Below are positions 1 to 64,000 of a stretch of 64,000 nucleotides of DNA, in pieces. Within the stretch, counting starts at the first letter, position 1. Every line of letters starts with the position of its first letter. The notes below the pieces were generated by a model. It was given only the letters and a program-made list of their open reading frames with translations. It was not told where the DNA came from and searched no databases. The stretch is from Terrimicrobiaceae bacterium (GTDB lineage: Bacteria > Verrucomicrobiota > Verrucomicrobiia > Chthoniobacterales > JAATET01). The position numbers and the translations under genes were made by a program. The stretch is from the NCBI GenBank assembly GCA_028713285.1, contig JAQTOP010000002.1:36427-100426 (forward strand), read 5' to 3'.

Positions 1-1275
1 CTGCTCGCCGGCATGAACCTCGGCAAGGTGCCCGCTCCATTGGGCGCGGAACTGTTTCTCAACGAGGCCGTTCGCGCGGCGCTCGGCCTGCCCGGAGCGA
101 CGGAACGCCGCGCGCGCGACGCCTACTTCCTCGCGCGCCTGCTCGCGATGCGCCCGCCGGGAAAAGGCCGCCTGGATGCGCTCGTGGTGCAGATGGATGC
201 CGAGGGATCGCCCCTTGCCCCGTCCCCGCTGGTCTTCGCCGGCGCTGGAACGGCGCTGCCCGCGCGCGTCGAGCGTCTGTTCGCCGACGCGCGACCGCCG
301 CAGCCAGATCCGGCATGGACCGCGGGCTGGCGGCTCGATCCGCCCGCGAAGGAAATGAAGCGCGCGATCTCGGTGACGGATTTCGAACGCTACCTCGATT
401 GCCCGTTCACATTTTATCTCGGGCGCGTGTTGAAGATGGAATCCTTTGCTCCCGCCGCCGACGAACTCGACGCCGCGCAGTTCGGCGATCTTGCGCATGC
501 GGCGCTCGAGGGCTGGGCGCTCGACGAGGCGGCAGGCCGCTCGACGGATCCCGCCGTCATCGCCCGGGCTCTCGACGCGCAGGTGACCGCGTGGGTCGAG
601 AGAAACCTCGGCCGCCGCCTCGCGCTCCCGCTGCGCGTGCAGGTGGACTCCGCGCGGAGCCGCCTCGGGGCCTTTGCGGCCTGGCAGGCGGAGGACCGCC
701 GCGCGGGATGGCGCATCCGGGCGGTCGAGAAGCCGTTTCACGAGATTCTCGGGCGGCCCTGGGAATTGGATGGCTGGACGATTGCCGGCCGCGTGGACCG
801 ACTGGACGAGAACGAACGCACCGGGCAATGGCGCGTGGTCGATTACAAGACGTTTGACGCCGCGGACAGTCCCGCCAAGAAACACCTGCGCGCCTTTCGC
901 CCGGCGGGCCTCACCTGGCCGCCGGACTACGCGCGAGTGCCGGGCTCCGCCGATTGGTGGATCAATCTGCAACTGCCGCTCTATCGTCAGTTGCTCATCG
1001 AAAGCGGACGCGATCCCGCGATGGTCGCGTGCGGCTACTTCAATCTCCCGAAGACCATTTCGGAGACCGGCCTGCAGACGTGGGACGCCCTCGACGAATC
1101 GCTCCAGGCCTCCGCGCTCGCCTGCGCGCGCAGCGTGCTCGCCGACCTCGCCCGCCGGCGGTTCTGGCCTCCGAACCCTCGCGCGGCCCACGCCGAATTT
1201 GCGGACTTTTTTGCGCCCGATCCCCTGCGGATCGTCGCACCCGACGGCGCCTTCGTTCGCTCCTGCGTGCAATGA
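1..1275 (+). CDS. PD-(D/E)XK nuclease family protein, AddB/RecB-like C-terminal part (truncated by window start)
   Basis: Frame open from base 1; motifs YLDCPFTFYLGRVLKM, FGDLAHAALE, WRVVDYKT, NLQLPLYRQLL typical of AddB/RecB nuclease domains; overlaps the helicase start (ATGA). Confidence 0.85.
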   Translation: MLAGMNLGKVPAPLGAELFLNEAVRAALGLPGATERRARDAYFLARLLAMRPPGKGRLDALVVQMDAEGSPLAPSPLVFAGAGTALPARVERLFADARPPQPDPAWTAGWRLDPPAKEMKRAISVTDFERYLDCPFTFYLGRVLKMESFAPAADELDAAQFGDLAHAALEGWALDEAAGRSTDPAVIARALDAQVTAWVERNLGRRLALPLRVQVDSARSRLGAFAAWQAEDRRAGWRIRAVEKPFHEILGRPWELDGWTIAGRVDRLDENERTGQWRVVDYKTFDAADSPAKKHLRAFRPAGLTWPPDYARVPGSADWWINLQLPLYRQLLIESGRDPAMVACGYFNLPKTISETGLQTWDALDESLQASALACARSVLADLARRRFWPPNPRAAHAEFADFFAPDPLRIVAPDGAFVRSCVQ

Positions 1276-3752
1276 TCGCGGTCGAAAGTGAAGCCATCCT
1301 CGCCTCGGCGGGAACGGGAAAGACGCACGCGCTCACCAGCCGCATCCTTCGCCTGCTCGCGCTGGGCGTAAAGCCCGAGGCGCTCATCGCGCTCACCTTC
1401 ACGCGCAAGGCGGCAGGCGAGTTCGCTGCCACCGTCTTCCGCCGCCTCGCGACGGCGGCCCGCGATCCCGACGCCGCGCGCGAACTCTCTGCCGATCTTT
1501 GTCTTGAAGGATGGGACGCGTCCCGCTTCCAGGCATTGCTCGCCGTCGTCGTCGGGGCGATTGAGCAGCTGCAATTCCGCACGTTCGACGCATTCTTTCA
1601 GCGAGTGGTAAACGCCATGCCGTTCGAACTCGGGCTGCCCGGCGGCGTGCAGATGCTCGACGACGCCGAGGCGGCTGCGATGCGCGACCGGGTGCTATCC
1701 GGCCTGCTCGCCGCGGATTTCGATTCGGGCTCGCAGACCGCCCTTCTCGCCGCCTATCGCGACGCGACCTGGGGCGCGGAGGAAAAGGGCCTGCGACGCA
1801 AGCTCGAGGGCTTCATCAAGACGAGCCACTCTCTTTATCTCGAGTGCCGCGAGGCCAGCCAATGGGGCGGTGCGGATGGCATATGGCCTGCCGGCTGCGG
1901 ATGGCTGAACCCGGCGGAGGCGCGCGACGACGCGCTCGCGCTCGGACGCTGGGCGCAATCGAAGGACGGCGAGATCTACCGCGCCGTCGAATCGCTGGCT
2001 GTCGCGGCGCAGAAATGGGAGCCGGCCATGCGATTGCCAACCGGCCGAGTATTCGAGCAACTGCTCGAACAGCTCGCGGCGGATCCCTCCGCGACCGCAC
2101 TCACGCTCACGTATCGCAACAAGGAGTTCGAGATCGACGCGTCCATCGTACCAGCGATTCACCGCGTGATCGGACGGTTGATTGGCGAATCCCTGCGCCG
2201 CCATCTGCGAATCACGACGGGCATACGCCGCGTGCTCGAGCCATTCGACGCGGCCTACCACGAGGAGGTCCGCCTCACGGGCCGCCTCGCCTTTGCCGAC
2301 GTCGTCGAGATGCTGCGCCTCATTCCGGCGCTCGAGTGGCAGGCCCGGCTCGACGCCCGCGTGGACCATTGGCTGTTCGACGAATTCCAGGACACGAGCC
2401 TGCAGCAATGGGCCGTCGTGGAAAACCTCGTGGACGAGGTGCTGCAGGACGACTCGGGCCGGCGCAGCGCGTTTTTCGTCGGCGATCCAAAGCAATCCAT
2501 CTATCGCTGGCGCGGCGGCGAACACCGGCTGATGGAGCAAATCCTCGCGCACTACCGCGGGCGCATCCGCGAGCGGGTGCTGGCGAAATCCTACCGGTCG
2601 GACCCCGCGGTGCTCGAGCTCGTCAACCGCTACGGCGCGGTCGCCGCCGATCCGTCCAACGGCCTTCCGGCCGAGGTGGTGACCGAATGGGCGCGCTTCT
2701 GGCAGCCTCACGAGTCGGCGGCAAAGGACAGGCAGGGCCACGCGACGGTGCGCCTGCTCGAGAGCGCGGATGAGCTGCCGGACCGAGTGCTCGCGGATCT
2801 CGAGCGGATCGATCCCATCGGGCGCGGGCTCACTTGCGCCGTGCTCACGCGCGACAATGCCGCCGCGCGCACTCTCGCCGCGGCGCTCCGGGAACGCGGG
2901 TATCTCCGCGTCGCCGCCGAAACGGACGAATCGATTGCCACCGACGCGCCGGTAAATCGCGGCCTCCTCGCGCTGCTCGCTGCGGTCGCGCATCCCGCGG
3001 ATACCGCGTCGATCGCGCTCGTCGAAATGTCGCCTCTCGGCGCGCTGCCCGCGGCGGAAGGCTGGCCGGCATTTCGCACCTGGTTCCTTGCGCGCCTGAC
3101 CGCCCGCGGGCTCGAGGCCGCGCTGCGCGCCGTCATCACCCGGCTGCCGGAGGGCGGACCGCCCGATGACTTCAGCCGCCAGCGACTGCGGCTCTTGTTT
3201 GAATTTGCGCGCAAACACGACGCAGCAGGCCGGGGTGGGTTGGACGACTTTCTTCGGCTCGCGACCACGCATGGCCGCCGGGAAGTGGCGTCGTCCGCGA
3301 ACGTGCAGATCCTCACCATCCATCGGGCCAAGGGACTCGGCTTCGACGTGGTGCTGCTGCCGGTATTCGACACCACGCGCATGGACGGCGCGCCGCGAGA
3401 CACCTTCCTCGCCTGGCGGAGCGAATCGCTTGAAACCCGGTGGCTGCTCCACCGACCGGCCGCGGCGGTTTCGGACATGGATCCCGTCCTGGCCGCGGCG
3501 CAGCGGCAGCAAATCCACGCCGCGGCCTACGATGCGCTCTGCGTGTGGTATGTCGGGCTCACGCGCGCGAAGCACGCGCTGCATGTCTTCACGCTCGCTC
3601 CCGGCAAATCGGGCGGCGCCTCGCCGGTCGCGCTCTTGCGCCGGGCGCTGAGCGCAGCCGAGCCTGGCGCCGACGGGCTGCTGTGGGAAGCGGGTGACGT
3701 CGGGTGGTTTCGCGCGGTGTCCGCGCCGACGCGAGATCTACCCTGCCCGTGA
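1272..3752 (+). CDS. UvrD/AddA-like ATP-dependent helicase (exonuclease subunit), no C-terminal nuclease domain visible
   Basis: Walker A SAGTGKT; DEFQDTS; GDPKQSIYRWRGG; TIHRAKGLGFDVVLLP; start ATG at 1272 rather than the longer 954 ORF. Confidence 0.88.
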   Translation: MIAVESEAILASAGTGKTHALTSRILRLLALGVKPEALIALTFTRKAAGEFAATVFRRLATAARDPDAARELSADLCLEGWDASRFQALLAVVVGAIEQLQFRTFDAFFQRVVNAMPFELGLPGGVQMLDDAEAAAMRDRVLSGLLAADFDSGSQTALLAAYRDATWGAEEKGLRRKLEGFIKTSHSLYLECREASQWGGADGIWPAGCGWLNPAEARDDALALGRWAQSKDGEIYRAVESLAVAAQKWEPAMRLPTGRVFEQLLEQLAADPSATALTLTYRNKEFEIDASIVPAIHRVIGRLIGESLRRHLRITTGIRRVLEPFDAAYHEEVRLTGRLAFADVVEMLRLIPALEWQARLDARVDHWLFDEFQDTSLQQWAVVENLVDEVLQDDSGRRSAFFVGDPKQSIYRWRGGEHRLMEQILAHYRGRIRERVLAKSYRSDPAVLELVNRYGAVAADPSNGLPAEVVTEWARFWQPHESAAKDRQGHATVRLLESADELPDRVLADLERIDPIGRGLTCAVLTRDNAAARTLAAALRERGYLRVAAETDESIATDAPVNRGLLALLAAVAHPADTASIALVEMSPLGALPAAEGWPAFRTWFLARLTARGLEAALRAVITRLPEGGPPDDFSRQRLRLLFEFARKHDAAGRGGLDDFLRLATTHGRREVASSANVQILTIHRAKGLGFDVVLLPVFDTTRMDGAPRDTFLAWRSESLETRWLLHRPAAAVSDMDPVLAAAQRQQIHAAAYDALCVWYVGLTRAKHALHVFTLAPGKSGGASPVALLRRALSAAEPGADGLLWEAGDVGWFRAVSAPTRDLPCP

Positions 3753-3759
3753 ACGCCGG

Positions 3760-4647
3760 TTATTTCGGGAAGAAATACCGTTCCTTTTGCCGCCGGGAGA
3801 GTTCGCGATGCGCATGGTTGCCGCGCCATGCTCCGTAATACTGGCACGCGCGGAACGCGGCAATCTCCGGAAGTTTGCGGAACAATTGCCGCCGGGAAAG
3901 CGCCAGCGCGGCGTCGCCGAGCACCCCTGCCGCGAAATAGCGCAGGGCGTCGTGCCAGTGGACATGCACCTCCGGCATGATTCGGTGCAGGGCGATGGCT
4001 TCGCGCTCGTAACGCCGCCGCACCTGCGACCAGCGCTCGTGATGGTGGTGAAGGACGCCCGCCTTCGGCACGTAGCGCACCAGCAGCCCGCGCTCGACCA
4101 GCCGCTGCGCAAGGTGCATGTCCTCGAGGCCGGTGAGCGATTCGTCGAACCGGTGCGCGGCCCATTCCGACCGGCGGACGGCGGCGTTCGCATTATTGCA
4201 AAAGAACGGGGCCTGCCCCGATGGCCGGTGCGCGGGAAAGTATTTCTCGAACAGCACGTGCTCGCTGAATTTCGTCTCCCGCCCGCCGATCTGCCGGCCA
4301 TATGTCACCGCGACCCGCGCATCCTCGAAGGGTTTCACCAGTTCCTCCAGCCAGCGCGGCGTCGAGGGCACGCAGTGGCCGCTGATGAAAACGAGCGTCT
4401 CCCCGCGCGCCGCCTCGCAGCCGATGTTGAGCGACCGGCCGAACGAAAATTCCTCGCGCCGGATTCCCACGATGCGGCAGCCGTGCCGTGCGGCGATCTC
4501 GACCGTGCCGTCGGTCGAACCGGAATCCACCAGGACCACCTCGCGCCGGTTCGGCGGCCACGTTTGCTTCGCTATCGCATCGAGCAGCTCGCCGAGGTAA
4601 CGCGCCTCGTTGAAAGTGCGGATGATGATGGAACAGCCATGGCTCAT
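3760..4647 (-). CDS. Glycosyltransferase family 2
   Basis: SIIIRTFNEARYLGELLDAI...VLVDSGSTDGTVEIA, typical GT2 N-terminus. Confidence 0.9.
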   Translation of the reverse strand: MSHGCSIIIRTFNEARYLGELLDAIAKQTWPPNRREVVLVDSGSTDGTVEIAARHGCRIVGIRREEFSFGRSLNIGCEAARGETLVFISGHCVPSTPRWLEELVKPFEDARVAVTYGRQIGGRETKFSEHVLFEKYFPAHRPSGQAPFFCNNANAAVRRSEWAAHRFDESLTGLEDMHLAQRLVERGLLVRYVPKAGVLHHHHERWSQVRRRYEREAIALHRIMPEVHVHWHDALRYFAAGVLGDAALALSRRQLFRKLPEIAAFRACQYYGAWRGNHAHRELSRRQKERYFFPK

Positions 4648-4761
4648 CGTCGGGAAACTCCCGATAGACGTGCGGGCGGTTCCTCAGGCGCAAGAAAAAA
4701 CGTTTCTTCCCCCGCCGGGAAAATGCTTGCCCCGGTCGCGGACGGCGGAATGCTGCCACCC

Positions 4762-5388
4762 ATGAAGCCCGGAGTGATCCTCCACGCGATTTCCGACCGC
4801 GCCAACCGGTTTCGCCTCCGTGCGCGGGTGCGCAGGCCGTTTGCGATCCTCACGAACAACTGCTGGGGCTCCGCCCTGTATCGCGACCTCGACATCCCCT
4901 ATAACACGCCATTCGTCGGCACTCTCGTCCCGCCGGAGTGCTACCTGCGCCTCCTCGCCGACGTGCGCGGCCACCTCGACCAGCCGCTCCGTTTCATCGA
5001 GACCTCCCGCTACGGATGGCCCATCCGCTACCCGCTCGCCCTGCTTGGCGATTCCGAGATTCATTTCAAACATTACCGCGACCGGGCGGAGGCGGCGGAG
5101 AAATGGACCCGCCGGCTGGACCGCATGCCCCGCGATCCGGCGGCCTGGCGCGTGAAATTCTGCGATCATCACCTCAGCCTCGATCCGGTCGAAGCCGGCG
5201 CGATGCTGCACGCCTTCGACCGGACACCCTTTGAGCACAAGCTCTGCCTCCTCGGCCGGCGCGAACCTGCGCTCGCCTGCGGCGTCGTCCTGCGCGAGTG
5301 CCTGCCCGCGGGCCGCGTGCCCGACGGCCACGCCGCCTACCGCCCGTCGCTGCGCTATTTCAACGCCTCCGCCTGGCTCAACGGGTAG
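4762..5388 (+). CDS. DUF1919 family protein (exopolysaccharide-associated)
   Basis: FAILTNNCWGSALYRDLDIPYNTPFVGTLVPPECYLRLL and DSEIHFKHYRDRAEAAEKWTRR typical of DUF1919; internal ATG at 4762. Confidence 0.75.
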   Translation: MKPGVILHAISDRANRFRLRARVRRPFAILTNNCWGSALYRDLDIPYNTPFVGTLVPPECYLRLLADVRGHLDQPLRFIETSRYGWPIRYPLALLGDSEIHFKHYRDRAEAAEKWTRRLDRMPRDPAAWRVKFCDHHLSLDPVEAGAMLHAFDRTPFEHKLCLLGRREPALACGVVLRECLPAGRVPDGHAAYRPSLRYFNASAWLNG

Positions 5389-5446
5389 CCTCGCTCGATT
5401 CACGCCGCGCTTGCGAGATGGGCAATGGACTTTAGACTCTGCCAAA

Positions 5447-6835
5447 ATGGCGCGCTCCCAACCGACCGTCCTCATTGTCGATGACGAAAAGAACACCCGC
5501 GAAGGACTGCGGGACGCCCTCGAGGACGACTTCAACGTTTACATCGCGGGCGACCTCGACGGCGCGCTCGCGACACTCGAAACCGAGCCGGCGGACGTGA
5601 TTATCACCGACCTGCGCCTCGGCGCGGATGACGGCATGCAACTTATCGAGCGCGTGCTGAAGCGTCCCAAACCACCCGTCTGCATCATGATGACGGCTTA
5701 CGGCTCGGTCGATACCGCCGTCGAGGCAATGAAGCGCGGCGCCTACGATTTCGTGACGAAGCCGGTGAACATCGACCGGCTCGAGATGCTCATCCGCCGC
5801 GCCCTTTGCGAGCGCGACACCCGCAGCGAAAACGTCGAGCTCAAGGAGCGCGTGCAGCGCAACGAATCCATCGACGCGATGATCGGCCGCTCGCCGGCGA
5901 TGATCGAGGTGTTCGACACCATCAAACAGGTCGCACCGTCGCGCGCCACCGTGCTCATCGAGGGCGAGAGCGGCACCGGCAAGGAACTCGCCGCCCACGC
6001 GATCCATCGCCTCAGCCCGCGCGCGGAGAGGAAATTCGTCGCCGTGCATTGCATGGCCCTCTCGCCGCAACTGCTCGAGAGCGAGCTGTTCGGCCACGAG
6101 CGCGGCGCATTTACCGGCGCGACTGAGCGGCGCGCCGGGCGGTTCGAGCAGGCGAACGGCGGCACCCTTTTTCTCGATGAGATCGGCGAGATCGACCCCT
6201 CCGTGCAGGTGAAAATTCTGCGCGTGCTCGGCGAACGGACGTTCGAGCGCGTGGGCGGCAACCAGACGATCCAGACGGACGTGCGCCTGGTCGCCGCGAC
6301 GAACAAGGATCTCGCAAAGCTCGTCGCCGAGGGCAGATTCCGCGACGACCTGTTCTTCCGGCTGAACGTCGTCCCCATCACCCTTCCGCCGCTGCGCACG
6401 CGCAAGGAGGACATCCCGCTGCTCGTGCAGGAATTCCTCAAGGAGGCCGCGCGCGAAAATGGAAAACCGTTTCGCGAACTCTCCCCCGAGGCCATGGCCT
6501 GCATTCTGGACTACGACTGGCCCGGCAATGTGCGCGAGTTGCGCACCGCGATCGAGCACGGCGTCGTCATGTGCGGCACGCCACGCATCGGCATGCGGGA
6601 TCTGCCCGCCAGCGTTCGCGCCGCGATTCCCATTGACGCCGCCTCCCCCGCCGGTTCCGAACCCGCCGACTCGCGGAGACCCGACGCTTTGGATTTGCAC
6701 CACGCCGAGCGAGTCCTTATTTTCCGCGCGCTGGAAGAGAGCGGCGGCAATCGCTCCGCGGCCGCCGAGCGGCTCGGCATCAGCCGCCGCACCCTGCACC
6801 GCCGGCTCAAGGAACTCAACGTCACCAAACACTAG
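5447..6835 (+). CDS. Sigma-54-dependent response regulator (NtrC family: receiver, AAA+, Fis-type HTH)
   Basis: Receiver TVLIVDDEKNTREGL; GESGTGKELAAHAIH; ELFGHERGAFTGA; C-terminal HTH NRSAAAERLGISRRTLHRRL. Confidence 0.95.
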   Translation: MARSQPTVLIVDDEKNTREGLRDALEDDFNVYIAGDLDGALATLETEPADVIITDLRLGADDGMQLIERVLKRPKPPVCIMMTAYGSVDTAVEAMKRGAYDFVTKPVNIDRLEMLIRRALCERDTRSENVELKERVQRNESIDAMIGRSPAMIEVFDTIKQVAPSRATVLIEGESGTGKELAAHAIHRLSPRAERKFVAVHCMALSPQLLESELFGHERGAFTGATERRAGRFEQANGGTLFLDEIGEIDPSVQVKILRVLGERTFERVGGNQTIQTDVRLVAATNKDLAKLVAEGRFRDDLFFRLNVVPITLPPLRTRKEDIPLLVQEFLKEAARENGKPFRELSPEAMACILDYDWPGNVRELRTAIEHGVVMCGTPRIGMRDLPASVRAAIPIDAASPAGSEPADSRRPDALDLHHAERVLIFRALEESGGNRSAAAERLGISRRTLHRRLKELNVTKH

Positions 6836-6850
6836 CCGACTTCCCGTCCC

Positions 6851-8584
6851 ATGAATGACTCCTCCGGCCAGGGCTTCCAGACGTTCGTCCACTCAATCGA
6901 GCAGGGAAAATTCGCCCCGCTTCTCCGCGGGATCGCCGGCGGCGTGGTGCTGCTCACCGTCGTCCTGCTCTATCTGTTCGTCCAGTTCACCGGCTTCGAT
7001 TCACCCGCCGCGATGGATCAGGGCCAGATCTCCCGTTCGCTGGCCTCCGGCGAAGGCTTCTCCACGAAATACATCCGCCCCATGGCGCTCTGGCAGCTCA
7101 ACCATGCCGGAAAGGCGATCCCCGCCGGCAACTTCCCCGACTTCATCGAGCCGCCGCTGTCACCCCTCGTCAACACGATCCCGCTCCTCCTCGCGAAGGC
7201 GCATTGGACGATGAACCCGAAGGACATCGTCTATGCCGGCGACCGCATCATCGCCTTTTTCTCGATCCTGCTCTTCCTCGCCGCCGTCGCGGTCGCCTAC
7301 TGCGTCGCCCGTCGGCTCTTCGACGCGCAGCTCGCCTTCATCGCCTGCCTGCTCGTGCTCGTCACCGATCTGCTCTGGCAATTCTCGCTCTCGGGCCTCC
7401 CGCACATGCTCCTGCTGCTGCTCCTGATGCTCGCGAGCTGGGCCATCGTGAAGGCGATGGACGAACAGGAGGACGCACCCCAGGCCCCGGCGCTCAAAAA
7501 ATGGCTGCTCCAGGCCCTCATCGGCGCGCTCTTCGGCCTCATGACGCTGTCGCACTGGCTCGCATGCTGGTTCTTCTTCGGCTACCTGTTCTTCGCGTTC
7601 TTCCATTTCAGGCCGCGCATCCTTCCACTTGCCGCGATCGTCGGCTTTGCGGTCGTGCTCACGCCCTGGATCGTGCGCAACGTGCTTGTGAGCGGCCACC
7701 CCTTCGGCATCGCGCTCTACCCGCTCGGGCAGGATCCCCTGCTGCTCCGCTCGCTCGATCCCGACTTCAGCGACCTGTTCTACGGCTTCAAAATGAAAGT
7801 GCGCTTCGGCATCCTGGACCAGGTCGGGAAAATCTTCGCCTACCTTGGCCTCAACCTCGCCGCCGGCGCGTTTTTTGTCGCGCTCCTTCATCCCTTCAAG
7901 AGCCCGACCGCCGCGAGGTTTCGCTGGTGCGTCCTCGCGATGTGGGTCGCCGCGGTGCTCGGCATGGCCGCCTACGGCCCGATCTCCGGCACGGTGAGCG
8001 AGCTGCAGCTCCACGCGGTGTTCATCCCGCTCATGATCTTCTACGGGCTCGCGTTCCTGCTCGTGCTCTGGAACCGGCTCGGCTTCCAGCACTCGCTCAT
8101 GCGGCTGGTTTTCAATGTCATCATCGTTTTTCTCGCCGCGATCCCGATGCTGCTCACCCTCTTCGCCGGCCAGGGCCGCTCGATCAACTGGCCGCCCTAC
8201 ATCCCGCCCTACATCGCGATCCTCGGTGATTGGTATAAGCCGAAGGAGGCGCTCTGCTCCGACATGCCGTGGGCCGTCGCCTGGTATGCGAATCGCAAAT
8301 GCCTGCTCCTGCCCGACTCGCCGAAGACCATGGTCGAGATCAGCGATTACAACGTCATCGGCGCGCCCATTTCCGGGCTTTACCTCACGCCAATCACCGG
8401 CGATGCGAAACTCCTCAGCGAAATCGCCTTCGGCACCTACAAGCAATGGGGCGGCATCATCCTGCGCCAGCCCCAGAGCCAGCGCAACTTCCCGCTCAGC
8501 GTCGCCCGCCCGCTGCCGATCGACGGCAAGGTGATCCTCTATTCGGACCGCGACCGCTGGTCCGACGCCGAAAAGCAACCGTGA
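6851..8584 (+). CDS. Multi-pass membrane protein, ArnT/PMT-like glycosyltransferase (GT39/GT83-type)
   Basis: Many hydrophobic helices; DQGQISRSLASGEGFSTKYIRPM and FPDFIEPPLSPLVNTIPLL like membrane glycosyltransferase periplasmic motifs. Confidence 0.65.
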   Translation: MNDSSGQGFQTFVHSIEQGKFAPLLRGIAGGVVLLTVVLLYLFVQFTGFDSPAAMDQGQISRSLASGEGFSTKYIRPMALWQLNHAGKAIPAGNFPDFIEPPLSPLVNTIPLLLAKAHWTMNPKDIVYAGDRIIAFFSILLFLAAVAVAYCVARRLFDAQLAFIACLLVLVTDLLWQFSLSGLPHMLLLLLLMLASWAIVKAMDEQEDAPQAPALKKWLLQALIGALFGLMTLSHWLACWFFFGYLFFAFFHFRPRILPLAAIVGFAVVLTPWIVRNVLVSGHPFGIALYPLGQDPLLLRSLDPDFSDLFYGFKMKVRFGILDQVGKIFAYLGLNLAAGAFFVALLHPFKSPTAARFRWCVLAMWVAAVLGMAAYGPISGTVSELQLHAVFIPLMIFYGLAFLLVLWNRLGFQHSLMRLVFNVIIVFLAAIPMLLTLFAGQGRSINWPPYIPPYIAILGDWYKPKEALCSDMPWAVAWYANRKCLLLPDSPKTMVEISDYNVIGAPISGLYLTPITGDAKLLSEIAFGTYKQWGGIILRQPQSQRNFPLSVARPLPIDGKVILYSDRDRWSDAEKQP

Positions 8585-8883
8585 AAAAATCCGAAGAACC
8601 CGAACCGGCCGCCGAACCGTGCTCCGTCTCGCTCGAGGCTGCGCTCGAGCCATCCGCTGTCTCGCTCGAGGCTGCGCTCGAGCGACTGGACGCCATCGTG
8701 CGGGAGATGGAATCCGGCGACCTTCCGCTCGAGTCCCTCATCGCGAAATACGAGGAGGGCGTCGGCCTCACGAAGGTCTGCCAGGAAAAGCTCGACCGCG
8801 CCGAGGAGCGCATCCGCATCATCACCCGCGACGCCGCTGGCAAACCCGTGCTTGAGGAATTCGATGCAACCGGCGAGGAATAG
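8581..8883 (+). CDS. xseB: Exodeoxyribonuclease VII small subunit
   Basis: LEAALERLDAIVREMESGDLPLESLIAKYEEGVGLTKVCQEKLDRAEERI; GTG start overlaps upstream stop; directly upstream of dxs. Confidence 0.85.
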   Translation: MKKSEEPEPAAEPCSVSLEAALEPSAVSLEAALERLDAIVREMESGDLPLESLIAKYEEGVGLTKVCQEKLDRAEERIRIITRDAAGKPVLEEFDATGEE

Positions 8884-8887
8884 GCAG

Positions 8888-10780
8888 ATGCCGCTTCTAC
8901 AGCGAATCCATACGCCGGCCGATGTGAAGGCATTGCCGGAATCCGACCTTCCCAGGCTGGCAACCGAAGTGCGCGAAGAATTGATCGGCGTGCTTTCGCA
9001 GACCGGCGGCCACCTTGGCCCGAACCTCGGCGTCGTCGAACTCACCATCGCGCTGCACCGCGTCTTCGACACGCCAAAGGACAAATTCGTCTTCGACGTG
9101 AGCCACCAGGGATACGTCCACAAGCTCCTCACCGGCCGGCGCGAGCGCTTCGACACGATCCGCCAATACGAAGGGCTCAACGGCTTCCTCCTCCGCACCG
9201 AGAGCGAGCACGATTGCTACGGCGCCGGGCACGCGGGCACCGCCCTCTCCGCCGCGCTCGGCATGGCCGTGGGCCGCGACCTGCGAGGCGGCGACGAGCA
9301 CGTTGTCTGCGTCGCGGGCGACGCCGCCTTCACCTGCGGCGTGAGCTTTGAAGCGCTCAACAACGTCGCGAACTCCACCGACCGCCTCATCGTCGTCCTC
9401 AACGACAACGAATGGTCCATCGCGAAAAACGTCGGCGCCATCGCCGAGTATCTCAACCGCATCGTCGCGAACCCCGCCTACGCGCACCTCCACGAGAAGG
9501 CCGCCCAATTCGTCGAGCGTCTTGGCGGCAAGACCGCGCGCAAACTCGCCGGCAAGGTCGAGGCCAGCATCAAGAACCTCATCGCGCCGTCCGTCATCTT
9601 CGAGGATCTCGGCCTGCGCTACTACGGCCCTATTGACGGCCACGACATCGGCCTGCTCACCAGGACGTTCGAGTTTCTCAAGACGCAGACTGAGCCTGTC
9701 ATCCTCCATATCCTCACGCAGAAGGGCAAAGGCTATGCCCCGGCGCTCGCAAAGCCGGATAAGTTTCACGGCCTCGGCAAGTTCGAGCCAGACACCGGCG
9801 AGACCGCCTCCGCGCCCACGCCGACCTACTCGGAGCTGCTCGGCCGCACGCTCGCGGATTTCGCCGACCGCGACAACCGCATCGTCGCCATCACCGCCGC
9901 CATGCCGACCGGAACCGGCCTCCTCCATTTTGCGCAGCGGCATCCGAAGCGCTTCTTCGACGTCGGCATCGCCGAGGAGCACGCAGCCCTCTTCGCCTGC
10001 GGGCTCGCTGCGCAGGGAATGAAGCCCTTCCTCGCGATCTACTCGACCTTCATGCAGCGCGCCTACGACATGATCATTCACGACATCGCGCTCCAGCGTC
10101 TCGACGTGGCGCTCTGCATGGATCGCGCCGGTCTCTCCGGCGACGATGGCCCCACGCATCACGGCCTGTTCGACATCGGCTATCTCCGGCCCGTCCCGGG
10201 CTTCGTCCACATGCAGCCGAAGGACGAGGAGGAATTCGCCGACATGCTCTGGACGATGGCGCACTACCGCGGCCCCATCGCCATCCGCTACCCGCGCGGC
10301 GCAGGCACCGGCGCAAAGCCGGGTGAACAGCCCCGCCTGCTCGAGATCGGCAAGGCGGAGGTCCTCCGCCATGGCAAGCAGGTCGCACTTTTTGGCCTCG
10401 GCAACCTGTGCGAGATGGCCGTCGAGGCCGCCGACCTGCTCAAGGCTCGCGGCATCGATGCCGCCGTCATCAACCCCCGTTGGATCAAGCCGCTCGACAC
10501 CGCGACTCTGGAATTTTTCGCCCGCGGCTGCGACGTGATCTGCACCCTCGAAGACCACGTCCTCCATAATGGCTTCGGCTGCTCGGTGATGGAGCACCTC
10601 GCCGACCGGCGCATCCCGACACCCGTCGTCCGCATCGGCTGGCCGGACGAATTCATCGAGCACGGCAGCGTCCCGATCCTCCGCGAAAAGCACGGCCTCA
10701 CCGCGAAGGCTGCTGTGGAAAAAATCCTCGCCGCCCTGCCGGCCCGCCGAAAGGCGATCCCGACGTCCTCCGCGGCCTGA
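8888..10780 (+). CDS. dxs: 1-deoxy-D-xylulose-5-phosphate synthase
   Basis: QTGGHLGPNLGVVELTIALHRVFDTPKDKFVFDVSHQGYVHKLLTGR; DRAGLSGDDGPTHHGLFDI; start ATG at 8888. Confidence 0.95.
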   Translation: MPLLQRIHTPADVKALPESDLPRLATEVREELIGVLSQTGGHLGPNLGVVELTIALHRVFDTPKDKFVFDVSHQGYVHKLLTGRRERFDTIRQYEGLNGFLLRTESEHDCYGAGHAGTALSAALGMAVGRDLRGGDEHVVCVAGDAAFTCGVSFEALNNVANSTDRLIVVLNDNEWSIAKNVGAIAEYLNRIVANPAYAHLHEKAAQFVERLGGKTARKLAGKVEASIKNLIAPSVIFEDLGLRYYGPIDGHDIGLLTRTFEFLKTQTEPVILHILTQKGKGYAPALAKPDKFHGLGKFEPDTGETASAPTPTYSELLGRTLADFADRDNRIVAITAAMPTGTGLLHFAQRHPKRFFDVGIAEEHAALFACGLAAQGMKPFLAIYSTFMQRAYDMIIHDIALQRLDVALCMDRAGLSGDDGPTHHGLFDIGYLRPVPGFVHMQPKDEEEFADMLWTMAHYRGPIAIRYPRGAGTGAKPGEQPRLLEIGKAEVLRHGKQVALFGLGNLCEMAVEAADLLKARGIDAAVINPRWIKPLDTATLEFFARGCDVICTLEDHVLHNGFGCSVMEHLADRRIPTPVVRIGWPDEFIEHGSVPILREKHGLTAKAAVEKILAALPARRKAIPTSSAA

Positions 10781-10904
10781 CGGAACGTTCGACTCGGCCC
10801 GAGGCAGGATGCATTCCCGCCGCGATACTGCGGCACTTCCCACCACCTTCCATCGTGCCGATGCACCGGGGCGAGGACACCGGCGGCTTCGTCAAGGGGG
10901 AGAG

Positions 10905-11492
10905 TCAGTGCGCCTTCGCGAGCACGGCCGATTGCGTGGTGATTCGGTCCGTCCACGCGAGAAGCAGGGCGGAAATAACAAACGTCATGTGCACAATCAC
11001 CTGCCACATGACCACCGGCCAATCCCGCGTCACATTCAGCGTGGATTCGCTCGTCGCCCCCACTTCGATGAATGTACCCAGCAGGTGAATGGAGGAAATG
11101 CCGATCAGCGCGGTGGCCAGCTTGACCTTCAAAACCCCTGCATTCACATGCGAGAGCCACTCGGGCTGGTCGGGGTGCCCTTCGAGCCGAAGACGGGAAA
11201 CAAATGTCTCGTATCCGCCGACGATTACCATCACGAGCAGGTTCGCGATCATCACGACATCGATCAGGCGCAGCACGATAATCATTATCTCCGTCTCCGA
11301 GATGGCCGGCATCTCGTGGACCAGATGCGCGAGTTCCTTGAAAAACAGATAGACGTAAACGGCCTGCGCGACGATCAGCCCGAGATAGAGCGGCGCCTGC
11401 AGCCAGCGGCTGAAGAAGATCAGACTGCCGAGGGCTCGAAGGTAGGGCGATCGGAAAGAGGGCTCGGACATGGCGGGCTTGACGGCGTTCAT
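10905..11492 (-). CDS. YqhA/UPF0114-family membrane protein
   Basis: Four hydrophobic helices; MIANLLVMVIVGGYETFVSRL and ATALIGISSIHLLGTFIEV typical of UPF0114; exact start uncertain (11510, 11492 or 11471). Confidence 0.8.
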   Translation of the reverse strand: MNAVKPAMSEPSFRSPYLRALGSLIFFSRWLQAPLYLGLIVAQAVYVYLFFKELAHLVHEMPAISETEIMIIVLRLIDVVMIANLLVMVIVGGYETFVSRLRLEGHPDQPEWLSHVNAGVLKVKLATALIGISSIHLLGTFIEVGATSESTLNVTRDWPVVMWQVIVHMTFVISALLLAWTDRITTQSAVLAKAH

Positions 11493-11577
11493 CGATAACA
11501 CGCCGCGCATTACCGCGCAACCGGAGGCGTTTTCCCTTCGTGCGGCGCCCGCCCTTCGTGGTTAAATCTCCGGCTCT

Positions 11578-12972
<1,395 letters not shown>

Positions 12973-12990
12973 TTCCTCCCGCCCGGCGGT

Positions 12991-13737
12991 CTATTTCGCC
13001 TTGCCCTGCGCGGCTACGGCGGCCATTGCCGCGGCGATCGCCGCCTGGTCGCCGAGATAGTAGTGGCGGATCGGCTTCAAATCGTCGTCGAGTTCATACA
13101 CTAGCGGCACTCCCGTCGGGATGTTCAGCTCGAGAACCTCGGCCTCGCTGAGATTGTCGAGATACTTGACGAGTGCGCGGAGGCTGTTGCCGTGCGCGGC
13201 GATCACGACCTTTTTGCCGGCCTTCACCTGCGGGGCGATGGTCTCCTCCCAGAGCGGGAGAAAGCGGGCGACGGTATCCTTGAGACACTCGGTGAGCGGG
13301 AGTTCGCTCTTCGGCACGCCGGCGTAGCGCGGGTCGTGACCGGGGAATCGCTCGTCGCTCTCCTCCAGCGCGGGCGGCGGGATGTCGTAGCTGCGGCGCC
13401 AGATTTTCACCTGCTCATCCCCGAACTTCGCGGCCGTCTCGCCTTTGTTCAGGCCCTGGAGCGCGCCGTAGTGCCGCTCGTTCAATCGCCAGCTTTTTTC
13501 CACGGGAATCCAGAGTTGGTCGAGTTCGTCGAGGACGATCCAGAGCGTGCGCAGGGCGCGTTTGAGCACGGAAACGTAGGCGAGGTCGAAGGTGAAACCC
13601 TCTGCCTTGAGCAATTCGCCGCCACGCCGGGCCTGCGCGCGACCTTCCTCGGTGAGGTCCACATCGTGCCAGCCGGTGAAGCGGTTTTCTTTATTCCAGG
13701 TGCTTTCGCCGTGGCGAATGAGGACGAGTTTGTGCAT
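12991..13737 (-). CDS. gpmA: 2,3-bisphosphoglycerate-dependent phosphoglycerate mutase
   Basis: [72 protein letters not shown]. Confidence 0.95.
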
Positions 13738-13819
13738 GTTGCAAACGTTGGTTTCGGCGTTTATACAGACGCCACTTCCGCGTTGGCAAGACGGCGCGGA
13801 CCGCCTTTTCTTCCCGATT

Positions 13820-14590
13820 GTGAAATTCTCCGCCCTGACCTTCAACATGCAATTCGGGCAGGGGTGGGATCCGGTCGAACCGGACCGCGCACCCATCCTG
13901 CTGGACGACACCCTTGCCTTCCTCAGCCGGGAGGACGCGGACATTATCTTTTTGCAGGAGGTCGAGCGGGCGCAGCCGGGCGGGAAGCAGGTGCAGCCGC
14001 CTCCGAATTTCACGCGGCTGCACGACGCCCTGCACGAGTATCACGGCGTCTTTGCCTATCCCAGGGTGAACCCCGCCGAGCTGCCGTTCGGCATCGCGCT
14101 GGCGATTTTCGCGAAGACGCCACTGGTCGATTTCCAAGCGGTCGATTTGCCGCCTGCGCCGCTGGACTTCGAATTCGATGGCGCGCTCGTCGCTCCCTCG
14201 CACCGCCAGCTCATCGGCGCCAAGACGCGCATCGCCGGGCGGACCCTGCAGCTTTTCAACACGCACCTGCAGGCATTTTTCATGATCAATGGCTCGAGCA
14301 ACCAGCATCCCGAACAGCGCGCGCTCGTCGAGGCGGCCTTGCGCGACTCGGATGCGCCCACACTGCTCGGGGGCGATTTCAACTGCGCGCCGGGCGAGCA
14401 CCTCGTCGAGCAATTCGCCGCCGCCGGCTACCGCACCGCGCAGGATACCGAGGCCACCTGGCGGCGACGGCCCTACGTGATGGATCACCTGTTCTACAAC
14501 GCGGGCCTCAAGGTCGAGCACGTCGAGGTCCTGCCGACCCTCTGCTCGGATCACCACGCGGTGCGCGCGGAATTCCGGCTCGCGCAATAG
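13820..14590 (+). CDS. Endonuclease/exonuclease/phosphatase (EEP) family protein
   Basis: [57 protein letters not shown] start at 13820. Confidence 0.8.
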
Positions 14591-14612
14591 GCGAATCCAC
14601 CCGCCTCCCGCC

Positions 14613-15383
14613 ATGCGCATTGTTTCCTGGAACGTGAACGGCCTGCGCTCGGTGCTCGGCAAGGGTTTCCTCGAATGGCTCGCGCGTGAAAATGCCGACA
14701 TCGTATGCCTCCAGGAAACGAAGGCCCGCCCGGATCAGGTCGCCGAAGTCGCATGGCCGGGGGACTACGAGCGGTTCTGGAATTCCGCGGAGAAGCCCGG
14801 CTACTCCGGCACCGCAATCTTCACGAAAGTTCCGCCGCACGCGGTGACCTATGGCCTCGGTATCGACGCGCACGACCGCGAGGGCCGCGTGATCACGGCC
14901 GAGTTCGCCGCGTTTTATCTCGTCAACGTCTATGTGCCGAATTCCCAGCGCGGCCTCGCGCGGCTCGGCTATCGCACCGAGGCATGGGGCCCGGACTTTC
15001 TCGCGTATCTCAAGGAACTCGAGCGGAGGAAGCCGGTCATATTTTGCGGAGATCTGAACGTGGCGCACCGCGAGATCGACCTCGCCCGGCCCAAGGACAA
15101 CACAAAAAACGCCGGGTTCACGCCCGAAGAGCGCGCCGGCTTCGACCGCGTGATCGCCACGGGGTTCATCGACACATTTCGCGAGTTTACGCCCGGCGGC
15201 GGCCATTACACTTGGTGGAGCTACATGAACAACGCCCGCTCCCGGAACATCGGGTGGCGCATCGACTACTTCCTCATCTCGCCCGCGCTTCGCCCCGCCC
15301 TGCGGGCGGCGGCCATTCACGCCGAAATTCCCGGCAGCGACCATTGCCCCGTGAGCATTGATCTCGACGCGCCCCTGCCCTAG
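14613..15383 (+). CDS. xthA: Exodeoxyribonuclease III
   Basis: [69 protein letters not shown]. Confidence 0.95.
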
Positions 15384-15392
15384 GCTCGCCCA

Positions 15393-15794
15393 ATGATGAA
15401 TATGCCCGCGCTCTCGATGATCTTCGGACTCCTCCTCGCCGCGCTTGGGGCCGGCTCATTCGCCGCAACGGGCGGCACCCATCCCACCGCGCTCATCCCG
15501 GCGGCATTCGGTGCTGTGCTCGTGCTCTGCGGCATCGCGGGCGCCGTCGCGCCGAAACTGCGCATGCATGTGATGCACGTCGCCGCACTCGCGGGCCTGC
15601 TCGGCACGGCCGGCGGCCTCGGAATGTCGCTCCCGAAACTGCACGCCCTGCTCACGGGCGGGCCGGTCGCGCGTCCGCTTGCCGTCTGGATGCAACTGGC
15701 AATGGGCTTGATCTGCCTCGTCTTTCTCGCGCTGTGCGTGAAATCCTTCATCGACGCCCGGAGCGTAAGGAATTTTCAACTTCCGCCCGCGTAG
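15393..15794 (+). CDS. Small membrane protein of unknown function
   Basis: Intact 133-aa ORF with four hydrophobic segments, co-directional with xthA. Confidence 0.65.
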   Translation: MMNMPALSMIFGLLLAALGAGSFAATGGTHPTALIPAAFGAVLVLCGIAGAVAPKLRMHVMHVAALAGLLGTAGGLGMSLPKLHALLTGGPVARPLAVWMQLAMGLICLVFLALCVKSFIDARSVRNFQLPPA

Positions 15795-15810
15795 GGCATC
15801 GTCGAATGCT

Positions 15811-15859
15811 GCGGCGGTCTATGACTGCCGAAAGAGATGCGACAGTCATAGACTGCCGC
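15811..15859. repeat. REP-like inverted repeat (17-bp arms with one G-T pair, 15-nt loop)
   Basis: gcggcggtctatgactg / cagtcatagactgccgc in the intergenic region. Confidence 0.7.
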
Positions 15860-15941
15860 TACAGGTTTTTTTGAACAGGTAGCGATGACTCCGGGCCTCC
15901 CGATGGGGGGCGACGCCCCAACCCAGCAAAGGTCCGGTTTT

Positions 15942-16374
15942 TCAACCGAGCTTGGAAACCACTTGCTCGTAATCCCAACCATTGATCCGGCACATCGCTC
16001 TTGCGTGCTCGTCCCAGGTGGGTTCATCGGCCGGACGGCCGGCCAGAAAGCAGTCGATCGCCAGATAGCGCAACGGATGTTCCGATGTGCATTGAATGGA
16101 GTGAAGCACCGTGGGAGGAATGCGGGCCACGTCTCCCGGGAAAAACCGGATGCGGCTCCAGGTCGGACCCGATTCGAAGCACGCCTTCCCCCTCGAGAAT
16201 GTGGAAGACCTGTTCGGCATCGTCGTGCTTGTGAAGCGGAGGCGCCTCGCCGGGATTCAGAATCACCACGAACACTTCCGACGTGATGGAATCCGAGCGA
16301 TCAATGATCAGATCATTGATATGCGTCGGAAACCGGTAGCGCCTCGATGAGTCGAGTTGGTAAACGTATTTCAT
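15942..16374 (-). pseudogene. Cupin-domain protein split by a +1 frameshift near 16131-16147
   Basis: N-terminal frame MKYVYQLDSSRRYRFPTHINDLIIDRSDSI...HKHDDAEQVFHILEGEGVLRIGSDLEPHP; the fold continues in another frame as FFPGDVARIPPTVLHSIQCTSEHPLRYLAIDCFLAGRPADEP...VVSKLG. Confidence 0.7.
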
Positions 16375-16494
16375 ATTGATTGCCCAATGCCGGCTCGCGG
16401 ACGGCGAAAATGCTCCAAGTCCCAAACGTCTGTCGCATTTCTTTCGTCGGTCATGGACCGGCGCTGCAATCGAAAATATTCCCGAGCTGTCTGC

Positions 16495-17373
<879 letters not shown>

Positions 17374-17424
17374 GGGCTTGGGCGGCTTTGCGTGGGTGAA
17401 AGTTGAGTGGATTCCCGCGGAGGA

Positions 17425-18615
17425 TCATGCCTGCTGCTTCGCGGCGGCGACGGCGAGCGTCGCGGCCTCGGTGAGGCCGTTGGCGGTTTGGATCGGCAGG
17501 CCGGACTCGGCGAGGAGTTTTTTGCCGAGTTCGACGTTCGTGCCTTCGAGGCGCACGACGAGGGGAACAGGCAGGCTCACGGCCTTCACGGCGTTGATGA
17601 TGCCCTGGGCGATCACGTCGCAGCGCATGATGCCCCCAAAAATGTTCACGAGGATCGTCTTCACCTTTTCGTCGGCGATCAAAATCTTGAATGCCTCGGT
17701 GACCTGCTGCTCGGTCGCGCCGCCGCCCACGTCGAGGAAGTTCGCGGGCTCGCCGCCGTGGTATTTTACGATGTCCATCGTGGCCATCGCGAGGCCGGCG
17801 CCGTTCACCAGGCAGGCGATGTTGCCGTCGAGACCGATGTAATTGAGGTTCGACTTCGAGGCCTCGACCTCGCGCGGATCTTCCTCGGCAATGTCGCGGA
17901 AGGCGGCCACGTCGGGATGGCGGAAGAGCGCGTTGTCGTCGAAATTAAACTTCGCATCGAGCGCGAGGACGTCTCCCGTCTTCGTGATGACGAGCGGGTT
18001 CACCTCGACCATGGAGCAGTCGCAGGCGATGAAGAGTTCGTAGATCGTAAGGAAGATTTTCGCGGCCTTTGGCATCTGCGCGGAGGTGAAGCCAAGCCGC
18101 TTCGCGATTTTGCGCGCCTGGTAGGCCTGCAGGCCGAGCGTCGGATGGATCGGCTCGCGGAGAATCCTGTGTGGCATTTCCTCCGCGACTTTCTCGATCT
18201 CGACGCCGCCCTCGGTGCTCGCGATGATGAGCGGGCCGGCGATCCCGCGGTCCATGAGGATCGCAAAATAGAACTCCTTCTCAATCTCGACGCTCTCGGC
18301 GATAAGCACGGTATTCACGACGCGGCCGGCGGGGCCGGTCTGGTGCGTGACGAGCGTCTGGCCGAGCATTTTGCCCGCAACCTCCGCGGCCTGCTGCGTG
18401 CTGTCGCAGAGCTGCACGCCGCCCTTGAAGCCGCTGGTGAACATCCCTTTCCCGCGGCCGCCGGCGTGAATCTGCGCCTTCACCACGAGGTGGCTGGCGC
18501 CGAGCCCGGCCGCGACGTCCTTCGCCTCGGCGACGGTGGTGGCGGGAAATCCCTTGGGAGTGGCGACGCCGTATTTTTCGAAGAGTTGCTTGGCCTGAAA
18601 TTCGTGAATGTTCAT
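17425..18615 (-). CDS. sucC: Succinyl-CoA ligase (ADP-forming) beta subunit
   Basis: [58 protein letters not shown]. Confidence 0.95.
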
Positions 18616-18666
18616 TCGTCGTGCGGCGACTCGCGGATCGCCCGAGGAGGTTTGCGAGCCATCGGC

Positions 18667-19554
18667 TTACCGATTCACCTTTCGCTTTGCAAGGGCGGAG
18701 CGGGATTTCAAAGTCCCGCCCGCTTCTCTTCGCGGCCGCAGTCGATACATGCTCGGACTTTGCCCGGTCACGCGGCGAAACTGTTTGTTGAAGTATTGGG
18801 GATCGGGGATGCCCACTTTGCGCCCGATTTCGAGAATCGGAAGCCTGGTGGAAAGCAGCAAATGCCGGGCGAGTTCCATGCGGCGCAAAAGAAGATAGTG
18901 CAGGATCGTCATTCCATACTGCTGGCGGAAAAGGCGGGAAAGGGCGTTGGCGCTCCGTCCCATCGAGGCGCTTAATCCCGGAACCGTGACCTGCCGGTGG
19001 GGTGTGGCATCGATGGCGCGCCGCAGATCGGCGAGCGTCTTCTCGTGCCAGATTCCCGGCCTGGCGCGCGTTCCGCGACTCCCCTGCAAGTGAAGCCAGA
19101 GCAGGAGTTCCTGAAGCGAGGCCGAAGCCGCGGCCGCGGCCGGGGAATCCTCCGCTCCGCCGGCCTGGCGATAATAATCAATCACTTTCAGAAACCGTTC
19201 CCGCGCCGCGGCGACCAGAGGACCCGGACGGAAGTGGATCGGCAGCCGAAGGTTCGTTTTTTTCCCAGCTCCCCGCGCCGGATAAAAATGGACGCACAAA
19301 TGCTGGCCGCTTTCCCGCAATTCATAGACGGATTCCCTGTTTTCCGGCGAGAGCGTCATGTCACCCGGTTGAAGGTGGAAGCAGGTCCCTCCGATCCAGA
19401 CCTTGCCCGCATAATCGTGGAGATGCACGGCGATGAGGGAATCCGAGTAACCCCGGTTGCAGCCCGGCACATTCATCGGGAATCTTCCCGCACTGCCGAC
19501 GACAGGAAGGTGGCGGGCAGGCCATGCGATGAATTTCGGCTCAGTCTTCACCAC
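18667..19554 (-). CDS. AraC-family transcriptional regulator
   Basis: C-terminal double HTH: ANALSRLFRQQYGMTILHYLLLRRMELARHLLLSTRLPILEIGRKVGIPDPQYFNKQFRRVTGQSP. Confidence 0.9.
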   Translation of the reverse strand: MVKTEPKFIAWPARHLPVVGSAGRFPMNVPGCNRGYSDSLIAVHLHDYAGKVWIGGTCFHLQPGDMTLSPENRESVYELRESGQHLCVHFYPARGAGKKTNLRLPIHFRPGPLVAAARERFLKVIDYYRQAGGAEDSPAAAAASASLQELLLWLHLQGSRGTRARPGIWHEKTLADLRRAIDATPHRQVTVPGLSASMGRSANALSRLFRQQYGMTILHYLLLRRMELARHLLLSTRLPILEIGRKVGIPDPQYFNKQFRRVTGQSPSMYRLRPRREAGGTLKSRSALAKRKVNR

Positions 19555-19662
19555 CGAGGCAATGTCAAAAAATTACCACTGATCCAAGTTTATTCCAATT
19601 GAGACACCGGGCCAAAGCAACGAGGATGCAATAAATCTACCATTTGAAAGAACGAGAGACCC

Positions 19663-21594
19663 ATGGCTTGGTTTACATCCCCCGACAACTGCATCAATCG
19701 TCCCCAACTTCCCGCCGGCTGGCTGGAGCAAATCATCAATGGAAGGGACGCGGTCGGCGAAACGATCGCGAAGTCCCTGCTGGCCGATCTCGACCGCCTG
19801 CAGCGTCCGTGCTTTCTTGCGCTCGACGGATACAAGGGCGCGAAGTTGCAGCCGTTTCTGGACGGAATCCGCGCGAGGCTTGAAGCGGCGGGCGTGGAGG
19901 TTGCCGCGCTGAACGTCAACGATGTCTTTCGCTCAAAGGCGGAGATAGATGAAATCGCGCGGCCTTGCGAGAAGCCGGAGGATCCTTCGTTCGGACGGGT
20001 GTTCGCGGGCAACATCGAGGACTTGATTGATCCGGCGAAAGTCCGGGCGACGACGGAGCGTTGGGAGAAACTGCGCGCGGCCAAGGGCAGGCGCACGGTG
20101 CTGATTTGTCACGGCGTTGGGGCGGGTCTCGCGCTGTGGCGGCATTTGTTTGACCGCGCGGCCTTTTGCGACGTGACGCGGGAGCAGGTCATCATTCGTT
20201 CGGAGCGGGGCGGGCTTTTGCCGGTGGGGGAGGACGTGTCCGCCGGCTATCCGTTCAAACGGATCTACTACTTCGAATACCCGCTGCTCAACCGGCACAA
20301 GAAGCAACTCCTCAAGAGCATCGACTGGTATATCGACGACTCCGGCGAGGAGGACCCAAAGCTTGTGCCGGCCGAGGTCTATCACGCGCTGATCACCGAG
20401 CTGGCGGGCCGGCCGGTCTGTTTCAAAGTCTTTTACATGCCGGGGATGTTCGGCGGCACGGAGTTCTCGAAGCGGTTCAATGTGCCGGGGCTGCCGAACA
20501 ATAGCTGGGACTATGAAATCAGCGTGGGCGACAATCATTTGCTCATCGATCCGGGCGATGGACGGATATTGGAAATGCCGTTTTACAATTTGATCTGGGA
20601 GCAGCCGTTGCGCTTTTTGGGGGCGTATTCCAGCGCGACTTATCCCGACCATTTTCCCATCGCCATTTATATGCAGGACGGCTGGTTCGCGGATCCGAAA
20701 GAGCCCGGATTCAAGCGGACCCACATGCCGAATCACATCCACCCCGACACCGCCTACTGTCGCGAGCATTTCAACGAGCCGATCGGGCGCTATGAAACCT
20801 ATTACATCGTGCGTGCGGACGAGGGCGCCTGCACGATGCATGGCTTCAAGGACGACGCGGACATCGATGCCTACATCGGCGAGGTCAGAAAATCGGCGGA
20901 GACCCACGAGGAATTCGACTGGCGCAAATATATCCACGAGCACCCCAGCAAGACCGGCGAGTTGCATCAGCTCCCGCCCGGCACCGTGCATGGAACGGGT
21001 GGGCGGCAGGTGATCCTGGAGATCGATACGAACCCGAGCCGCGAATCGACCGAGTATTCGTTCTTTCTCTACGACTATTGCCGGCCCTGTTTCAACTATG
21101 AGAAGCTCGACATGACCGGCAAGCCGCTGAAACTCACGGTCGAGCACAGCCTCGCCATCATGCGCCGCAACCGGCGGCAGAAATACATGGCGGAAAAAGT
21201 CCGGCCTGCGCCCGTTTGCATTCGCTCGGGGGAGGACTGGCGGGAAATGTCATTCCCGATGCATTACAACATGCCCTACCAGATCAACCGGTTCGAGTTT
21301 AAGACGAAGGTCGAGGATGATACGCGGGATATGTTTCATTGCATCGCGCTGACACTCGGAACCAAGGTGCGCGTTTATTCCAAGCGCGATCCTTCCAACG
21401 AATTCGTCCTCGAGGACTGCGACAACATCGTGCTGCCGGCCGGCTTCGGTCCGTATGTCCTGGAGAATCTAGGTGACGGCCCGTGCGAGATCATCAAGAC
21501 ATTTCTTATCACCGAACCGCGGGCGCACATCGACAAGGAGCAGGAGGAGAAAGATTGGGGCGTGGATCCAGACGGTCCGGAAAAGGTGTCGTGA
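19663..21594 (+). CDS. Two-domain protein: kinase-like N-terminus fused to class I mannose-6-phosphate isomerase-like cupin
   Basis: C-terminal FYMPGMFGGTEFSKRFN, IHEHPSKTGELHQLPPGTVHGTGGRQVILEIDTNPSRE (PMI-like metal-binding region); N-terminal FLALDGYKGAKLQPFLDGIRARL resembles uridine-kinase-type folds. Confidence 0.7.
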   Translation: MAWFTSPDNCINRPQLPAGWLEQIINGRDAVGETIAKSLLADLDRLQRPCFLALDGYKGAKLQPFLDGIRARLEAAGVEVAALNVNDVFRSKAEIDEIARPCEKPEDPSFGRVFAGNIEDLIDPAKVRATTERWEKLRAAKGRRTVLICHGVGAGLALWRHLFDRAAFCDVTREQVIIRSERGGLLPVGEDVSAGYPFKRIYYFEYPLLNRHKKQLLKSIDWYIDDSGEEDPKLVPAEVYHALITELAGRPVCFKVFYMPGMFGGTEFSKRFNVPGLPNNSWDYEISVGDNHLLIDPGDGRILEMPFYNLIWEQPLRFLGAYSSATYPDHFPIAIYMQDGWFADPKEPGFKRTHMPNHIHPDTAYCREHFNEPIGRYETYYIVRADEGACTMHGFKDDADIDAYIGEVRKSAETHEEFDWRKYIHEHPSKTGELHQLPPGTVHGTGGRQVILEIDTNPSRESTEYSFFLYDYCRPCFNYEKLDMTGKPLKLTVEHSLAIMRRNRRQKYMAEKVRPAPVCIRSGEDWREMSFPMHYNMPYQINRFEFKTKVEDDTRDMFHCIALTLGTKVRVYSKRDPSNEFVLEDCDNIVLPAGFGPYVLENLGDGPCEIIKTFLITEPRAHIDKEQEEKDWGVDPDGPEKVS

Positions 21595-21680
21595 GGGAGG
21601 GCTTCGCGTTCCTACCTTCTTTGTGACATTTCTTCCTCGCTTGAGCTTCTCCAGAACGGCGAAGACAAGTTCGTTCTTCC

Positions 21681-23825
21681 ATGAAGATCGTTCACATCGT
21701 TTTCAACTCCCACATCGACCCCGTCTGGCTTTGGCCCTGGCAGGCGGGGCTGGATGCCTTGCTCGCGACCTGCCGCATCGCCTGCGACATGCTGGATCGG
21801 CATCCCAGCCTGATATACAATCGGGGAGAGGCGTGGGTGTACCGGCAGATCGAGCTGATCGATCCTGACCTTTTCTCCCGAATCAAGGCTCATGTTCATG
21901 CCGGCCGGTGGGAAATCGTGGGCGGCTGGTGGATTCAGCCCGACTGCAACCAGCCCAGCGGCTTTGCCCTCGAGAAACAAATCGAGCTGGGAAGGGAGTT
22001 CTTTACCTCCCGCTTCGGGCACTTTCCAGAGGTGGCCTACAATGTGGACAGTTTCGGCCACGCCGCGACCCTTCCCGGCTACCTGGCAACCCACGGCCAG
22101 AAGTATTATGTGATGATGCGCCCGCAGGAGCATGAAAGGGCGCTTCCGGCCCGGCTCTTCCGCTGGCGCGGGTACCCCGGGGGCCAGGAAGTGACCGCTT
22201 TCCGGATCGCAGGCAGTTACAATGCGGGCGATATCAAATGGGAGCACATCGACAAATCCCTGACCGAATTGCCGGAAGGCATTCGGGATACCATGTGCTT
22301 TGTCAGCGCGGGCGATCATGGGGGAGGCCCCACCGAAAAACAAATCGCGTGGATTCAGGAAAACCAGCACGCGGTGGACGGCGTGAAGCTCGAATTCTCC
22401 TCCCCGGCCCGGTTCTTCGCCCGGGTGGCACCACAAATTCCGAGCCTCCCTCTCGTGACGGGAGAGCTGCAAATGCACGCCATCGGATGCTATTCCGTTC
22501 ATCGCCAGATAAAGGCCGGACTGCGCCGGGCCGAAGACCTGATGCATCAGGCCGATTCCATTCGCAGCCGGCTGGGGAACCGCGCCGCCTCGCTGCCGGA
22601 TCTGCGAAGAGGATGGGAGCAAATATGCTTCAATCATTTTCACGACACTCTCGGCGGGACGTGCATTCCCAGCGCCAACCTTCAGGCGATCGACCAGATT
22701 GGAGAAGCGGCGTCCCTTGCCGGCGAAAACCTCCAGTTGGGATTGCGCATTCTCCTGGCGGATCTCCCCGAGAATCCCGCGCACCGGATGGTGGTTTACA
22801 ATCCAGGCCCGCGGGACTTCGGCGGCTATTTTGAAGCGGAACCGTGGACGGAGGGCATGCCCTGGAAAAACGTGCGCATCCTCGACGAAAAGGGGAAGAC
22901 CGTTTCGGGACAACTCGTCCACACCGAGGCGAGCTGCGGGGGGATGCACCGGGTACTTTTTCCCGTCCAGGTTCCCGCCGGAGAGCGGCGCGTGCTTCAT
23001 TTGCGCCGCGACCTCAAACCCGCCCACCCAGCCGCTCCGGACGCCATCGTCAAAGGAAAGACGCTTCAAAACCGCCTGGGCGTCACCGTGGTTCCGGGTG
23101 CGCGCACGGCGCTGGTCTTCGGCTCGAAAAGCGCGGGGAACACCCTGCGTCCCGAGTTGGAACTGATCGACGATCCTTCCGACACCTGGTCGCATCGGAT
23201 CGACCGCTATGATGAAAAGGCCGCCGCCCGGCCCAGGTGGGATCGCGCGCAATTCCTCGATCATGGGCCGTTGATGGCCTCCTTTCTACAGACGGGCGCC
23301 ATCTCTCAATCCCGTCTGCGAGCCGAGTATCGCGTCCACGCCCGCCGTTCGTGGGTGGAGCTGCGATTGCAGGTCCACTGGATGGAGAAGCACAAGCTCC
23401 TCAAGCTGGTGCTGCGGCTGCCCGATCTGGGGACGGAACGGATGGACGGAATTTTGGGCGGACAGTTGACCCGGCCGAATTCCGGCGCGGAGAGTCCCTT
23501 GCGGGATTGGACACTTTTTTCCTTGGAAAATGGAGGGAAGCTCGCGGTGGTGTGCCCCGACGTTTACGCCCTGGATGCGACGAAAAGGCGCCTTCGCCTC
23601 ACGCTGCTGCGCAGTCCGCTCCTGGCCCACCACGAGCCGAATCCGGGAACGGATCCCCGCGCGACGATCGCGGATCAAGGCGTTCACGAGTTCCGCTTCC
23701 TTTTTCGTGTCGGCCCGCGTTTGCGTCCCGAGGATCTCGAACACGAAGCCTGGCAATTGCGGGAGCCGCCCCTGTATGCCGACACGACCAGGGGAATGCC
23801 CGCCAGCTGCTGGGCGGGTCTGTAG
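21681..23825 (+). CDS. Glycoside hydrolase family 38 alpha-mannosidase-like protein
   Basis: VHIVFNSHIDPVWLWPWQAG; GRWEIVGGWWIQPDCNQPSG; VAYNVDSFGHAATLPGYL (GH38 nucleophile region). Confidence 0.85.
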   Translation: MKIVHIVFNSHIDPVWLWPWQAGLDALLATCRIACDMLDRHPSLIYNRGEAWVYRQIELIDPDLFSRIKAHVHAGRWEIVGGWWIQPDCNQPSGFALEKQIELGREFFTSRFGHFPEVAYNVDSFGHAATLPGYLATHGQKYYVMMRPQEHERALPARLFRWRGYPGGQEVTAFRIAGSYNAGDIKWEHIDKSLTELPEGIRDTMCFVSAGDHGGGPTEKQIAWIQENQHAVDGVKLEFSSPARFFARVAPQIPSLPLVTGELQMHAIGCYSVHRQIKAGLRRAEDLMHQADSIRSRLGNRAASLPDLRRGWEQICFNHFHDTLGGTCIPSANLQAIDQIGEAASLAGENLQLGLRILLADLPENPAHRMVVYNPGPRDFGGYFEAEPWTEGMPWKNVRILDEKGKTVSGQLVHTEASCGGMHRVLFPVQVPAGERRVLHLRRDLKPAHPAAPDAIVKGKTLQNRLGVTVVPGARTALVFGSKSAGNTLRPELELIDDPSDTWSHRIDRYDEKAAARPRWDRAQFLDHGPLMASFLQTGAISQSRLRAEYRVHARRSWVELRLQVHWMEKHKLLKLVLRLPDLGTERMDGILGGQLTRPNSGAESPLRDWTLFSLENGGKLAVVCPDVYALDATKRRLRLTLLRSPLLAHHEPNPGTDPRATIADQGVHEFRFLFRVGPRLRPEDLEHEAWQLREPPLYADTTRGMPASCWAGL

Positions 23826-23838
23826 GGCTTTCAAGAAT

Positions 23839-24972
23839 ATGAATGGTCAAAAACGCGTTATCTCAGGACAGGAGAGCTGGACATTTTCCACGAAGGACGT
23901 CGAAGCCGCCGTGACCCGGCAGGGGGGGCATCTGGCCCCGGTGCGTTTTCGCATCGGCGGGCGATGGGTCGAGCCGTTCGATATTGCTCCCTGGGCGGAG
24001 GAGAAGGTGGCTCCGGGCACGCACCAAGTGCTCCGCGTGATGCGTGGCGATTTTTTCTGCATGCCATTTGGCGGCAATGAAACACCGAGCCACGGTGAGC
24101 AGCATCCTCCCCACGGTGAAACGGCGAATGCGCGATGGAGGCTCGAATCGGGCTCCGCCCAGCATCTGCATCTTTCCCTGCGAACTTCCATCCGGGAAGG
24201 CAGGGTGGATAAGCGGATCCGGTTGATTCCCGGCCACACCGCTCTCTATTTGCAGCATGTGATCTCGGGAATGACGGGCCCCATGTGCCTGGGGCATCAC
24301 GCCATCCTCAAAATCCCGGAGGGAGCCGCCGGGCGGGTGAGCCTGAGCCCGTTTCGATTCGGTCAGGTTTTCCCTGGTCAACTTGAGGAGTCGGCGAAAG
24401 GGGGATACTCGATCCTGAAGCCGGGAGCGAAATTTAAAACCCTGTCGCGCGTCCCTCAAACGGACGGAAAATGGGCCGACCTCTCCGTCTATCCCGCGCG
24501 CGAAGGCTACGAAGACCTCGTCCTGATGGCTTCGGAAACCACACTTCCGTTTGCGTGGACCGCGCTCACCGTGCCGGAGGAAAACCATGTGTGGTTTGCT
24601 TTGAAAGATCCCCGCGTGCTGCCTTCGACCGTATTCTGGATATCAAACGGAGGGCGGCACTACGCCCCATGGAACGGCCGGCATCGGCGCGCCATCGGGC
24701 TGGAGGAAGTGGTCGCCAATTTTCATTACGGCCTGGCAGAGTCGGCCAGGGCCAACCCGCTGACGCGCGCGGGCACGCCAACCTGCGTGCGGCTCGATCC
24801 ACAACGGCCGTTCGCGGTGAACTATATCATGGCGATGGCCGAAATTCCGCGCGGCTTTGACATCGTGAAAACCATTCATTCGTCCGCCGACGGAAAATCC
24901 GTCCGCCTTGCCTCGAAATCGGGGAAGTCCGTTTCCGTGGCGGTGGATACCTCCTTCCTTTCCACCCAATAA
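23839..24972 (+). CDS. Galactose-mutarotase-like (aldose-epimerase fold) hypothetical protein
   Basis: Intact ORF within the sugar locus; RQGGHLAPVRF...RIRLIPGHTALYLQHVISGM pattern; no confident family name. Confidence 0.5.
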   Translation: MNGQKRVISGQESWTFSTKDVEAAVTRQGGHLAPVRFRIGGRWVEPFDIAPWAEEKVAPGTHQVLRVMRGDFFCMPFGGNETPSHGEQHPPHGETANARWRLESGSAQHLHLSLRTSIREGRVDKRIRLIPGHTALYLQHVISGMTGPMCLGHHAILKIPEGAAGRVSLSPFRFGQVFPGQLEESAKGGYSILKPGAKFKTLSRVPQTDGKWADLSVYPAREGYEDLVLMASETTLPFAWTALTVPEENHVWFALKDPRVLPSTVFWISNGGRHYAPWNGRHRRAIGLEEVVANFHYGLAESARANPLTRAGTPTCVRLDPQRPFAVNYIMAMAEIPRGFDIVKTIHSSADGKSVRLASKSGKSVSVAVDTSFLSTQ

Positions 24973-24985
24973 TTCCGTGCAAAAT

Positions 24986-27175
24986 ATGCGAACCAGCCAC
25001 CGAAACTACGAACAAAGCATGGGGCTTTGGATCAATGAGCCGTTGCTGCTTCATCCCGAAGAGATCGACCGATCCATCCACGAGCTTGCCGATGCGGGAT
25101 ACGACACCGTGCGGCTGTTTGTCCGGCACTCGAACTTTACCCTGCGCTGCCCGGAGGTTGTGGAAGCGGTTCGGCGCGCCGTGAAAACGGGCCATGAGCG
25201 GGGCATGCGCCTCGCCCTGGACTGCGAGCCGCACGAGCTCGTGGGGCGCGACATGGGGCGGCAGTTTCCCGGTGAAATGAGCAGCAAGCTGTTGCGGCAA
25301 TCGGTGCAAGTCGTGGATGGCCACTGGATCATGCGGGTTGAGCCGCCGTCGTTGGGCGGCTATGTGGGAGCCCCTCTGGATGGGGTTGAGGCGGCCTATT
25401 TGCGCGTGGAAGGGAACTTGAAGAAGATCGGCCTCGGCGACCATACCGTCAGTCGCGGTTTCCAGTGGTATCGCAATGGAAACGTCCACCGCGAGCTGTT
25501 CTATCGGGAAGGCGTGCCGGCGAGTCCCCACCCCGTTCACGAATTGCGCGGCTGCCTGCCAGGCAGCGTCAATGGGGAGCTGATCGTTTATCTGCGGTTC
25601 AGCGTGAGGACTGTCGTGGATTTCTGGTCGGAGGGTTGTCGCAGGTATTACGAGGAGCTTCTCGAATGCTACCGCGACATTCCGCTCGACGGCGTGGGTT
25701 GGGATGAACCTGCGGTCGCTGGCGATTGGAAGTGCTACCATTACGGCGCCGGCTTCGCCGCCGCATTTGAGAGGCTCAATGGCTATGCGCTGACTGACAG
25801 ACTTTACCTGTTGGATGAGCCGGGCATGTCCGCGGAAGCCGCCAAGGTCCGCCTCGATTACTACCGGACGCTTAACGAAGGCCTCGCGAGGGCGCAGGCA
25901 AATCTGATCGCCAAGGCGCGCTCTCTATTCGGCAAGGATCTTCTGCTCGGGACGCATCACACATGGCAGGGCGAAGCCGGCATCAACGATTACCGGTCCG
26001 GCGCGGTGGATTACTTCCGGTTGAATGACTGCATGGACGCGGGCTACACGGATGTTCCCCAATGGGACCCCGAATCGGTGGCGTATGCCTACACCTTGGG
26101 ATCCTCGCTGGGGCGGCTCACGCCATCCGGCGAAGCCGAGGTCAATACCTGGCACTGGATGCCCACGGTCAGCAACATTCACCACAACGTGAACTTGATG
26201 ACGTTGATGAATATCACCTGGTTCAACATCTGGTTCGGCCGCGACTGCGACTGCGTCATGCAGCAGGGACATTACACCTGGCCGACGACGGTGGCTTATA
26301 TGCAGCGCCACCGCGAGTTTCAGCGGCAGATCGGAAAGCGCCGCCCGGTGGCGGACGTGGCCATCTGGCACGGCTGGGAAGGCGTGTGTGCATGGAACAA
26401 GGCCAGTCTGGCCAACACTCACAAGACATTTTGTCTGAACACCAGCCGGCTGCTTATCGACCGCAGCGTCGCCGCTGATTTTATCGACAGCCGCCTCCTC
26501 GCTGGCAGCCGCATCGAGAATGGCCGGCTCGTGAACGATCTGGGCAGCTACCGTGTGCTTGTGATGCCTTACGCTCTTGTGCTGCCGGGCAAGGCATTCG
26601 AGGTGTGCGCCGCGTTCAGCCGCGCCGGAGGACGCGTCATTTTTGTCGGCACACCCGTTGCCGCCGACGATCAGGGATGCTCGCTCACCGACGCATTTGC
26701 CGGATTGCTTGGCATTCCGCCAATGACCGCGGAGCATTACATGGCGGGACTCGATGCCGTCTGCACGATGCCGGACTGCCGCCTGCAACGGCTGGAAGTC
26801 TGCCGTCCGCTTGCCGCCGGCCTGCCGCGCGCGCTGGTTTCCTGCGAGGGCGAGACGCACGGCGTGGTCAGCGAGGAGGGAAACGCGGTGTTCCTGACGG
26901 ATCTCGATCCTCAGGAACGCCTGCTCGAACGCATCGAGGATGCGCTGTCGGACGACGTGCAGGCGCACGGCAGCAATTTGCTCTGGCGGCTTTACCGGGG
27001 CGAGGAAGGGGACCTGCTGGTCGTGGTCGCGCGCGAAGACCGGCCCTTGCGCGGCATGGTGCGCTGGCAAGGCAGGTTGATCGAGCTGACCGACGGCTCG
27101 GTGGGATTATTTGAAATTCGCGGCGGAGAGCTGTCGGTCAAAGGCGATGTCGTCTGGAAGCCCCTGTCAATATGA
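24986..27175 (+). CDS. Putative glycoside hydrolase: TIM barrel plus GH42-type amidotransferase/trimerisation-like domain
   Basis: Barrel-like DGVGWDEPAVAGDW, LLLGTHHTWQGEAGINDY; followed by VADVAIWHGWEGVCAWN...NTSRLLIDRSVAADFIDSRLL...YRVLVMPYALVLPGKAF...GGRVIFVG. Confidence 0.55.
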   Translation: MRTSHRNYEQSMGLWINEPLLLHPEEIDRSIHELADAGYDTVRLFVRHSNFTLRCPEVVEAVRRAVKTGHERGMRLALDCEPHELVGRDMGRQFPGEMSSKLLRQSVQVVDGHWIMRVEPPSLGGYVGAPLDGVEAAYLRVEGNLKKIGLGDHTVSRGFQWYRNGNVHRELFYREGVPASPHPVHELRGCLPGSVNGELIVYLRFSVRTVVDFWSEGCRRYYEELLECYRDIPLDGVGWDEPAVAGDWKCYHYGAGFAAAFERLNGYALTDRLYLLDEPGMSAEAAKVRLDYYRTLNEGLARAQANLIAKARSLFGKDLLLGTHHTWQGEAGINDYRSGAVDYFRLNDCMDAGYTDVPQWDPESVAYAYTLGSSLGRLTPSGEAEVNTWHWMPTVSNIHHNVNLMTLMNITWFNIWFGRDCDCVMQQGHYTWPTTVAYMQRHREFQRQIGKRRPVADVAIWHGWEGVCAWNKASLANTHKTFCLNTSRLLIDRSVAADFIDSRLLAGSRIENGRLVNDLGSYRVLVMPYALVLPGKAFEVCAAFSRAGGRVIFVGTPVAADDQGCSLTDAFAGLLGIPPMTAEHYMAGLDAVCTMPDCRLQRLEVCRPLAAGLPRALVSCEGETHGVVSEEGNAVFLTDLDPQERLLERIEDALSDDVQAHGSNLLWRLYRGEEGDLLVVVAREDRPLRGMVRWQGRLIELTDGSVGLFEIRGGELSVKGDVVWKPLSI

Positions 27176-27218
27176 GCCACCCGCAGAGCAAAAACAAAAG
27201 GCCCTTTCAGCAGCCACG

Positions 27219-29882
27219 ATGAAAGAAAACATCGACACGATTTACCTCGTTCACCACACCCACACCGACATCGGATTCACAAACGAGCAGCCGGTGGTGA
27301 TGGATTTGCACGCGCAATTCATCGACCAGGCCATCGATCTTTGCGAGCAGACGGCGGACTATCCCAAGGGCAGCGCGTTGAAGTGGACCTGCGAGGCGAT
27401 GGGGACCGTGCTCTACTGGCTGCGGCATCGTTCCGACAGGCAAATCCAGCGGTTCGTGGATCTCGAAAAGCAGGACCGCATCGAGGTGACGGGAACTTTC
27501 GGCGTATTCAGCCAGTGCATCCCGCACGAGGCGATGTATCGGCAATTCTATCCCGCGGAAAAGCTCCGCAAGGACTACGGGATCAAGGTCACCACCGCGA
27601 TGCATTGCGACATCAACGGCCACAACTGGGGCATGGTGGAGGCGATGCTGGATTGCGGCATCGACGCCTTCAGCATGGCGATCAATGAAAACGTCGGACG
27701 CGCCGCATTCAATCGACAGCGGCCCAACGGCTTTTATTGGGAGGGAGCCAGCGGGAGGAAGATTCTGAGCTGGAACGGCCTGCACTATAACAGCAATAAC
27801 TACTTCGGATTTCCCGGCATCTGGGAACGATCCTATCGGGGTCTTCCCAGTGACAAGCAGGAGGCCGTGAAGTTGCTGCCCGCCTTCCTCGACTGGCTGA
27901 AGAAGCGGCAATATCCGTATCCGTTTTCCCTCTTCCAGGTGACTTACACCACCTTTGTCGATAACGGCCCGCCCGATCCAAGGCTGGCGGATTTTGTGCG
28001 CTGGTGGAACGAAAACGGGCATGCGCCCCGGATGGAGATCGTCACGCTGCGCGAGTATTTCGATGCGCTTCGCCGCCAACCGGCCGGCCTGCTGCCAACG
28101 CATCGCGGGGAGTGGACCGACTATTGGAATATCGGCGCGGCTTCCACCGCCTACGAAACTTCGCTGAACCGCCGCACCTATCATCGCCTCTACGAATCCG
28201 AGCTGGCCCTCGCCTGGGGCGATCCCATCCACGCGCTCGCACGCCGGCCCGAACTTCGGGAGTCCTGGGAAAACGCATGGTGGTATGACGAGCACACCTG
28301 GGGCGCCAACACGAGCATCGTCCAGCCGTTTCGCCAGCCCGCACGCAGCCAGTTGAACCAGAAGCTTAACTTCGCCTATCGCGCCCGAAGTTTTGCGCAA
28401 CTTACCCGGCTGGAAGCGATTGACCGCGTGGCCCGGTCGCTGCGAGGCGAGGGGGATGGCTACTACGTCATGGCCCTGAACCCGCTTCCGTGGGAACGCG
28501 AGGAACGCCTGCAATTTCCCTCCACATGGCTCGACACCGACGCCGCTGCAACGGTCAGCCATGTGCAATGCCTCGACCGCATCGAAGGTTCCGAACAACA
28601 GGGCCTGGGCGACCAGGCCATGGCAGTGTCGGAACCGGTCAGGATTCCGCCGATGGGCTACCGTCTGTTTCCCGCTGCTAGACTCAACGCGCAGACTGTT
28701 CCTCCGTCGCAAGGCAGGCCGGTGCGCGTGGCCAAAGCCGAGAACTCCTGGCTACGGGTCGAACTGGACGCGAAACGGGGCGGCATCAAGAGCCTCTTCG
28801 ACAAGAAGCGGCGGCGGGAGTGGGTCGATGCAAAACATGAATATTCGCTGGGCGGGTATGTCCATGAGCATTGCGAAGCTGGCAAGAATGCGACGGATAT
28901 GTATGGCGGACGGATGCAGATTTTCCTCGAGGCCGACTGGAGCAAGTTCATGGGCTATCGCGGCTGGAACGCGAATTGGCCGGCGGTCCGGCGCGGTGTG
29001 ACGAAGGTCGTCTCGCAAACCGCGACGACCTTGCCGGGCCAGATTCGATTCGTTCAAAAATGCCTCGCGCCAGGCGCGAAAAACGTCGAATACGAAATCA
29101 CGCTGGCGGAGGACAAAGCGTATGTGGACCTCAAAGTCACCATCGACAAACTGTGGGACACCGCGCCGGAGGCTTGCTATGTGACCTTTCCCTTTGCCCT
29201 GCCAAAATCGCGGCCCCGCTACCAGACGGCGGGCGGTGTGGTGCGTCCACATCTCGACCAGTTGCCGGATTGCAATCAGGACTATCACACCGCGCAGCAT
29301 TGGGCGGACCTTTCGAATGACAAATGCGGCGTCACCGTCACTACGGTGGACGCTCCCAATGTGATGTTTGGCGGATTCAACCTCGCGAAGCTGTTTGACA
29401 AACCGCGTCCAAACATTCCTCCGCTGCTATTGAGTGTCGCGATGACGAATTACTACCATGTCAATTACGCGGGCGGCCAGCTTGGTTCCACGACGTTTCA
29501 TTACCGGATCTTTCCGCACGATGCCTTTGATGGGGCGGAGTCCAATCGTATCGGACAGGAGGCGGCCTTCCCGCTGATCTGCCATCCCGTCATGAATCCC
29601 GCGGGAACCCGGCCTGGCAAATCCAGTCTCCTAACCCTAAGCAATCCCGCCATCGTGCCGCTGGCAGTCAAGCCCTCCGAAGACGGCAGGGCGCTCATCA
29701 TCCGACTCTACAACCCCCTGGACAAATCCCGGTCTCTCACGGCACGCCTGTTCTCCGAACCCCGCGAAATCTGGCAGTGCGACAACCTGGAGAACGCCAA
29801 AACCCAATTGCCGCACAAGGGAGGCAAGTTTACGGCCACCTTTTCGCCGCACGCGACGCTCGCCTTTCGGGTCGTTCTTTGA
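27219..29882 (+). CDS. GH38 N-terminal-like (DUF5054-like) glycoside hydrolase
   Basis: IYLVHHTHTDIGFT; DRIEVTGTFGVFSQCIPHEAMYRQFYPAEKLRKDYG; AMHCDINGHNWGMVEAMLDCGIDAFSM. Confidence 0.75.
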   Translation: MKENIDTIYLVHHTHTDIGFTNEQPVVMDLHAQFIDQAIDLCEQTADYPKGSALKWTCEAMGTVLYWLRHRSDRQIQRFVDLEKQDRIEVTGTFGVFSQCIPHEAMYRQFYPAEKLRKDYGIKVTTAMHCDINGHNWGMVEAMLDCGIDAFSMAINENVGRAAFNRQRPNGFYWEGASGRKILSWNGLHYNSNNYFGFPGIWERSYRGLPSDKQEAVKLLPAFLDWLKKRQYPYPFSLFQVTYTTFVDNGPPDPRLADFVRWWNENGHAPRMEIVTLREYFDALRRQPAGLLPTHRGEWTDYWNIGAASTAYETSLNRRTYHRLYESELALAWGDPIHALARRPELRESWENAWWYDEHTWGANTSIVQPFRQPARSQLNQKLNFAYRARSFAQLTRLEAIDRVARSLRGEGDGYYVMALNPLPWEREERLQFPSTWLDTDAAATVSHVQCLDRIEGSEQQGLGDQAMAVSEPVRIPPMGYRLFPAARLNAQTVPPSQGRPVRVAKAENSWLRVELDAKRGGIKSLFDKKRRREWVDAKHEYSLGGYVHEHCEAGKNATDMYGGRMQIFLEADWSKFMGYRGWNANWPAVRRGVTKVVSQTATTLPGQIRFVQKCLAPGAKNVEYEITLAEDKAYVDLKVTIDKLWDTAPEACYVTFPFALPKSRPRYQTAGGVVRPHLDQLPDCNQDYHTAQHWADLSNDKCGVTVTTVDAPNVMFGGFNLAKLFDKPRPNIPPLLLSVAMTNYYHVNYAGGQLGSTTFHYRIFPHDAFDGAESNRIGQEAAFPLICHPVMNPAGTRPGKSSLLTLSNPAIVPLAVKPSEDGRALIIRLYNPLDKSRSLTARLFSEPREIWQCDNLENAKTQLPHKGGKFTATFSPHATLAFRVVL

Positions 29883-29914
29883 AATTAAATGGGAAAATCC
29901 CCACGCTCCGCGCA

Positions 29915-31111
29915 ATGAAAACCAAGGAATTACGCATTGGAATCATCGGTTACAACTTTATGGGCAGGGCCCACTCGAATGGCTGGCTGCAGGCTGCGAA
30001 GTTTTTCGATCTCGAAAGCCTGCCGGTTCTTCAAGTTGCGTGCGGTCGCAACGGATCCGCCCTGCGCGCTTTTGCCGATCGGTGGCACTGGAAACACATT
30101 GAGACGGATTGGAAAAAGGTTGTGGAACGGGACGACGTGGATGTCATCGACATCTCGCTGCCGCAGCACCTGCACGCCGAGGTCGCCCTTGCAGCCGCGG
30201 AGGCGGGAAAGCACATCTTTTGCGAAAAGCCCATGGCACTGTCCTCCGGCGATGCCGGGCAAATGCTTCAGGCTGCAGAAAAGGCCGGCATCAAGCATTA
30301 CGTCAATCATAACTATCGTCGTTGTCCGGCCGTGCGTCTGGCGCGCCGGTTGATCGATGAAGGCAAAATTGGGCGCATTTTTCATTGGCGTGGCGCTTAT
30401 CAGCAGGACTGGATCGTCGATCCGGAATTTCCTCTCACCTGGCATCTGCGGAAGGAAACCGCCGGCACCGGCCCGCACGGCGACCTCAATTCGCACAGCG
30501 TGGACCTGGCCCACTATCTCGTTGGCGATGTAAAGTCCGTAAGCTGCTTGATGTCGAACTTCATCAAGGAGCGCCCACTGCCCGGCGAGGGCGCGGCGAC
30601 CTTCAGCGCAGGAAAAAGCACCGGTCCGCGCCGGACCGGGGAAGTCAGCGTCGAGGACGCCTCGCTCATGCTGGTGGAATTTGCCAATGGTGCCGTCGGC
30701 TCATTCGAGGCAACGCGATTTGCTCCCGGGCGAAAAAATCGCAATACCTTTGAGATATACGGCAGCGAGGGAAGCGTTGCTTTCGACTTGGAACGCATGA
30801 ACGAGCTCCAATACTTTTCCCGGCGGGATCCGGAATATGCCCAGGGATTCCGGACGATTCTTGCCACGGAATCCTCCCACGACTACATCGCGAACTGGTG
30901 GCCGCCGGGCCATACGATTGGTTATGAGCACACCTTTGTACACGGCATGGTGGACTTTATCAACGCCATCGACGGGAATCGGCCGATCGCTCCGGATTTT
31001 GCCGATGGTCTAAAATGCATCAAGGTGCTCGAGGCCGGAGCTCGATCCGCCGAAACCGGGCAGCGGGTGGCTGTTGACTCGATGCCAGCCTTGGAACGGA
31101 TAGCCTCGTAG
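29915..31111 (+). CDS. Gfo/Idh/MocA-family oxidoreductase
   Basis: RIGIIGYNFMGRAHSNGW; DVDVIDISLPQHLHAEVALAAAEAGKHIFCEKPMAL; GPHGDLNSHSVDLAHYLVG. Confidence 0.93.
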   Translation: MKTKELRIGIIGYNFMGRAHSNGWLQAAKFFDLESLPVLQVACGRNGSALRAFADRWHWKHIETDWKKVVERDDVDVIDISLPQHLHAEVALAAAEAGKHIFCEKPMALSSGDAGQMLQAAEKAGIKHYVNHNYRRCPAVRLARRLIDEGKIGRIFHWRGAYQQDWIVDPEFPLTWHLRKETAGTGPHGDLNSHSVDLAHYLVGDVKSVSCLMSNFIKERPLPGEGAATFSAGKSTGPRRTGEVSVEDASLMLVEFANGAVGSFEATRFAPGRKNRNTFEIYGSEGSVAFDLERMNELQYFSRRDPEYAQGFRTILATESSHDYIANWWPPGHTIGYEHTFVHGMVDFINAIDGNRPIAPDFADGLKCIKVLEAGARSAETGQRVAVDSMPALERIAS

Positions 31112-31122
31112 CTTCTTCCCAC

Positions 31123-32376
31123 ATGAAATTGACTCTCCCACTGCGCCTGATTCTCCTTGCGCCATCGATATTTCTGTCGAGCGACCTGCATGCCGCGCCA
31201 CTTATTCGGCCCAATGATGTGGTCGCGATCAACGGCGATTCGATTACCGCCCAGCAGCAATACTCGGTTTTTATCGAGGAATATCTCCTGGCCTGCCAGC
31301 CGGTGAAAAATGTTCGATCGATCAACTTTGGCGTGGGAGGCGCCACGGCCGGATATTTTGACGGGCGAATTGCGAGCGACATCCTGCCATTCAAGCCCAC
31401 CGTTGCCACAGCCTGCTTTGGCATGAACGACGGCCATTACCAGCCGATCAGCAAGGAAAATCAAGAGGCTTATCGCAAGGCGTATACATCTGCTTTGGAA
31501 AAGCTGAAGGCTGGCGGGGTGCGGACGATTATCGTCGGAGGACCGGGCTGCGTGGATGGAACTTATTTTCACAAGCCCGAGGTCACGGCCGATGGTTACA
31601 ATGAAACCTTGCGGGATCTGGGTGAAATCGCCCGTGGTATTGCGAAGCAGGAGGGATTCGTCTTCGCCGATGTGCATCAGGCGATGATGTCGGCGATGAC
31701 CGGGGCAAAGGCCGCCAACGCCTCCGACAGCTTTTTTAGCGGAGGTGATGGGGTTCATCCTCCGCCCAACGGCCATCTTGCGATGGCCTATGCCTTCCTC
31801 AAGGCATTAGGTTGCGACGGCGCCATCGGGACGATCACCTTCGATCTGTCGGCAGGCAGGGCGGCGGGCACTCCGGGTCATAAGGTTCTATCCATCAATG
31901 GCGGCTCGGTCGCAATTGAGAGCACACGTTATCCCTTTTGTTTTGTCGGAGATCTCGCTGCCACCAAGATCCTTCCCTACCTTCCTTTCAACCAGGACCT
32001 CAACCGATACACACTGATTGTCATGGGGCTTAAAACTTTCAAAGCAAGGGTGACATGGGGAGCGGACTCCAAAGAGTTTTCCGCCGCGGAGCTTGGAAAA
32101 GGAATCAATCTCGCCGCCGAATTTCTTAACAACCCCTTTTGCGAGCGATTCGCCGAGCTTCAGGAGTTCGTTCTTGCAAAGCAGGGTTATGAAATACCTT
32201 TGGCTCAAGGTATTTTGCATAAGACAACGCGCTTCAAAGCTCAGGAGCCAGAGCAGGGCGCCGCTTTGGATCAAATCGCGGAGACCGGCATCGATCTTCA
32301 ACACAAGCTCGCTGACCTGGCGGCTGGACGGGTTGTACCGGTGACTCATACGATCTCGATCGAGCCCGTTCCCTGA
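31123..32376 (+). CDS. SGNH/GDSL-family hydrolase, predicted secreted
   Basis: Signal-like N-terminus; VVAINGDSITAQQQYSVFI; FGVGGATA; ACFGMNDGHY; GGDGVHPPPNGHLAMAYAFLKAL. Confidence 0.85.
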   Translation: MKLTLPLRLILLAPSIFLSSDLHAAPLIRPNDVVAINGDSITAQQQYSVFIEEYLLACQPVKNVRSINFGVGGATAGYFDGRIASDILPFKPTVATACFGMNDGHYQPISKENQEAYRKAYTSALEKLKAGGVRTIIVGGPGCVDGTYFHKPEVTADGYNETLRDLGEIARGIAKQEGFVFADVHQAMMSAMTGAKAANASDSFFSGGDGVHPPPNGHLAMAYAFLKALGCDGAIGTITFDLSAGRAAGTPGHKVLSINGGSVAIESTRYPFCFVGDLAATKILPYLPFNQDLNRYTLIVMGLKTFKARVTWGADSKEFSAAELGKGINLAAEFLNNPFCERFAELQEFVLAKQGYEIPLAQGILHKTTRFKAQEPEQGAALDQIAETGIDLQHKLADLAAGRVVPVTHTISIEPVP

Positions 32377-32397
32377 CGAGCGTTCCCCCGGAGGGGT

Positions 32398-33201
32398 TCA
32401 CGGCTTTGGCCCAATAATTGCGAGGCCCTGACGCACTTTTCCCGGCCTGACTCCAAAATACTGGCGGAACACGCGGGAGAAATAAAACGGGTCGTCGTAT
32501 CCGCATTGCTCCGCCACCTCTGCAACCGACAGCTTCCCCTCGGAAAGAAGCCCTTCCGCCAATCGCATCCGCCGAGCTCGGGCATATTGCATCGGCGTCG
32601 TGTAGAACACAGACTGAAAGAGGCGGTGAAAATGCTCGGGGCTCAGATGAACCGTCCGTGCCGCGTCCCGCAGCGAGGGGCGTTTGTTTGCCTGACTGTT
32701 TAGGAATAGCAGCGCCGGCATCAGCCGCTCGTGGGACTGGCGAGCGCGGGGATCCTCCGTCGGCAGTCGCTCGAATGCCAGCCCCGCGACTTCCAGCAGC
32801 ATGGAATGAATGAAAAAGGCATCGTCCGCCGCGCGACGGGCAACGAATCGCTCGATTCGCCCACATGTCCGCTTCCATCGTTCCGCAGTGGCATTATCAA
32901 ACACTTGAACCCCGGGAAGCGAGCCCAGCCGTACGTCCAGCCACGGCGATACGAGACTGAAGTGCAGCCACTCGATGACGATCTCCGATTCGGCGCCATA
33001 GGAAACCTTTGAGTGGGGCGGGACCAGATAGAGTTGTTCGGGCGCGAGTCGAACGGTTTTCCCGCCAACTTCCACCCAGCCCCGTCCGCGCGTGGGATGA
33101 TAGAACTTGGCGGAGTCGCTCCATTCGTTTGTCCCTCCCCAGGATTCCGGACCGCGCACCGCAAGCCCTCCCGCGGAGATCTCCACGCCCATGTTGTGCA
33201 T
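32398..33201 (-). CDS. AraC-family transcriptional regulator (N-terminal cupin-type sensor)
   Basis: LRDAARTVHLSPEHFHRLFQSVFYTTPMQYARARRMRLAEGLLSEGKLSVAEVAEQCGYDDPFYFSRVFRQYFGVRPGKVRQ. Confidence 0.93.
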   Translation of the reverse strand: MHNMGVEISAGGLAVRGPESWGGTNEWSDSAKFYHPTRGRGWVEVGGKTVRLAPEQLYLVPPHSKVSYGAESEIVIEWLHFSLVSPWLDVRLGSLPGVQVFDNATAERWKRTCGRIERFVARRAADDAFFIHSMLLEVAGLAFERLPTEDPRARQSHERLMPALLFLNSQANKRPSLRDAARTVHLSPEHFHRLFQSVFYTTPMQYARARRMRLAEGLLSEGKLSVAEVAEQCGYDDPFYFSRVFRQYFGVRPGKVRQGLAIIGPKP

Positions 33202-33270
33202 ATCAATATATTACATGTTATTGTTCGGTTGAGCTATGGATATCGCCGAATAAAGCAGTATTCTCCATGC

Positions 33271-34137
33271 ATGACTCAAGCAGCACCTTCCACAATCGAG
33301 TTTGAAGAGCCTGCGGTTGATCTTTCCTTCAAACCCGTGGACAATCCGCGCCCGAAGCGGCTCAGTTCCGGCCAGATTGCCGAGTATAACGAGCGCGGGT
33401 TTCTGAAGCCCTTCGATATCTTCAACCCCCTCGAGGCTGGACGAAATCGCGCCTACTTCGACTACATTCTCGCGGCAATGCGGTCCTGCAACGACGGACG
33501 CGACACCTACGCGATCAACGGATATCACACGCGGTGCAAGGGAATCTACGAAATGGCCGTTGAACCGCGCATTCTGGACCTCGTCGAGGACATTGTCGGC
33601 CCGAACATCATCATCTGGGCGACACATTTCTTTTGCAAGATTCCCCACGATCCCAAGGCCGTGCCCTGGCATCAGGACGCATCCTACTGGCCCCTTACGC
33701 CCGCCCGGACCGTGACCGCCTGGCTCGCCATCGACGACGTGAACGTGGAAAACTCCGCGATGCACGTGATTCCACGCACCCACAACAGGGGCCATCTCAA
33801 ATGGAAAATCACCAAGGGACCCGCCGTCCTACAGCAGGAAATCGAAAGTGTGGAGCAATACGACGATCCAGTTCCAATGGAACTCCGCGCCGGCCAGATT
33901 TCCCTGCACGCGGACATGACCGTGCATGGCTCGCAGCCGAACCGGTCCGCGCGCAGACGGTGCGGATTGACCATCCGATACTGCCCTCCGGAGGTGCGGC
34001 CGCTCGACCCCTTGTGGGCCGAGAGCAGCATCATCGCCCGCGGCGAAGATACTCATGGCTGGTGGGCAAACAACGCAATGCCGCCGGGCGAAGACCTCAC
34101 CTCCAGGGACAAGCCAAGATCCATCGGAGGCAATTGA
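33271..34137 (+). CDS. Phytanoyl-CoA dioxygenase (PhyH)-family Fe(II)/2OG oxygenase
   Basis: VPWHQDASYWPLTPARTVTAWLAIDDVNVENSAMHVIPRTH; LHADMTVHGSQPNRSARRRCGLTIRY. Confidence 0.88.
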   Translation: MTQAAPSTIEFEEPAVDLSFKPVDNPRPKRLSSGQIAEYNERGFLKPFDIFNPLEAGRNRAYFDYILAAMRSCNDGRDTYAINGYHTRCKGIYEMAVEPRILDLVEDIVGPNIIIWATHFFCKIPHDPKAVPWHQDASYWPLTPARTVTAWLAIDDVNVENSAMHVIPRTHNRGHLKWKITKGPAVLQQEIESVEQYDDPVPMELRAGQISLHADMTVHGSQPNRSARRRCGLTIRYCPPEVRPLDPLWAESSIIARGEDTHGWWANNAMPPGEDLTSRDKPRSIGGN

Positions 34138-34271
34138 TTGCGGCGGGGATCCCCATGCCACTGATTTCCCTTCTGCCTCTTCAAACGGTGGTCGCCGGTT
34201 TGTAAACTACTGAAAGGGCCCGGACCCGCGCAGTCCCAACCGTCACCCTCGCGAACAAGGATCGCCAGCGG

Positions 34272-35258
34272 TTAGTTTTTGCCTTCTGGCTGGGGTGACT
34301 GCAGCAAAGCCGTAAGTTCCGCGACCCAGGCCGCAAGGTCGGGATGCGTGGGATACGCGCGAACAAGCTTTGTCATTTCAAGGAGCCCCCGATTGGCCTC
34401 GTCGATCACAATCATGTCTCGCGCCTGACGCCAGAGGAGCCTGGGGAATTCCACTTGCGCAAAGGTGTCGCGCTGGACGTCGCCCCGGGACTTTTCGGCG
34501 TTTGCGCTCTGAAATTCGATCTGGAGTTTCCAGGTATCCAGTAGATGGGGGTCCTTCTGCGCACGAAGCGAAGTCCGAATATCCTTTTCGAGGATTCCCT
34601 CCAGCGAGCCGGCGGTCATCTCCCAATCGTGCAACTTTTCAAGTTCGCCCGTCAGCAGATTTGCGCGAACAATCGGACTCGACGTGATCGGTCGATCAAG
34701 CATCGCCCTGCCGGGGTCCGTCGCTGTCATCTCACCCCCAAACTCGCTCAGTGCTCCCGACAACGCCGTCACGTAATCCCAAAGTTCGGCAAGAGGCGGC
34801 TTGCCGTCGGAATCCGCTGCGCGCTTGAGACTGATCGCCAGATAACGCAAATGTAATCGCGCCGCCGCGGCGAACGCCTTATTCTTGGTGAGCAACGCTT
34901 TGTTATTCTCGCGCCAGGTTTGAAAGCGATACGAATCGCCTGAGTTCGCCGAAAAATCGGCGTCATGCACCGAGTCGGCGTAAAGCCGGACCGCACTGTC
35001 GTCAGATTTCGCGGCCGCGAGCAGCTTCACAGCCAGAGAATCAAAGCGCTCGCGGCGGGTATTCGCCTGCTTCGCTTGAATTGCCTTCAACTCCTTGATC
35101 AGAGCAGCCTTATCAATGACCGTCCCGTCACCGCCGGTCTGCGCATTTCCAGAACCAGCCGCGGCAATTGCCACGGCGACAACACAAAGCAACTTAAGGG
35201 GCACGCCTGTTGATCCTAGCCGGCCTTGCTGCTTTGTCCAGCACCCATCTCGCGACAT
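34272..35258 (-). CDS. Hypothetical secreted/periplasmic protein
   Basis: Intact 328-aa ORF with signal-like LKLLCVVAVAIAAAGSGNAQ; no family recognised; start may be internal. Confidence 0.6.
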   Translation of the reverse strand: MSRDGCWTKQQGRLGSTGVPLKLLCVVAVAIAAAGSGNAQTGGDGTVIDKAALIKELKAIQAKQANTRRERFDSLAVKLLAAAKSDDSAVRLYADSVHDADFSANSGDSYRFQTWRENNKALLTKNKAFAAAARLHLRYLAISLKRAADSDGKPPLAELWDYVTALSGALSEFGGEMTATDPGRAMLDRPITSSPIVRANLLTGELEKLHDWEMTAGSLEGILEKDIRTSLRAQKDPHLLDTWKLQIEFQSANAEKSRGDVQRDTFAQVEFPRLLWRQARDMIVIDEANRGLLEMTKLVRAYPTHPDLAAWVAELTALLQSPQPEGKN

Positions 35259-35307
35259 TCTTTGGGCTTGCCGGGTATTTCATAGGTCGTTATCATACTT
35301 AATCGGT

Positions 35308-36171
35308 ATGGAATTGCGGCATTTGAGATATTTCGTGGCGGTGGCGGAACGTTTAAATTTCACGGAAGCTGCGCGGCATTTGGGCATGGCACAGCCGCCC
35401 TTGAGCGTTCAGATCCGCAAACTTGAGGAGGAAATAGGGTGTCAGCTTTTCAACAGGAGAAACCGTCGTATCGAGCTGACTCCTTCCGCGCACCTGTTCT
35501 TAGTCCACGCCAGGGATGTTCTTGAACGAGCGGATCAGGCGATTCGACACGTTCAGGATCATGTGGAAGGTCGTGCCGGCGAAGTGTCCCTCGCTTGGAC
35601 GGACGGTGCGCTTTCGGAGAGGCTGACACGCCGACTGCGGAAATTTTTGCGCAAACACCGGGGACTGCGACTCCATGTTCGGCGGGCGGAATACGGAGCC
35701 CGTTTGACTCGTGCCAGGGAAGGGGCTGATGGGATGATCACGGAGTTTTCCACGATCGACCTGCCATCGGAGGCCATTCCGCTCGAGCGAAGCCCCGTGC
35801 AAGTCGCCGTTCACCCCAAACACCGACTAAGCGATCGAAATGAGTTTGTCCCGGCGGACCTTGTCGGTGAAACCCTGATCCTTTCCCCTTTTGAGCAACG
35901 AACCCCCGGCGAGCGAAGCCTGCTCGATCAAATCGAGGCGGCAGACATCAAAGTGTCGGTTCTTTTGGGCCCAACCAGTCTCCAGGACCGCTTTTGGCAG
36001 GCTTCGCTCGGCTTGGGAATCTGCGTTTGTACCGGAGCAGACCGGGGTGGGTTGGACTGCAAACGTCTGACATGGAGCGGGTCGCCCGTGGAGATTGTCA
36101 CGGCCCTCCTTTTGAACCCGGATTCACGGGCGAGCGCTCTGCCGGCGCTGATCGAGGCTATTCGGGAATAA
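35308..36171 (+). CDS. LysR-family transcriptional regulator
   Basis: [50 protein letters not shown]. Confidence 0.95.
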
Positions 36172-38032
36172 GTTCGCGGTAGCCCCGTCCGAGCCACACT
36201 GCCAGCAGGCTTAAATCGGCCGGTGTAACCCCGCTGATTCGCGATGCCTGGCCCAAAGTCGCTGGTTGGATCGCTGCGAGCTTTTCAACCGCTTCCCGCC
36301 GCAGACCGCGGATCTGGCAATAGTCGAGTCCGGTGGGGATGGGGCGTCTTTCGTGGCGAACTGCGCGAGCCAATTGCTCCTCCTGCCGGTGGATATATCC
36401 CTCATACTTGAGATCCGTTTCGACGAGATCCCAGATCGGATCGGGGAATTCGGACCGAATTGCCGATGGAAGATTCTGCCGCCGATTTTCGGGACGCTTG
36501 AACCAGAGCGAAAGAGGAATTCCATCGACCCGCCATCGTTGAAGCTTTCCGAGCAATTCATTGTGCAAAAGTTTCTTTCGCTCGAAATGTTTTTGGCGTT
36601 CAGGGCTCGCCAGTCCGCAGCCTGTCGCGCGCCCGGTGAGCCGAAAGTCGGCGTTGTCTTGGCGTAAAAGCAGGCGGTATTCTGCCCGGCTGGTGAACAT
36701 CCGATAGGGTTCCAGCGTGCCGACCGTAACCAGGTCGTCGATGAGAACCCCAATGTAAGCCTCCGATCGGGCAAGGACGAATTCCGCTTTCCCCAACCGC
36801 TTGAGCGCCGCGTTTGCTCCGGCGACCAGACCTTGGGCCGCGGCCTCCTCGTAACCTGACGTGCCATTGATCTGGCCGGCGAAATAGAGTCCCGGCACGC
36901 GCTTCGTTTCCAGAGTGCGTTGAAGCTGGGTGGGCGGGCAGTAATCGTATTCCACTGCGTAGCCGGGGCGAAGGATCTCCGCGCGTTCGAGGCCCCGCAC
37001 ACTGCGAATGAATCGATACTGCACGTCATAGGGAAGGCTGGTGGACGCTCCGTTCACATACACTTCGCCCGTGTGGCGACCCTCCGGCTCCAGAAAGAGT
37101 TGGTGACTCGTTTTCTCGGTAAACTTTACGACCTTGTCCTCGATCGAGGGACAATAGCGCGGGCCCACGCCCTCGATACGACCCGAGTAAAGTGGCGATT
37201 GATGCAGATTCTCTCGAATGATGTCGTGCGTTTGGGCGTTCGTGTGGGTGATCCAACAGGGGATTTGTTCCACGTGGAACTTCCCGTCCTTCATGCGATT
37301 GAGAGTAAACAGTTCCGAATCGTTGATCGCGAGATCCCCAGGAAGAAAGCTAAACCGGGGCGGCGGATCATCGCCGATCTGTTCCTGACACTTCTCGAAA
37401 TCGATGGTGTTTGCCAGCAGCCGGCACGGAGTGCCCGTCTTGAAGCGCGCCACTTCGAAGCCCAATTCGCGCAGGCAATCACTGAAGGTTGACACCGTGT
37501 CGCCCATTCGACCGCCGGACTGGTTTCGCAGCCCCACATGCAAGAGGCCCCGCATGAACGTTCCCGTAGTGACGACAACCGCGTGCCCCGTAAAGGCAAC
37601 GCCAAAACTCGTTTCGACTCCAGCAACCGCGTCTCCCTGCAGGATCAGGCGCGTCACATTGCCCTGCTTGAGATCGAGCAGCGGGGTCGCTTCAAGCTGG
37701 GCCTTCAGACGAAATTGGTAGGCCTTCTTGTCACACTGCGCCCGCGGCGCGCGGACACTTGGCCCCTTGGTCGTATTGAGCATGCGGAACTGAATTCCTG
37801 TTGCATCCGCGTTCAGCCCCATCGCCCCGCCCAACGCGTCAATCTCCCGCACCATGTGCCCCTTGGCCAGGCCACCGATGGCCGGATTGCACGACATCTG
37901 GCCGATCGTGTCCGCATTCTGAGTCAGCAGCAACGTTTCGCATCCCAGCCGCACGGCAGCAAGCGCCGCCTCGATACCGGCATGGCCGGCTCCAATCACG
38001 ATTACGTCGTATGGCTTCGGATAAGAAAACAT
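36158..38032 (-). CDS. mnmG: tRNA uridine-5-carboxymethylaminomethyl(34) synthesis enzyme MnmG (GidA)
   Basis: [86 protein letters not shown]. Confidence 0.97.
37267..37280. promoter_or_regulatory. parS-like palindrome GTTCCACGTGGAAC (inside mnmG)
   Basis: Perfect 14-bp palindrome with the CACGTG core and GTTNC..GNAAC arms of bacterial parS (B. subtilis consensus TGTTTCACGTGAAACA). Confidence 0.65.
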
Positions 38033-38087
38033 GTCGCCAGCCGGAAAAGTAGCCCAAGGATTGCGGAAAGGGAAACTCTCATCCTCA

Positions 38088-38101
38088 GTTCCACGTGGAA
38101 C
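38088..38101. promoter_or_regulatory. parS-like palindrome GTTCCACGTGGAAC (between mnmG and cdd)
   Basis: Second identical 14-mer about 0.8 kb from the first, flanked by A on both sides. Confidence 0.65.
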
Positions 38102-38102
38102 A

Positions 38103-38498
38103 TCAGGAGCGGTTCAGAATCCCCGTGGCGGCTCGGGGCAGGAGCTGACCCAAACTAAATCGCTCGCGGCCGCCCCTCATTGTGCAAAGGTGAATCTCCA
38201 GCCCCGGATCGAACTCCGCGAGTACCTGCCGGCACGCCCCGCATGGGCTGACCGGTTGATCGGTATCGGCAAGGATGATGATCGCGGCGAATTCCCGCAC
38301 ACCATCCGTGATGGCGCGGCCAAGGGCCACGCGTTCCGCGCACATCGTGAGTCCAAAACTGACATTCTCGACATTGCATCCCGGAAAGACGCGGCCATCG
38401 CGCGCGACCAAAGCCGCGCCCACTTTGAATTGCGAATACGGGGCATACGCCCGCTCGCGCGCTGCCCGTGCCACTGCAACCCATTGCTCGATTTCCAC
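38103..38498 (-). CDS. cdd: Cytidine deaminase
   Basis: [54 protein letters not shown]. Confidence 0.95.
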
Positions 38499-38645
38499 TT
38501 TCGTGGATTATGCCGACGGTCACTCGCAAAACAAGCTCCGAAGCGCATTGGACATTCCTTGTCTCATACCTTCGCGCGCGGCGGAATCGAGTCGTCAAAG
38601 GCCCGCGCTTGCGTCACGCGCGGAGAGCTGCTTGTATTTTGATTG

Positions 38646-38960
38646 ATGGACTCGAATCCACCGGAGGAGGCATCCCCTGCAAAATCGGTAATCGAAGAGC
38701 TCGATATCCTGCGAATCGAATTCCGATCCGCGTTGCAGGCCTATGCGAGCCGAATCGAGGAGGAAATCGGCCTCATCCAGCAATCCACCGCAAAGCAGAC
38801 CACCAAGACCAAAATTGCCCCGGCGAAACTACGCGACCTGCGCGACATGCTCACCCTGCTTCGCAAGTTTTCAATCAAGTCCGAGAAAGGCCGCCGAAAG
38901 GACCTTAAAAAAATCGATACGCTCGTGGGCGATCTCACGATGCTCATCGAGCACTGGTAG
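38646..38960 (+). CDS. Small charged hypothetical protein (helical/coiled-coil-like)
   Basis: Intact 104-aa ORF; charged, alpha-helical composition; no family recognised. Confidence 0.6.
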   Translation: MDSNPPEEASPAKSVIEELDILRIEFRSALQAYASRIEEEIGLIQQSTAKQTTKTKIAPAKLRDLRDMLTLLRKFSIKSEKGRRKDLKKIDTLVGDLTMLIEHW

Positions 38961-38997
38961 TGCGGGAATAAATCGCCGGTGCGCGCCTCTACAGAGC

Positions 38998-39588
38998 ATG
39001 AAGTTCCGGCTACTGGCCACCGCGCTTGCGGTAGGCGCACTATTCACCGCTTGCGCTGAAGATATGAATGCCATGCACAAGACCGCCGTCGTAGGAGGAG
39101 GCTGCTTCTGGTGCGTAGAGGCACTTTACCAAGGCCTCCCCGGCATCGAGTCAGTCGTTTCCGGATACGCGGGCGGCACGACCCCCAATCCCACCTACGA
39201 GCAAGTCTCGACGGGCCGCACCGGCCATGCCGAGGTCGTCCGCATTACATACGATCCCGCGAAAATCTCCTACGAGAAGGTGATCGACCTGTTTTGGAAG
39301 GCCCACGACCCGACCACCTCGAACCGCCAGGGCGCGGATGTCGGCACCCAGTATCGCTCGATCATTCTCACGCAGAACGACGAGGAACGTGAAATCGCCG
39401 AGCGCTCGAAGGCCGCCGCGCAAAAGGACTTCAAGGATCCCATCGTCACCGAAATCAAGCCGCTCGAAGCGTTTTATCCCGCCGAGAAATACCATCAGGA
39501 TTTCTACAAAAATAATCCGGATTATCCCTACAGCGCGGCGGTCATTGAGCCAAAGCTGGAAAAGTTTCGGAAAGCGCAGGCGCAATAA
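38998..39588 (+). CDS. msrA: Peptide-methionine (S)-S-oxide reductase, predicted exported/lipoprotein
   Basis: GGGCFWCVEALYQGLPGIESVVSGYAGG; signal with a possible lipobox (ALFTAC). Confidence 0.93.
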   Translation: MKFRLLATALAVGALFTACAEDMNAMHKTAVVGGGCFWCVEALYQGLPGIESVVSGYAGGTTPNPTYEQVSTGRTGHAEVVRITYDPAKISYEKVIDLFWKAHDPTTSNRQGADVGTQYRSIILTQNDEEREIAERSKAAAQKDFKDPIVTEIKPLEAFYPAEKYHQDFYKNNPDYPYSAAVIEPKLEKFRKAQAQ

Positions 39589-39777
39589 GCGCCGCTCACA
39601 CGAATCGGCGCACAAGCGCCGCCGCCGTTTCAAGGCTCCTCAAAAGGTCGCCGGGCGAGGATTTCGCGTTTTTCCCTGTTGCCAAGGCGGGCGGCGCCGG
39701 GAGATATTCCATGGCTGGCTTGGAACTCTTTGTGCTCTCTGATTCCGCGGCCGCCCATCATCCGCCTATCCGAAATT

Positions 39778-40869
39778 ATGACCGAAACCCCAGCCGAAGT
39801 CGAAGTCAGCCCGGTGGACTACGCGAAAGCGCCCATCAATGCCTCGCTCACCGCGGAGGACAAGGTCCGACTTTTGCGGCAGTTGTATTCGATTCGCAAT
39901 TTCGAGCGTGTCGCCCTTAAACACTACAACGAAGGCAGGATGGGGGGGTTCCTCCACCTCTATATCGGCCAGGAATCCGTCGCGGTCGGCACCTGTTCGC
40001 TCCTTGGAGAGAACGACCACGTCATCACCGCCTACCGCGATCACGGTCACGCCCTCGCCGTTGGCATGGGCATGAACGAATGCATGGCCGAGCTCTTCGG
40101 CAAGGCCACCGGCTGCTCGAAGGGAAAAGGCGGCTCCATGCATTTCTTCGCTCCCGACAAGAATTACTGGGGCGGCCACGGCATCGTCGCCGGTCAGATA
40201 CCGCTGGGCCTCGGCCTCGCTTTTGCCGTGAAATATAAGGGCCTCACCGGTTCCTGCCTCGCCTTCCTCGGCGATGGCGCGGTGAACCAGGGCGTCGTTT
40301 ACGAGAGTTTCAATATCGCGTCGCTCTGGGACCTCCCGGTGATCTATATCATTGAGAACAATCGCTACTCGATGGGCACGAGCCTGGACCGCTCCTCGGC
40401 CTTCAGGAATTGCCTTGCCGAACGCGCCGACGGATTTCGCATCGTGTGGGACATCGCAAACGGAGAGGACATCTACGAAGTGCGCGCCAAGACCTGGACT
40501 GCCATTGAGCGCGCGCACAACGAGTCCCGTCCCACCGTCCTCGAGATCGATACCTACCGCCACTACGGCCACTCCGTCGCCGACGCCAAGCACAAGGGCG
40601 GTTACCGCACCGCCGAGGAGATCGAAAAATACAAAAACCTCCACGACCCGGTGCTGGTCTGGCGTCGCCGCGTCATTGAGGAGGGCGTCGTCGCCGCCGA
40701 GGAAGCCGACGCCATCGACAAGGAAACCCGCGCCGAAGCGACTGCCGCTGTCAAGTTTGCCGAGGAAAGCCCGGTGCCGACCGTCGAAGCCGTGCAGCAG
40801 GACGTGTATTTCGAGGTGGACCGCCAGACCGAAGCCGGCCGCACGGGCCGCCATTTCTTCAACGACTGA
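39778..40869 (+). CDS. pdhA: Pyruvate dehydrogenase E1 alpha subunit
   Basis: MGGFLHLYIGQESVAVG; GKGGSMHFF; GDGAVNQGVVYESFNIASLWDLPVIYIIENNRYSMGTS. Confidence 0.95.
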   Translation: MTETPAEVEVSPVDYAKAPINASLTAEDKVRLLRQLYSIRNFERVALKHYNEGRMGGFLHLYIGQESVAVGTCSLLGENDHVITAYRDHGHALAVGMGMNECMAELFGKATGCSKGKGGSMHFFAPDKNYWGGHGIVAGQIPLGLGLAFAVKYKGLTGSCLAFLGDGAVNQGVVYESFNIASLWDLPVIYIIENNRYSMGTSLDRSSAFRNCLAERADGFRIVWDIANGEDIYEVRAKTWTAIERAHNESRPTVLEIDTYRHYGHSVADAKHKGGYRTAEEIEKYKNLHDPVLVWRRRVIEEGVVAAEEADAIDKETRAEATAAVKFAEESPVPTVEAVQQDVYFEVDRQTEAGRTGRHFFND

Positions 40870-40892
40870 GTCCTGCGCCCGTTCATTGCCTT

Positions 40893-41867
40893 ATGCCACT
40901 CATCGAATATCGTGACGCCCTGAACGAGGCCTTCGCCGAGGAAATCGAGCGCGATCCGAACGTTTTTCTGATCGGCGAGGAAGTCGCCGAATACGACGGC
41001 GCCTACAAGGTCACCCGCGGCCTCTGGCAGAAATACGGCGACAAGCGCCTCGTCGATGCGCCCATCAGCGAAGCCGGTTTCATCGGCCTGGCGGTCGGCG
41101 CTTCCATGCTCGGCTTGCGGCCCATCGTCGAGCTGATGTTCTGGAGCTTCTGCACCGTCGCCTACGACCAGATCATCAACAACGCCGGCTGCGTGCGCTA
41201 CATGTCCGGCGGCCTCATCAATTGCCCCATCGTCATTCGCGGACCGGCGAACGGCGGCACCAGCGTCGGCGCCACCCACTCGCACACGCCCGAAAATTGG
41301 CTCGCGAACATCCCCGGCCTCAAGGTCGTCAGTGCCGCCACCGCCTACGACGCGAAGGGGCTCATGAAGACCGCGATCCGCGACAATGACCCGGTCATGT
41401 TCATGGAAAATACGCTGCTCTACGGCGAGAAAGGCGAAGTGCCCGACGAGGAATATCTCATCCCGCTCGGCAAAGCCGACGTCAAGCGCGAAGGCGCGGA
41501 CATCACCTTCATCGGCCACGGCCGCGCGGCGCTCACCGCGCTCCAGGCCGCCGGGCAGCTCGCCGAGGAGAGGGGCATCCAGGCCGAAGTCATCGACCTG
41601 CGTTCGATCCGTCCGATTGATGAAGAGGCGATCCTGAATTCTGTCGCGAAGACGCACCGCGTCGTCCTCGTCGATGAGAACAAGCCCTTCTGCGGCGTCT
41701 CCGCCCAGGTCGCGACGATGATCCAGGAAAAAATCTTCGACGAGCTCGACGCCCCGATTCGCCGCGTCTGCACCCTCGACGCCCCGGCCATCTACAGCCC
41801 GGAAGTCGAGAAGCTTCAGCTCCCCACGGTCGAGCGCATCGTCGCCAAGGCCCTGGAAATTCTCTAG
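40893..41867 (+). CDS. pdhB: Pyruvate dehydrogenase E1 beta subunit
   Basis: DPNVFLIGEEVAEYDGAYKVTRGLWQKYGDKRLVDAPISEAGFIGLAVGA. Confidence 0.95.
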   Translation: MPLIEYRDALNEAFAEEIERDPNVFLIGEEVAEYDGAYKVTRGLWQKYGDKRLVDAPISEAGFIGLAVGASMLGLRPIVELMFWSFCTVAYDQIINNAGCVRYMSGGLINCPIVIRGPANGGTSVGATHSHTPENWLANIPGLKVVSAATAYDAKGLMKTAIRDNDPVMFMENTLLYGEKGEVPDEEYLIPLGKADVKREGADITFIGHGRAALTALQAAGQLAEERGIQAEVIDLRSIRPIDEEAILNSVAKTHRVVLVDENKPFCGVSAQVATMIQEKIFDELDAPIRRVCTLDAPAIYSPEVEKLQLPTVERIVAKALEIL

Positions 41868-41901
41868 CCTCCCCTCCGTTTTACCATTCGATCCCGCCGC
41901 C

Positions 41902-43128
41902 ATGCCATTTATCAACATGCCCAAATTGAGCGACACCATGACCGAGGGCACCGTCGCTCGCTGGCTCAAGAAGGAGGGTGATCGCATCGAAATGGGCGAT
42001 ATCCTCGCCGAGATCGAGACCGACAAGGCGACGATGGAAATGGAATCCTTCGACGAAGGCGTGTTGAAGGAAATCTTAGTCAAAGACGGCGGCAAGATTG
42101 GCGTCGGCCAGAGGATGGCGCTCATTCTCGATGAAGGTGAAGTCGCAGACGCGCCCGCGGAAAAATCGGAGGCAAAATCCGCCGCACCCGTCAAGGACGC
42201 GCCAAAATCCACCGCTCCAACGACCGAGCCAACCCCCGCTGCCCCTCCCACAGGCAGTCGGGTCAAAGCCTCGCCGCTCGCGAAAAAAATCGCCGCCGAG
42301 CGCGGTGTCAGCCTCGACGGCGTCGCCGGCTCCGGGCCGGACGGGCGCATCGTCGCCAAGGACGTGCCCGAGTCCGGTTCCGCTCCCAAATCCGCCGACG
42401 TGCCCGCACCGATCCGGCTCGAAAAGACGGGCGGTGAAGAGCGCCGCATCGAGCTCTCCGGCATGCGCCGCGTCATCGCCGACCGCCTGCTCGCCAGCAA
42501 GACGCAGATTCCGCACTTCTACCTCTCGATCGAAGTCGATGCCGCTCCGCTCATGCGCCTGCGCGCCGAGGTCAACACCGCCAACGAGGCCGGCGGCCAG
42601 CCGAAGATCACCGTCAACGATTTCGTCCTCCTCGCCGTCGCGCGCGCCGCGCAGCAGTGCCCGAAGGTGAACTCCGCATGGGGCGGCGACCATGTCGTGG
42701 AATACGGCAGCGTCAATATCTGCGTCGCCGTCGCCGTCGATGACGGCCTCGTGACCCCGGTCATCCGCAACGCCCAGTCGCTCTCGCTCCGCGAGATCAG
42801 CGCTGCGGTGAAGGACCTTGCGAAACGCGCCCGCAACAAAAAGCTCAAGCCCGAGGAATTCTCCGGCGGCACGCTCACTGTCTCGAATCTCGGTGCCTAC
42901 GGCATCGAGCAATTCTACGCGATCGTCAATCCGCCGCAGGCCGCGATCCTCGCCGTCGGCGCCATCGTCAAAAAACCCATCGTCAACGCGAAGGACGAAA
43001 TCGTCATTGGCCAGCGCATGAGCGTCTCGCTGAGCGGCGACCACCGCGTCGTCGATGGCGCCGTCGGAGCCGAATACCTCGCCGCGCTCCGCAAGCTCAT
43101 CGAAAATCCGGCACTGATGCTGTTTTAG
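41902..43128 (+). CDS. pdhC: Pyruvate dehydrogenase dihydrolipoamide acetyltransferase (E2)
   Basis: Lipoyl domain EIETDKATMEMESFDEGVL; E3-binding SPLAKKIAAERGVSLDGVAGSGPDGRIVAKDV; catalytic SLSGDHRVVDGAVGAEYL. Confidence 0.95.
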   Translation: MPFINMPKLSDTMTEGTVARWLKKEGDRIEMGDILAEIETDKATMEMESFDEGVLKEILVKDGGKIGVGQRMALILDEGEVADAPAEKSEAKSAAPVKDAPKSTAPTTEPTPAAPPTGSRVKASPLAKKIAAERGVSLDGVAGSGPDGRIVAKDVPESGSAPKSADVPAPIRLEKTGGEERRIELSGMRRVIADRLLASKTQIPHFYLSIEVDAAPLMRLRAEVNTANEAGGQPKITVNDFVLLAVARAAQQCPKVNSAWGGDHVVEYGSVNICVAVAVDDGLVTPVIRNAQSLSLREISAAVKDLAKRARNKKLKPEEFSGGTLTVSNLGAYGIEQFYAIVNPPQAAILAVGAIVKKPIVNAKDEIVIGQRMSVSLSGDHRVVDGAVGAEYLAALRKLIENPALMLF

Positions 43129-43239
43129 CCCCCCGGAGGGCAAGGCCCCCCGCCGAACCGATTTTTTAGCCGTATCGCGTTCACCGCCGGGGCCGGTTCG
43201 AGCTTGACACCGAAACATCCCCCTGGAAAACCTCGCCCT

Positions 43240-43398
43240 TCATTTATGAGAATCCGCAGGGGCGTAGGAAGACCGCCCCTCTTCTCCCCACGTTCCGATG
43301 GCTGCCAAGCCGGCAGCCTTTTTTGGCAGGTAGGCGCCAATGGCGTTCGCCGAGTCCAGCATATCGCGCAGCAAGCCTTCCTGCTTTCCATCGAGCAT
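43240..43398 (-). pseudogene. Truncated HEPN-like ORF (partner of the MNT nucleotidyltransferase)
   Basis: 52-aa frame MLDGKQEGLLRDMLDSANAIGAYLPKK..., resembling HEPN N-termini (LLRDMLDxA); the tail reads through the terminator and stops. Confidence 0.45.
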
Positions 43399-43711
43399 AG
43401 ATGGTCAGCGGATTGGCTAGAATCGCGCGACGGCAGATGGCACTGCGGCCTTGGAGCACGGCAGGCCGGCTGAGCAGGTCCACAAGGCAGCCCAACCGCT
43501 CTTCGAGCTCTTCCTTCAGCGCTCCCATCTCGAGGAGTCCGACTTTGGCCTGTGAAGCAAATTCCACCAGCAAATCCACATCACTGCCCACCCGAGGCGT
43601 GCCCCTGGCAACAGAGCCAAAAAGTTCCACGCGCGCTACGGGGCGATGCTCGCAGACGGAGCGCACTGCGGAACGCACAGTGTCGAGACGCGGCGGATGA
43701 GCGGGCGGCAT
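43244..43711 (-). CDS. MNT-domain minimal nucleotidyltransferase (MntA-like antitoxin); C-terminus may be readthrough
   Basis: VARVELFGSVARGTPRVGSDVDLLVEFASQAKVGLLEMGALKEELEERLGCLVDLL. Confidence 0.75.
   Translation of the reverse strand: MPPAHPPRLDTVRSAVRSVCEHRPVARVELFGSVARGTPRVGSDVDLLVEFASQAKVGLLEMGALKEELEERLGCLVDLLSRPAVLQGRSAICRRAILANPLTIYARWKAGRLAARYAGLGERHWRLPAKKGCRLGSHRNVGRRGAVFLRPCGFS
43300..43324 (+). terminator. Rho-independent terminator downstream of pdhABC
   Basis: GGCTGCC-AAGCC-GGCAGCC followed by TTTTTT; perfect 7-bp GC stem plus T-run. Confidence 0.8.
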
Positions 43712-43991
43712 GATTTCTCTCCAAATGAATCCCCGAGCCCTTTCAACCCACGCGACCATTCACCAAATCGACGACTCGCACGCACCTTTCCTCTTCGCTA
43801 GCCGCACAAAGCAGCAGGCGGAGCGGCTAAAGAAGGCGCTTCGGGATTACGGCGTCCCCGAAGATCGGCTGAAATAAAAAACTGGCCACTGCACACCGAG
43901 CCGTCGCGCCGTCAGCGCCAGTCTCCGGTCCAGCGACCAGAGCGCAACGTCCGAATCAAGCCGCTCGTGACGGGGCCATCCGGGAAAAACC

Positions 43992-44067
43992 GGGAGGACG
44001 AGGCTCCCGCCGAGCCGGCTTTTTAATGACGGAGGATTCCACGGCTCAGCGGGAGCTTCGCCCTCCC
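43992..44067. repeat. Palindromic repeat element (26-bp arms, three imperfect pairs)
   Basis: gggaggacgaggctcccgccgagccg ... cggctcagcgggagcttcgccctccc; a related half copy lies at 44686-44714. Confidence 0.75.
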
Positions 44068-44339
44068 CTTCCGGTAAATCGCGTGACTGCCGATATCCAC
44101 CGTCCAAACCGTGCCGCCTTCCAGATAAAAAAACCACGCGCAGGTCGCCCTCAACCACCACGGAATGAGTCGTTCGGCCGTAACGCGCACTCAGGCTATG
44201 AATGCGATGAGTGCCCAGCCGGGGATCAAAGGGATCGCTTTTAAAAATCTCCCAAGCCGCCGCGTGGTGGCTTTTGTGCGAGGGAAAGTGCCTAGAATTT
44301 TTTCAAGAACGTCTCGCTGAGTCGGAACCGATAGATCAT
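44023..44339 (-). pseudogene. RelE/ParE-superfamily toxin with two homopolymer frameshifts
   Basis: Frame-corrected reading MIYRFRLSETFLKNSRHFPSHKSHHAAAWEIFKSDPFDPRLGTHRIHSLSARYGRTTHSVVVEGDLRVVFYLEGGTVWTVDIGSHAIYR; breaks at T6 (44298-44303) and A7 (44127-44133). Confidence 0.7.
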
Positions 44340-44452
44340 GCCTTCGGATCAGCGGAAGGCGTCTCTCGTAGGGCTGTTTCCATCTCTATCACCCGGCCGG
44401 CGGTAATATCTTCCATTCCCTGCCGAAAGGATTCCGGAAAAAGGATTCCGGA
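44336..44452 (-). pseudogene. C-terminal remnant of an antitoxin upstream of the RelE-like toxin
   Basis: Frame ESFRQGMEDITAGRVIEMETALRETPSADPKA* ends in a 4-nt ATGA overlap with the toxin start; no intact N-terminus. Confidence 0.5.
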
Positions 44453-44577
44453 ACACAACCCGAAGCGCCTCTGCGAAGGATGGCATGGCTACCTTTTTGC
44501 CGGACAAACACAAATCCGAGTCTCGACAGTGCCTTGACGGCTTCTTTCCCCGACACACAGGGCAATTTAGGGATGAG
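44452..44577 (-). pseudogene. HicA-like (type II mRNA interferase) remnant
   Basis: IPKLPCVSGKEAVKALSRLGFVFVRQKGSHAILRRGASGCV matches the HicA N-terminal dsRBD-like region; the expected C-terminus is missing. Confidence 0.65.
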
Positions 44578-44675
44578 CCACCGATCCCTCGTATGTGGTG
44601 AGCACCGGATACGGCGGTGAGCGTCATGCCCCTTACCTACACGCCACAAGGAAAGACGCAACTCTGCATGATGCG

Positions 44676-45167
44676 ATGAAGACTTCCACGGCTCGGCGGG
44701 AGCCTCGCCCTCCCGGGAAACGATATGCGGAACTTGCCACCGGGTTTCTCGCGTGGAAGGCCTTCGACTACGCGCTCTATCCCTTCGTGATCTGGAAGCT
44801 CGGGCCATGGGCGAGCGGGGCGATCATGACGCTGCTCTCGCTGGTTTTCTGCCTGTTTCTGCTGCGGCTCTACGACCGACTGGGCCGCAACTGGCTGGGC
44901 CTCGAATTCGTCAAACTCTGCGGCGCTACGAAGGCGCCTCGCGCTGGCGGCGGGCACTGGCTGGTCTCGCGAGGCGACGGCGTCGCCTTCGTGGTCTTGT
45001 CCGTGAAATACGACCCCTTCATCACCACGGCGTATCTGCGGTGCGACGCTTACACCGGGAGGAACGGACGCGACTGGACCATCTTCCTCGCAAGCTGGCT
45101 CGCGGCCAACGGCCTGTGGATCGCCGTCTGCTACGGCGGGGTCTCCGTGCTGAGAATCCTGTTTTGA
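44676..45167 (+). CDS. Membrane protein of unknown function
   Basis: Intact ORF with hydrophobic helices (FVIWKLGPWASGAIMTLLSLVFCLFLLRLY; FLASWLAANGLWIAVCYGGV); the N-terminal codons lie in the palindromic repeat. Confidence 0.6.
   Translation: MKTSTARREPRPPGKRYAELATGFLAWKAFDYALYPFVIWKLGPWASGAIMTLLSLVFCLFLLRLYDRLGRNWLGLEFVKLCGATKAPRAGGGHWLVSRGDGVAFVVLSVKYDPFITTAYLRCDAYTGRNGRDWTIFLASWLAANGLWIAVCYGGVSVLRILF
44686..44714. repeat. Second copy (one arm) of the palindromic repeat
   Basis: ccacggctcggcgggagcctcgccctccc, near-identical to the right arm at 44040-44067. Confidence 0.65.
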
Positions 45168-45179
45168 TTTGTCGGGGAG

Positions 45180-45199
45180 GGCGTGCGGCCCCGCACGCC
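45180..45199. other. GC-rich hairpin ggcgtgcg-gccc-cgcacgcc
   Basis: 8-bp stem just after the stop of the 44676-45167 ORF; no T-run. Confidence 0.5.
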
Positions 45200-45303
45200 G
45201 CCTTTGATATTCACGGCTCGACCTCCGTTTGGCCCAAACTACGCCCACTCGTGTGCCGCTGGCGTATGCACGTGTCAAGCCGCGCGCCCTTGCCCTCTCA
45301 CCA

Positions 45304-45339
45304 GTCCTTGTAAATCCTGCCAATCCCGTTAATCCTGTC
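45304..45339. repeat. Four degenerate 9-nt units (consensus aatcctgtt)
   Basis: gtccttgta aatcctgcc aatcccgtt aatcctgtc immediately upstream of the lpd ATG. Confidence 0.65.
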
Positions 45340-45345
45340 CCACTC

Positions 45346-46737
45346 ATGGCCAACTACGATCTCCTCGTCATCGGCGCCGGACCGGCTGGATATGTCGGAG
45401 CCATTCGCGCCGCGCAGCTCGGTAAAAAAGTCGCGGTCGTCGATTTCGAACGCGGCGGCGGCACTTGCAACAACTACGGCTGCATCCCCACCAAGGCGCT
45501 CCTGAAAAACGCCGAATTCTACCACGACATGAAGCACCGCGCCGCGGAATTCGGCTTCAAGATCGAAGGGCTCAGCTACGATTGGGCGAAGATCATCAAG
45601 CGCTCGCGCGACGTCTCCGAGAAAGGCTCCGCCGGCCTCGACTACCTCTTCAAGAAAAACAAGATCGACTTCATCCGCGGCACCGCCTCGCTCGAGAAAG
45701 CCGGCGAAGTGAAGGTCAAACTCGCCGACGGCAAGGAGGAGACGCACGCCGCCAAGAACATCCTCATCGCCACTGGCTGCGTCTCGCGTCCCATGCCGGG
45801 CTTTCCATTCAATGGCAAGACCGTCATCGGCTCCAAGGAAGCGCTCCTGCTCACGGAACAACCGAAATCGGCCATCGTCATCGGCGCCGGAGCAATCGGC
45901 ATCGAATTCGCATATTTCTGGAACGCCTTCGGCACGAAAGTCACCGTCGTCGAGATGCTCCCGAATGTCCTGCCCGTCGAGGATACCGAAGTCTCCGTTG
46001 CGTTGGAAAAATCCCTCACCAAGCAGGGCCTCACGCTCCTCCCGAATCACAAGACGACCAAAACCGAAACCACCGATACCGGCGTGAAAATCACCGTGGC
46101 CGATCCGAAGGGAGAGGAGAAAACGTTCGAGGCCGATCTCGCGCTCGTCGCCATCGGCGTCGCCCCCGTGCTACCCGGCGGAGCCCTCAGGATTGGCCTC
46201 ACGGACCGCGGCTACATCCAGACGAGCGACCGCTACGAGACCACGCTCAAGGGCATCTACGCCGCCGGCGACATCATCGGCCCGCCGTGGCTCGCCCACG
46301 TCGCGAGCTACGAGGCTGTGCAGGCCGTCGAGGGCATGTTCATTCCAGGCTTCAAACCGAAGAAGGTCACGATCTTCCCCGGCTGCACCTATTGCCACCC
46401 GCAGGTCGCCAGCATCGGCCTTACCGAGCGGGCCGCGAAGGAAAAAGGTCTCCAATACAAAGTCGGCAAATTCGCATTCATGGCCAGCGGCAAAGCCCGC
46501 GCCATCGGCGAACTGGACGGCTTTGTAAAGCTCATCGTCGGCGAGAAACACGGCGAAATCCTCGGCGCGCACATCATCGGAGCCGATGCCACGGAAATGA
46601 TCGCCGAGCTTGGTCTCGCCATCAATCTCGAGGCGACCTACGAGGAGCTGATCGCGACCATTCACGCGCACCCGACGCTCAGCGAGGCCGTCCACGAAGC
46701 GGCGCACGCCACGCAGGGGCACGCGATCCATTCGTAA
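45346..46737 (+). CDS. lpdA: Dihydrolipoyl dehydrogenase (E3)
   Basis: YDLLVIGAGPAGYVGAIRAAQLGKKVAVVDFERGGGTCNNYGCIPTKALL; HAHPTLSEAVHEAA. Confidence 0.95.
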   Translation: MANYDLLVIGAGPAGYVGAIRAAQLGKKVAVVDFERGGGTCNNYGCIPTKALLKNAEFYHDMKHRAAEFGFKIEGLSYDWAKIIKRSRDVSEKGSAGLDYLFKKNKIDFIRGTASLEKAGEVKVKLADGKEETHAAKNILIATGCVSRPMPGFPFNGKTVIGSKEALLLTEQPKSAIVIGAGAIGIEFAYFWNAFGTKVTVVEMLPNVLPVEDTEVSVALEKSLTKQGLTLLPNHKTTKTETTDTGVKITVADPKGEEKTFEADLALVAIGVAPVLPGGALRIGLTDRGYIQTSDRYETTLKGIYAAGDIIGPPWLAHVASYEAVQAVEGMFIPGFKPKKVTIFPGCTYCHPQVASIGLTERAAKEKGLQYKVGKFAFMASGKARAIGELDGFVKLIVGEKHGEILGAHIIGADATEMIAELGLAINLEATYEELIATIHAHPTLSEAVHEAAHATQGHAIHS

Positions 46738-46768
46738 CCCGCCGATCCGCGCGGATTTTCGCAGATTC

Positions 46769-48082
46769 ATGAATATCTGTGCTCCTCTCCGCCCTCTCTG
46801 GATCGCCTTCCTCCTCGCCAGTCCGCTCCGCGCCGAGGTCGCGGTGCAGGCCTTTGGCGAGATTCCGCCCAACGCGGTGGACTCGCTCGGCGATACCATC
46901 GGCGGACTCGGCTCCGCCGTTTGTTACGACGCGAAAACCCGCAGCGTCTTCATGATGCCCGACCGCGGCGCCGGGGACGGCGCCATCGACTACCGCCCGC
47001 GCTGCTACCGCATCCGCTTCACACGAAATGCCGCAGACCCCAAGCGGCTGGACTACAAGATCGAGCAGACGATTCTTTTTCGGGACGCGGAGGAAAAGCC
47101 CTTCACGGGACTGCTTGCGGGCACCCGCTCAAAACCGCTGCGCGACGGCAGTCGCTGCCTGGATCCGGAAGCCATCTCCACCGCCCCCGACGGCACCCTC
47201 TACGTGAGCGACGAATACGGGCCCGCGCTCATGCAATTCGACCGATCGGGCCACCTCTTGCGCGCCATCCCGCTGCCGGAATGGTTTCGGCCGCGTGGCC
47301 GCGACGGCCGGCCGGATTATCGTCCAGCGCCCAACCTGCGATCCGGCCGCGATGACAACCGCGGCGCGGAGGCAATGGGAATCCTGCCGGACGGAAAACG
47401 CGCCATCCTCATCCTGCAAAGCGCGCTCGTGCAGGATGGCGGCAGGCCCGCCGGCACGACCCGGGTGGTCATTCTCGATCTTCGCACCGGCGCTCCGCTG
47501 GCGGAATATGCCTACGCGTTCGCCGATCCACAGCCGTGGAATCCCGCAGCCGCAAAGCCCCGCCTGGGGTTCCGTGACCTCTCGGTGAACGACCTCGCCG
47601 TGGTGAACGATCACACCCTGCTCGTCCTCGAGCGCGACGGGCTCGGCCGCGACGGACCCATCAAGCCGACGGTCGCCCGCTACAAATCGGTCTGGATCGC
47701 GAACCTGTCCGGCGCGACCAACCTGCTCTCCCTGCCCGGCCGGCCGTATGACCAATTGCCCGGGCACCCTGCATTCAAGCCGCTCTCGCGCCATGCGCCG
47801 GTATCCTTTGTCCGTAAGACACTGCTCTTCAATCTCCCCGATCTCACGCCGCCCTTCGGCATCTCCGCAAAATCTCTCGCCGCCAAATGGGAGGGCCTCA
47901 CCCTCCTGCCGCCAAAATCGCCGCAGCACTTCCGCCTCCTCATGACGGCCGACAACGATTTTCTCAATCCAAAGCTCGTGTTCAACGGCGTTACTCATCG
48001 ATTTCCCCGCGCGCGCGACGCCGTCCCGACACAGATTGTCGAAATCCTCGCCCGCGTGCCGAAGCCCATCATCACCCGATAA
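46769..48082 (+). CDS. Esterase-like activity of phytase family protein, predicted exported
   Basis: Signal-like start; GDTIGGLGSAVCYDAKTRSVFMMPDRGAG; DPEAISTAPDGTLYVSDEYGPALMQFDRSG; DNRGAEAMGILPDGKRA. Confidence 0.8.
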   Translation: MNICAPLRPLWIAFLLASPLRAEVAVQAFGEIPPNAVDSLGDTIGGLGSAVCYDAKTRSVFMMPDRGAGDGAIDYRPRCYRIRFTRNAADPKRLDYKIEQTILFRDAEEKPFTGLLAGTRSKPLRDGSRCLDPEAISTAPDGTLYVSDEYGPALMQFDRSGHLLRAIPLPEWFRPRGRDGRPDYRPAPNLRSGRDDNRGAEAMGILPDGKRAILILQSALVQDGGRPAGTTRVVILDLRTGAPLAEYAYAFADPQPWNPAAAKPRLGFRDLSVNDLAVVNDHTLLVLERDGLGRDGPIKPTVARYKSVWIANLSGATNLLSLPGRPYDQLPGHPAFKPLSRHAPVSFVRKTLLFNLPDLTPPFGISAKSLAAKWEGLTLLPPKSPQHFRLLMTADNDFLNPKLVFNGVTHRFPRARDAVPTQIVEILARVPKPIITR

Positions 48083-48090
48083 AAAAAGGC

Positions 48091-48867
48091 GTGATCGCTC
48101 CGCTCTTCTTCGACCGGCCGCAGGCTCCCTCCCCCCGTTGGGTGCGCATCGCCACGGTCCTCGTCCTCGCCGCCGCGCTCGCCGCGATCTGCTGGGGCCT
48201 GCTCGCGGCTTCCACCTCGAACTGGTCCGCGATCTGGCGCTACCGGGCCGTTTTCTGGCAGGGCTGGCTCCTCACCATCGGCATTTCCCTCGCCGCCCTC
48301 GCGCTCAGCACGGCAGCCGGCGTCCTGCTCGCCCTTGCGCGCCGCTCGACATTCCTGCCCCTCCGCTCGCTCGCGCTGCTCTACATCGAACTGATCCGCG
48401 GTTCGCCGCTCCTCGTGCAGATTTTGTTCTTTTGGTATGTCGTCGCCGACCATTTCAACATCACCGACCGCCTCCTCGTGGGAACCCTGGTTCTATCCGG
48501 ATTCAGCTCCGCCTATCTCGCCGAAATGATCCGCTCCGGCATCGAAAGCGTCGGCGCCTCTCAACTTGAATCCGCCCGCGCAATCGGCCTCTCGCCGTTC
48601 CAAACCTATCGGTTCGTCATTTTTCCACAGGCCATCCGCCAGGTCCTGCCATCGCTTGCGGGCCAGTTCGCCTCTTTGATCAAAGACTCCTCGCTCCTCT
48701 CCGTGATCGGGCTTCCGGAATTCACCCAAGGCGCTCTCCAGGTAAACTCGGCAACCTACAGCACCCTCGAGAGCTTCGTCCCGCTCGGGATCGGGTATCT
48801 CATTTTGACCCTCCCGATCTCCGCCCTATCGCGACTGCTCGAACGCCAATTTCATTATGAAAGTTGA
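48091..48867 (+). CDS. Polar amino-acid ABC transporter permease
   Basis: LIRGSPLLVQILFFWYV; AYLAEMIRSGIESVGASQLESARAIGLSPFQTYRFVIFPQAIRQVLPSLAGQFASLIKDSSLLSVIG; GTG start. Confidence 0.93.
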   Translation: MIAPLFFDRPQAPSPRWVRIATVLVLAAALAAICWGLLAASTSNWSAIWRYRAVFWQGWLLTIGISLAALALSTAAGVLLALARRSTFLPLRSLALLYIELIRGSPLLVQILFFWYVVADHFNITDRLLVGTLVLSGFSSAYLAEMIRSGIESVGASQLESARAIGLSPFQTYRFVIFPQAIRQVLPSLAGQFASLIKDSSLLSVIGLPEFTQGALQVNSATYSTLESFVPLGIGYLILTLPISALSRLLERQFHYES

Positions 48868-49588
48868 GCTGCACGGCGTGACCAAGCGCTTCGGCGGGCA
48901 GACGGTTCTCAATCGCATCACCTCGACCATCGAGTTCCCCCATACGCTCGCGCTCATCGGCCCCTCCGGTGGCGGGAAATCCACCTTCCTCCGGCTTTTG
49001 GCCGGCTTGATCGCTCCGGATGCCGGCACGATCACCATTGACGGCGAACCCATTCCCGGTGAGTCCCCGGCGCTTCGCCGCTATCGCGCCCGGATCGGCA
49101 TCGTCTTTCAGGCGTTCAATTTATTCCCGCATCTCTCGGCTCTCGATAATATCCGGCTCGCCCTCACCGAGGTTCATGGGCTTTCGCCTTCCATGGCCAC
49201 CACACGCGCGATGGATGCCCTCGCCCGCTTCCAACTCGCGGATCACGCCCACAAACGCCCCGCCACGCTTTCCGGCGGCCAGCGTCAGCGTGTGGCCATC
49301 GCCCGGGCCATCGCCATCCAGCCGAAGTTTCTGCTTTTCGACGAACCTACCTCCTCCCTCGATCCGGAAATGACCGCCGAGGTGCTCGAGCTCCTCGCCA
49401 CGCTTCGCTCGGAAAATCGCACGATGATCCTTGTCACCCATGAGATGGGATTTGCCCGGCACACGGCGGATCTCGTCGCCTTTATCTCCGGCGGATCGAT
49501 CGAGGAAGTCGATGCACCCGAGCGCATTTTCGGCGAAGCAAAAAATCCGACGGTTCGGAATTTCCTCGCCCGGGTTCTGCGCTATTGA
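48857..49588 (+). CDS. Polar amino-acid ABC transporter ATP-binding protein
   Basis: Walker A GPSGGGKST; LSGGQRQRVAIARAIAIQPKFLLFDEPTSSLDPEM. Confidence 0.95.
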   Translation: MKVELHGVTKRFGGQTVLNRITSTIEFPHTLALIGPSGGGKSTFLRLLAGLIAPDAGTITIDGEPIPGESPALRRYRARIGIVFQAFNLFPHLSALDNIRLALTEVHGLSPSMATTRAMDALARFQLADHAHKRPATLSGGQRQRVAIARAIAIQPKFLLFDEPTSSLDPEMTAEVLELLATLRSENRTMILVTHEMGFARHTADLVAFISGGSIEEVDAPERIFGEAKNPTVRNFLARVLRY

Positions 49589-49887
49589 AGAACCGTGGCG
49601 AAAGGCCTTTACCGTTCGTCACCGACTTGTTCACAGCTAGAAGATTAATGATTTTTTGGCTGTCCCATTCTTCTTAATCTTAAGGATGTGAATGGATGGG
49701 CAAAAACTTGTTCCTCTGTGATTTCAAGCCTGTTCCACGCCCATTTGACGATGTGAATGACTTCGCAGGTCTTGCGCCCACCTGCCGATAAACGCCTCGC
49801 GAAGGGCATTTCCGCACAAGCACGCTCAATAATTCACCAGTTATTAACATTTTACCCCCAACGCACACGGTGCTGAACCGCGCCGCT

Positions 49888-50415
49888 TCAGGGGGTGTAG
49901 CGCGCCGCGATAATCGTCGTGTAATTGTAGGAGACGATGGTCGCCCGACCCTTGATCGCGGTTTGCGTTTTTCCAATGCGCTGGGCAACCGAGATGAGCT
50001 GGGGCACACCACCGGCGACCGAAGCAGATCCCGTGTAGAGGCTCTCGCGAAATTTTCTCAGCCCAATTTTGACGCCTTCGAGGATCCGGATGCTAACGGA
50101 AAGCCGGGAACCGTTGAGGGAGCCGGAAACATCCGCGCGCTGGTTGGTCAGACGCGTCGTGCTGGCGAATTTGCCACCGGGAGAAACAGCCAGAGTTTGA
50201 GTGAAGACCACATAGCCGCCGCGCAGCGCGGGAACATTCGTCTCGGTGCGGTCCGAATCCGTGATTTGTGCGAGGTCCACGCCATTGAGCGCCTGCGCCA
50301 TCGCGGTGGGATCGCGCGGGTCGGTGAATTGCATCACGGCAATGTCGAGTCGCCCGGCATGGGCGGCCAGCGGGGTGAGGAATGAGACGGCGGCGAGAAG
50401 AAGGGGTATGCGCAT
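49888..50415 (-). CDS. Hypothetical exported protein
   Basis: Signal peptide MRIPLLLAAVSFLTPLAAHA; short repetitive beta-like sequence; no family recognised. Confidence 0.65.
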   Translation of the reverse strand: MRIPLLLAAVSFLTPLAAHAGRLDIAVMQFTDPRDPTAMAQALNGVDLAQITDSDRTETNVPALRGGYVVFTQTLAVSPGGKFASTTRLTNQRADVSGSLNGSRLSVSIRILEGVKIGLRKFRESLYTGSASVAGGVPQLISVAQRIGKTQTAIKGRATIVSYNYTTIIAARYTP

Positions 50416-51334
50416 GCGCAAAGGCTTCCCAGAAGGGTCCGAACCATGCAACAGAAAAGCCGTGAGCGAAACCGGACGACCCGAAATCTGGACTGCGCCG
50501 GATGGCAGCCGCCTCGGGTGCGTTCGGTGGTGTCCACAAGCGACCCCTCGCGCGGGCATCGTCGCGTTGCATGGGCTCGGCTGCAGGGCGGAGGATTTTG
50601 CGCCGCTGGGTGAAGCCCTGTCTGCCCGCGGCATCGGGCTGGCGGCCTGGAATCTGCGCGGCCAGGGGCTCGACCCCGTCGTGTCGCGCCGCGGAGCATG
50701 GCTCGACCTCGAGGGGATGCTTGCCGACCTCGAGGAATTCACGGCGCAGTCGTTCAACGAAGGGCTGCCGCTTTTCCTTTGCGGGGACAGCATGGGCTCG
50801 CTTCTCGCGATTCAAGCCGCGGCGCGCGCGGAGTGGCGGCGGCGCCTCGCGGGCCTTTTGCTTTGCGTTCCCGTGGTCGGCCTCGCTCAAAAAAACCCGC
50901 ATTGGATGAAGTCGCTGCTGCGCGCCGTGGCCACGGTCGCGCCCGGCTTGCGGATCAAGTCCGATTGGTTCGTCAACGGGAACACCGGTCCGCTCCAGCT
51001 CACGCGCATTCCCGAGCGCCAGCATGCCGTCGAGACCGCTCCGCATCGGCTCGGCCCCGTGACGGCGAAGTTTCTCGTCTGCATGGGCGATCTCATCGAG
51101 GCCGCGCTTCCCGCCGCGGCAGAGCTCGATTTGCCGGTCGCCGTTTTTTCGGCGGGCCACGATGGATTTGTGCTGGCGGGGCAGACCCGCGAATTCTTCG
51201 AGAAAATCCACGCCCGCGACAAAACGCATTTTCATTACTCCGAAGGCTACCACCAGCTTCTCTTCGACCTCGACGCGGCGCAGGTCGTCGCCGATGCCAC
51301 CGCGTGGATCGAGGCACGGCTTCCGAAGCGCTAA
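50414..51334 (+). CDS. Alpha/beta hydrolase (monoacylglycerol lipase/lysophospholipase-like)
   Basis: GIVALHGLGCRAEDF; LCGDSMGSLLAIQAA; FSAGHDGFV; EGYHQLLFD; alternative GTG start at 50462. Confidence 0.85.
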   Translation: MRKGFPEGSEPCNRKAVSETGRPEIWTAPDGSRLGCVRWCPQATPRAGIVALHGLGCRAEDFAPLGEALSARGIGLAAWNLRGQGLDPVVSRRGAWLDLEGMLADLEEFTAQSFNEGLPLFLCGDSMGSLLAIQAAARAEWRRRLAGLLLCVPVVGLAQKNPHWMKSLLRAVATVAPGLRIKSDWFVNGNTGPLQLTRIPERQHAVETAPHRLGPVTAKFLVCMGDLIEAALPAAAELDLPVAVFSAGHDGFVLAGQTREFFEKIHARDKTHFHYSEGYHQLLFDLDAAQVVADATAWIEARLPKR

Positions 51335-53238
51335 GCGAACATCGCCGCGATGAGCGGCGCGTATTTGTCGGTCACGATGTGGCGCCGCAATTTCAATGTG
51401 GCCGTGAGTTCGTCTGCGACTTCGAACGGCTTCGGCACGAAACGCCATGCCACGATCCGCTCGAAGGCCTTGAATCCGGTCTCCGCGGCCACGAGCCGCC
51501 GAATCTCGGCATCGACCATCGAGCGGGCAACGGAGTTTTCCTCCAGCGCCGCCACGGAGTCCGCCGCAAGGCCGGCGGTGCGAAAGGCGTCCAAATGCGG
51601 CACGACGAGCGCGCCGAGAAATTTTTGATCCTGGCCGACGACCATGCATTGATCGATGAGCGCGGATTGCGTGAGCCGGTTCTCGATGGGCAGCGGTTCG
51701 ACGTTTTCGCCGCTCAGCAGGACGATCGTGTCCTTCGAGCGGCCCACGATTTTCAGGCAACCATTGAAGGTCATCAGGCCGATGTCGCCGGTATTCAGCC
51801 AGCCGTCCTTGAGCACGCGCGCCGTGCCCTCGGGGTCCTTGTAATAACCCACCATGATCTGCGGCCCCTTTGCATGGATTTCTCCGCGCAGGCCGCGTCC
51901 GCCGTGGGGGCGACGCGGGTTCGGATAAAGCACGTCGCCGGTGTTGAGGTCGATGATTCGAATTTCGGTTTCGGGATAAAGTGGGCCGACCGTGCCGATG
52001 ACGAGGCTTTTCCAGGTGCGCACGGCGAGCACCGGCGCGGTTTCGGTGAGCCCGTAGCCCTCGAGCACGGGGATGCCGATGAAGTTGAAAAACTCGTCCA
52101 CGTGCGGTTGAAGCGCGCCGCCGCCGCTGATGGTGCCGAGAAATTCGCCGCCGACCACAGCGCGCAGCTTCTTCAGAACGGAGTGGTCGAGCACCCGATA
52201 CGGAATGAGGTAGATTGCGAGACTCGCGAGGTGAAGCGCGGCGAGCGCGAGAGATTGCGGAAGCGAGCGGCCTGCGACGTCGAGCTGCTGGCCGAGGAAG
52301 AAGCGGTGCGCGCGCTTCACGCGCACCGCGCTGCGATAGGCGAGATTGAAGAGCGCGCGGCGGGGAGGCGGGGCCTTTTCGACGTTCGCGAAAATCTTCT
52401 GGTAAAGGCTCTCCCACAGCCGGGGCGCGGAGGCCATCACGGTGGGCCGCACGGTGCGCAGGTCCTCCGCGATATGGCGCAGCGTCGTGTAGTAGGTGCA
52501 GATGCCCCAGCTCATGCAAATCATTGCAAAGACGCGCTCGTAGCTGTGCCAGATGGGCAGGATCGACAGGGCGCGGCCGTCGCCGTTCGCGAGCGAAAAC
52601 GGGAGGTTGCACACCTGCGAGACCATGTTTGCATGCGTGAGTTGCACACCCTTCGGCGTGCCCGTCGTGCCGGAGGTGTAGATGAGGGTGAAGAGGTCGC
52701 CTGGTTGAATGGCCGCCATGCGCGTCTCGACGCGCCGGTCGCCCTGCGCGCGCAGCTCACGGCCGCGCGCCTCGACTTCAGCGAGGCGCAGCGTTCCCTC
52801 CGCGCCGGCGAAGGCGGGATCCATCACGATCACCGTGCGAAGCCCCCCTGCGCCGCTGCGGCGGAGCCTGTCGAGCGTCGCGGCATTTTCGACAAACACG
52901 ATACGCGTCTCCGCGTGCTCGAGAATGTAGCGAATTTCGCACTCGGTCACGTCCGTGCCGCGGGGGACATCCGCCGCGCCGCAGAGCTGCACGGCGCCGT
53001 CGCAGAGGATCCATTCCAGGCGATTGTCCGCCAGCAGGCCGACGTGTTCGCGCGCCTCGACGCCGCAGTCGATGAGTCCGGTCGCGACGCAGACGGCCCG
53101 CTCGTGAAGTTCGCGAAAGCCGGTGAACGAGAAGCTGCCGTCCTTTTTGCGCGATGCGAAACCCGGGGAGTCGCCGAAGCGCTCCGCAGCGTCTCGGAAA
53201 AGCTCGGCGATGTTCCGGGGAGTGATGGGACCGGGCAT
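51331..53238 (-). CDS. AMP-binding long-chain fatty acid-CoA ligase
   Basis: LIYTSGTTGTPKGVQLTHANM; GGGALQPHVDEFFNFIGIPVLEGYGLTETAPVL; GWLNTGDIGLMTFNGCLKIVGRSKDTIVLLSGENVEP. Confidence 0.92.
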   Translation of the reverse strand: MPGPITPRNIAELFRDAAERFGDSPGFASRKKDGSFSFTGFRELHERAVCVATGLIDCGVEAREHVGLLADNRLEWILCDGAVQLCGAADVPRGTDVTECEIRYILEHAETRIVFVENAATLDRLRRSGAGGLRTVIVMDPAFAGAEGTLRLAEVEARGRELRAQGDRRVETRMAAIQPGDLFTLIYTSGTTGTPKGVQLTHANMVSQVCNLPFSLANGDGRALSILPIWHSYERVFAMICMSWGICTYYTTLRHIAEDLRTVRPTVMASAPRLWESLYQKIFANVEKAPPPRRALFNLAYRSAVRVKRAHRFFLGQQLDVAGRSLPQSLALAALHLASLAIYLIPYRVLDHSVLKKLRAVVGGEFLGTISGGGALQPHVDEFFNFIGIPVLEGYGLTETAPVLAVRTWKSLVIGTVGPLYPETEIRIIDLNTGDVLYPNPRRPHGGRGLRGEIHAKGPQIMVGYYKDPEGTARVLKDGWLNTGDIGLMTFNGCLKIVGRSKDTIVLLSGENVEPLPIENRLTQSALIDQCMVVGQDQKFLGALVVPHLDAFRTAGLAADSVAALEENSVARSMVDAEIRRLVAAETGFKAFERIVAWRFVPKPFEVADELTATLKLRRHIVTDKYAPLIAAMFA

Positions 53239-53249
53239 GTGGCGCGGTC

Positions 53250-53510
53250 CTACGGCGTCGGCGGTTGCGCGCCGGGATCGCGCGGCGGAGCGCCCGATTC
53301 GCGGAAGGTAATGCGCGCCTTCGTGAGGTCGTAGGGCGAGAGTTCGACCGTGACGGCATCGCCGGGAACGATGCGGATGAAGTGCTTGCGCATTTTGCCG
53401 GAGATGTGCGCGAGGACGACGTGACCGTTCGCCAGTTTCACGTGAAACATCGTTCCCGGCAGCACGTCGGTAACCACGCCCTGGCTGACGATGGCTTCTT
53501 CCTTGGCCAT
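53250..53510 (-). CDS. infA: Translation initiation factor IF-1 with proline-rich C-terminal tail
   Basis: [71 protein letters not shown]. Confidence 0.93.
53435..53448. promoter_or_regulatory. parS-like palindrome GTTTCACGTGAAAC (inside infA)
   Basis: Exact core of the B. subtilis-type parS; it also encodes conserved FHVK in IF-1, so coincidence is possible. Confidence 0.5.
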
Positions 53511-53526
53511 ATGAGCGGCGGGTATA

Positions 53527-54627
53527 TTACGCCGCCGGCTCGAAATCAACCCATCTCACGAGCGACGCAAGATTCGGCCCGCCCTCCGCGTGCCACGTCA
53601 CCGGGGGGAACTGCATCCGCCCCAGCGGACAAATGCGGGCCGCGCCGAAAGCGGCGATGCGGTTCGCGTTTTCCTCCGTTGCCGGCCAGATGCCGGTGGC
53701 TCCGAGCCAGACGCGCACCGGGGCGAGCGTGCCCGCGAGGTCGGAGGGCAGAGGCTTCACGAAGACGACGCGGTTGAGCGGCGACGTGGCGAACCACGGG
53801 TCGTCCTCGTAGATCACGGTCCAATCAGTCGAGTCCGGGCTCGCCCATAATTGCACGCGCAGATCGTTCGCGGAGCGGAACGCATAGCTCGCGCGCAAGT
53901 CCGCGATCTCCGCCGCTCCGCCGATCCCGAGCGTGCGGCGGGGCGTGTGCGCATTAAACGCTGACATCGCCTCCGCCAGCCGGGCGGCGTAGGTGCGGGC
54001 CGAGGTCCCGCCCGCCTCGCTCACGTAAATGTCGTGCGGCGAGAGACACCCGCGCTGGTCGTAGAGCGACACATCGCGCGCGGCGGCGGCAACGGATTCG
54101 TAAGCCGGATCGTCGAACACGACGCCGAGGCTCACGCGATGCCCGTGCGACTGAAAAAGGATGCCGGGCCGCACGCGCGCGCGAAAATGCGCGATGGTCT
54201 CATCGCTGCCAAACACCACCACCGCTTCCGCCTCGCGCAGCCAGGCATCGGGCAGGGTGGTCGAAGCCTCGATCCGCGCGGCGAGGGCGTCGGGTAGCGC
54301 TGCGCGGAAGGCATCGACCTCGGGCAGGTCCGCAGCGGGCAGCTTCACCCGATTGTGCGCGCCGAGCAGCAGGCCGCGGATGAGGCTTTGCAGCGCGGCG
54401 TGCGGCGTGTTTTCGCTGACCACGTGAAGGATCGAGGCCGGCGCGACGGCGCGCGCGAGATGCGCGGCATACGGCCGGAAGCCGTCGAGGATTTCGGTAT
54501 GGCCCAGTTCGATCGCGACCCAGCCGAGCAGGTCCTCCGCGGTGACCGGACCGAGGAGCGAAAAATTTCCCGCCGCCCGAGCCAGAGCGGCCGCGCGATC
54601 CGCGGTGCGCAGGAAGTCGCCGCTCAA
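53527..54627 (-). CDS. LuxC-like acyl-CoA reductase
   Basis: [84 protein letters not shown]; probable TTG start overlapping the upstream stop. Confidence 0.78.
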
Positions 54628-55526
54628 TTTCCCGCCGGAGCCGGCGACGGCGACGGCTCGCCGCCGAGGGAGCCGATGTTCATGAACGGGAGCACGCCCG
54701 AGCCCTGGATGCGGGGGAGGGTGCCGTCCCATTTTTCCACGGCGCGAAGCTGGATGATCTCCGGGCTCGAGCGCAGCGATTCCGCTTCGCGCTTGATCGC
54801 GTCGGCGCGGGCCTTTGACTGGACCTCGGTGCTGTAGGCCTCGGCGTCGGCCGAGAGCTTGCGCTCGGCGGCGGAGGCCTCGGCCTGCGTCACGCGCATG
54901 ATCTTTTCATTTTTGGCGCGGAGGGCTTCCTGTTCGGCCTTCACCTTGGCCTCGATGGCGCGATTGAACTCCTCGCTGAATGCGAAGTCGGTGATCGCCA
55001 CATTCGCGAGTTGCACCGCGTTGCCGATGCCTTTTTCCTTGAGGGTATTGTCAATGAACGTCGTGATGGCCTGTTGGATGGCCTGCTTGACGATCGCGCG
55101 TTTCGTCACCAGTTCCTCCGCGGTGTATTGCGCGGTGATGGCCTTGATGGATTCCTGGATGGCGGGTTCCACGAGGGCGGCGGCGACATTGGCCGTGCTG
55201 CCGACTCGCTGATAGACGAGCGGGGCGAGCGCGCCGTTGAGCGAGAAGGCGACGTTTACCTCGGCGGAAACGGTCTGGAGATCCTTCGACGCGGCGGTCG
55301 CCTTCGCGTTGATGTAGAGGAGGCGCATATCGACCTGGTCGATCTGATCCACGAAGGGCTGCTTGAAGTGGAAGCCCTCCTTGAGCGCCTCGGGCTGCAC
55401 GGCGCCGAGCCGTTTCACGACGCCGACGTGGCCGGCCTCGATCACGACGAAAAGGCTGCTGAGCAGCGCCAGGGCAAGGATGACGATGACGGCGATGGGA
55501 ATGAGGGCTTTGCTGAGTGAATTCAT
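54624..55526 (-). CDS. Prohibitin/SPFH-domain protein
   Basis: N-terminal TM then VIEAGHVGVVKRLGAVQPEALKEGFHFKQPFVDQI; AALVEPAIQESIKAITAQYTAEELVTKR. Confidence 0.9.
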   Translation of the reverse strand: MNSLSKALIPIAVIVILALALLSSLFVVIEAGHVGVVKRLGAVQPEALKEGFHFKQPFVDQIDQVDMRLLYINAKATAASKDLQTVSAEVNVAFSLNGALAPLVYQRVGSTANVAAALVEPAIQESIKAITAQYTAEELVTKRAIVKQAIQQAITTFIDNTLKEKGIGNAVQLANVAITDFAFSEEFNRAIEAKVKAEQEALRAKNEKIMRVTQAEASAAERKLSADAEAYSTEVQSKARADAIKREAESLRSSPEIIQLRAVEKWDGTLPRIQGSGVLPFMNIGSLGGEPSPSPAPAGN

Positions 55527-56179
55527 GAGGGGATGTGGGTGATGAGTTGATCTTTGGCGAAGCGGACTTTGGCGCGGGAGGCGGATTTATCCCCGGCAGC
55601 GCGGTAGCCGGAAGGGCATACGGCGACGGTGAAATAGCCGGAGCCTTCCAGCCCGAGCGCCTTGTCGTAGGCCGCGGGATCGAGGCCCTCCATGGGGCAG
55701 GTATCCACGCCGAGCAGGGCGGCGGCGGTCATGAATCCACCGAAGGCCAGATAGACCTGGTGGGTGGACCACGAGAGCACGTCGAGGCCGGGGGGTGGAT
55801 TCGTGAGGAATTCCGTCACGACGTTCTCGAATCGGGCGAGGTTTTCGACCGGCGTGCCATGCACCGCGGCGGTCCGCTCGATGTGGCTGCGCACATGGGC
55901 GGCATCGACCGGATGCCTGACTGTGAAGACAACGACGTGCGACGCGTCGGCGATCTGGCGCTGGCCGTAGGAGAGGGGGACGAGGGATTCCTTCACCGCC
56001 GGATCGGTGATGACGATGAACTTCCACGGCTGCAGGCCGAAGGACGAGGGCGCGAGAACGAGGGTCTCCTCGAGCGCGGCCCAGGTGCGGGGATCGATCT
56101 TTTTGGCGGGGTCGAACTGCTTGGTCGCGTATCGCCACCGGAGCGCCGCCAGCAAATGCTCCTCCTCGATCCGTTTCAT
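55523..56179 (-). CDS. NAD(P)H-dependent nitroreductase-family oxidoreductase
   Basis: LRWRYATKQFDPAKKI; LAPSSFGLQPWKFIVITDP; GVDTCPMEGLDPAAYDKALGL. Confidence 0.9.
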   Translation of the reverse strand: MKRIEEEHLLAALRWRYATKQFDPAKKIDPRTWAALEETLVLAPSSFGLQPWKFIVITDPAVKESLVPLSYGQRQIADASHVVVFTVRHPVDAAHVRSHIERTAAVHGTPVENLARFENVVTEFLTNPPPGLDVLSWSTHQVYLAFGGFMTAAALLGVDTCPMEGLDPAAYDKALGLEGSGYFTVAVCPSGYRAAGDKSASRAKVRFAKDQLITHIPS

Positions 56180-56273
56180 TGCGCCGAATGGTGAGCGATG
56201 AAACCCGAGCGGCAAGCGCAAAGATGCGGGTTGACTGGCCGGGCGGAGCCACTAACTTTCGCGCGAAAGTTCT

Positions 56274-57314
56274 ATGAGGCGATTCATCGCGGGGTTGGCA
56301 GGGCTGGGAATGCTGGTGGCAAACGCGCCGGCGTTGGTCATCGACATCGATTACACCTACGACGGCGGGTATTTTTCGTTGAACCCGGCGGCGAAGGCGG
56401 CGCTCATCCAGGCGGCGGCCGATGTGGGAAATGCGATTACATCCACGCTCACGGCGGTGCCGGGAGACATATACAACGGTGAATTCGGCGTCGATCCCAT
56501 GGATCCGACGAGGGTAAAAATCGATTGGGGGTTCGATTTTCCGAACCCCAGCAACACGGCAGTCAACGTAACGGTGCCTGCATTCTCGTTGGCGGCGAAT
56601 CACTTCAGGCTCTACGTGGGCGCGGAAGCGCTGCCGGCGGGCAGCCCCGAGCTGGGCGAGGGTTCGGGCGTGGGATTTAGCGAGGACGTCTCCATCACGA
56701 ACGCGACCGAAGGCGAATTCCCCACGGCAATGAACAACGCCGTCGCGGCATCGAACGCCGGGATGCGACGGGGCGTTGGCCCGCAGATGAACTTGATCAA
56801 TACGTCGAGCACGCTGGGCGGAACCACCGTGAATTACACACTGCAAACGGGAGCCATTGCGGGCGTGGTGACGATGAACTCGAATGCAAACTGGCATTTT
56901 GACATCAACACAAACCCTGCCCCGCTCGAGTCCGACTTTTATTCCGTGGCGCTGCACGAAATCCTGCACACCCTTGGCGTTGGCACGTCCTTCACCTGGG
57001 ACAGCCAGGCCAACGGCACGAATTGGAGCGGGCAAAACGCGATGACGCTGAATGGCACCGGGACGAATCTTATTTCAACCGATGGCGGGCACATTGCCGA
57101 GGGCACGATGAGCACGAGCATCGTGACCGGGCTGCCCCAGGAGGTCGCGATGGATCCCACGCTCACGCAGGGCACCCGGAAGACGATCACCCAGCTCGAC
57201 CTCGCGTTCCTGCGCGATCTTGGCTACACGACGATCGCCGTGCCCGAGCCCGCGACGGTCGTCCTGCTGGGCGTCGCGGCGCTGGGACTGGTGATGATTC
57301 GCCGACGGGCGTAG
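56274..57314 (+). CDS. PEP-CTERM-anchored zinc metalloprotease-like protein
   Basis: Signal peptide; zinc motif HEILHTLGVG; C-terminal VPEPATVVLLGVAALGLVMIRRRA. Confidence 0.85.
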   Translation: MRRFIAGLAGLGMLVANAPALVIDIDYTYDGGYFSLNPAAKAALIQAAADVGNAITSTLTAVPGDIYNGEFGVDPMDPTRVKIDWGFDFPNPSNTAVNVTVPAFSLAANHFRLYVGAEALPAGSPELGEGSGVGFSEDVSITNATEGEFPTAMNNAVAASNAGMRRGVGPQMNLINTSSTLGGTTVNYTLQTGAIAGVVTMNSNANWHFDINTNPAPLESDFYSVALHEILHTLGVGTSFTWDSQANGTNWSGQNAMTLNGTGTNLISTDGGHIAEGTMSTSIVTGLPQEVAMDPTLTQGTRKTITQLDLAFLRDLGYTTIAVPEPATVVLLGVAALGLVMIRRRA

Positions 57315-57321
57315 GTCGCGC

Positions 57322-60300
57322 CTACACTGCGCCGACCGGGGCGGGTGCCAGCGCGGCTCGCAGGTCATCGTCCGGCCGGGTCTTCGTGCGCTTTTTTGCG
57401 ATGAACATGTAGATCGCGGGGACGACGAAGAGCGTGAACGCCGTGCCGATGACCATGCCGGTGCAAAGCACGATGCCGATGCTGTTGCGCGCACCCGCGC
57501 CCGGGCCCGTGGCGATGACGAGCGGGAAGTGGCCGACGACCGTGGCGGCGGTCGTCATGAGGATCGGACGCAGGCGGGTGCCCGAGGCCTCGAGTATGGC
57601 GCGAAGTTTTTCGACGCCGGTTTCCTGGAGGTGGTTTGCGAACTGGACGATGAGGATGCCGTTTTTTGCGACGAGGCCGACGAGCGTGATGAGGCCGACC
57701 TGGCTGTAGATGTTCAGCGACGTGAAGCCGAAGAAGGTGAAGAGGAGGGCGCCGGCGAGGGCGAGCGGCACGGAGCCGAGCAGGATGATGAACGGATCGC
57801 GGAAGCTCTCGAACTGCGCGGCGAGCACCAGGTAGATGAGGACGAAGGCGAGCCCGAGCAGCGGAAGGAACTTGCTGCCCTCGACGCGGAGCTGGCGGGA
57901 CTGGCCGGCGTAGTCGATGCTGAAGCCGGCGGGCAGGCTGTCCTTCACCTCGTTCTCGAGCACCTTGAGAGCGCTGTCGAGCGGGACGCCAGGGGTGGGG
58001 ACTCCCTGGATGCGCACGGCGTTCATCTGCTGGAAGCGCTTGAGTTCGCGCGGCTCGGTGGTGGTCTTGATCGTCGCGAAGGTCGAGAGCGGGACGAGCC
58101 TGCCCTGGGGGCCCGTCACGTAGATGTCGCCGAGCTGGTCGGCATTCAACCGGGCCACGCGCTTGATCTGCGGGATGACCTTGTAGCTGCGGCCGGTGCT
58201 GCTGAAGCGGTTCACCCAATTGCCGCCGAGCATCGCGGAGAGGTCGGCGCCGACCTGCGAGAGATCGATGCCTTGCGCGCGCACCTTGTCGCGATCAAAG
58301 ACGACCTCCGCCTGGGGTTGATCGTATTTAAGATCCGCATCGGCAAATTGAAACAGGTGGCTCGCGTAAGCCTTCCCGACGAGCTTGTTGGCGACATCGA
58401 GCAGGACCTTCGGCTCGGCGGTCGAGCAAATCACAAAATCCACGGCGAACTGCTCACCGCCGCCCGGCAGCGGCGGCGGCGTGAAGGGAATGATGCGGAC
58501 TCCGGGGACCTTGCTGAACTCCATCGCGGCGACGGTTTGCAACTCGGCGGCGCTGCGTTTGCGCTCGGTCCAGGGCTTTGTCACCATGCCGCTGAATCCC
58601 ATCGCGGGATTGATGATCTCGAAGATGTTCTTCGCTTCGGGGATGCCGTGGAAGACGTCGTAGATTTTCCCGGCGAAGAGCTTGGTCTGGTCGAGCGTGG
58701 CGTCGGCGGGGCTTTGCACGATGCCGAACACGACGCCCTGGTCCTCCGCGGGCGCGAGGTCGTTCATGGAAAACATGTAGAGCCCCGGCAGGATGACGAG
58801 AAAGATGACGCCCCAGGCGACAAAGATGGCCGGGCGGTAATTCATCGCCCGCGTGAGCAGCGCGATGTAGCCGCGGCGGATGGCGTCAAAGTGGCGGTTG
58901 ACCATGCCGGCAAAGCCGCGCTCGGTGTCGCCGGCGCGCAGGAGTTTCGACCCGAGCATGGGCGAGAGCGTGAGGGCGACGAAGCCGGAGATGACGACGG
59001 CCCCGGCGAGCGTGAAGGCAAACTCCCGGAAGAGCGCGCCGGTGAGACCGCCCTGGATCGCGACGGGTGTATAGACGGCGACGAGCGTGATCGTCATGGC
59101 GATGACCGGGCCGACGAGTTCGCGAGCGCCGAAGATCGCGGCGTGGAGGGGCGTTTCGCCGTTGTGCAGGTGGCGCTCGATGTTCTCGACCACCACGATG
59201 GCGTCATCCACGACGAGGCCGACCGAGAGCACGATGGCGAGCAGGGTGAGCAGGTTCAGCGTGAAGCCCGCGACGGACATGAGGAAGCAGGCGCCGATGA
59301 GGGAGATCGGAATGGCGATGACCGGGATGAAGACGGCGCGCACCGAGCCGAGGAAAAGGAAGATGACGATGATGACGATCGCGAGCGTCTCGGTGAGCGT
59401 CTTGATGACGTCGTGAATGGCGCTTTCGATGTAAACGGTCGAGTCGTAGGCGACGTCGGCGCGCAGGCCCGAGGGGAGGCCGGCCCGGATCTGCGGCATG
59501 ACCTCGCGGACCGCGCGGATCACGTCGAGCGAGTTCGCGGTGGGCAGCACCCAGAGGCCCAGGAATGTCGCAGTCTGGCCGTCGAAGCGCACGGCGTCGT
59601 CGTAGCTCTCGGCGCCGAGTTCGACGTCGGCGATCTCGCCCAGGCGGATGATCGTGTTGCCGGATTGCTTGACGATGAGGGCGCGGAATTCCTCGGGCGT
59701 CCGGAGATCGGTATTGGCGACGAGATTGACGGCGACCATGGAGCCCTTCGTGCGGCCGAGGGCGGAGAGATAATTGTTGGCGGTGAGCGCCGCGCGCACG
59801 ACGGAGGGCGAGATGCCGAGGGCGGCCATCCGGTCCGGCTTGAGCCAGATGCGCATGGCGAAGGTGCGGTTGCCGAGGATGTCGGCGCGCTGCACGCCGT
59901 TGATGGCGGTGAGCTTCGGCTGGACGACGCGCAGGAGGTAGTCGCTGATCTGGCTCGCGTTCATCGTGTCGGACGCGAAGCCGATATACATCGCGGCGAT
60001 CTGGTTGTCGGCGAGTTCCGTCTCGATCTCGGGCGCCTCGGCCTCGGGAGGAAGGTCGTTGCGCACCTGCGCGACCTTGGCCTGGATCTGCGTGAGCGCG
60101 GCGTTGACGTCGTAGTTGAGCTTGAGGTGGACCGTGATCGTGCTGAGGCCCTGCGCGCTCGAGCTCTCCATGTAATCGATGCCGTCGGCGCTGGCGATGA
60201 CGCGCTCGATCGGGGTGGTGATGAAGCCGCGCACGAGGTCGGCATTCGCTCCGACGTAGGCCGTGGTGATCCTGACGACCGCGATGTCGCTGCGCGGGTA

Positions 60301-60408
60301 TTGGCGGACCGCGAAGGTGTGGATCGACTGCAGCCCCGCGATGAGGATGACGAGATTGACGACGAGGGCCAGGACCGGCCGCCGAACGAACAGGTCGGTG
60401 AATTTCAT
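57322..60408 (-). CDS. RND efflux transporter permease (HAE1 family)
   Basis: MKFTDLFVRRPVLALVVNLVILIAGLQSIHTFAVRQYPRSDIAVVRITTAYVGA; VGLVVDDAIVVVENIERH; LVGLVAKNGILIVQFAN. Confidence 0.95.
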   Translation of the reverse strand: MKFTDLFVRRPVLALVVNLVILIAGLQSIHTFAVRQYPRSDIAVVRITTAYVGANADLVRGFITTPIERVIASADGIDYMESSSAQGLSTITVHLKLNYDVNAALTQIQAKVAQVRNDLPPEAEAPEIETELADNQIAAMYIGFASDTMNASQISDYLLRVVQPKLTAINGVQRADILGNRTFAMRIWLKPDRMAALGISPSVVRAALTANNYLSALGRTKGSMVAVNLVANTDLRTPEEFRALIVKQSGNTIIRLGEIADVELGAESYDDAVRFDGQTATFLGLWVLPTANSLDVIRAVREVMPQIRAGLPSGLRADVAYDSTVYIESAIHDVIKTLTETLAIVIIVIFLFLGSVRAVFIPVIAIPISLIGACFLMSVAGFTLNLLTLLAIVLSVGLVVDDAIVVVENIERHLHNGETPLHAAIFGARELVGPVIAMTITLVAVYTPVAIQGGLTGALFREFAFTLAGAVVISGFVALTLSPMLGSKLLRAGDTERGFAGMVNRHFDAIRRGYIALLTRAMNYRPAIFVAWGVIFLVILPGLYMFSMNDLAPAEDQGVVFGIVQSPADATLDQTKLFAGKIYDVFHGIPEAKNIFEIINPAMGFSGMVTKPWTERKRSAAELQTVAAMEFSKVPGVRIIPFTPPPLPGGGEQFAVDFVICSTAEPKVLLDVANKLVGKAYASHLFQFADADLKYDQPQAEVVFDRDKVRAQGIDLSQVGADLSAMLGGNWVNRFSSTGRSYKVIPQIKRVARLNADQLGDIYVTGPQGRLVPLSTFATIKTTTEPRELKRFQQMNAVRIQGVPTPGVPLDSALKVLENEVKDSLPAGFSIDYAGQSRQLRVEGSKFLPLLGLAFVLIYLVLAAQFESFRDPFIILLGSVPLALAGALLFTFFGFTSLNIYSQVGLITLVGLVAKNGILIVQFANHLQETGVEKLRAILEASGTRLRPILMTTAATVVGHFPLVIATGPGAGARNSIGIVLCTGMVIGTAFTLFVVPAIYMFIAKKRTKTRPDDDLRAALAPAPVGAV

Positions 60409-60418
60409 CGGACGGATT

Positions 60419-61555
60419 CTAGCTATCGACCGGCGTGGGCGCGGTGCTGTTCGCAGGCTGCTGGGTATTGTTGCGCTCGATGGCGGCATTCGGCGCGAGC
60501 TTGAAGCCGCCGGAAGTGACGACTTCCTCGCCGGGCTTGAGCCCGCTCACCACGGCGACCTGATCGCCCTGGCTCGCGCCGAGTTTCACGACCTGCTGCC
60601 GCACGCCGTCATAGGCGTGACCGTCGGCGTCCTTCATCCTCTCGATGACGAAGACCGAGTCGCCGTAGGGCGCGTAGTTGATGGCCGTGGCCGGCACGGC
60701 GAGCACCTTCTCCTTCATGGGCAGCATGACGTCGGCATTCACGAACATGCCGGGGCGCAATTTCCTGCCTGGGTTTTCGAGCGTGGCCTGCACCATCACA
60801 TTGCGGGTGGCCTCATCGACGACGGCGTTGACCGAGGTGATCCTGCCGGTGAAGGTTTCGCCGGGCAGTCCGTCGGCCAGGACCTTCACATCGCCCCCGG
60901 GCTGGAGATCCTGCAGGCGCTGCTGGGGCAGCCAGAAGTTCACGTAGATCGGATCGAGCGACTGGAGGGGAACGACGGCGTTGCCGCTCTGGAGGTATTG
61001 GCCGAGGTTCACCTGCCGGATGCCGAGCACGCCGGTAAATGGCGCGCGGATGATCTTGCGCTCGATGGTGGCCTTTGTTTCGGCGACCGCGGCCTCGGCC
61101 TGCCGGAATTCCGCCTGGGCGGCATCGAAGTCGGATTGCGAGGAGACGCGCTTCTGGAGCAGGCCCTGCTGCCTGTCGAGATTGGACTTCGCGAGCTGGA
61201 GGCGCGCAAGACCGGAGTTAAGCTGGGCCTCCTCCTGCTTCGTGTCGAGCTTCACCAGCGGATCGCCCAGCTTGACCTGCTGGCCGGAATCAAACGTGAT
61301 CTTCTCGACGATCCCGGGCAGATCGGTGCTGACGGTCACGCCCTGGACCGCCTGGACGGTGCCGACGGAGGCGAGCGTGGGCTGCCATTCCTGCTCGCCG
61401 AGCTTCATTGAAGTCACCGCGATGGGCGGCATCTTGAATTTCATGCCCGCGAAGGAACGGAATTGCATGACCTTGTAAAACACAAGGCCGCCGATGATGA
61501 CCGCCAGGATGGCGGCCATGATCAGGATGGAGAGCCCGGTTCTACGCCTGAGCAT
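60419..61555 (-). CDS. RND efflux periplasmic adaptor (MFP)
   Basis: SVGTVQAVQGVTVSTDLPGIVEKITFDSGQQVKLGDPLVKLDT; IRAPFTGVLGIRQVNLGQYL. Confidence 0.93.
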   Translation of the reverse strand: MLRRRTGLSILIMAAILAVIIGGLVFYKVMQFRSFAGMKFKMPPIAVTSMKLGEQEWQPTLASVGTVQAVQGVTVSTDLPGIVEKITFDSGQQVKLGDPLVKLDTKQEEAQLNSGLARLQLAKSNLDRQQGLLQKRVSSQSDFDAAQAEFRQAEAAVAETKATIERKIIRAPFTGVLGIRQVNLGQYLQSGNAVVPLQSLDPIYVNFWLPQQRLQDLQPGGDVKVLADGLPGETFTGRITSVNAVVDEATRNVMVQATLENPGRKLRPGMFVNADVMLPMKEKVLAVPATAINYAPYGDSVFVIERMKDADGHAYDGVRQQVVKLGASQGDQVAVVSGLKPGEEVVTSGGFKLAPNAAIERNNTQQPANSTAPTPVDS

Positions 61556-62108
61556 AGGCTACTGCAACTGGAGGCGCACTTTGGTCCGCGGTCTCTTGCT
61601 CAATGAGTTTCGTTCCCGCGAGATGCAGGCCGTCCTGGAGCTTTCGGCTGAGGCGAATGAATTCCGCGCGCTCTTCCTCGGTGAGGGTTGCGGGAATCGT
61701 GGCCACGAGGCGGAAGTAGCCCGGGAGGACTTTCTTGAGCAATTCGCGGCAGGCCGGGGTGCTCTCGACGCGCATCGAGCGGCGGTCGCTCGGATCGATC
61801 GCCCGGCCCACATAGTGGTCGCGCTCGAGGGTGTCGAGCAGACCGGTCATGGTCGCACGGGTGACGCCGATCAAGTCCGCGAGCTCGGAAGGTTTTCGCG
61901 TGATGCTTTCTTCGACGCCCAGCAGCAGCATGACGGCAAACCGGCCCGGCGTGATGCGATGCTCGGCCAAATACCGGGCTTCGACCTCGGAAACGGCCTC
62001 ACCGGTATTCAGCGCGGCCACGAACATATCGTAGGCAGCGGCATCGAACTCCGGTCGGGACCTGGCGGCTTCGAGAAGGGGGGCGTGACGGGGTATTTCC
62101 TTGGACAT
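61542..62108 (-). CDS. MarR-family transcriptional regulator
   Basis: ITPGRFAVMLLLG...PSELADLIGVTRATMTGLLDTLERDHYVGRAIDPSDRRSMRVESTPACREL. Confidence 0.92.
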   Translation of the reverse strand: MSKEIPRHAPLLEAARSRPEFDAAAYDMFVAALNTGEAVSEVEARYLAEHRITPGRFAVMLLLGVEESITRKPSELADLIGVTRATMTGLLDTLERDHYVGRAIDPSDRRSMRVESTPACRELLKKVLPGYFRLVATIPATLTEEERAEFIRLSRKLQDGLHLAGTKLIEQETADQSAPPVAVAYAQA

Positions 62109-62323
62109 TTACAGAGATAGGGTTGTGGGTTTTTGTAAGGTTAATCGACTTGATGGATTATGGCATAAGAAATAAGGTCGCATACGGCGAGCGCAAGTCT
62201 TTTTATGACCGTGCAAGAAGGCGGTCACAGAGGGATCGATCCCTTTCAAATACCGATGGATTGCTTCCGCGACATGTCAAATGGGATCTTCGGCGGAAGA
62301 TTCCGCACGGGAAAGCGATGGCA

Positions 62324-63667
62324 TCAGCGAGCGGCACCCGGCGCTGTCGGGATGGTCTCGGCGATGATGCGGTAGATGTCCGTGTTATCGAGGTAGCCAT
62401 GCACCTTGTCGCTGCCGGGACCGTCGCCGAGAAGCCACACGTCTCCGCCGGTGTGCATCGCGGCGCGCGCCGCCATGGCGGCTGGCTGCAGGTAATCGGG
62501 ATCGGAAGGCAGCCTGGGCTCCACGACCGTGCGCGGCGGCTGATTCGGCTCGGTGACGACGCGCTCGCGGACGTTCGCCTTCGCCTGGTCGAAGCCGGGG
62601 CCGGTTGCCCACGTGAGAATGCTGGCGGCATTGGTAATGGGGTTGCGCCCGAGCAATGTGTCGCCGCGCGTCGTCAGGGGCACAGGCGGCCCGTTGATTG
62701 CGAGGCCTCCGTTATTGTGGTCGGTCGTGGCGAGGATCAGAATGCGCGGCGGCAGCTCCCTGTGGAGCGCCTCGAGCATGGCATCGAGTTCGAGCACCTC
62801 GACGATGGCGCGCTTCGCATTCCCGAGATGGCACGCCTTGTCGGGCAGGGCCGCCTCGATCATCAGGAAGAAAGGGCGCTCCTTCGCTCGCAAGAAACGC
62901 ACCGCCTGCGTCGCGAGGTCCGCGAGCCGCAGCGAACGCAGGCCGTCGGCGTAATACGGAAATTCCACCGGGGAGAAAGTGCCCAGCACCGGCCGGTCGT
63001 CACCGCCCTTCGCGACATGATCCACGAACGGCTGCCACGCGTCGAATGCGGCGATCTTCGCGGCGGCGAGCTTCGCCTGCGTCGCGCGCACGACGGGCAA
63101 CTCGCCTGGCTCGTAGGAAATTCCGGATTTCCCGGAGAGATCGGCGACCCATTTCGCGCCGCCGCCGAGCAGGAGATCGGCGCGCGGGCCGAGCTGATCC
63201 ACCATTTTTGCGGCGATCAGCGCGTTCTCATCGCGGTTGCCGTGCTCGATGAGAAACGGCGCCTCGGTCGCGCCCGTGATCGAGTCGTCCGTGACGATGC
63301 CCGTGGACCATCCTGCCTTGCGGGCGAGATCGAGCAGGCTCGGCGGGCTGTCCTTCGAGCGTGCGTGCGCCATGCCGACGACGCGATCGTCGGCCTTGAT
63401 GCCGCGAGCCAGCGCGGTGGCCGCCGCCGCGGAATCGGTGACGACATCCGAGCCCGAGTAAGTGCGCACGATGGCAGTCTGCGGGAAGGATTCGAGCGCG
63501 AGATGTCCCTTCACGCCCCGCGCGTAAATGCGGGCGGCGGTGAGGAGCTCCTGCGAGGTTCCGTCGGAGATGACGAGCACGATGCCCGCGAGCGGCACCT
63601 CCTGCGCAGTCGCCGGGAAAGGGAGGAGCAGTGTGAGCAGGGCGCAGAATAAAAAGGGACGAGGCAT
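62324..63667 (-). CDS. Alkaline phosphatase, exported
   Basis: Signal peptide; GIVLVISDGTSQ; SGSDVVTDSAAAATALARGIKADDRVVGM; ILATTDHNNGGLAING. Confidence 0.88.
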   Translation of the reverse strand: MPRPFLFCALLTLLLPFPATAQEVPLAGIVLVISDGTSQELLTAARIYARGVKGHLALESFPQTAIVRTYSGSDVVTDSAAAATALARGIKADDRVVGMAHARSKDSPPSLLDLARKAGWSTGIVTDDSITGATEAPFLIEHGNRDENALIAAKMVDQLGPRADLLLGGGAKWVADLSGKSGISYEPGELPVVRATQAKLAAAKIAAFDAWQPFVDHVAKGGDDRPVLGTFSPVEFPYYADGLRSLRLADLATQAVRFLRAKERPFFLMIEAALPDKACHLGNAKRAIVEVLELDAMLEALHRELPPRILILATTDHNNGGLAINGPPVPLTTRGDTLLGRNPITNAASILTWATGPGFDQAKANVRERVVTEPNQPPRTVVEPRLPSDPDYLQPAAMAARAAMHTGGDVWLLGDGPGSDKVHGYLDNTDIYRIIAETIPTAPGAAR

Positions 63668-63740
63668 CGCGGCAGTGGCGGACGAAGGACGTGTAAAGCG
63701 GCGGCGTGGGAATGACAAACCGATCGTGGTCGCGAATTTG

Positions 63741-64000
63741 TCACTTTGCGCCGGCGGCTGAATGCGCGCGCGATTTGAAATCGGAGGGAGGAGGATCGTC
63801 AAAGAGGTCCGGCTGCGCCTCCGCGTCGTCGGCGAATCGCACGCCGGTTCCGAGCAGGCGCACGGGCAGGCTGCGGCGTCCGTGGGCCGCGTCGAGCAAT
63901 TGCAGGAACACCGCGACCGTCGGCTCCGGGCACACGCATTCCCGCGTCGTGCGCGTGAAATCGGCGTATTTGATTTTCACGAACGCCTTCCGGATGCGGC
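63741..64000 (-). CDS. dinB: DNA polymerase IV C-terminal part (truncated by window end)
   Basis: FVKIKYADFTRTTRE...LLDAAHGRRSLPVRLLGTGVRF..QPDLFDD, Y-family little-finger region. Confidence 0.8.
   Translation of the reverse strand, partial: RIRKAFVKIKYADFTRTTRECVCPEPTVAVFLQLLDAAHGRRSLPVRLLGTGVRFADDAEAQPDLFDDPPPSDFKSRAHSAAGAK

Follow-up and report, generated by a model that had tools for sequence, protein, structure and literature searches.

A candidate AraC-controlled alpha-mannoside utilisation locus in the genome of a Terrimicrobiaceae bacterium

Ten genes of apparent sugar catabolism, occupying about 15 kb between sucDC and a gene adjoining mnmG in the genome of a Terrimicrobiaceae bacterium, raise the question of which substrate they serve and whether they form a single pathway. 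The DNA analysed (hereafter the window) is a stretch of 64 000 nucleotides inside a contig of 100 kb, one of the 157 that make up a draft assembly of 3.53 Mb. We lean towards reading the interval as a lineage-specific, AraC-controlled alpha-mannoside utilisation operon with an adjacent unit of a second AraC gene (AraC2) and a PhyH gene. The island would then be a plausible, fairly ordinary sugar-use locus and a lineage-specific variant of a mannoside-utilisation cassette with a few uncharacterised enzymes. The overall interpretation given in the initial annotation of this DNA was partly supported.

Organisation of the island

All ten genes listed initially were present on the strands assigned to them (Table 1), several with later starts; those tabulated for P0004, P0005, P0006, P0007 and the PhyH gene are the likelier ones. 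Seven plus-strand genes, encoding phosphomannose isomerase (PMI)-like, GH38a, mutarotase-fold, GH42-like, GH38b, Gfo/Idh and SGNH proteins (19663-32376), are arranged head to tail and, with the likely starts, are separated by 86, 13, 13, 43, 32 and 11 bp. Because these gaps amount to only 11-86 bp, the run resembles one operon. The AraC1 and PMI-like genes diverge. AraC2 converges on the SGNH gene and diverges from the PhyH gene, which therefore looks like a transcription unit of its own. Scans for promoter-like and terminator-like sequences yielded nothing exceeding shuffled controls, and a crude comparison of the two AraC intergenic regions found no shared DNA motif. The GC content of the island (0.58-0.63) is below that of the left flank and similar to that of the right flank; composition shows no clear edge and is not decisive.

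Pfam matches in the island were to AraC (twice), GH38 (twice), Gfo/Idh/MocA, SGNH/GDSL and PhyH, with no above-threshold Pfam or NCBIfam match for the PMI-like, mutarotase-like and GH42-like proteins. The labels given initially to these three are nonetheless backed by a profile match to 1qwr, a fold match to 3nre and fold matches to GH106, GH112 and GH42 proteins, respectively. Judged by eye from the N-termini, an obvious Sec signal is present only on the SGNH protein, in keeping with the cytoplasmic processing proposed at the outset.

Table 1. Features of the island and of its surroundings in the window
Feature	Position	Strand	Remarks
sucDC	16495-18615	-	left flank
AraC1 regulator	18667..19554	-	HTH_18/HTH_AraC
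P0002, PMI-like	19663..21594	+	N-terminal domain and C-terminal PMI-like half; 1qwr profile match
P0003, GH38a, alpha-mannosidase-type	21681..23825	+	Glyco_hydro_38N above cut-off, 150.6 bits; no signal peptide seen
P0004, aldose-1-epimerase (mutarotase) fold	23839..24972	+	AlphaFold and Foldseek
P0005, GH42/GH112/GH106-like multidomain protein	24986..27175	+	predicted fold
P0006, GH38b	27219..29882	+	Glyco_hydro_38N/38C/38C2 above cut-off
P0007, Gfo/Idh/MocA sugar dehydrogenase	29915..31111	+	near levoglucosan-dehydrogenase group
P0008, SGNH/GDSL esterase	31123..32376	+	Sec-type N-terminus; Lipase_GDSL_2; GDS, GMND and DGVH motifs
AraC2 regulator	32398..33201	-	HTH_18, AraC_binding
P0010, PhyH Fe(II)/2-oxoglutarate-type oxygenase	33271..34137	+	PhyH, 100.7 bits
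conserved uncharacterised gene and mnmG	34272-38032	-	right flank
lipoamide dehydrogenase gene	45229-46737		precedes phytase-like and ABC genes
phytase-like gene	46769-48082		between lipoamide dehydrogenase and ABC genes
ABC permease and ATPase	47887-49588		polar amino acid/ectoine-like, not sugar

Predicted enzymes

The mannose theme proposed initially was borne out by two GH38 proteins, a PMI-like protein and a mutarotase fold. GH38a has relatives at 44-53% identity in 15 other genomes of the phylum, among which the motifs HID, VDSFG and FHD are retained, so that the HxD motif, the Asp nucleophile and the FHD His are all present. The motifs H-x-D, D-x-x-G and E-H-T of GH38b, with catalytic roles assigned by eye, are likewise retained among its relatives. 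Because identity to these relatives is only about 23-34%, the specificity of GH38b could differ from theirs. A third GH38 gene in the same genome (G000:C146:8017-8775, locus L001) has a stronger Pfam match than both island copies.

P0002 is, judged from its sequence, a member of a large, poorly annotated family of PMI-like proteins of about 600 amino acids, for which we know of no assay. Profile searches against the PDB matched it to known PMIs (1qwr, E 4.8e-8; 1zx5, E 7.4e-4), with the resemblance confined to about 120 residues in the C-terminal half. The metal ligands of canonical type I PMIs are Gln, His, Glu and His, the first of which (Gln) corresponds to His358 of P0002. At this first position the P0002 subfamily has His and the other subfamily Gln; H360, E378 and H443 are invariant in the P0002 subfamily. 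The N-terminal domain contains conserved glycines without a Walker A motif. Two divergent PMI-like paralogues were seen close together in each of two other genomes (G389 and G385; loci L083 and L084).

P0004 had no sequence relatives in Pfam or PDB sequence searches, and its assignment comes from an AlphaFold model (mean pLDDT 81.7) with a predicted fold that matched the aldose 1-epimerases 3nre (E 7e-13), 3dcd and 3k25 in Foldseek. Four residues, H92, H154, D214 and E289, are invariant in eight sequences and are similar to the residues with which galactose mutarotases carry out catalysis.

For P0005, the AlphaFold model (mean pLDDT 83.3) predicted an architecture of a barrel, a Rossmann-like domain and a beta-sandwich. 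In Foldseek its best matches were to a rhamnosidase of GH106, to phosphorylases of GH112 and to enzymes of GH42, each at a TM-score near 0.5, and the Glyco_hydro_42M match of 16.6 bits fell under the Pfam cut-off of 25.8 for GH42. In an alignment of nine sequences the WDEP tetrad of the GWDEP region is invariant and Glu411, which the model places on barrel strand seven, is shared by the five closer sequences alone; from these patterns we infer E267 and E411 to be candidate catalytic residues. Relatives of P0005 share 42-65% identity, and a scan of genome contigs with P0005 by itself gave no match. P0005 is a candidate for a new hydrolase family.

P0007 contains the N- and C-terminal Gfo/Idh/MocA Pfam domains and the EKP lysine, with PDB matches to 4h3v (394 bits) and 6a3f (321 bits); against the NCBIfam model LevoglcsnDh it scored 376.5 bits, below the equivalog cut-off of 650. 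P0010 carries the WHQD and VHGSQPN motifs and has 6zyk as its best PDB match.

Conservation and origin of the neighbourhood

A counterpart of part of the island was found in Planctomycetes bacterium syqfu (CP087563.1:2442546-2464450, L164), which contains, in a single run, genes for AraC, PMI-like, GH38b, P0004-like, GntR, ROK, SIS and GH38a proteins. Identities to the island proteins are 33% for AraC, 77% for the PMI-like protein, 28% for GH38b, 52% for the mutarotase and 46% for GH38a, and the AraC gene is again divergent from the PMI-like gene. This locus differs from the island in gene order, in the additional GntR, ROK and SIS genes and in having no P0005, P0007, SGNH or PhyH gene. The neighbourhood had been considered open to the objection that no relative might share it; because this planctomycete holds five of the island genes together, the objection does not apply. 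The PMI-like protein encoded there (L164:10001-11908) is the closest relative of P0002 in a scan of GTDB genomes with an alignment of PMI-like proteins, the second best sharing 40%. Since the neighbouring genes are only 28-52% identical, the figure of 77% hints at horizontal transfer of the PMI-like gene apart from its neighbours.

Parts of the same grouping recur more widely. Genes for P0004-like proteins (53-58% identity) lie near PMI-like genes in four loci from Limisphaerales, Planctomycetota and Verrucomicrobia records (L168, L170, L171 and L172), one of which (L171) also carries GH38b beside the mutarotase/PMI pair. An MFS sugar porter gene is found near the pair in L170 and L172 and also in L167, which has a truncated P0004-like gene. 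In G047, a genome of the same taxonomic order as the island's host, the genes run AraC, GH38b, kinase-like (assigned by eye) and PMI-like. Relatives of GH38a adjoin ROK- and SIS-like genes in G133 and G320 and RbsABC-like genes in G176, G318, G300 and G324, one ATPase of the latter being checked in Pfam and the remaining subunits called by eye. Among 90 PMI-like loci of at least 9 kb, a GH38b relative was present in 13, an RbsA-like ATPase in 11 and an MFS porter in seven; this set was chosen by PMI-like or GH38b matches and includes some duplicates, making the counts descriptive only.

The full set of island genes turned up in no other genome; the neighbourhood is conserved as a core and not as a whole. 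P0005 was rejected as part of that core, as its relatives are never near core genes elsewhere: the flanks fetched for eight loci held no close island relative, a more distant relative (L045) having one weak Gfo/Idh superfamily match in its flank, and in a sample of 388 genomes of the phylum no other genome had both P0002 and P0005 at the thresholds applied. Recurrence across Verrucomicrobiota and Planctomycetota ties the PMI-like and P0004 families, both poorly annotated, to GH38 alpha-mannosidases, from which testable functions follow. We found no direct description in the literature of a GH38 and PMI locus in Planctomycetes or Verrucomicrobia.

Closer to home, P0002, P0005 and P0007 were unmatched in three genomes of the same genus at the thresholds used, and close relatives of GH38a and GH38b were also absent from one of these (G003). 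The same-genus genomes G003 and G001 retain the uncharacterised right-flank gene, mnmG and pdh genes. In both, sucDC precedes a block whose window counterpart (12992-15760) stands on the opposite side of sucDC, and the flanking regions fetched from these genomes contain no counterpart of the interval at 18.7-34.2 kb. Because the order of the block and sucDC (window 12992-18625) is swapped and the interval lacks a counterpart, comparative gene order places the island at a rearrangement breakpoint. Gain in its own lineage seems likelier than loss in three.

Proposed pathway and alternative readings

The Pfam search of the ten island proteins revealed neither a transporter nor a SusC/SusD pair. 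The initial observation of a missing uptake gene thus holds for the interval itself; as a distinguishing feature it is not supported, some relatives having MFS or RbsABC-type transporters adjoining. Two ROK genes and several sugar porters lie on other contigs of the same genome; of its five Sugar_tr matches, one shares 34% identity with the porter that accompanies the pair in L172. Since some relatives carry a transporter locally and sugar porters are encoded at other sites of this genome, the missing transporter represents a local gap. The case shows how a cassette that has a transporter in other genomes can have a rearranged relative without one. With ROK genes and sugar porters available in the genome, the local lack of a kinase and a transporter is therefore no obstacle to sugar use. 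The ABC genes at 47.9-49.6 kb were rejected as serving the island, as they look like transporters for polar amino acids or ectoine. A large gene for an AcrB/AcrD/AcrF-type RND efflux protein is located on the minus strand of the window at 57322-60489.

Drawing on gene content, motifs, folds and partial synteny, the alpha-mannoside model proposes a substrate, an order of steps, a route of transport, the use of a kinase and a mode of regulation. Alpha-mannose oligosaccharides or glycosides would possibly be de-esterified first, outside the cytoplasm, by the SGNH protein and imported via a transporter encoded elsewhere in the genome. In the cytoplasm, GH38a and GH38b would release mannose, the anomers of which P0004 would equilibrate; a ROK kinase encoded elsewhere would phosphorylate it, and P0002 would convert mannose-6-phosphate to fructose-6-phosphate. 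P0005 might cleave another linkage in the same substrate, and a sugar or glycoside released alongside the mannose might be oxidised by P0007, perhaps at C3.

It is possible, if tentative, that two functions share the run, a mannose module (PMI-like, GH38a, mutarotase and GH38b) having been joined by P0005, P0007, the SGNH gene and AraC2/PhyH, which would serve a different sugar or a modified glycoside. Genes other than those of the module do not recur as a group, P0005 lies between module genes here and never near them elsewhere, and close relatives of P0007 (in syqfu and others) are solitary, away from core genes. However, the intergenic spacing next to P0005, P0007 and the SGNH gene, at 11-43 bp, suggests a single transcript, in G336 a relative of P0008 (40%) and one of GH38a are about 3.3 kb apart, and AraC1-like (40-43%) and PhyH genes adjoin GH38a in G445 and G436. 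The involvement of modified sugars, which had been read from the oxidoreductase and the oxygenase, found little backing, as it depends on one Gfo/Idh protein with solitary relatives and on a single PhyH protein encoded outside the operon-like run. Quite unlikely is a route in which P0007 oxidises a modified or anhydro mannoside to a 3-keto glycoside, by analogy with levoglucosan degradation, and the remaining enzymes process the product. P0007 is related to levoglucosan dehydrogenase, and LgdA performs 3-dehydrogenation (PMC7676230), but its score is far under the LevoglcsnDh cut-off and the island has, judged by annotation rather than by comparison with LgdB sequences, neither an elimination/hydration partner nor a keto-sugar lyase. 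The lgdA-lgdC locus resembles the island in its Gfo/Idh/MocA dehydrogenase and differs in lgdB1, lgdB2 and lgdC, which are without annotated island counterparts.

Breakdown of xanthan or of another acetylated polysaccharide side chain, suggested by a GH38 pair with an esterase and a PMI, is very unlikely. The R. UCG13 xanthan locus has two GH38 alpha-mannosidases and esterases (PMC10881899), and Paenarthrobacter ilicis 6C has a xanthan region with GH38, an adjacent sugar kinase (N-acetylglucosamine kinase) and the manA isomerase, the proteins of which are overabundant on xanthan (PMC12772297); both share intracellular end steps with the island. In contrast to it, these loci include PL8, GH9 or GH5, GH3 or GH94 and local ABC transporters, and a search of the island found no PL8, GH88, GH9, GH5 or GH94 protein. 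A rather doubtful extension of the alpha-mannoside model is that P0005 and its relatives from Verrucomicrobiota form a previously undescribed GH family of the GH42/GH112/GH106 structural type and that the PMI-like proteins are bifunctional, which together would make an undescribed mannoside pathway; the conserved N-terminal domain would then have a second activity in mannose entry. Among known systems, the N-glycan locus of Streptococcus pneumoniae shares GH38 with the island, there occurring with a ROK protein and other mannosidases (PMC5215778); it has GH92, GH125, GH29 and GH20, in place of which the island encodes a pair of GH38 proteins, a PMI-like protein and a mutarotase-fold protein.
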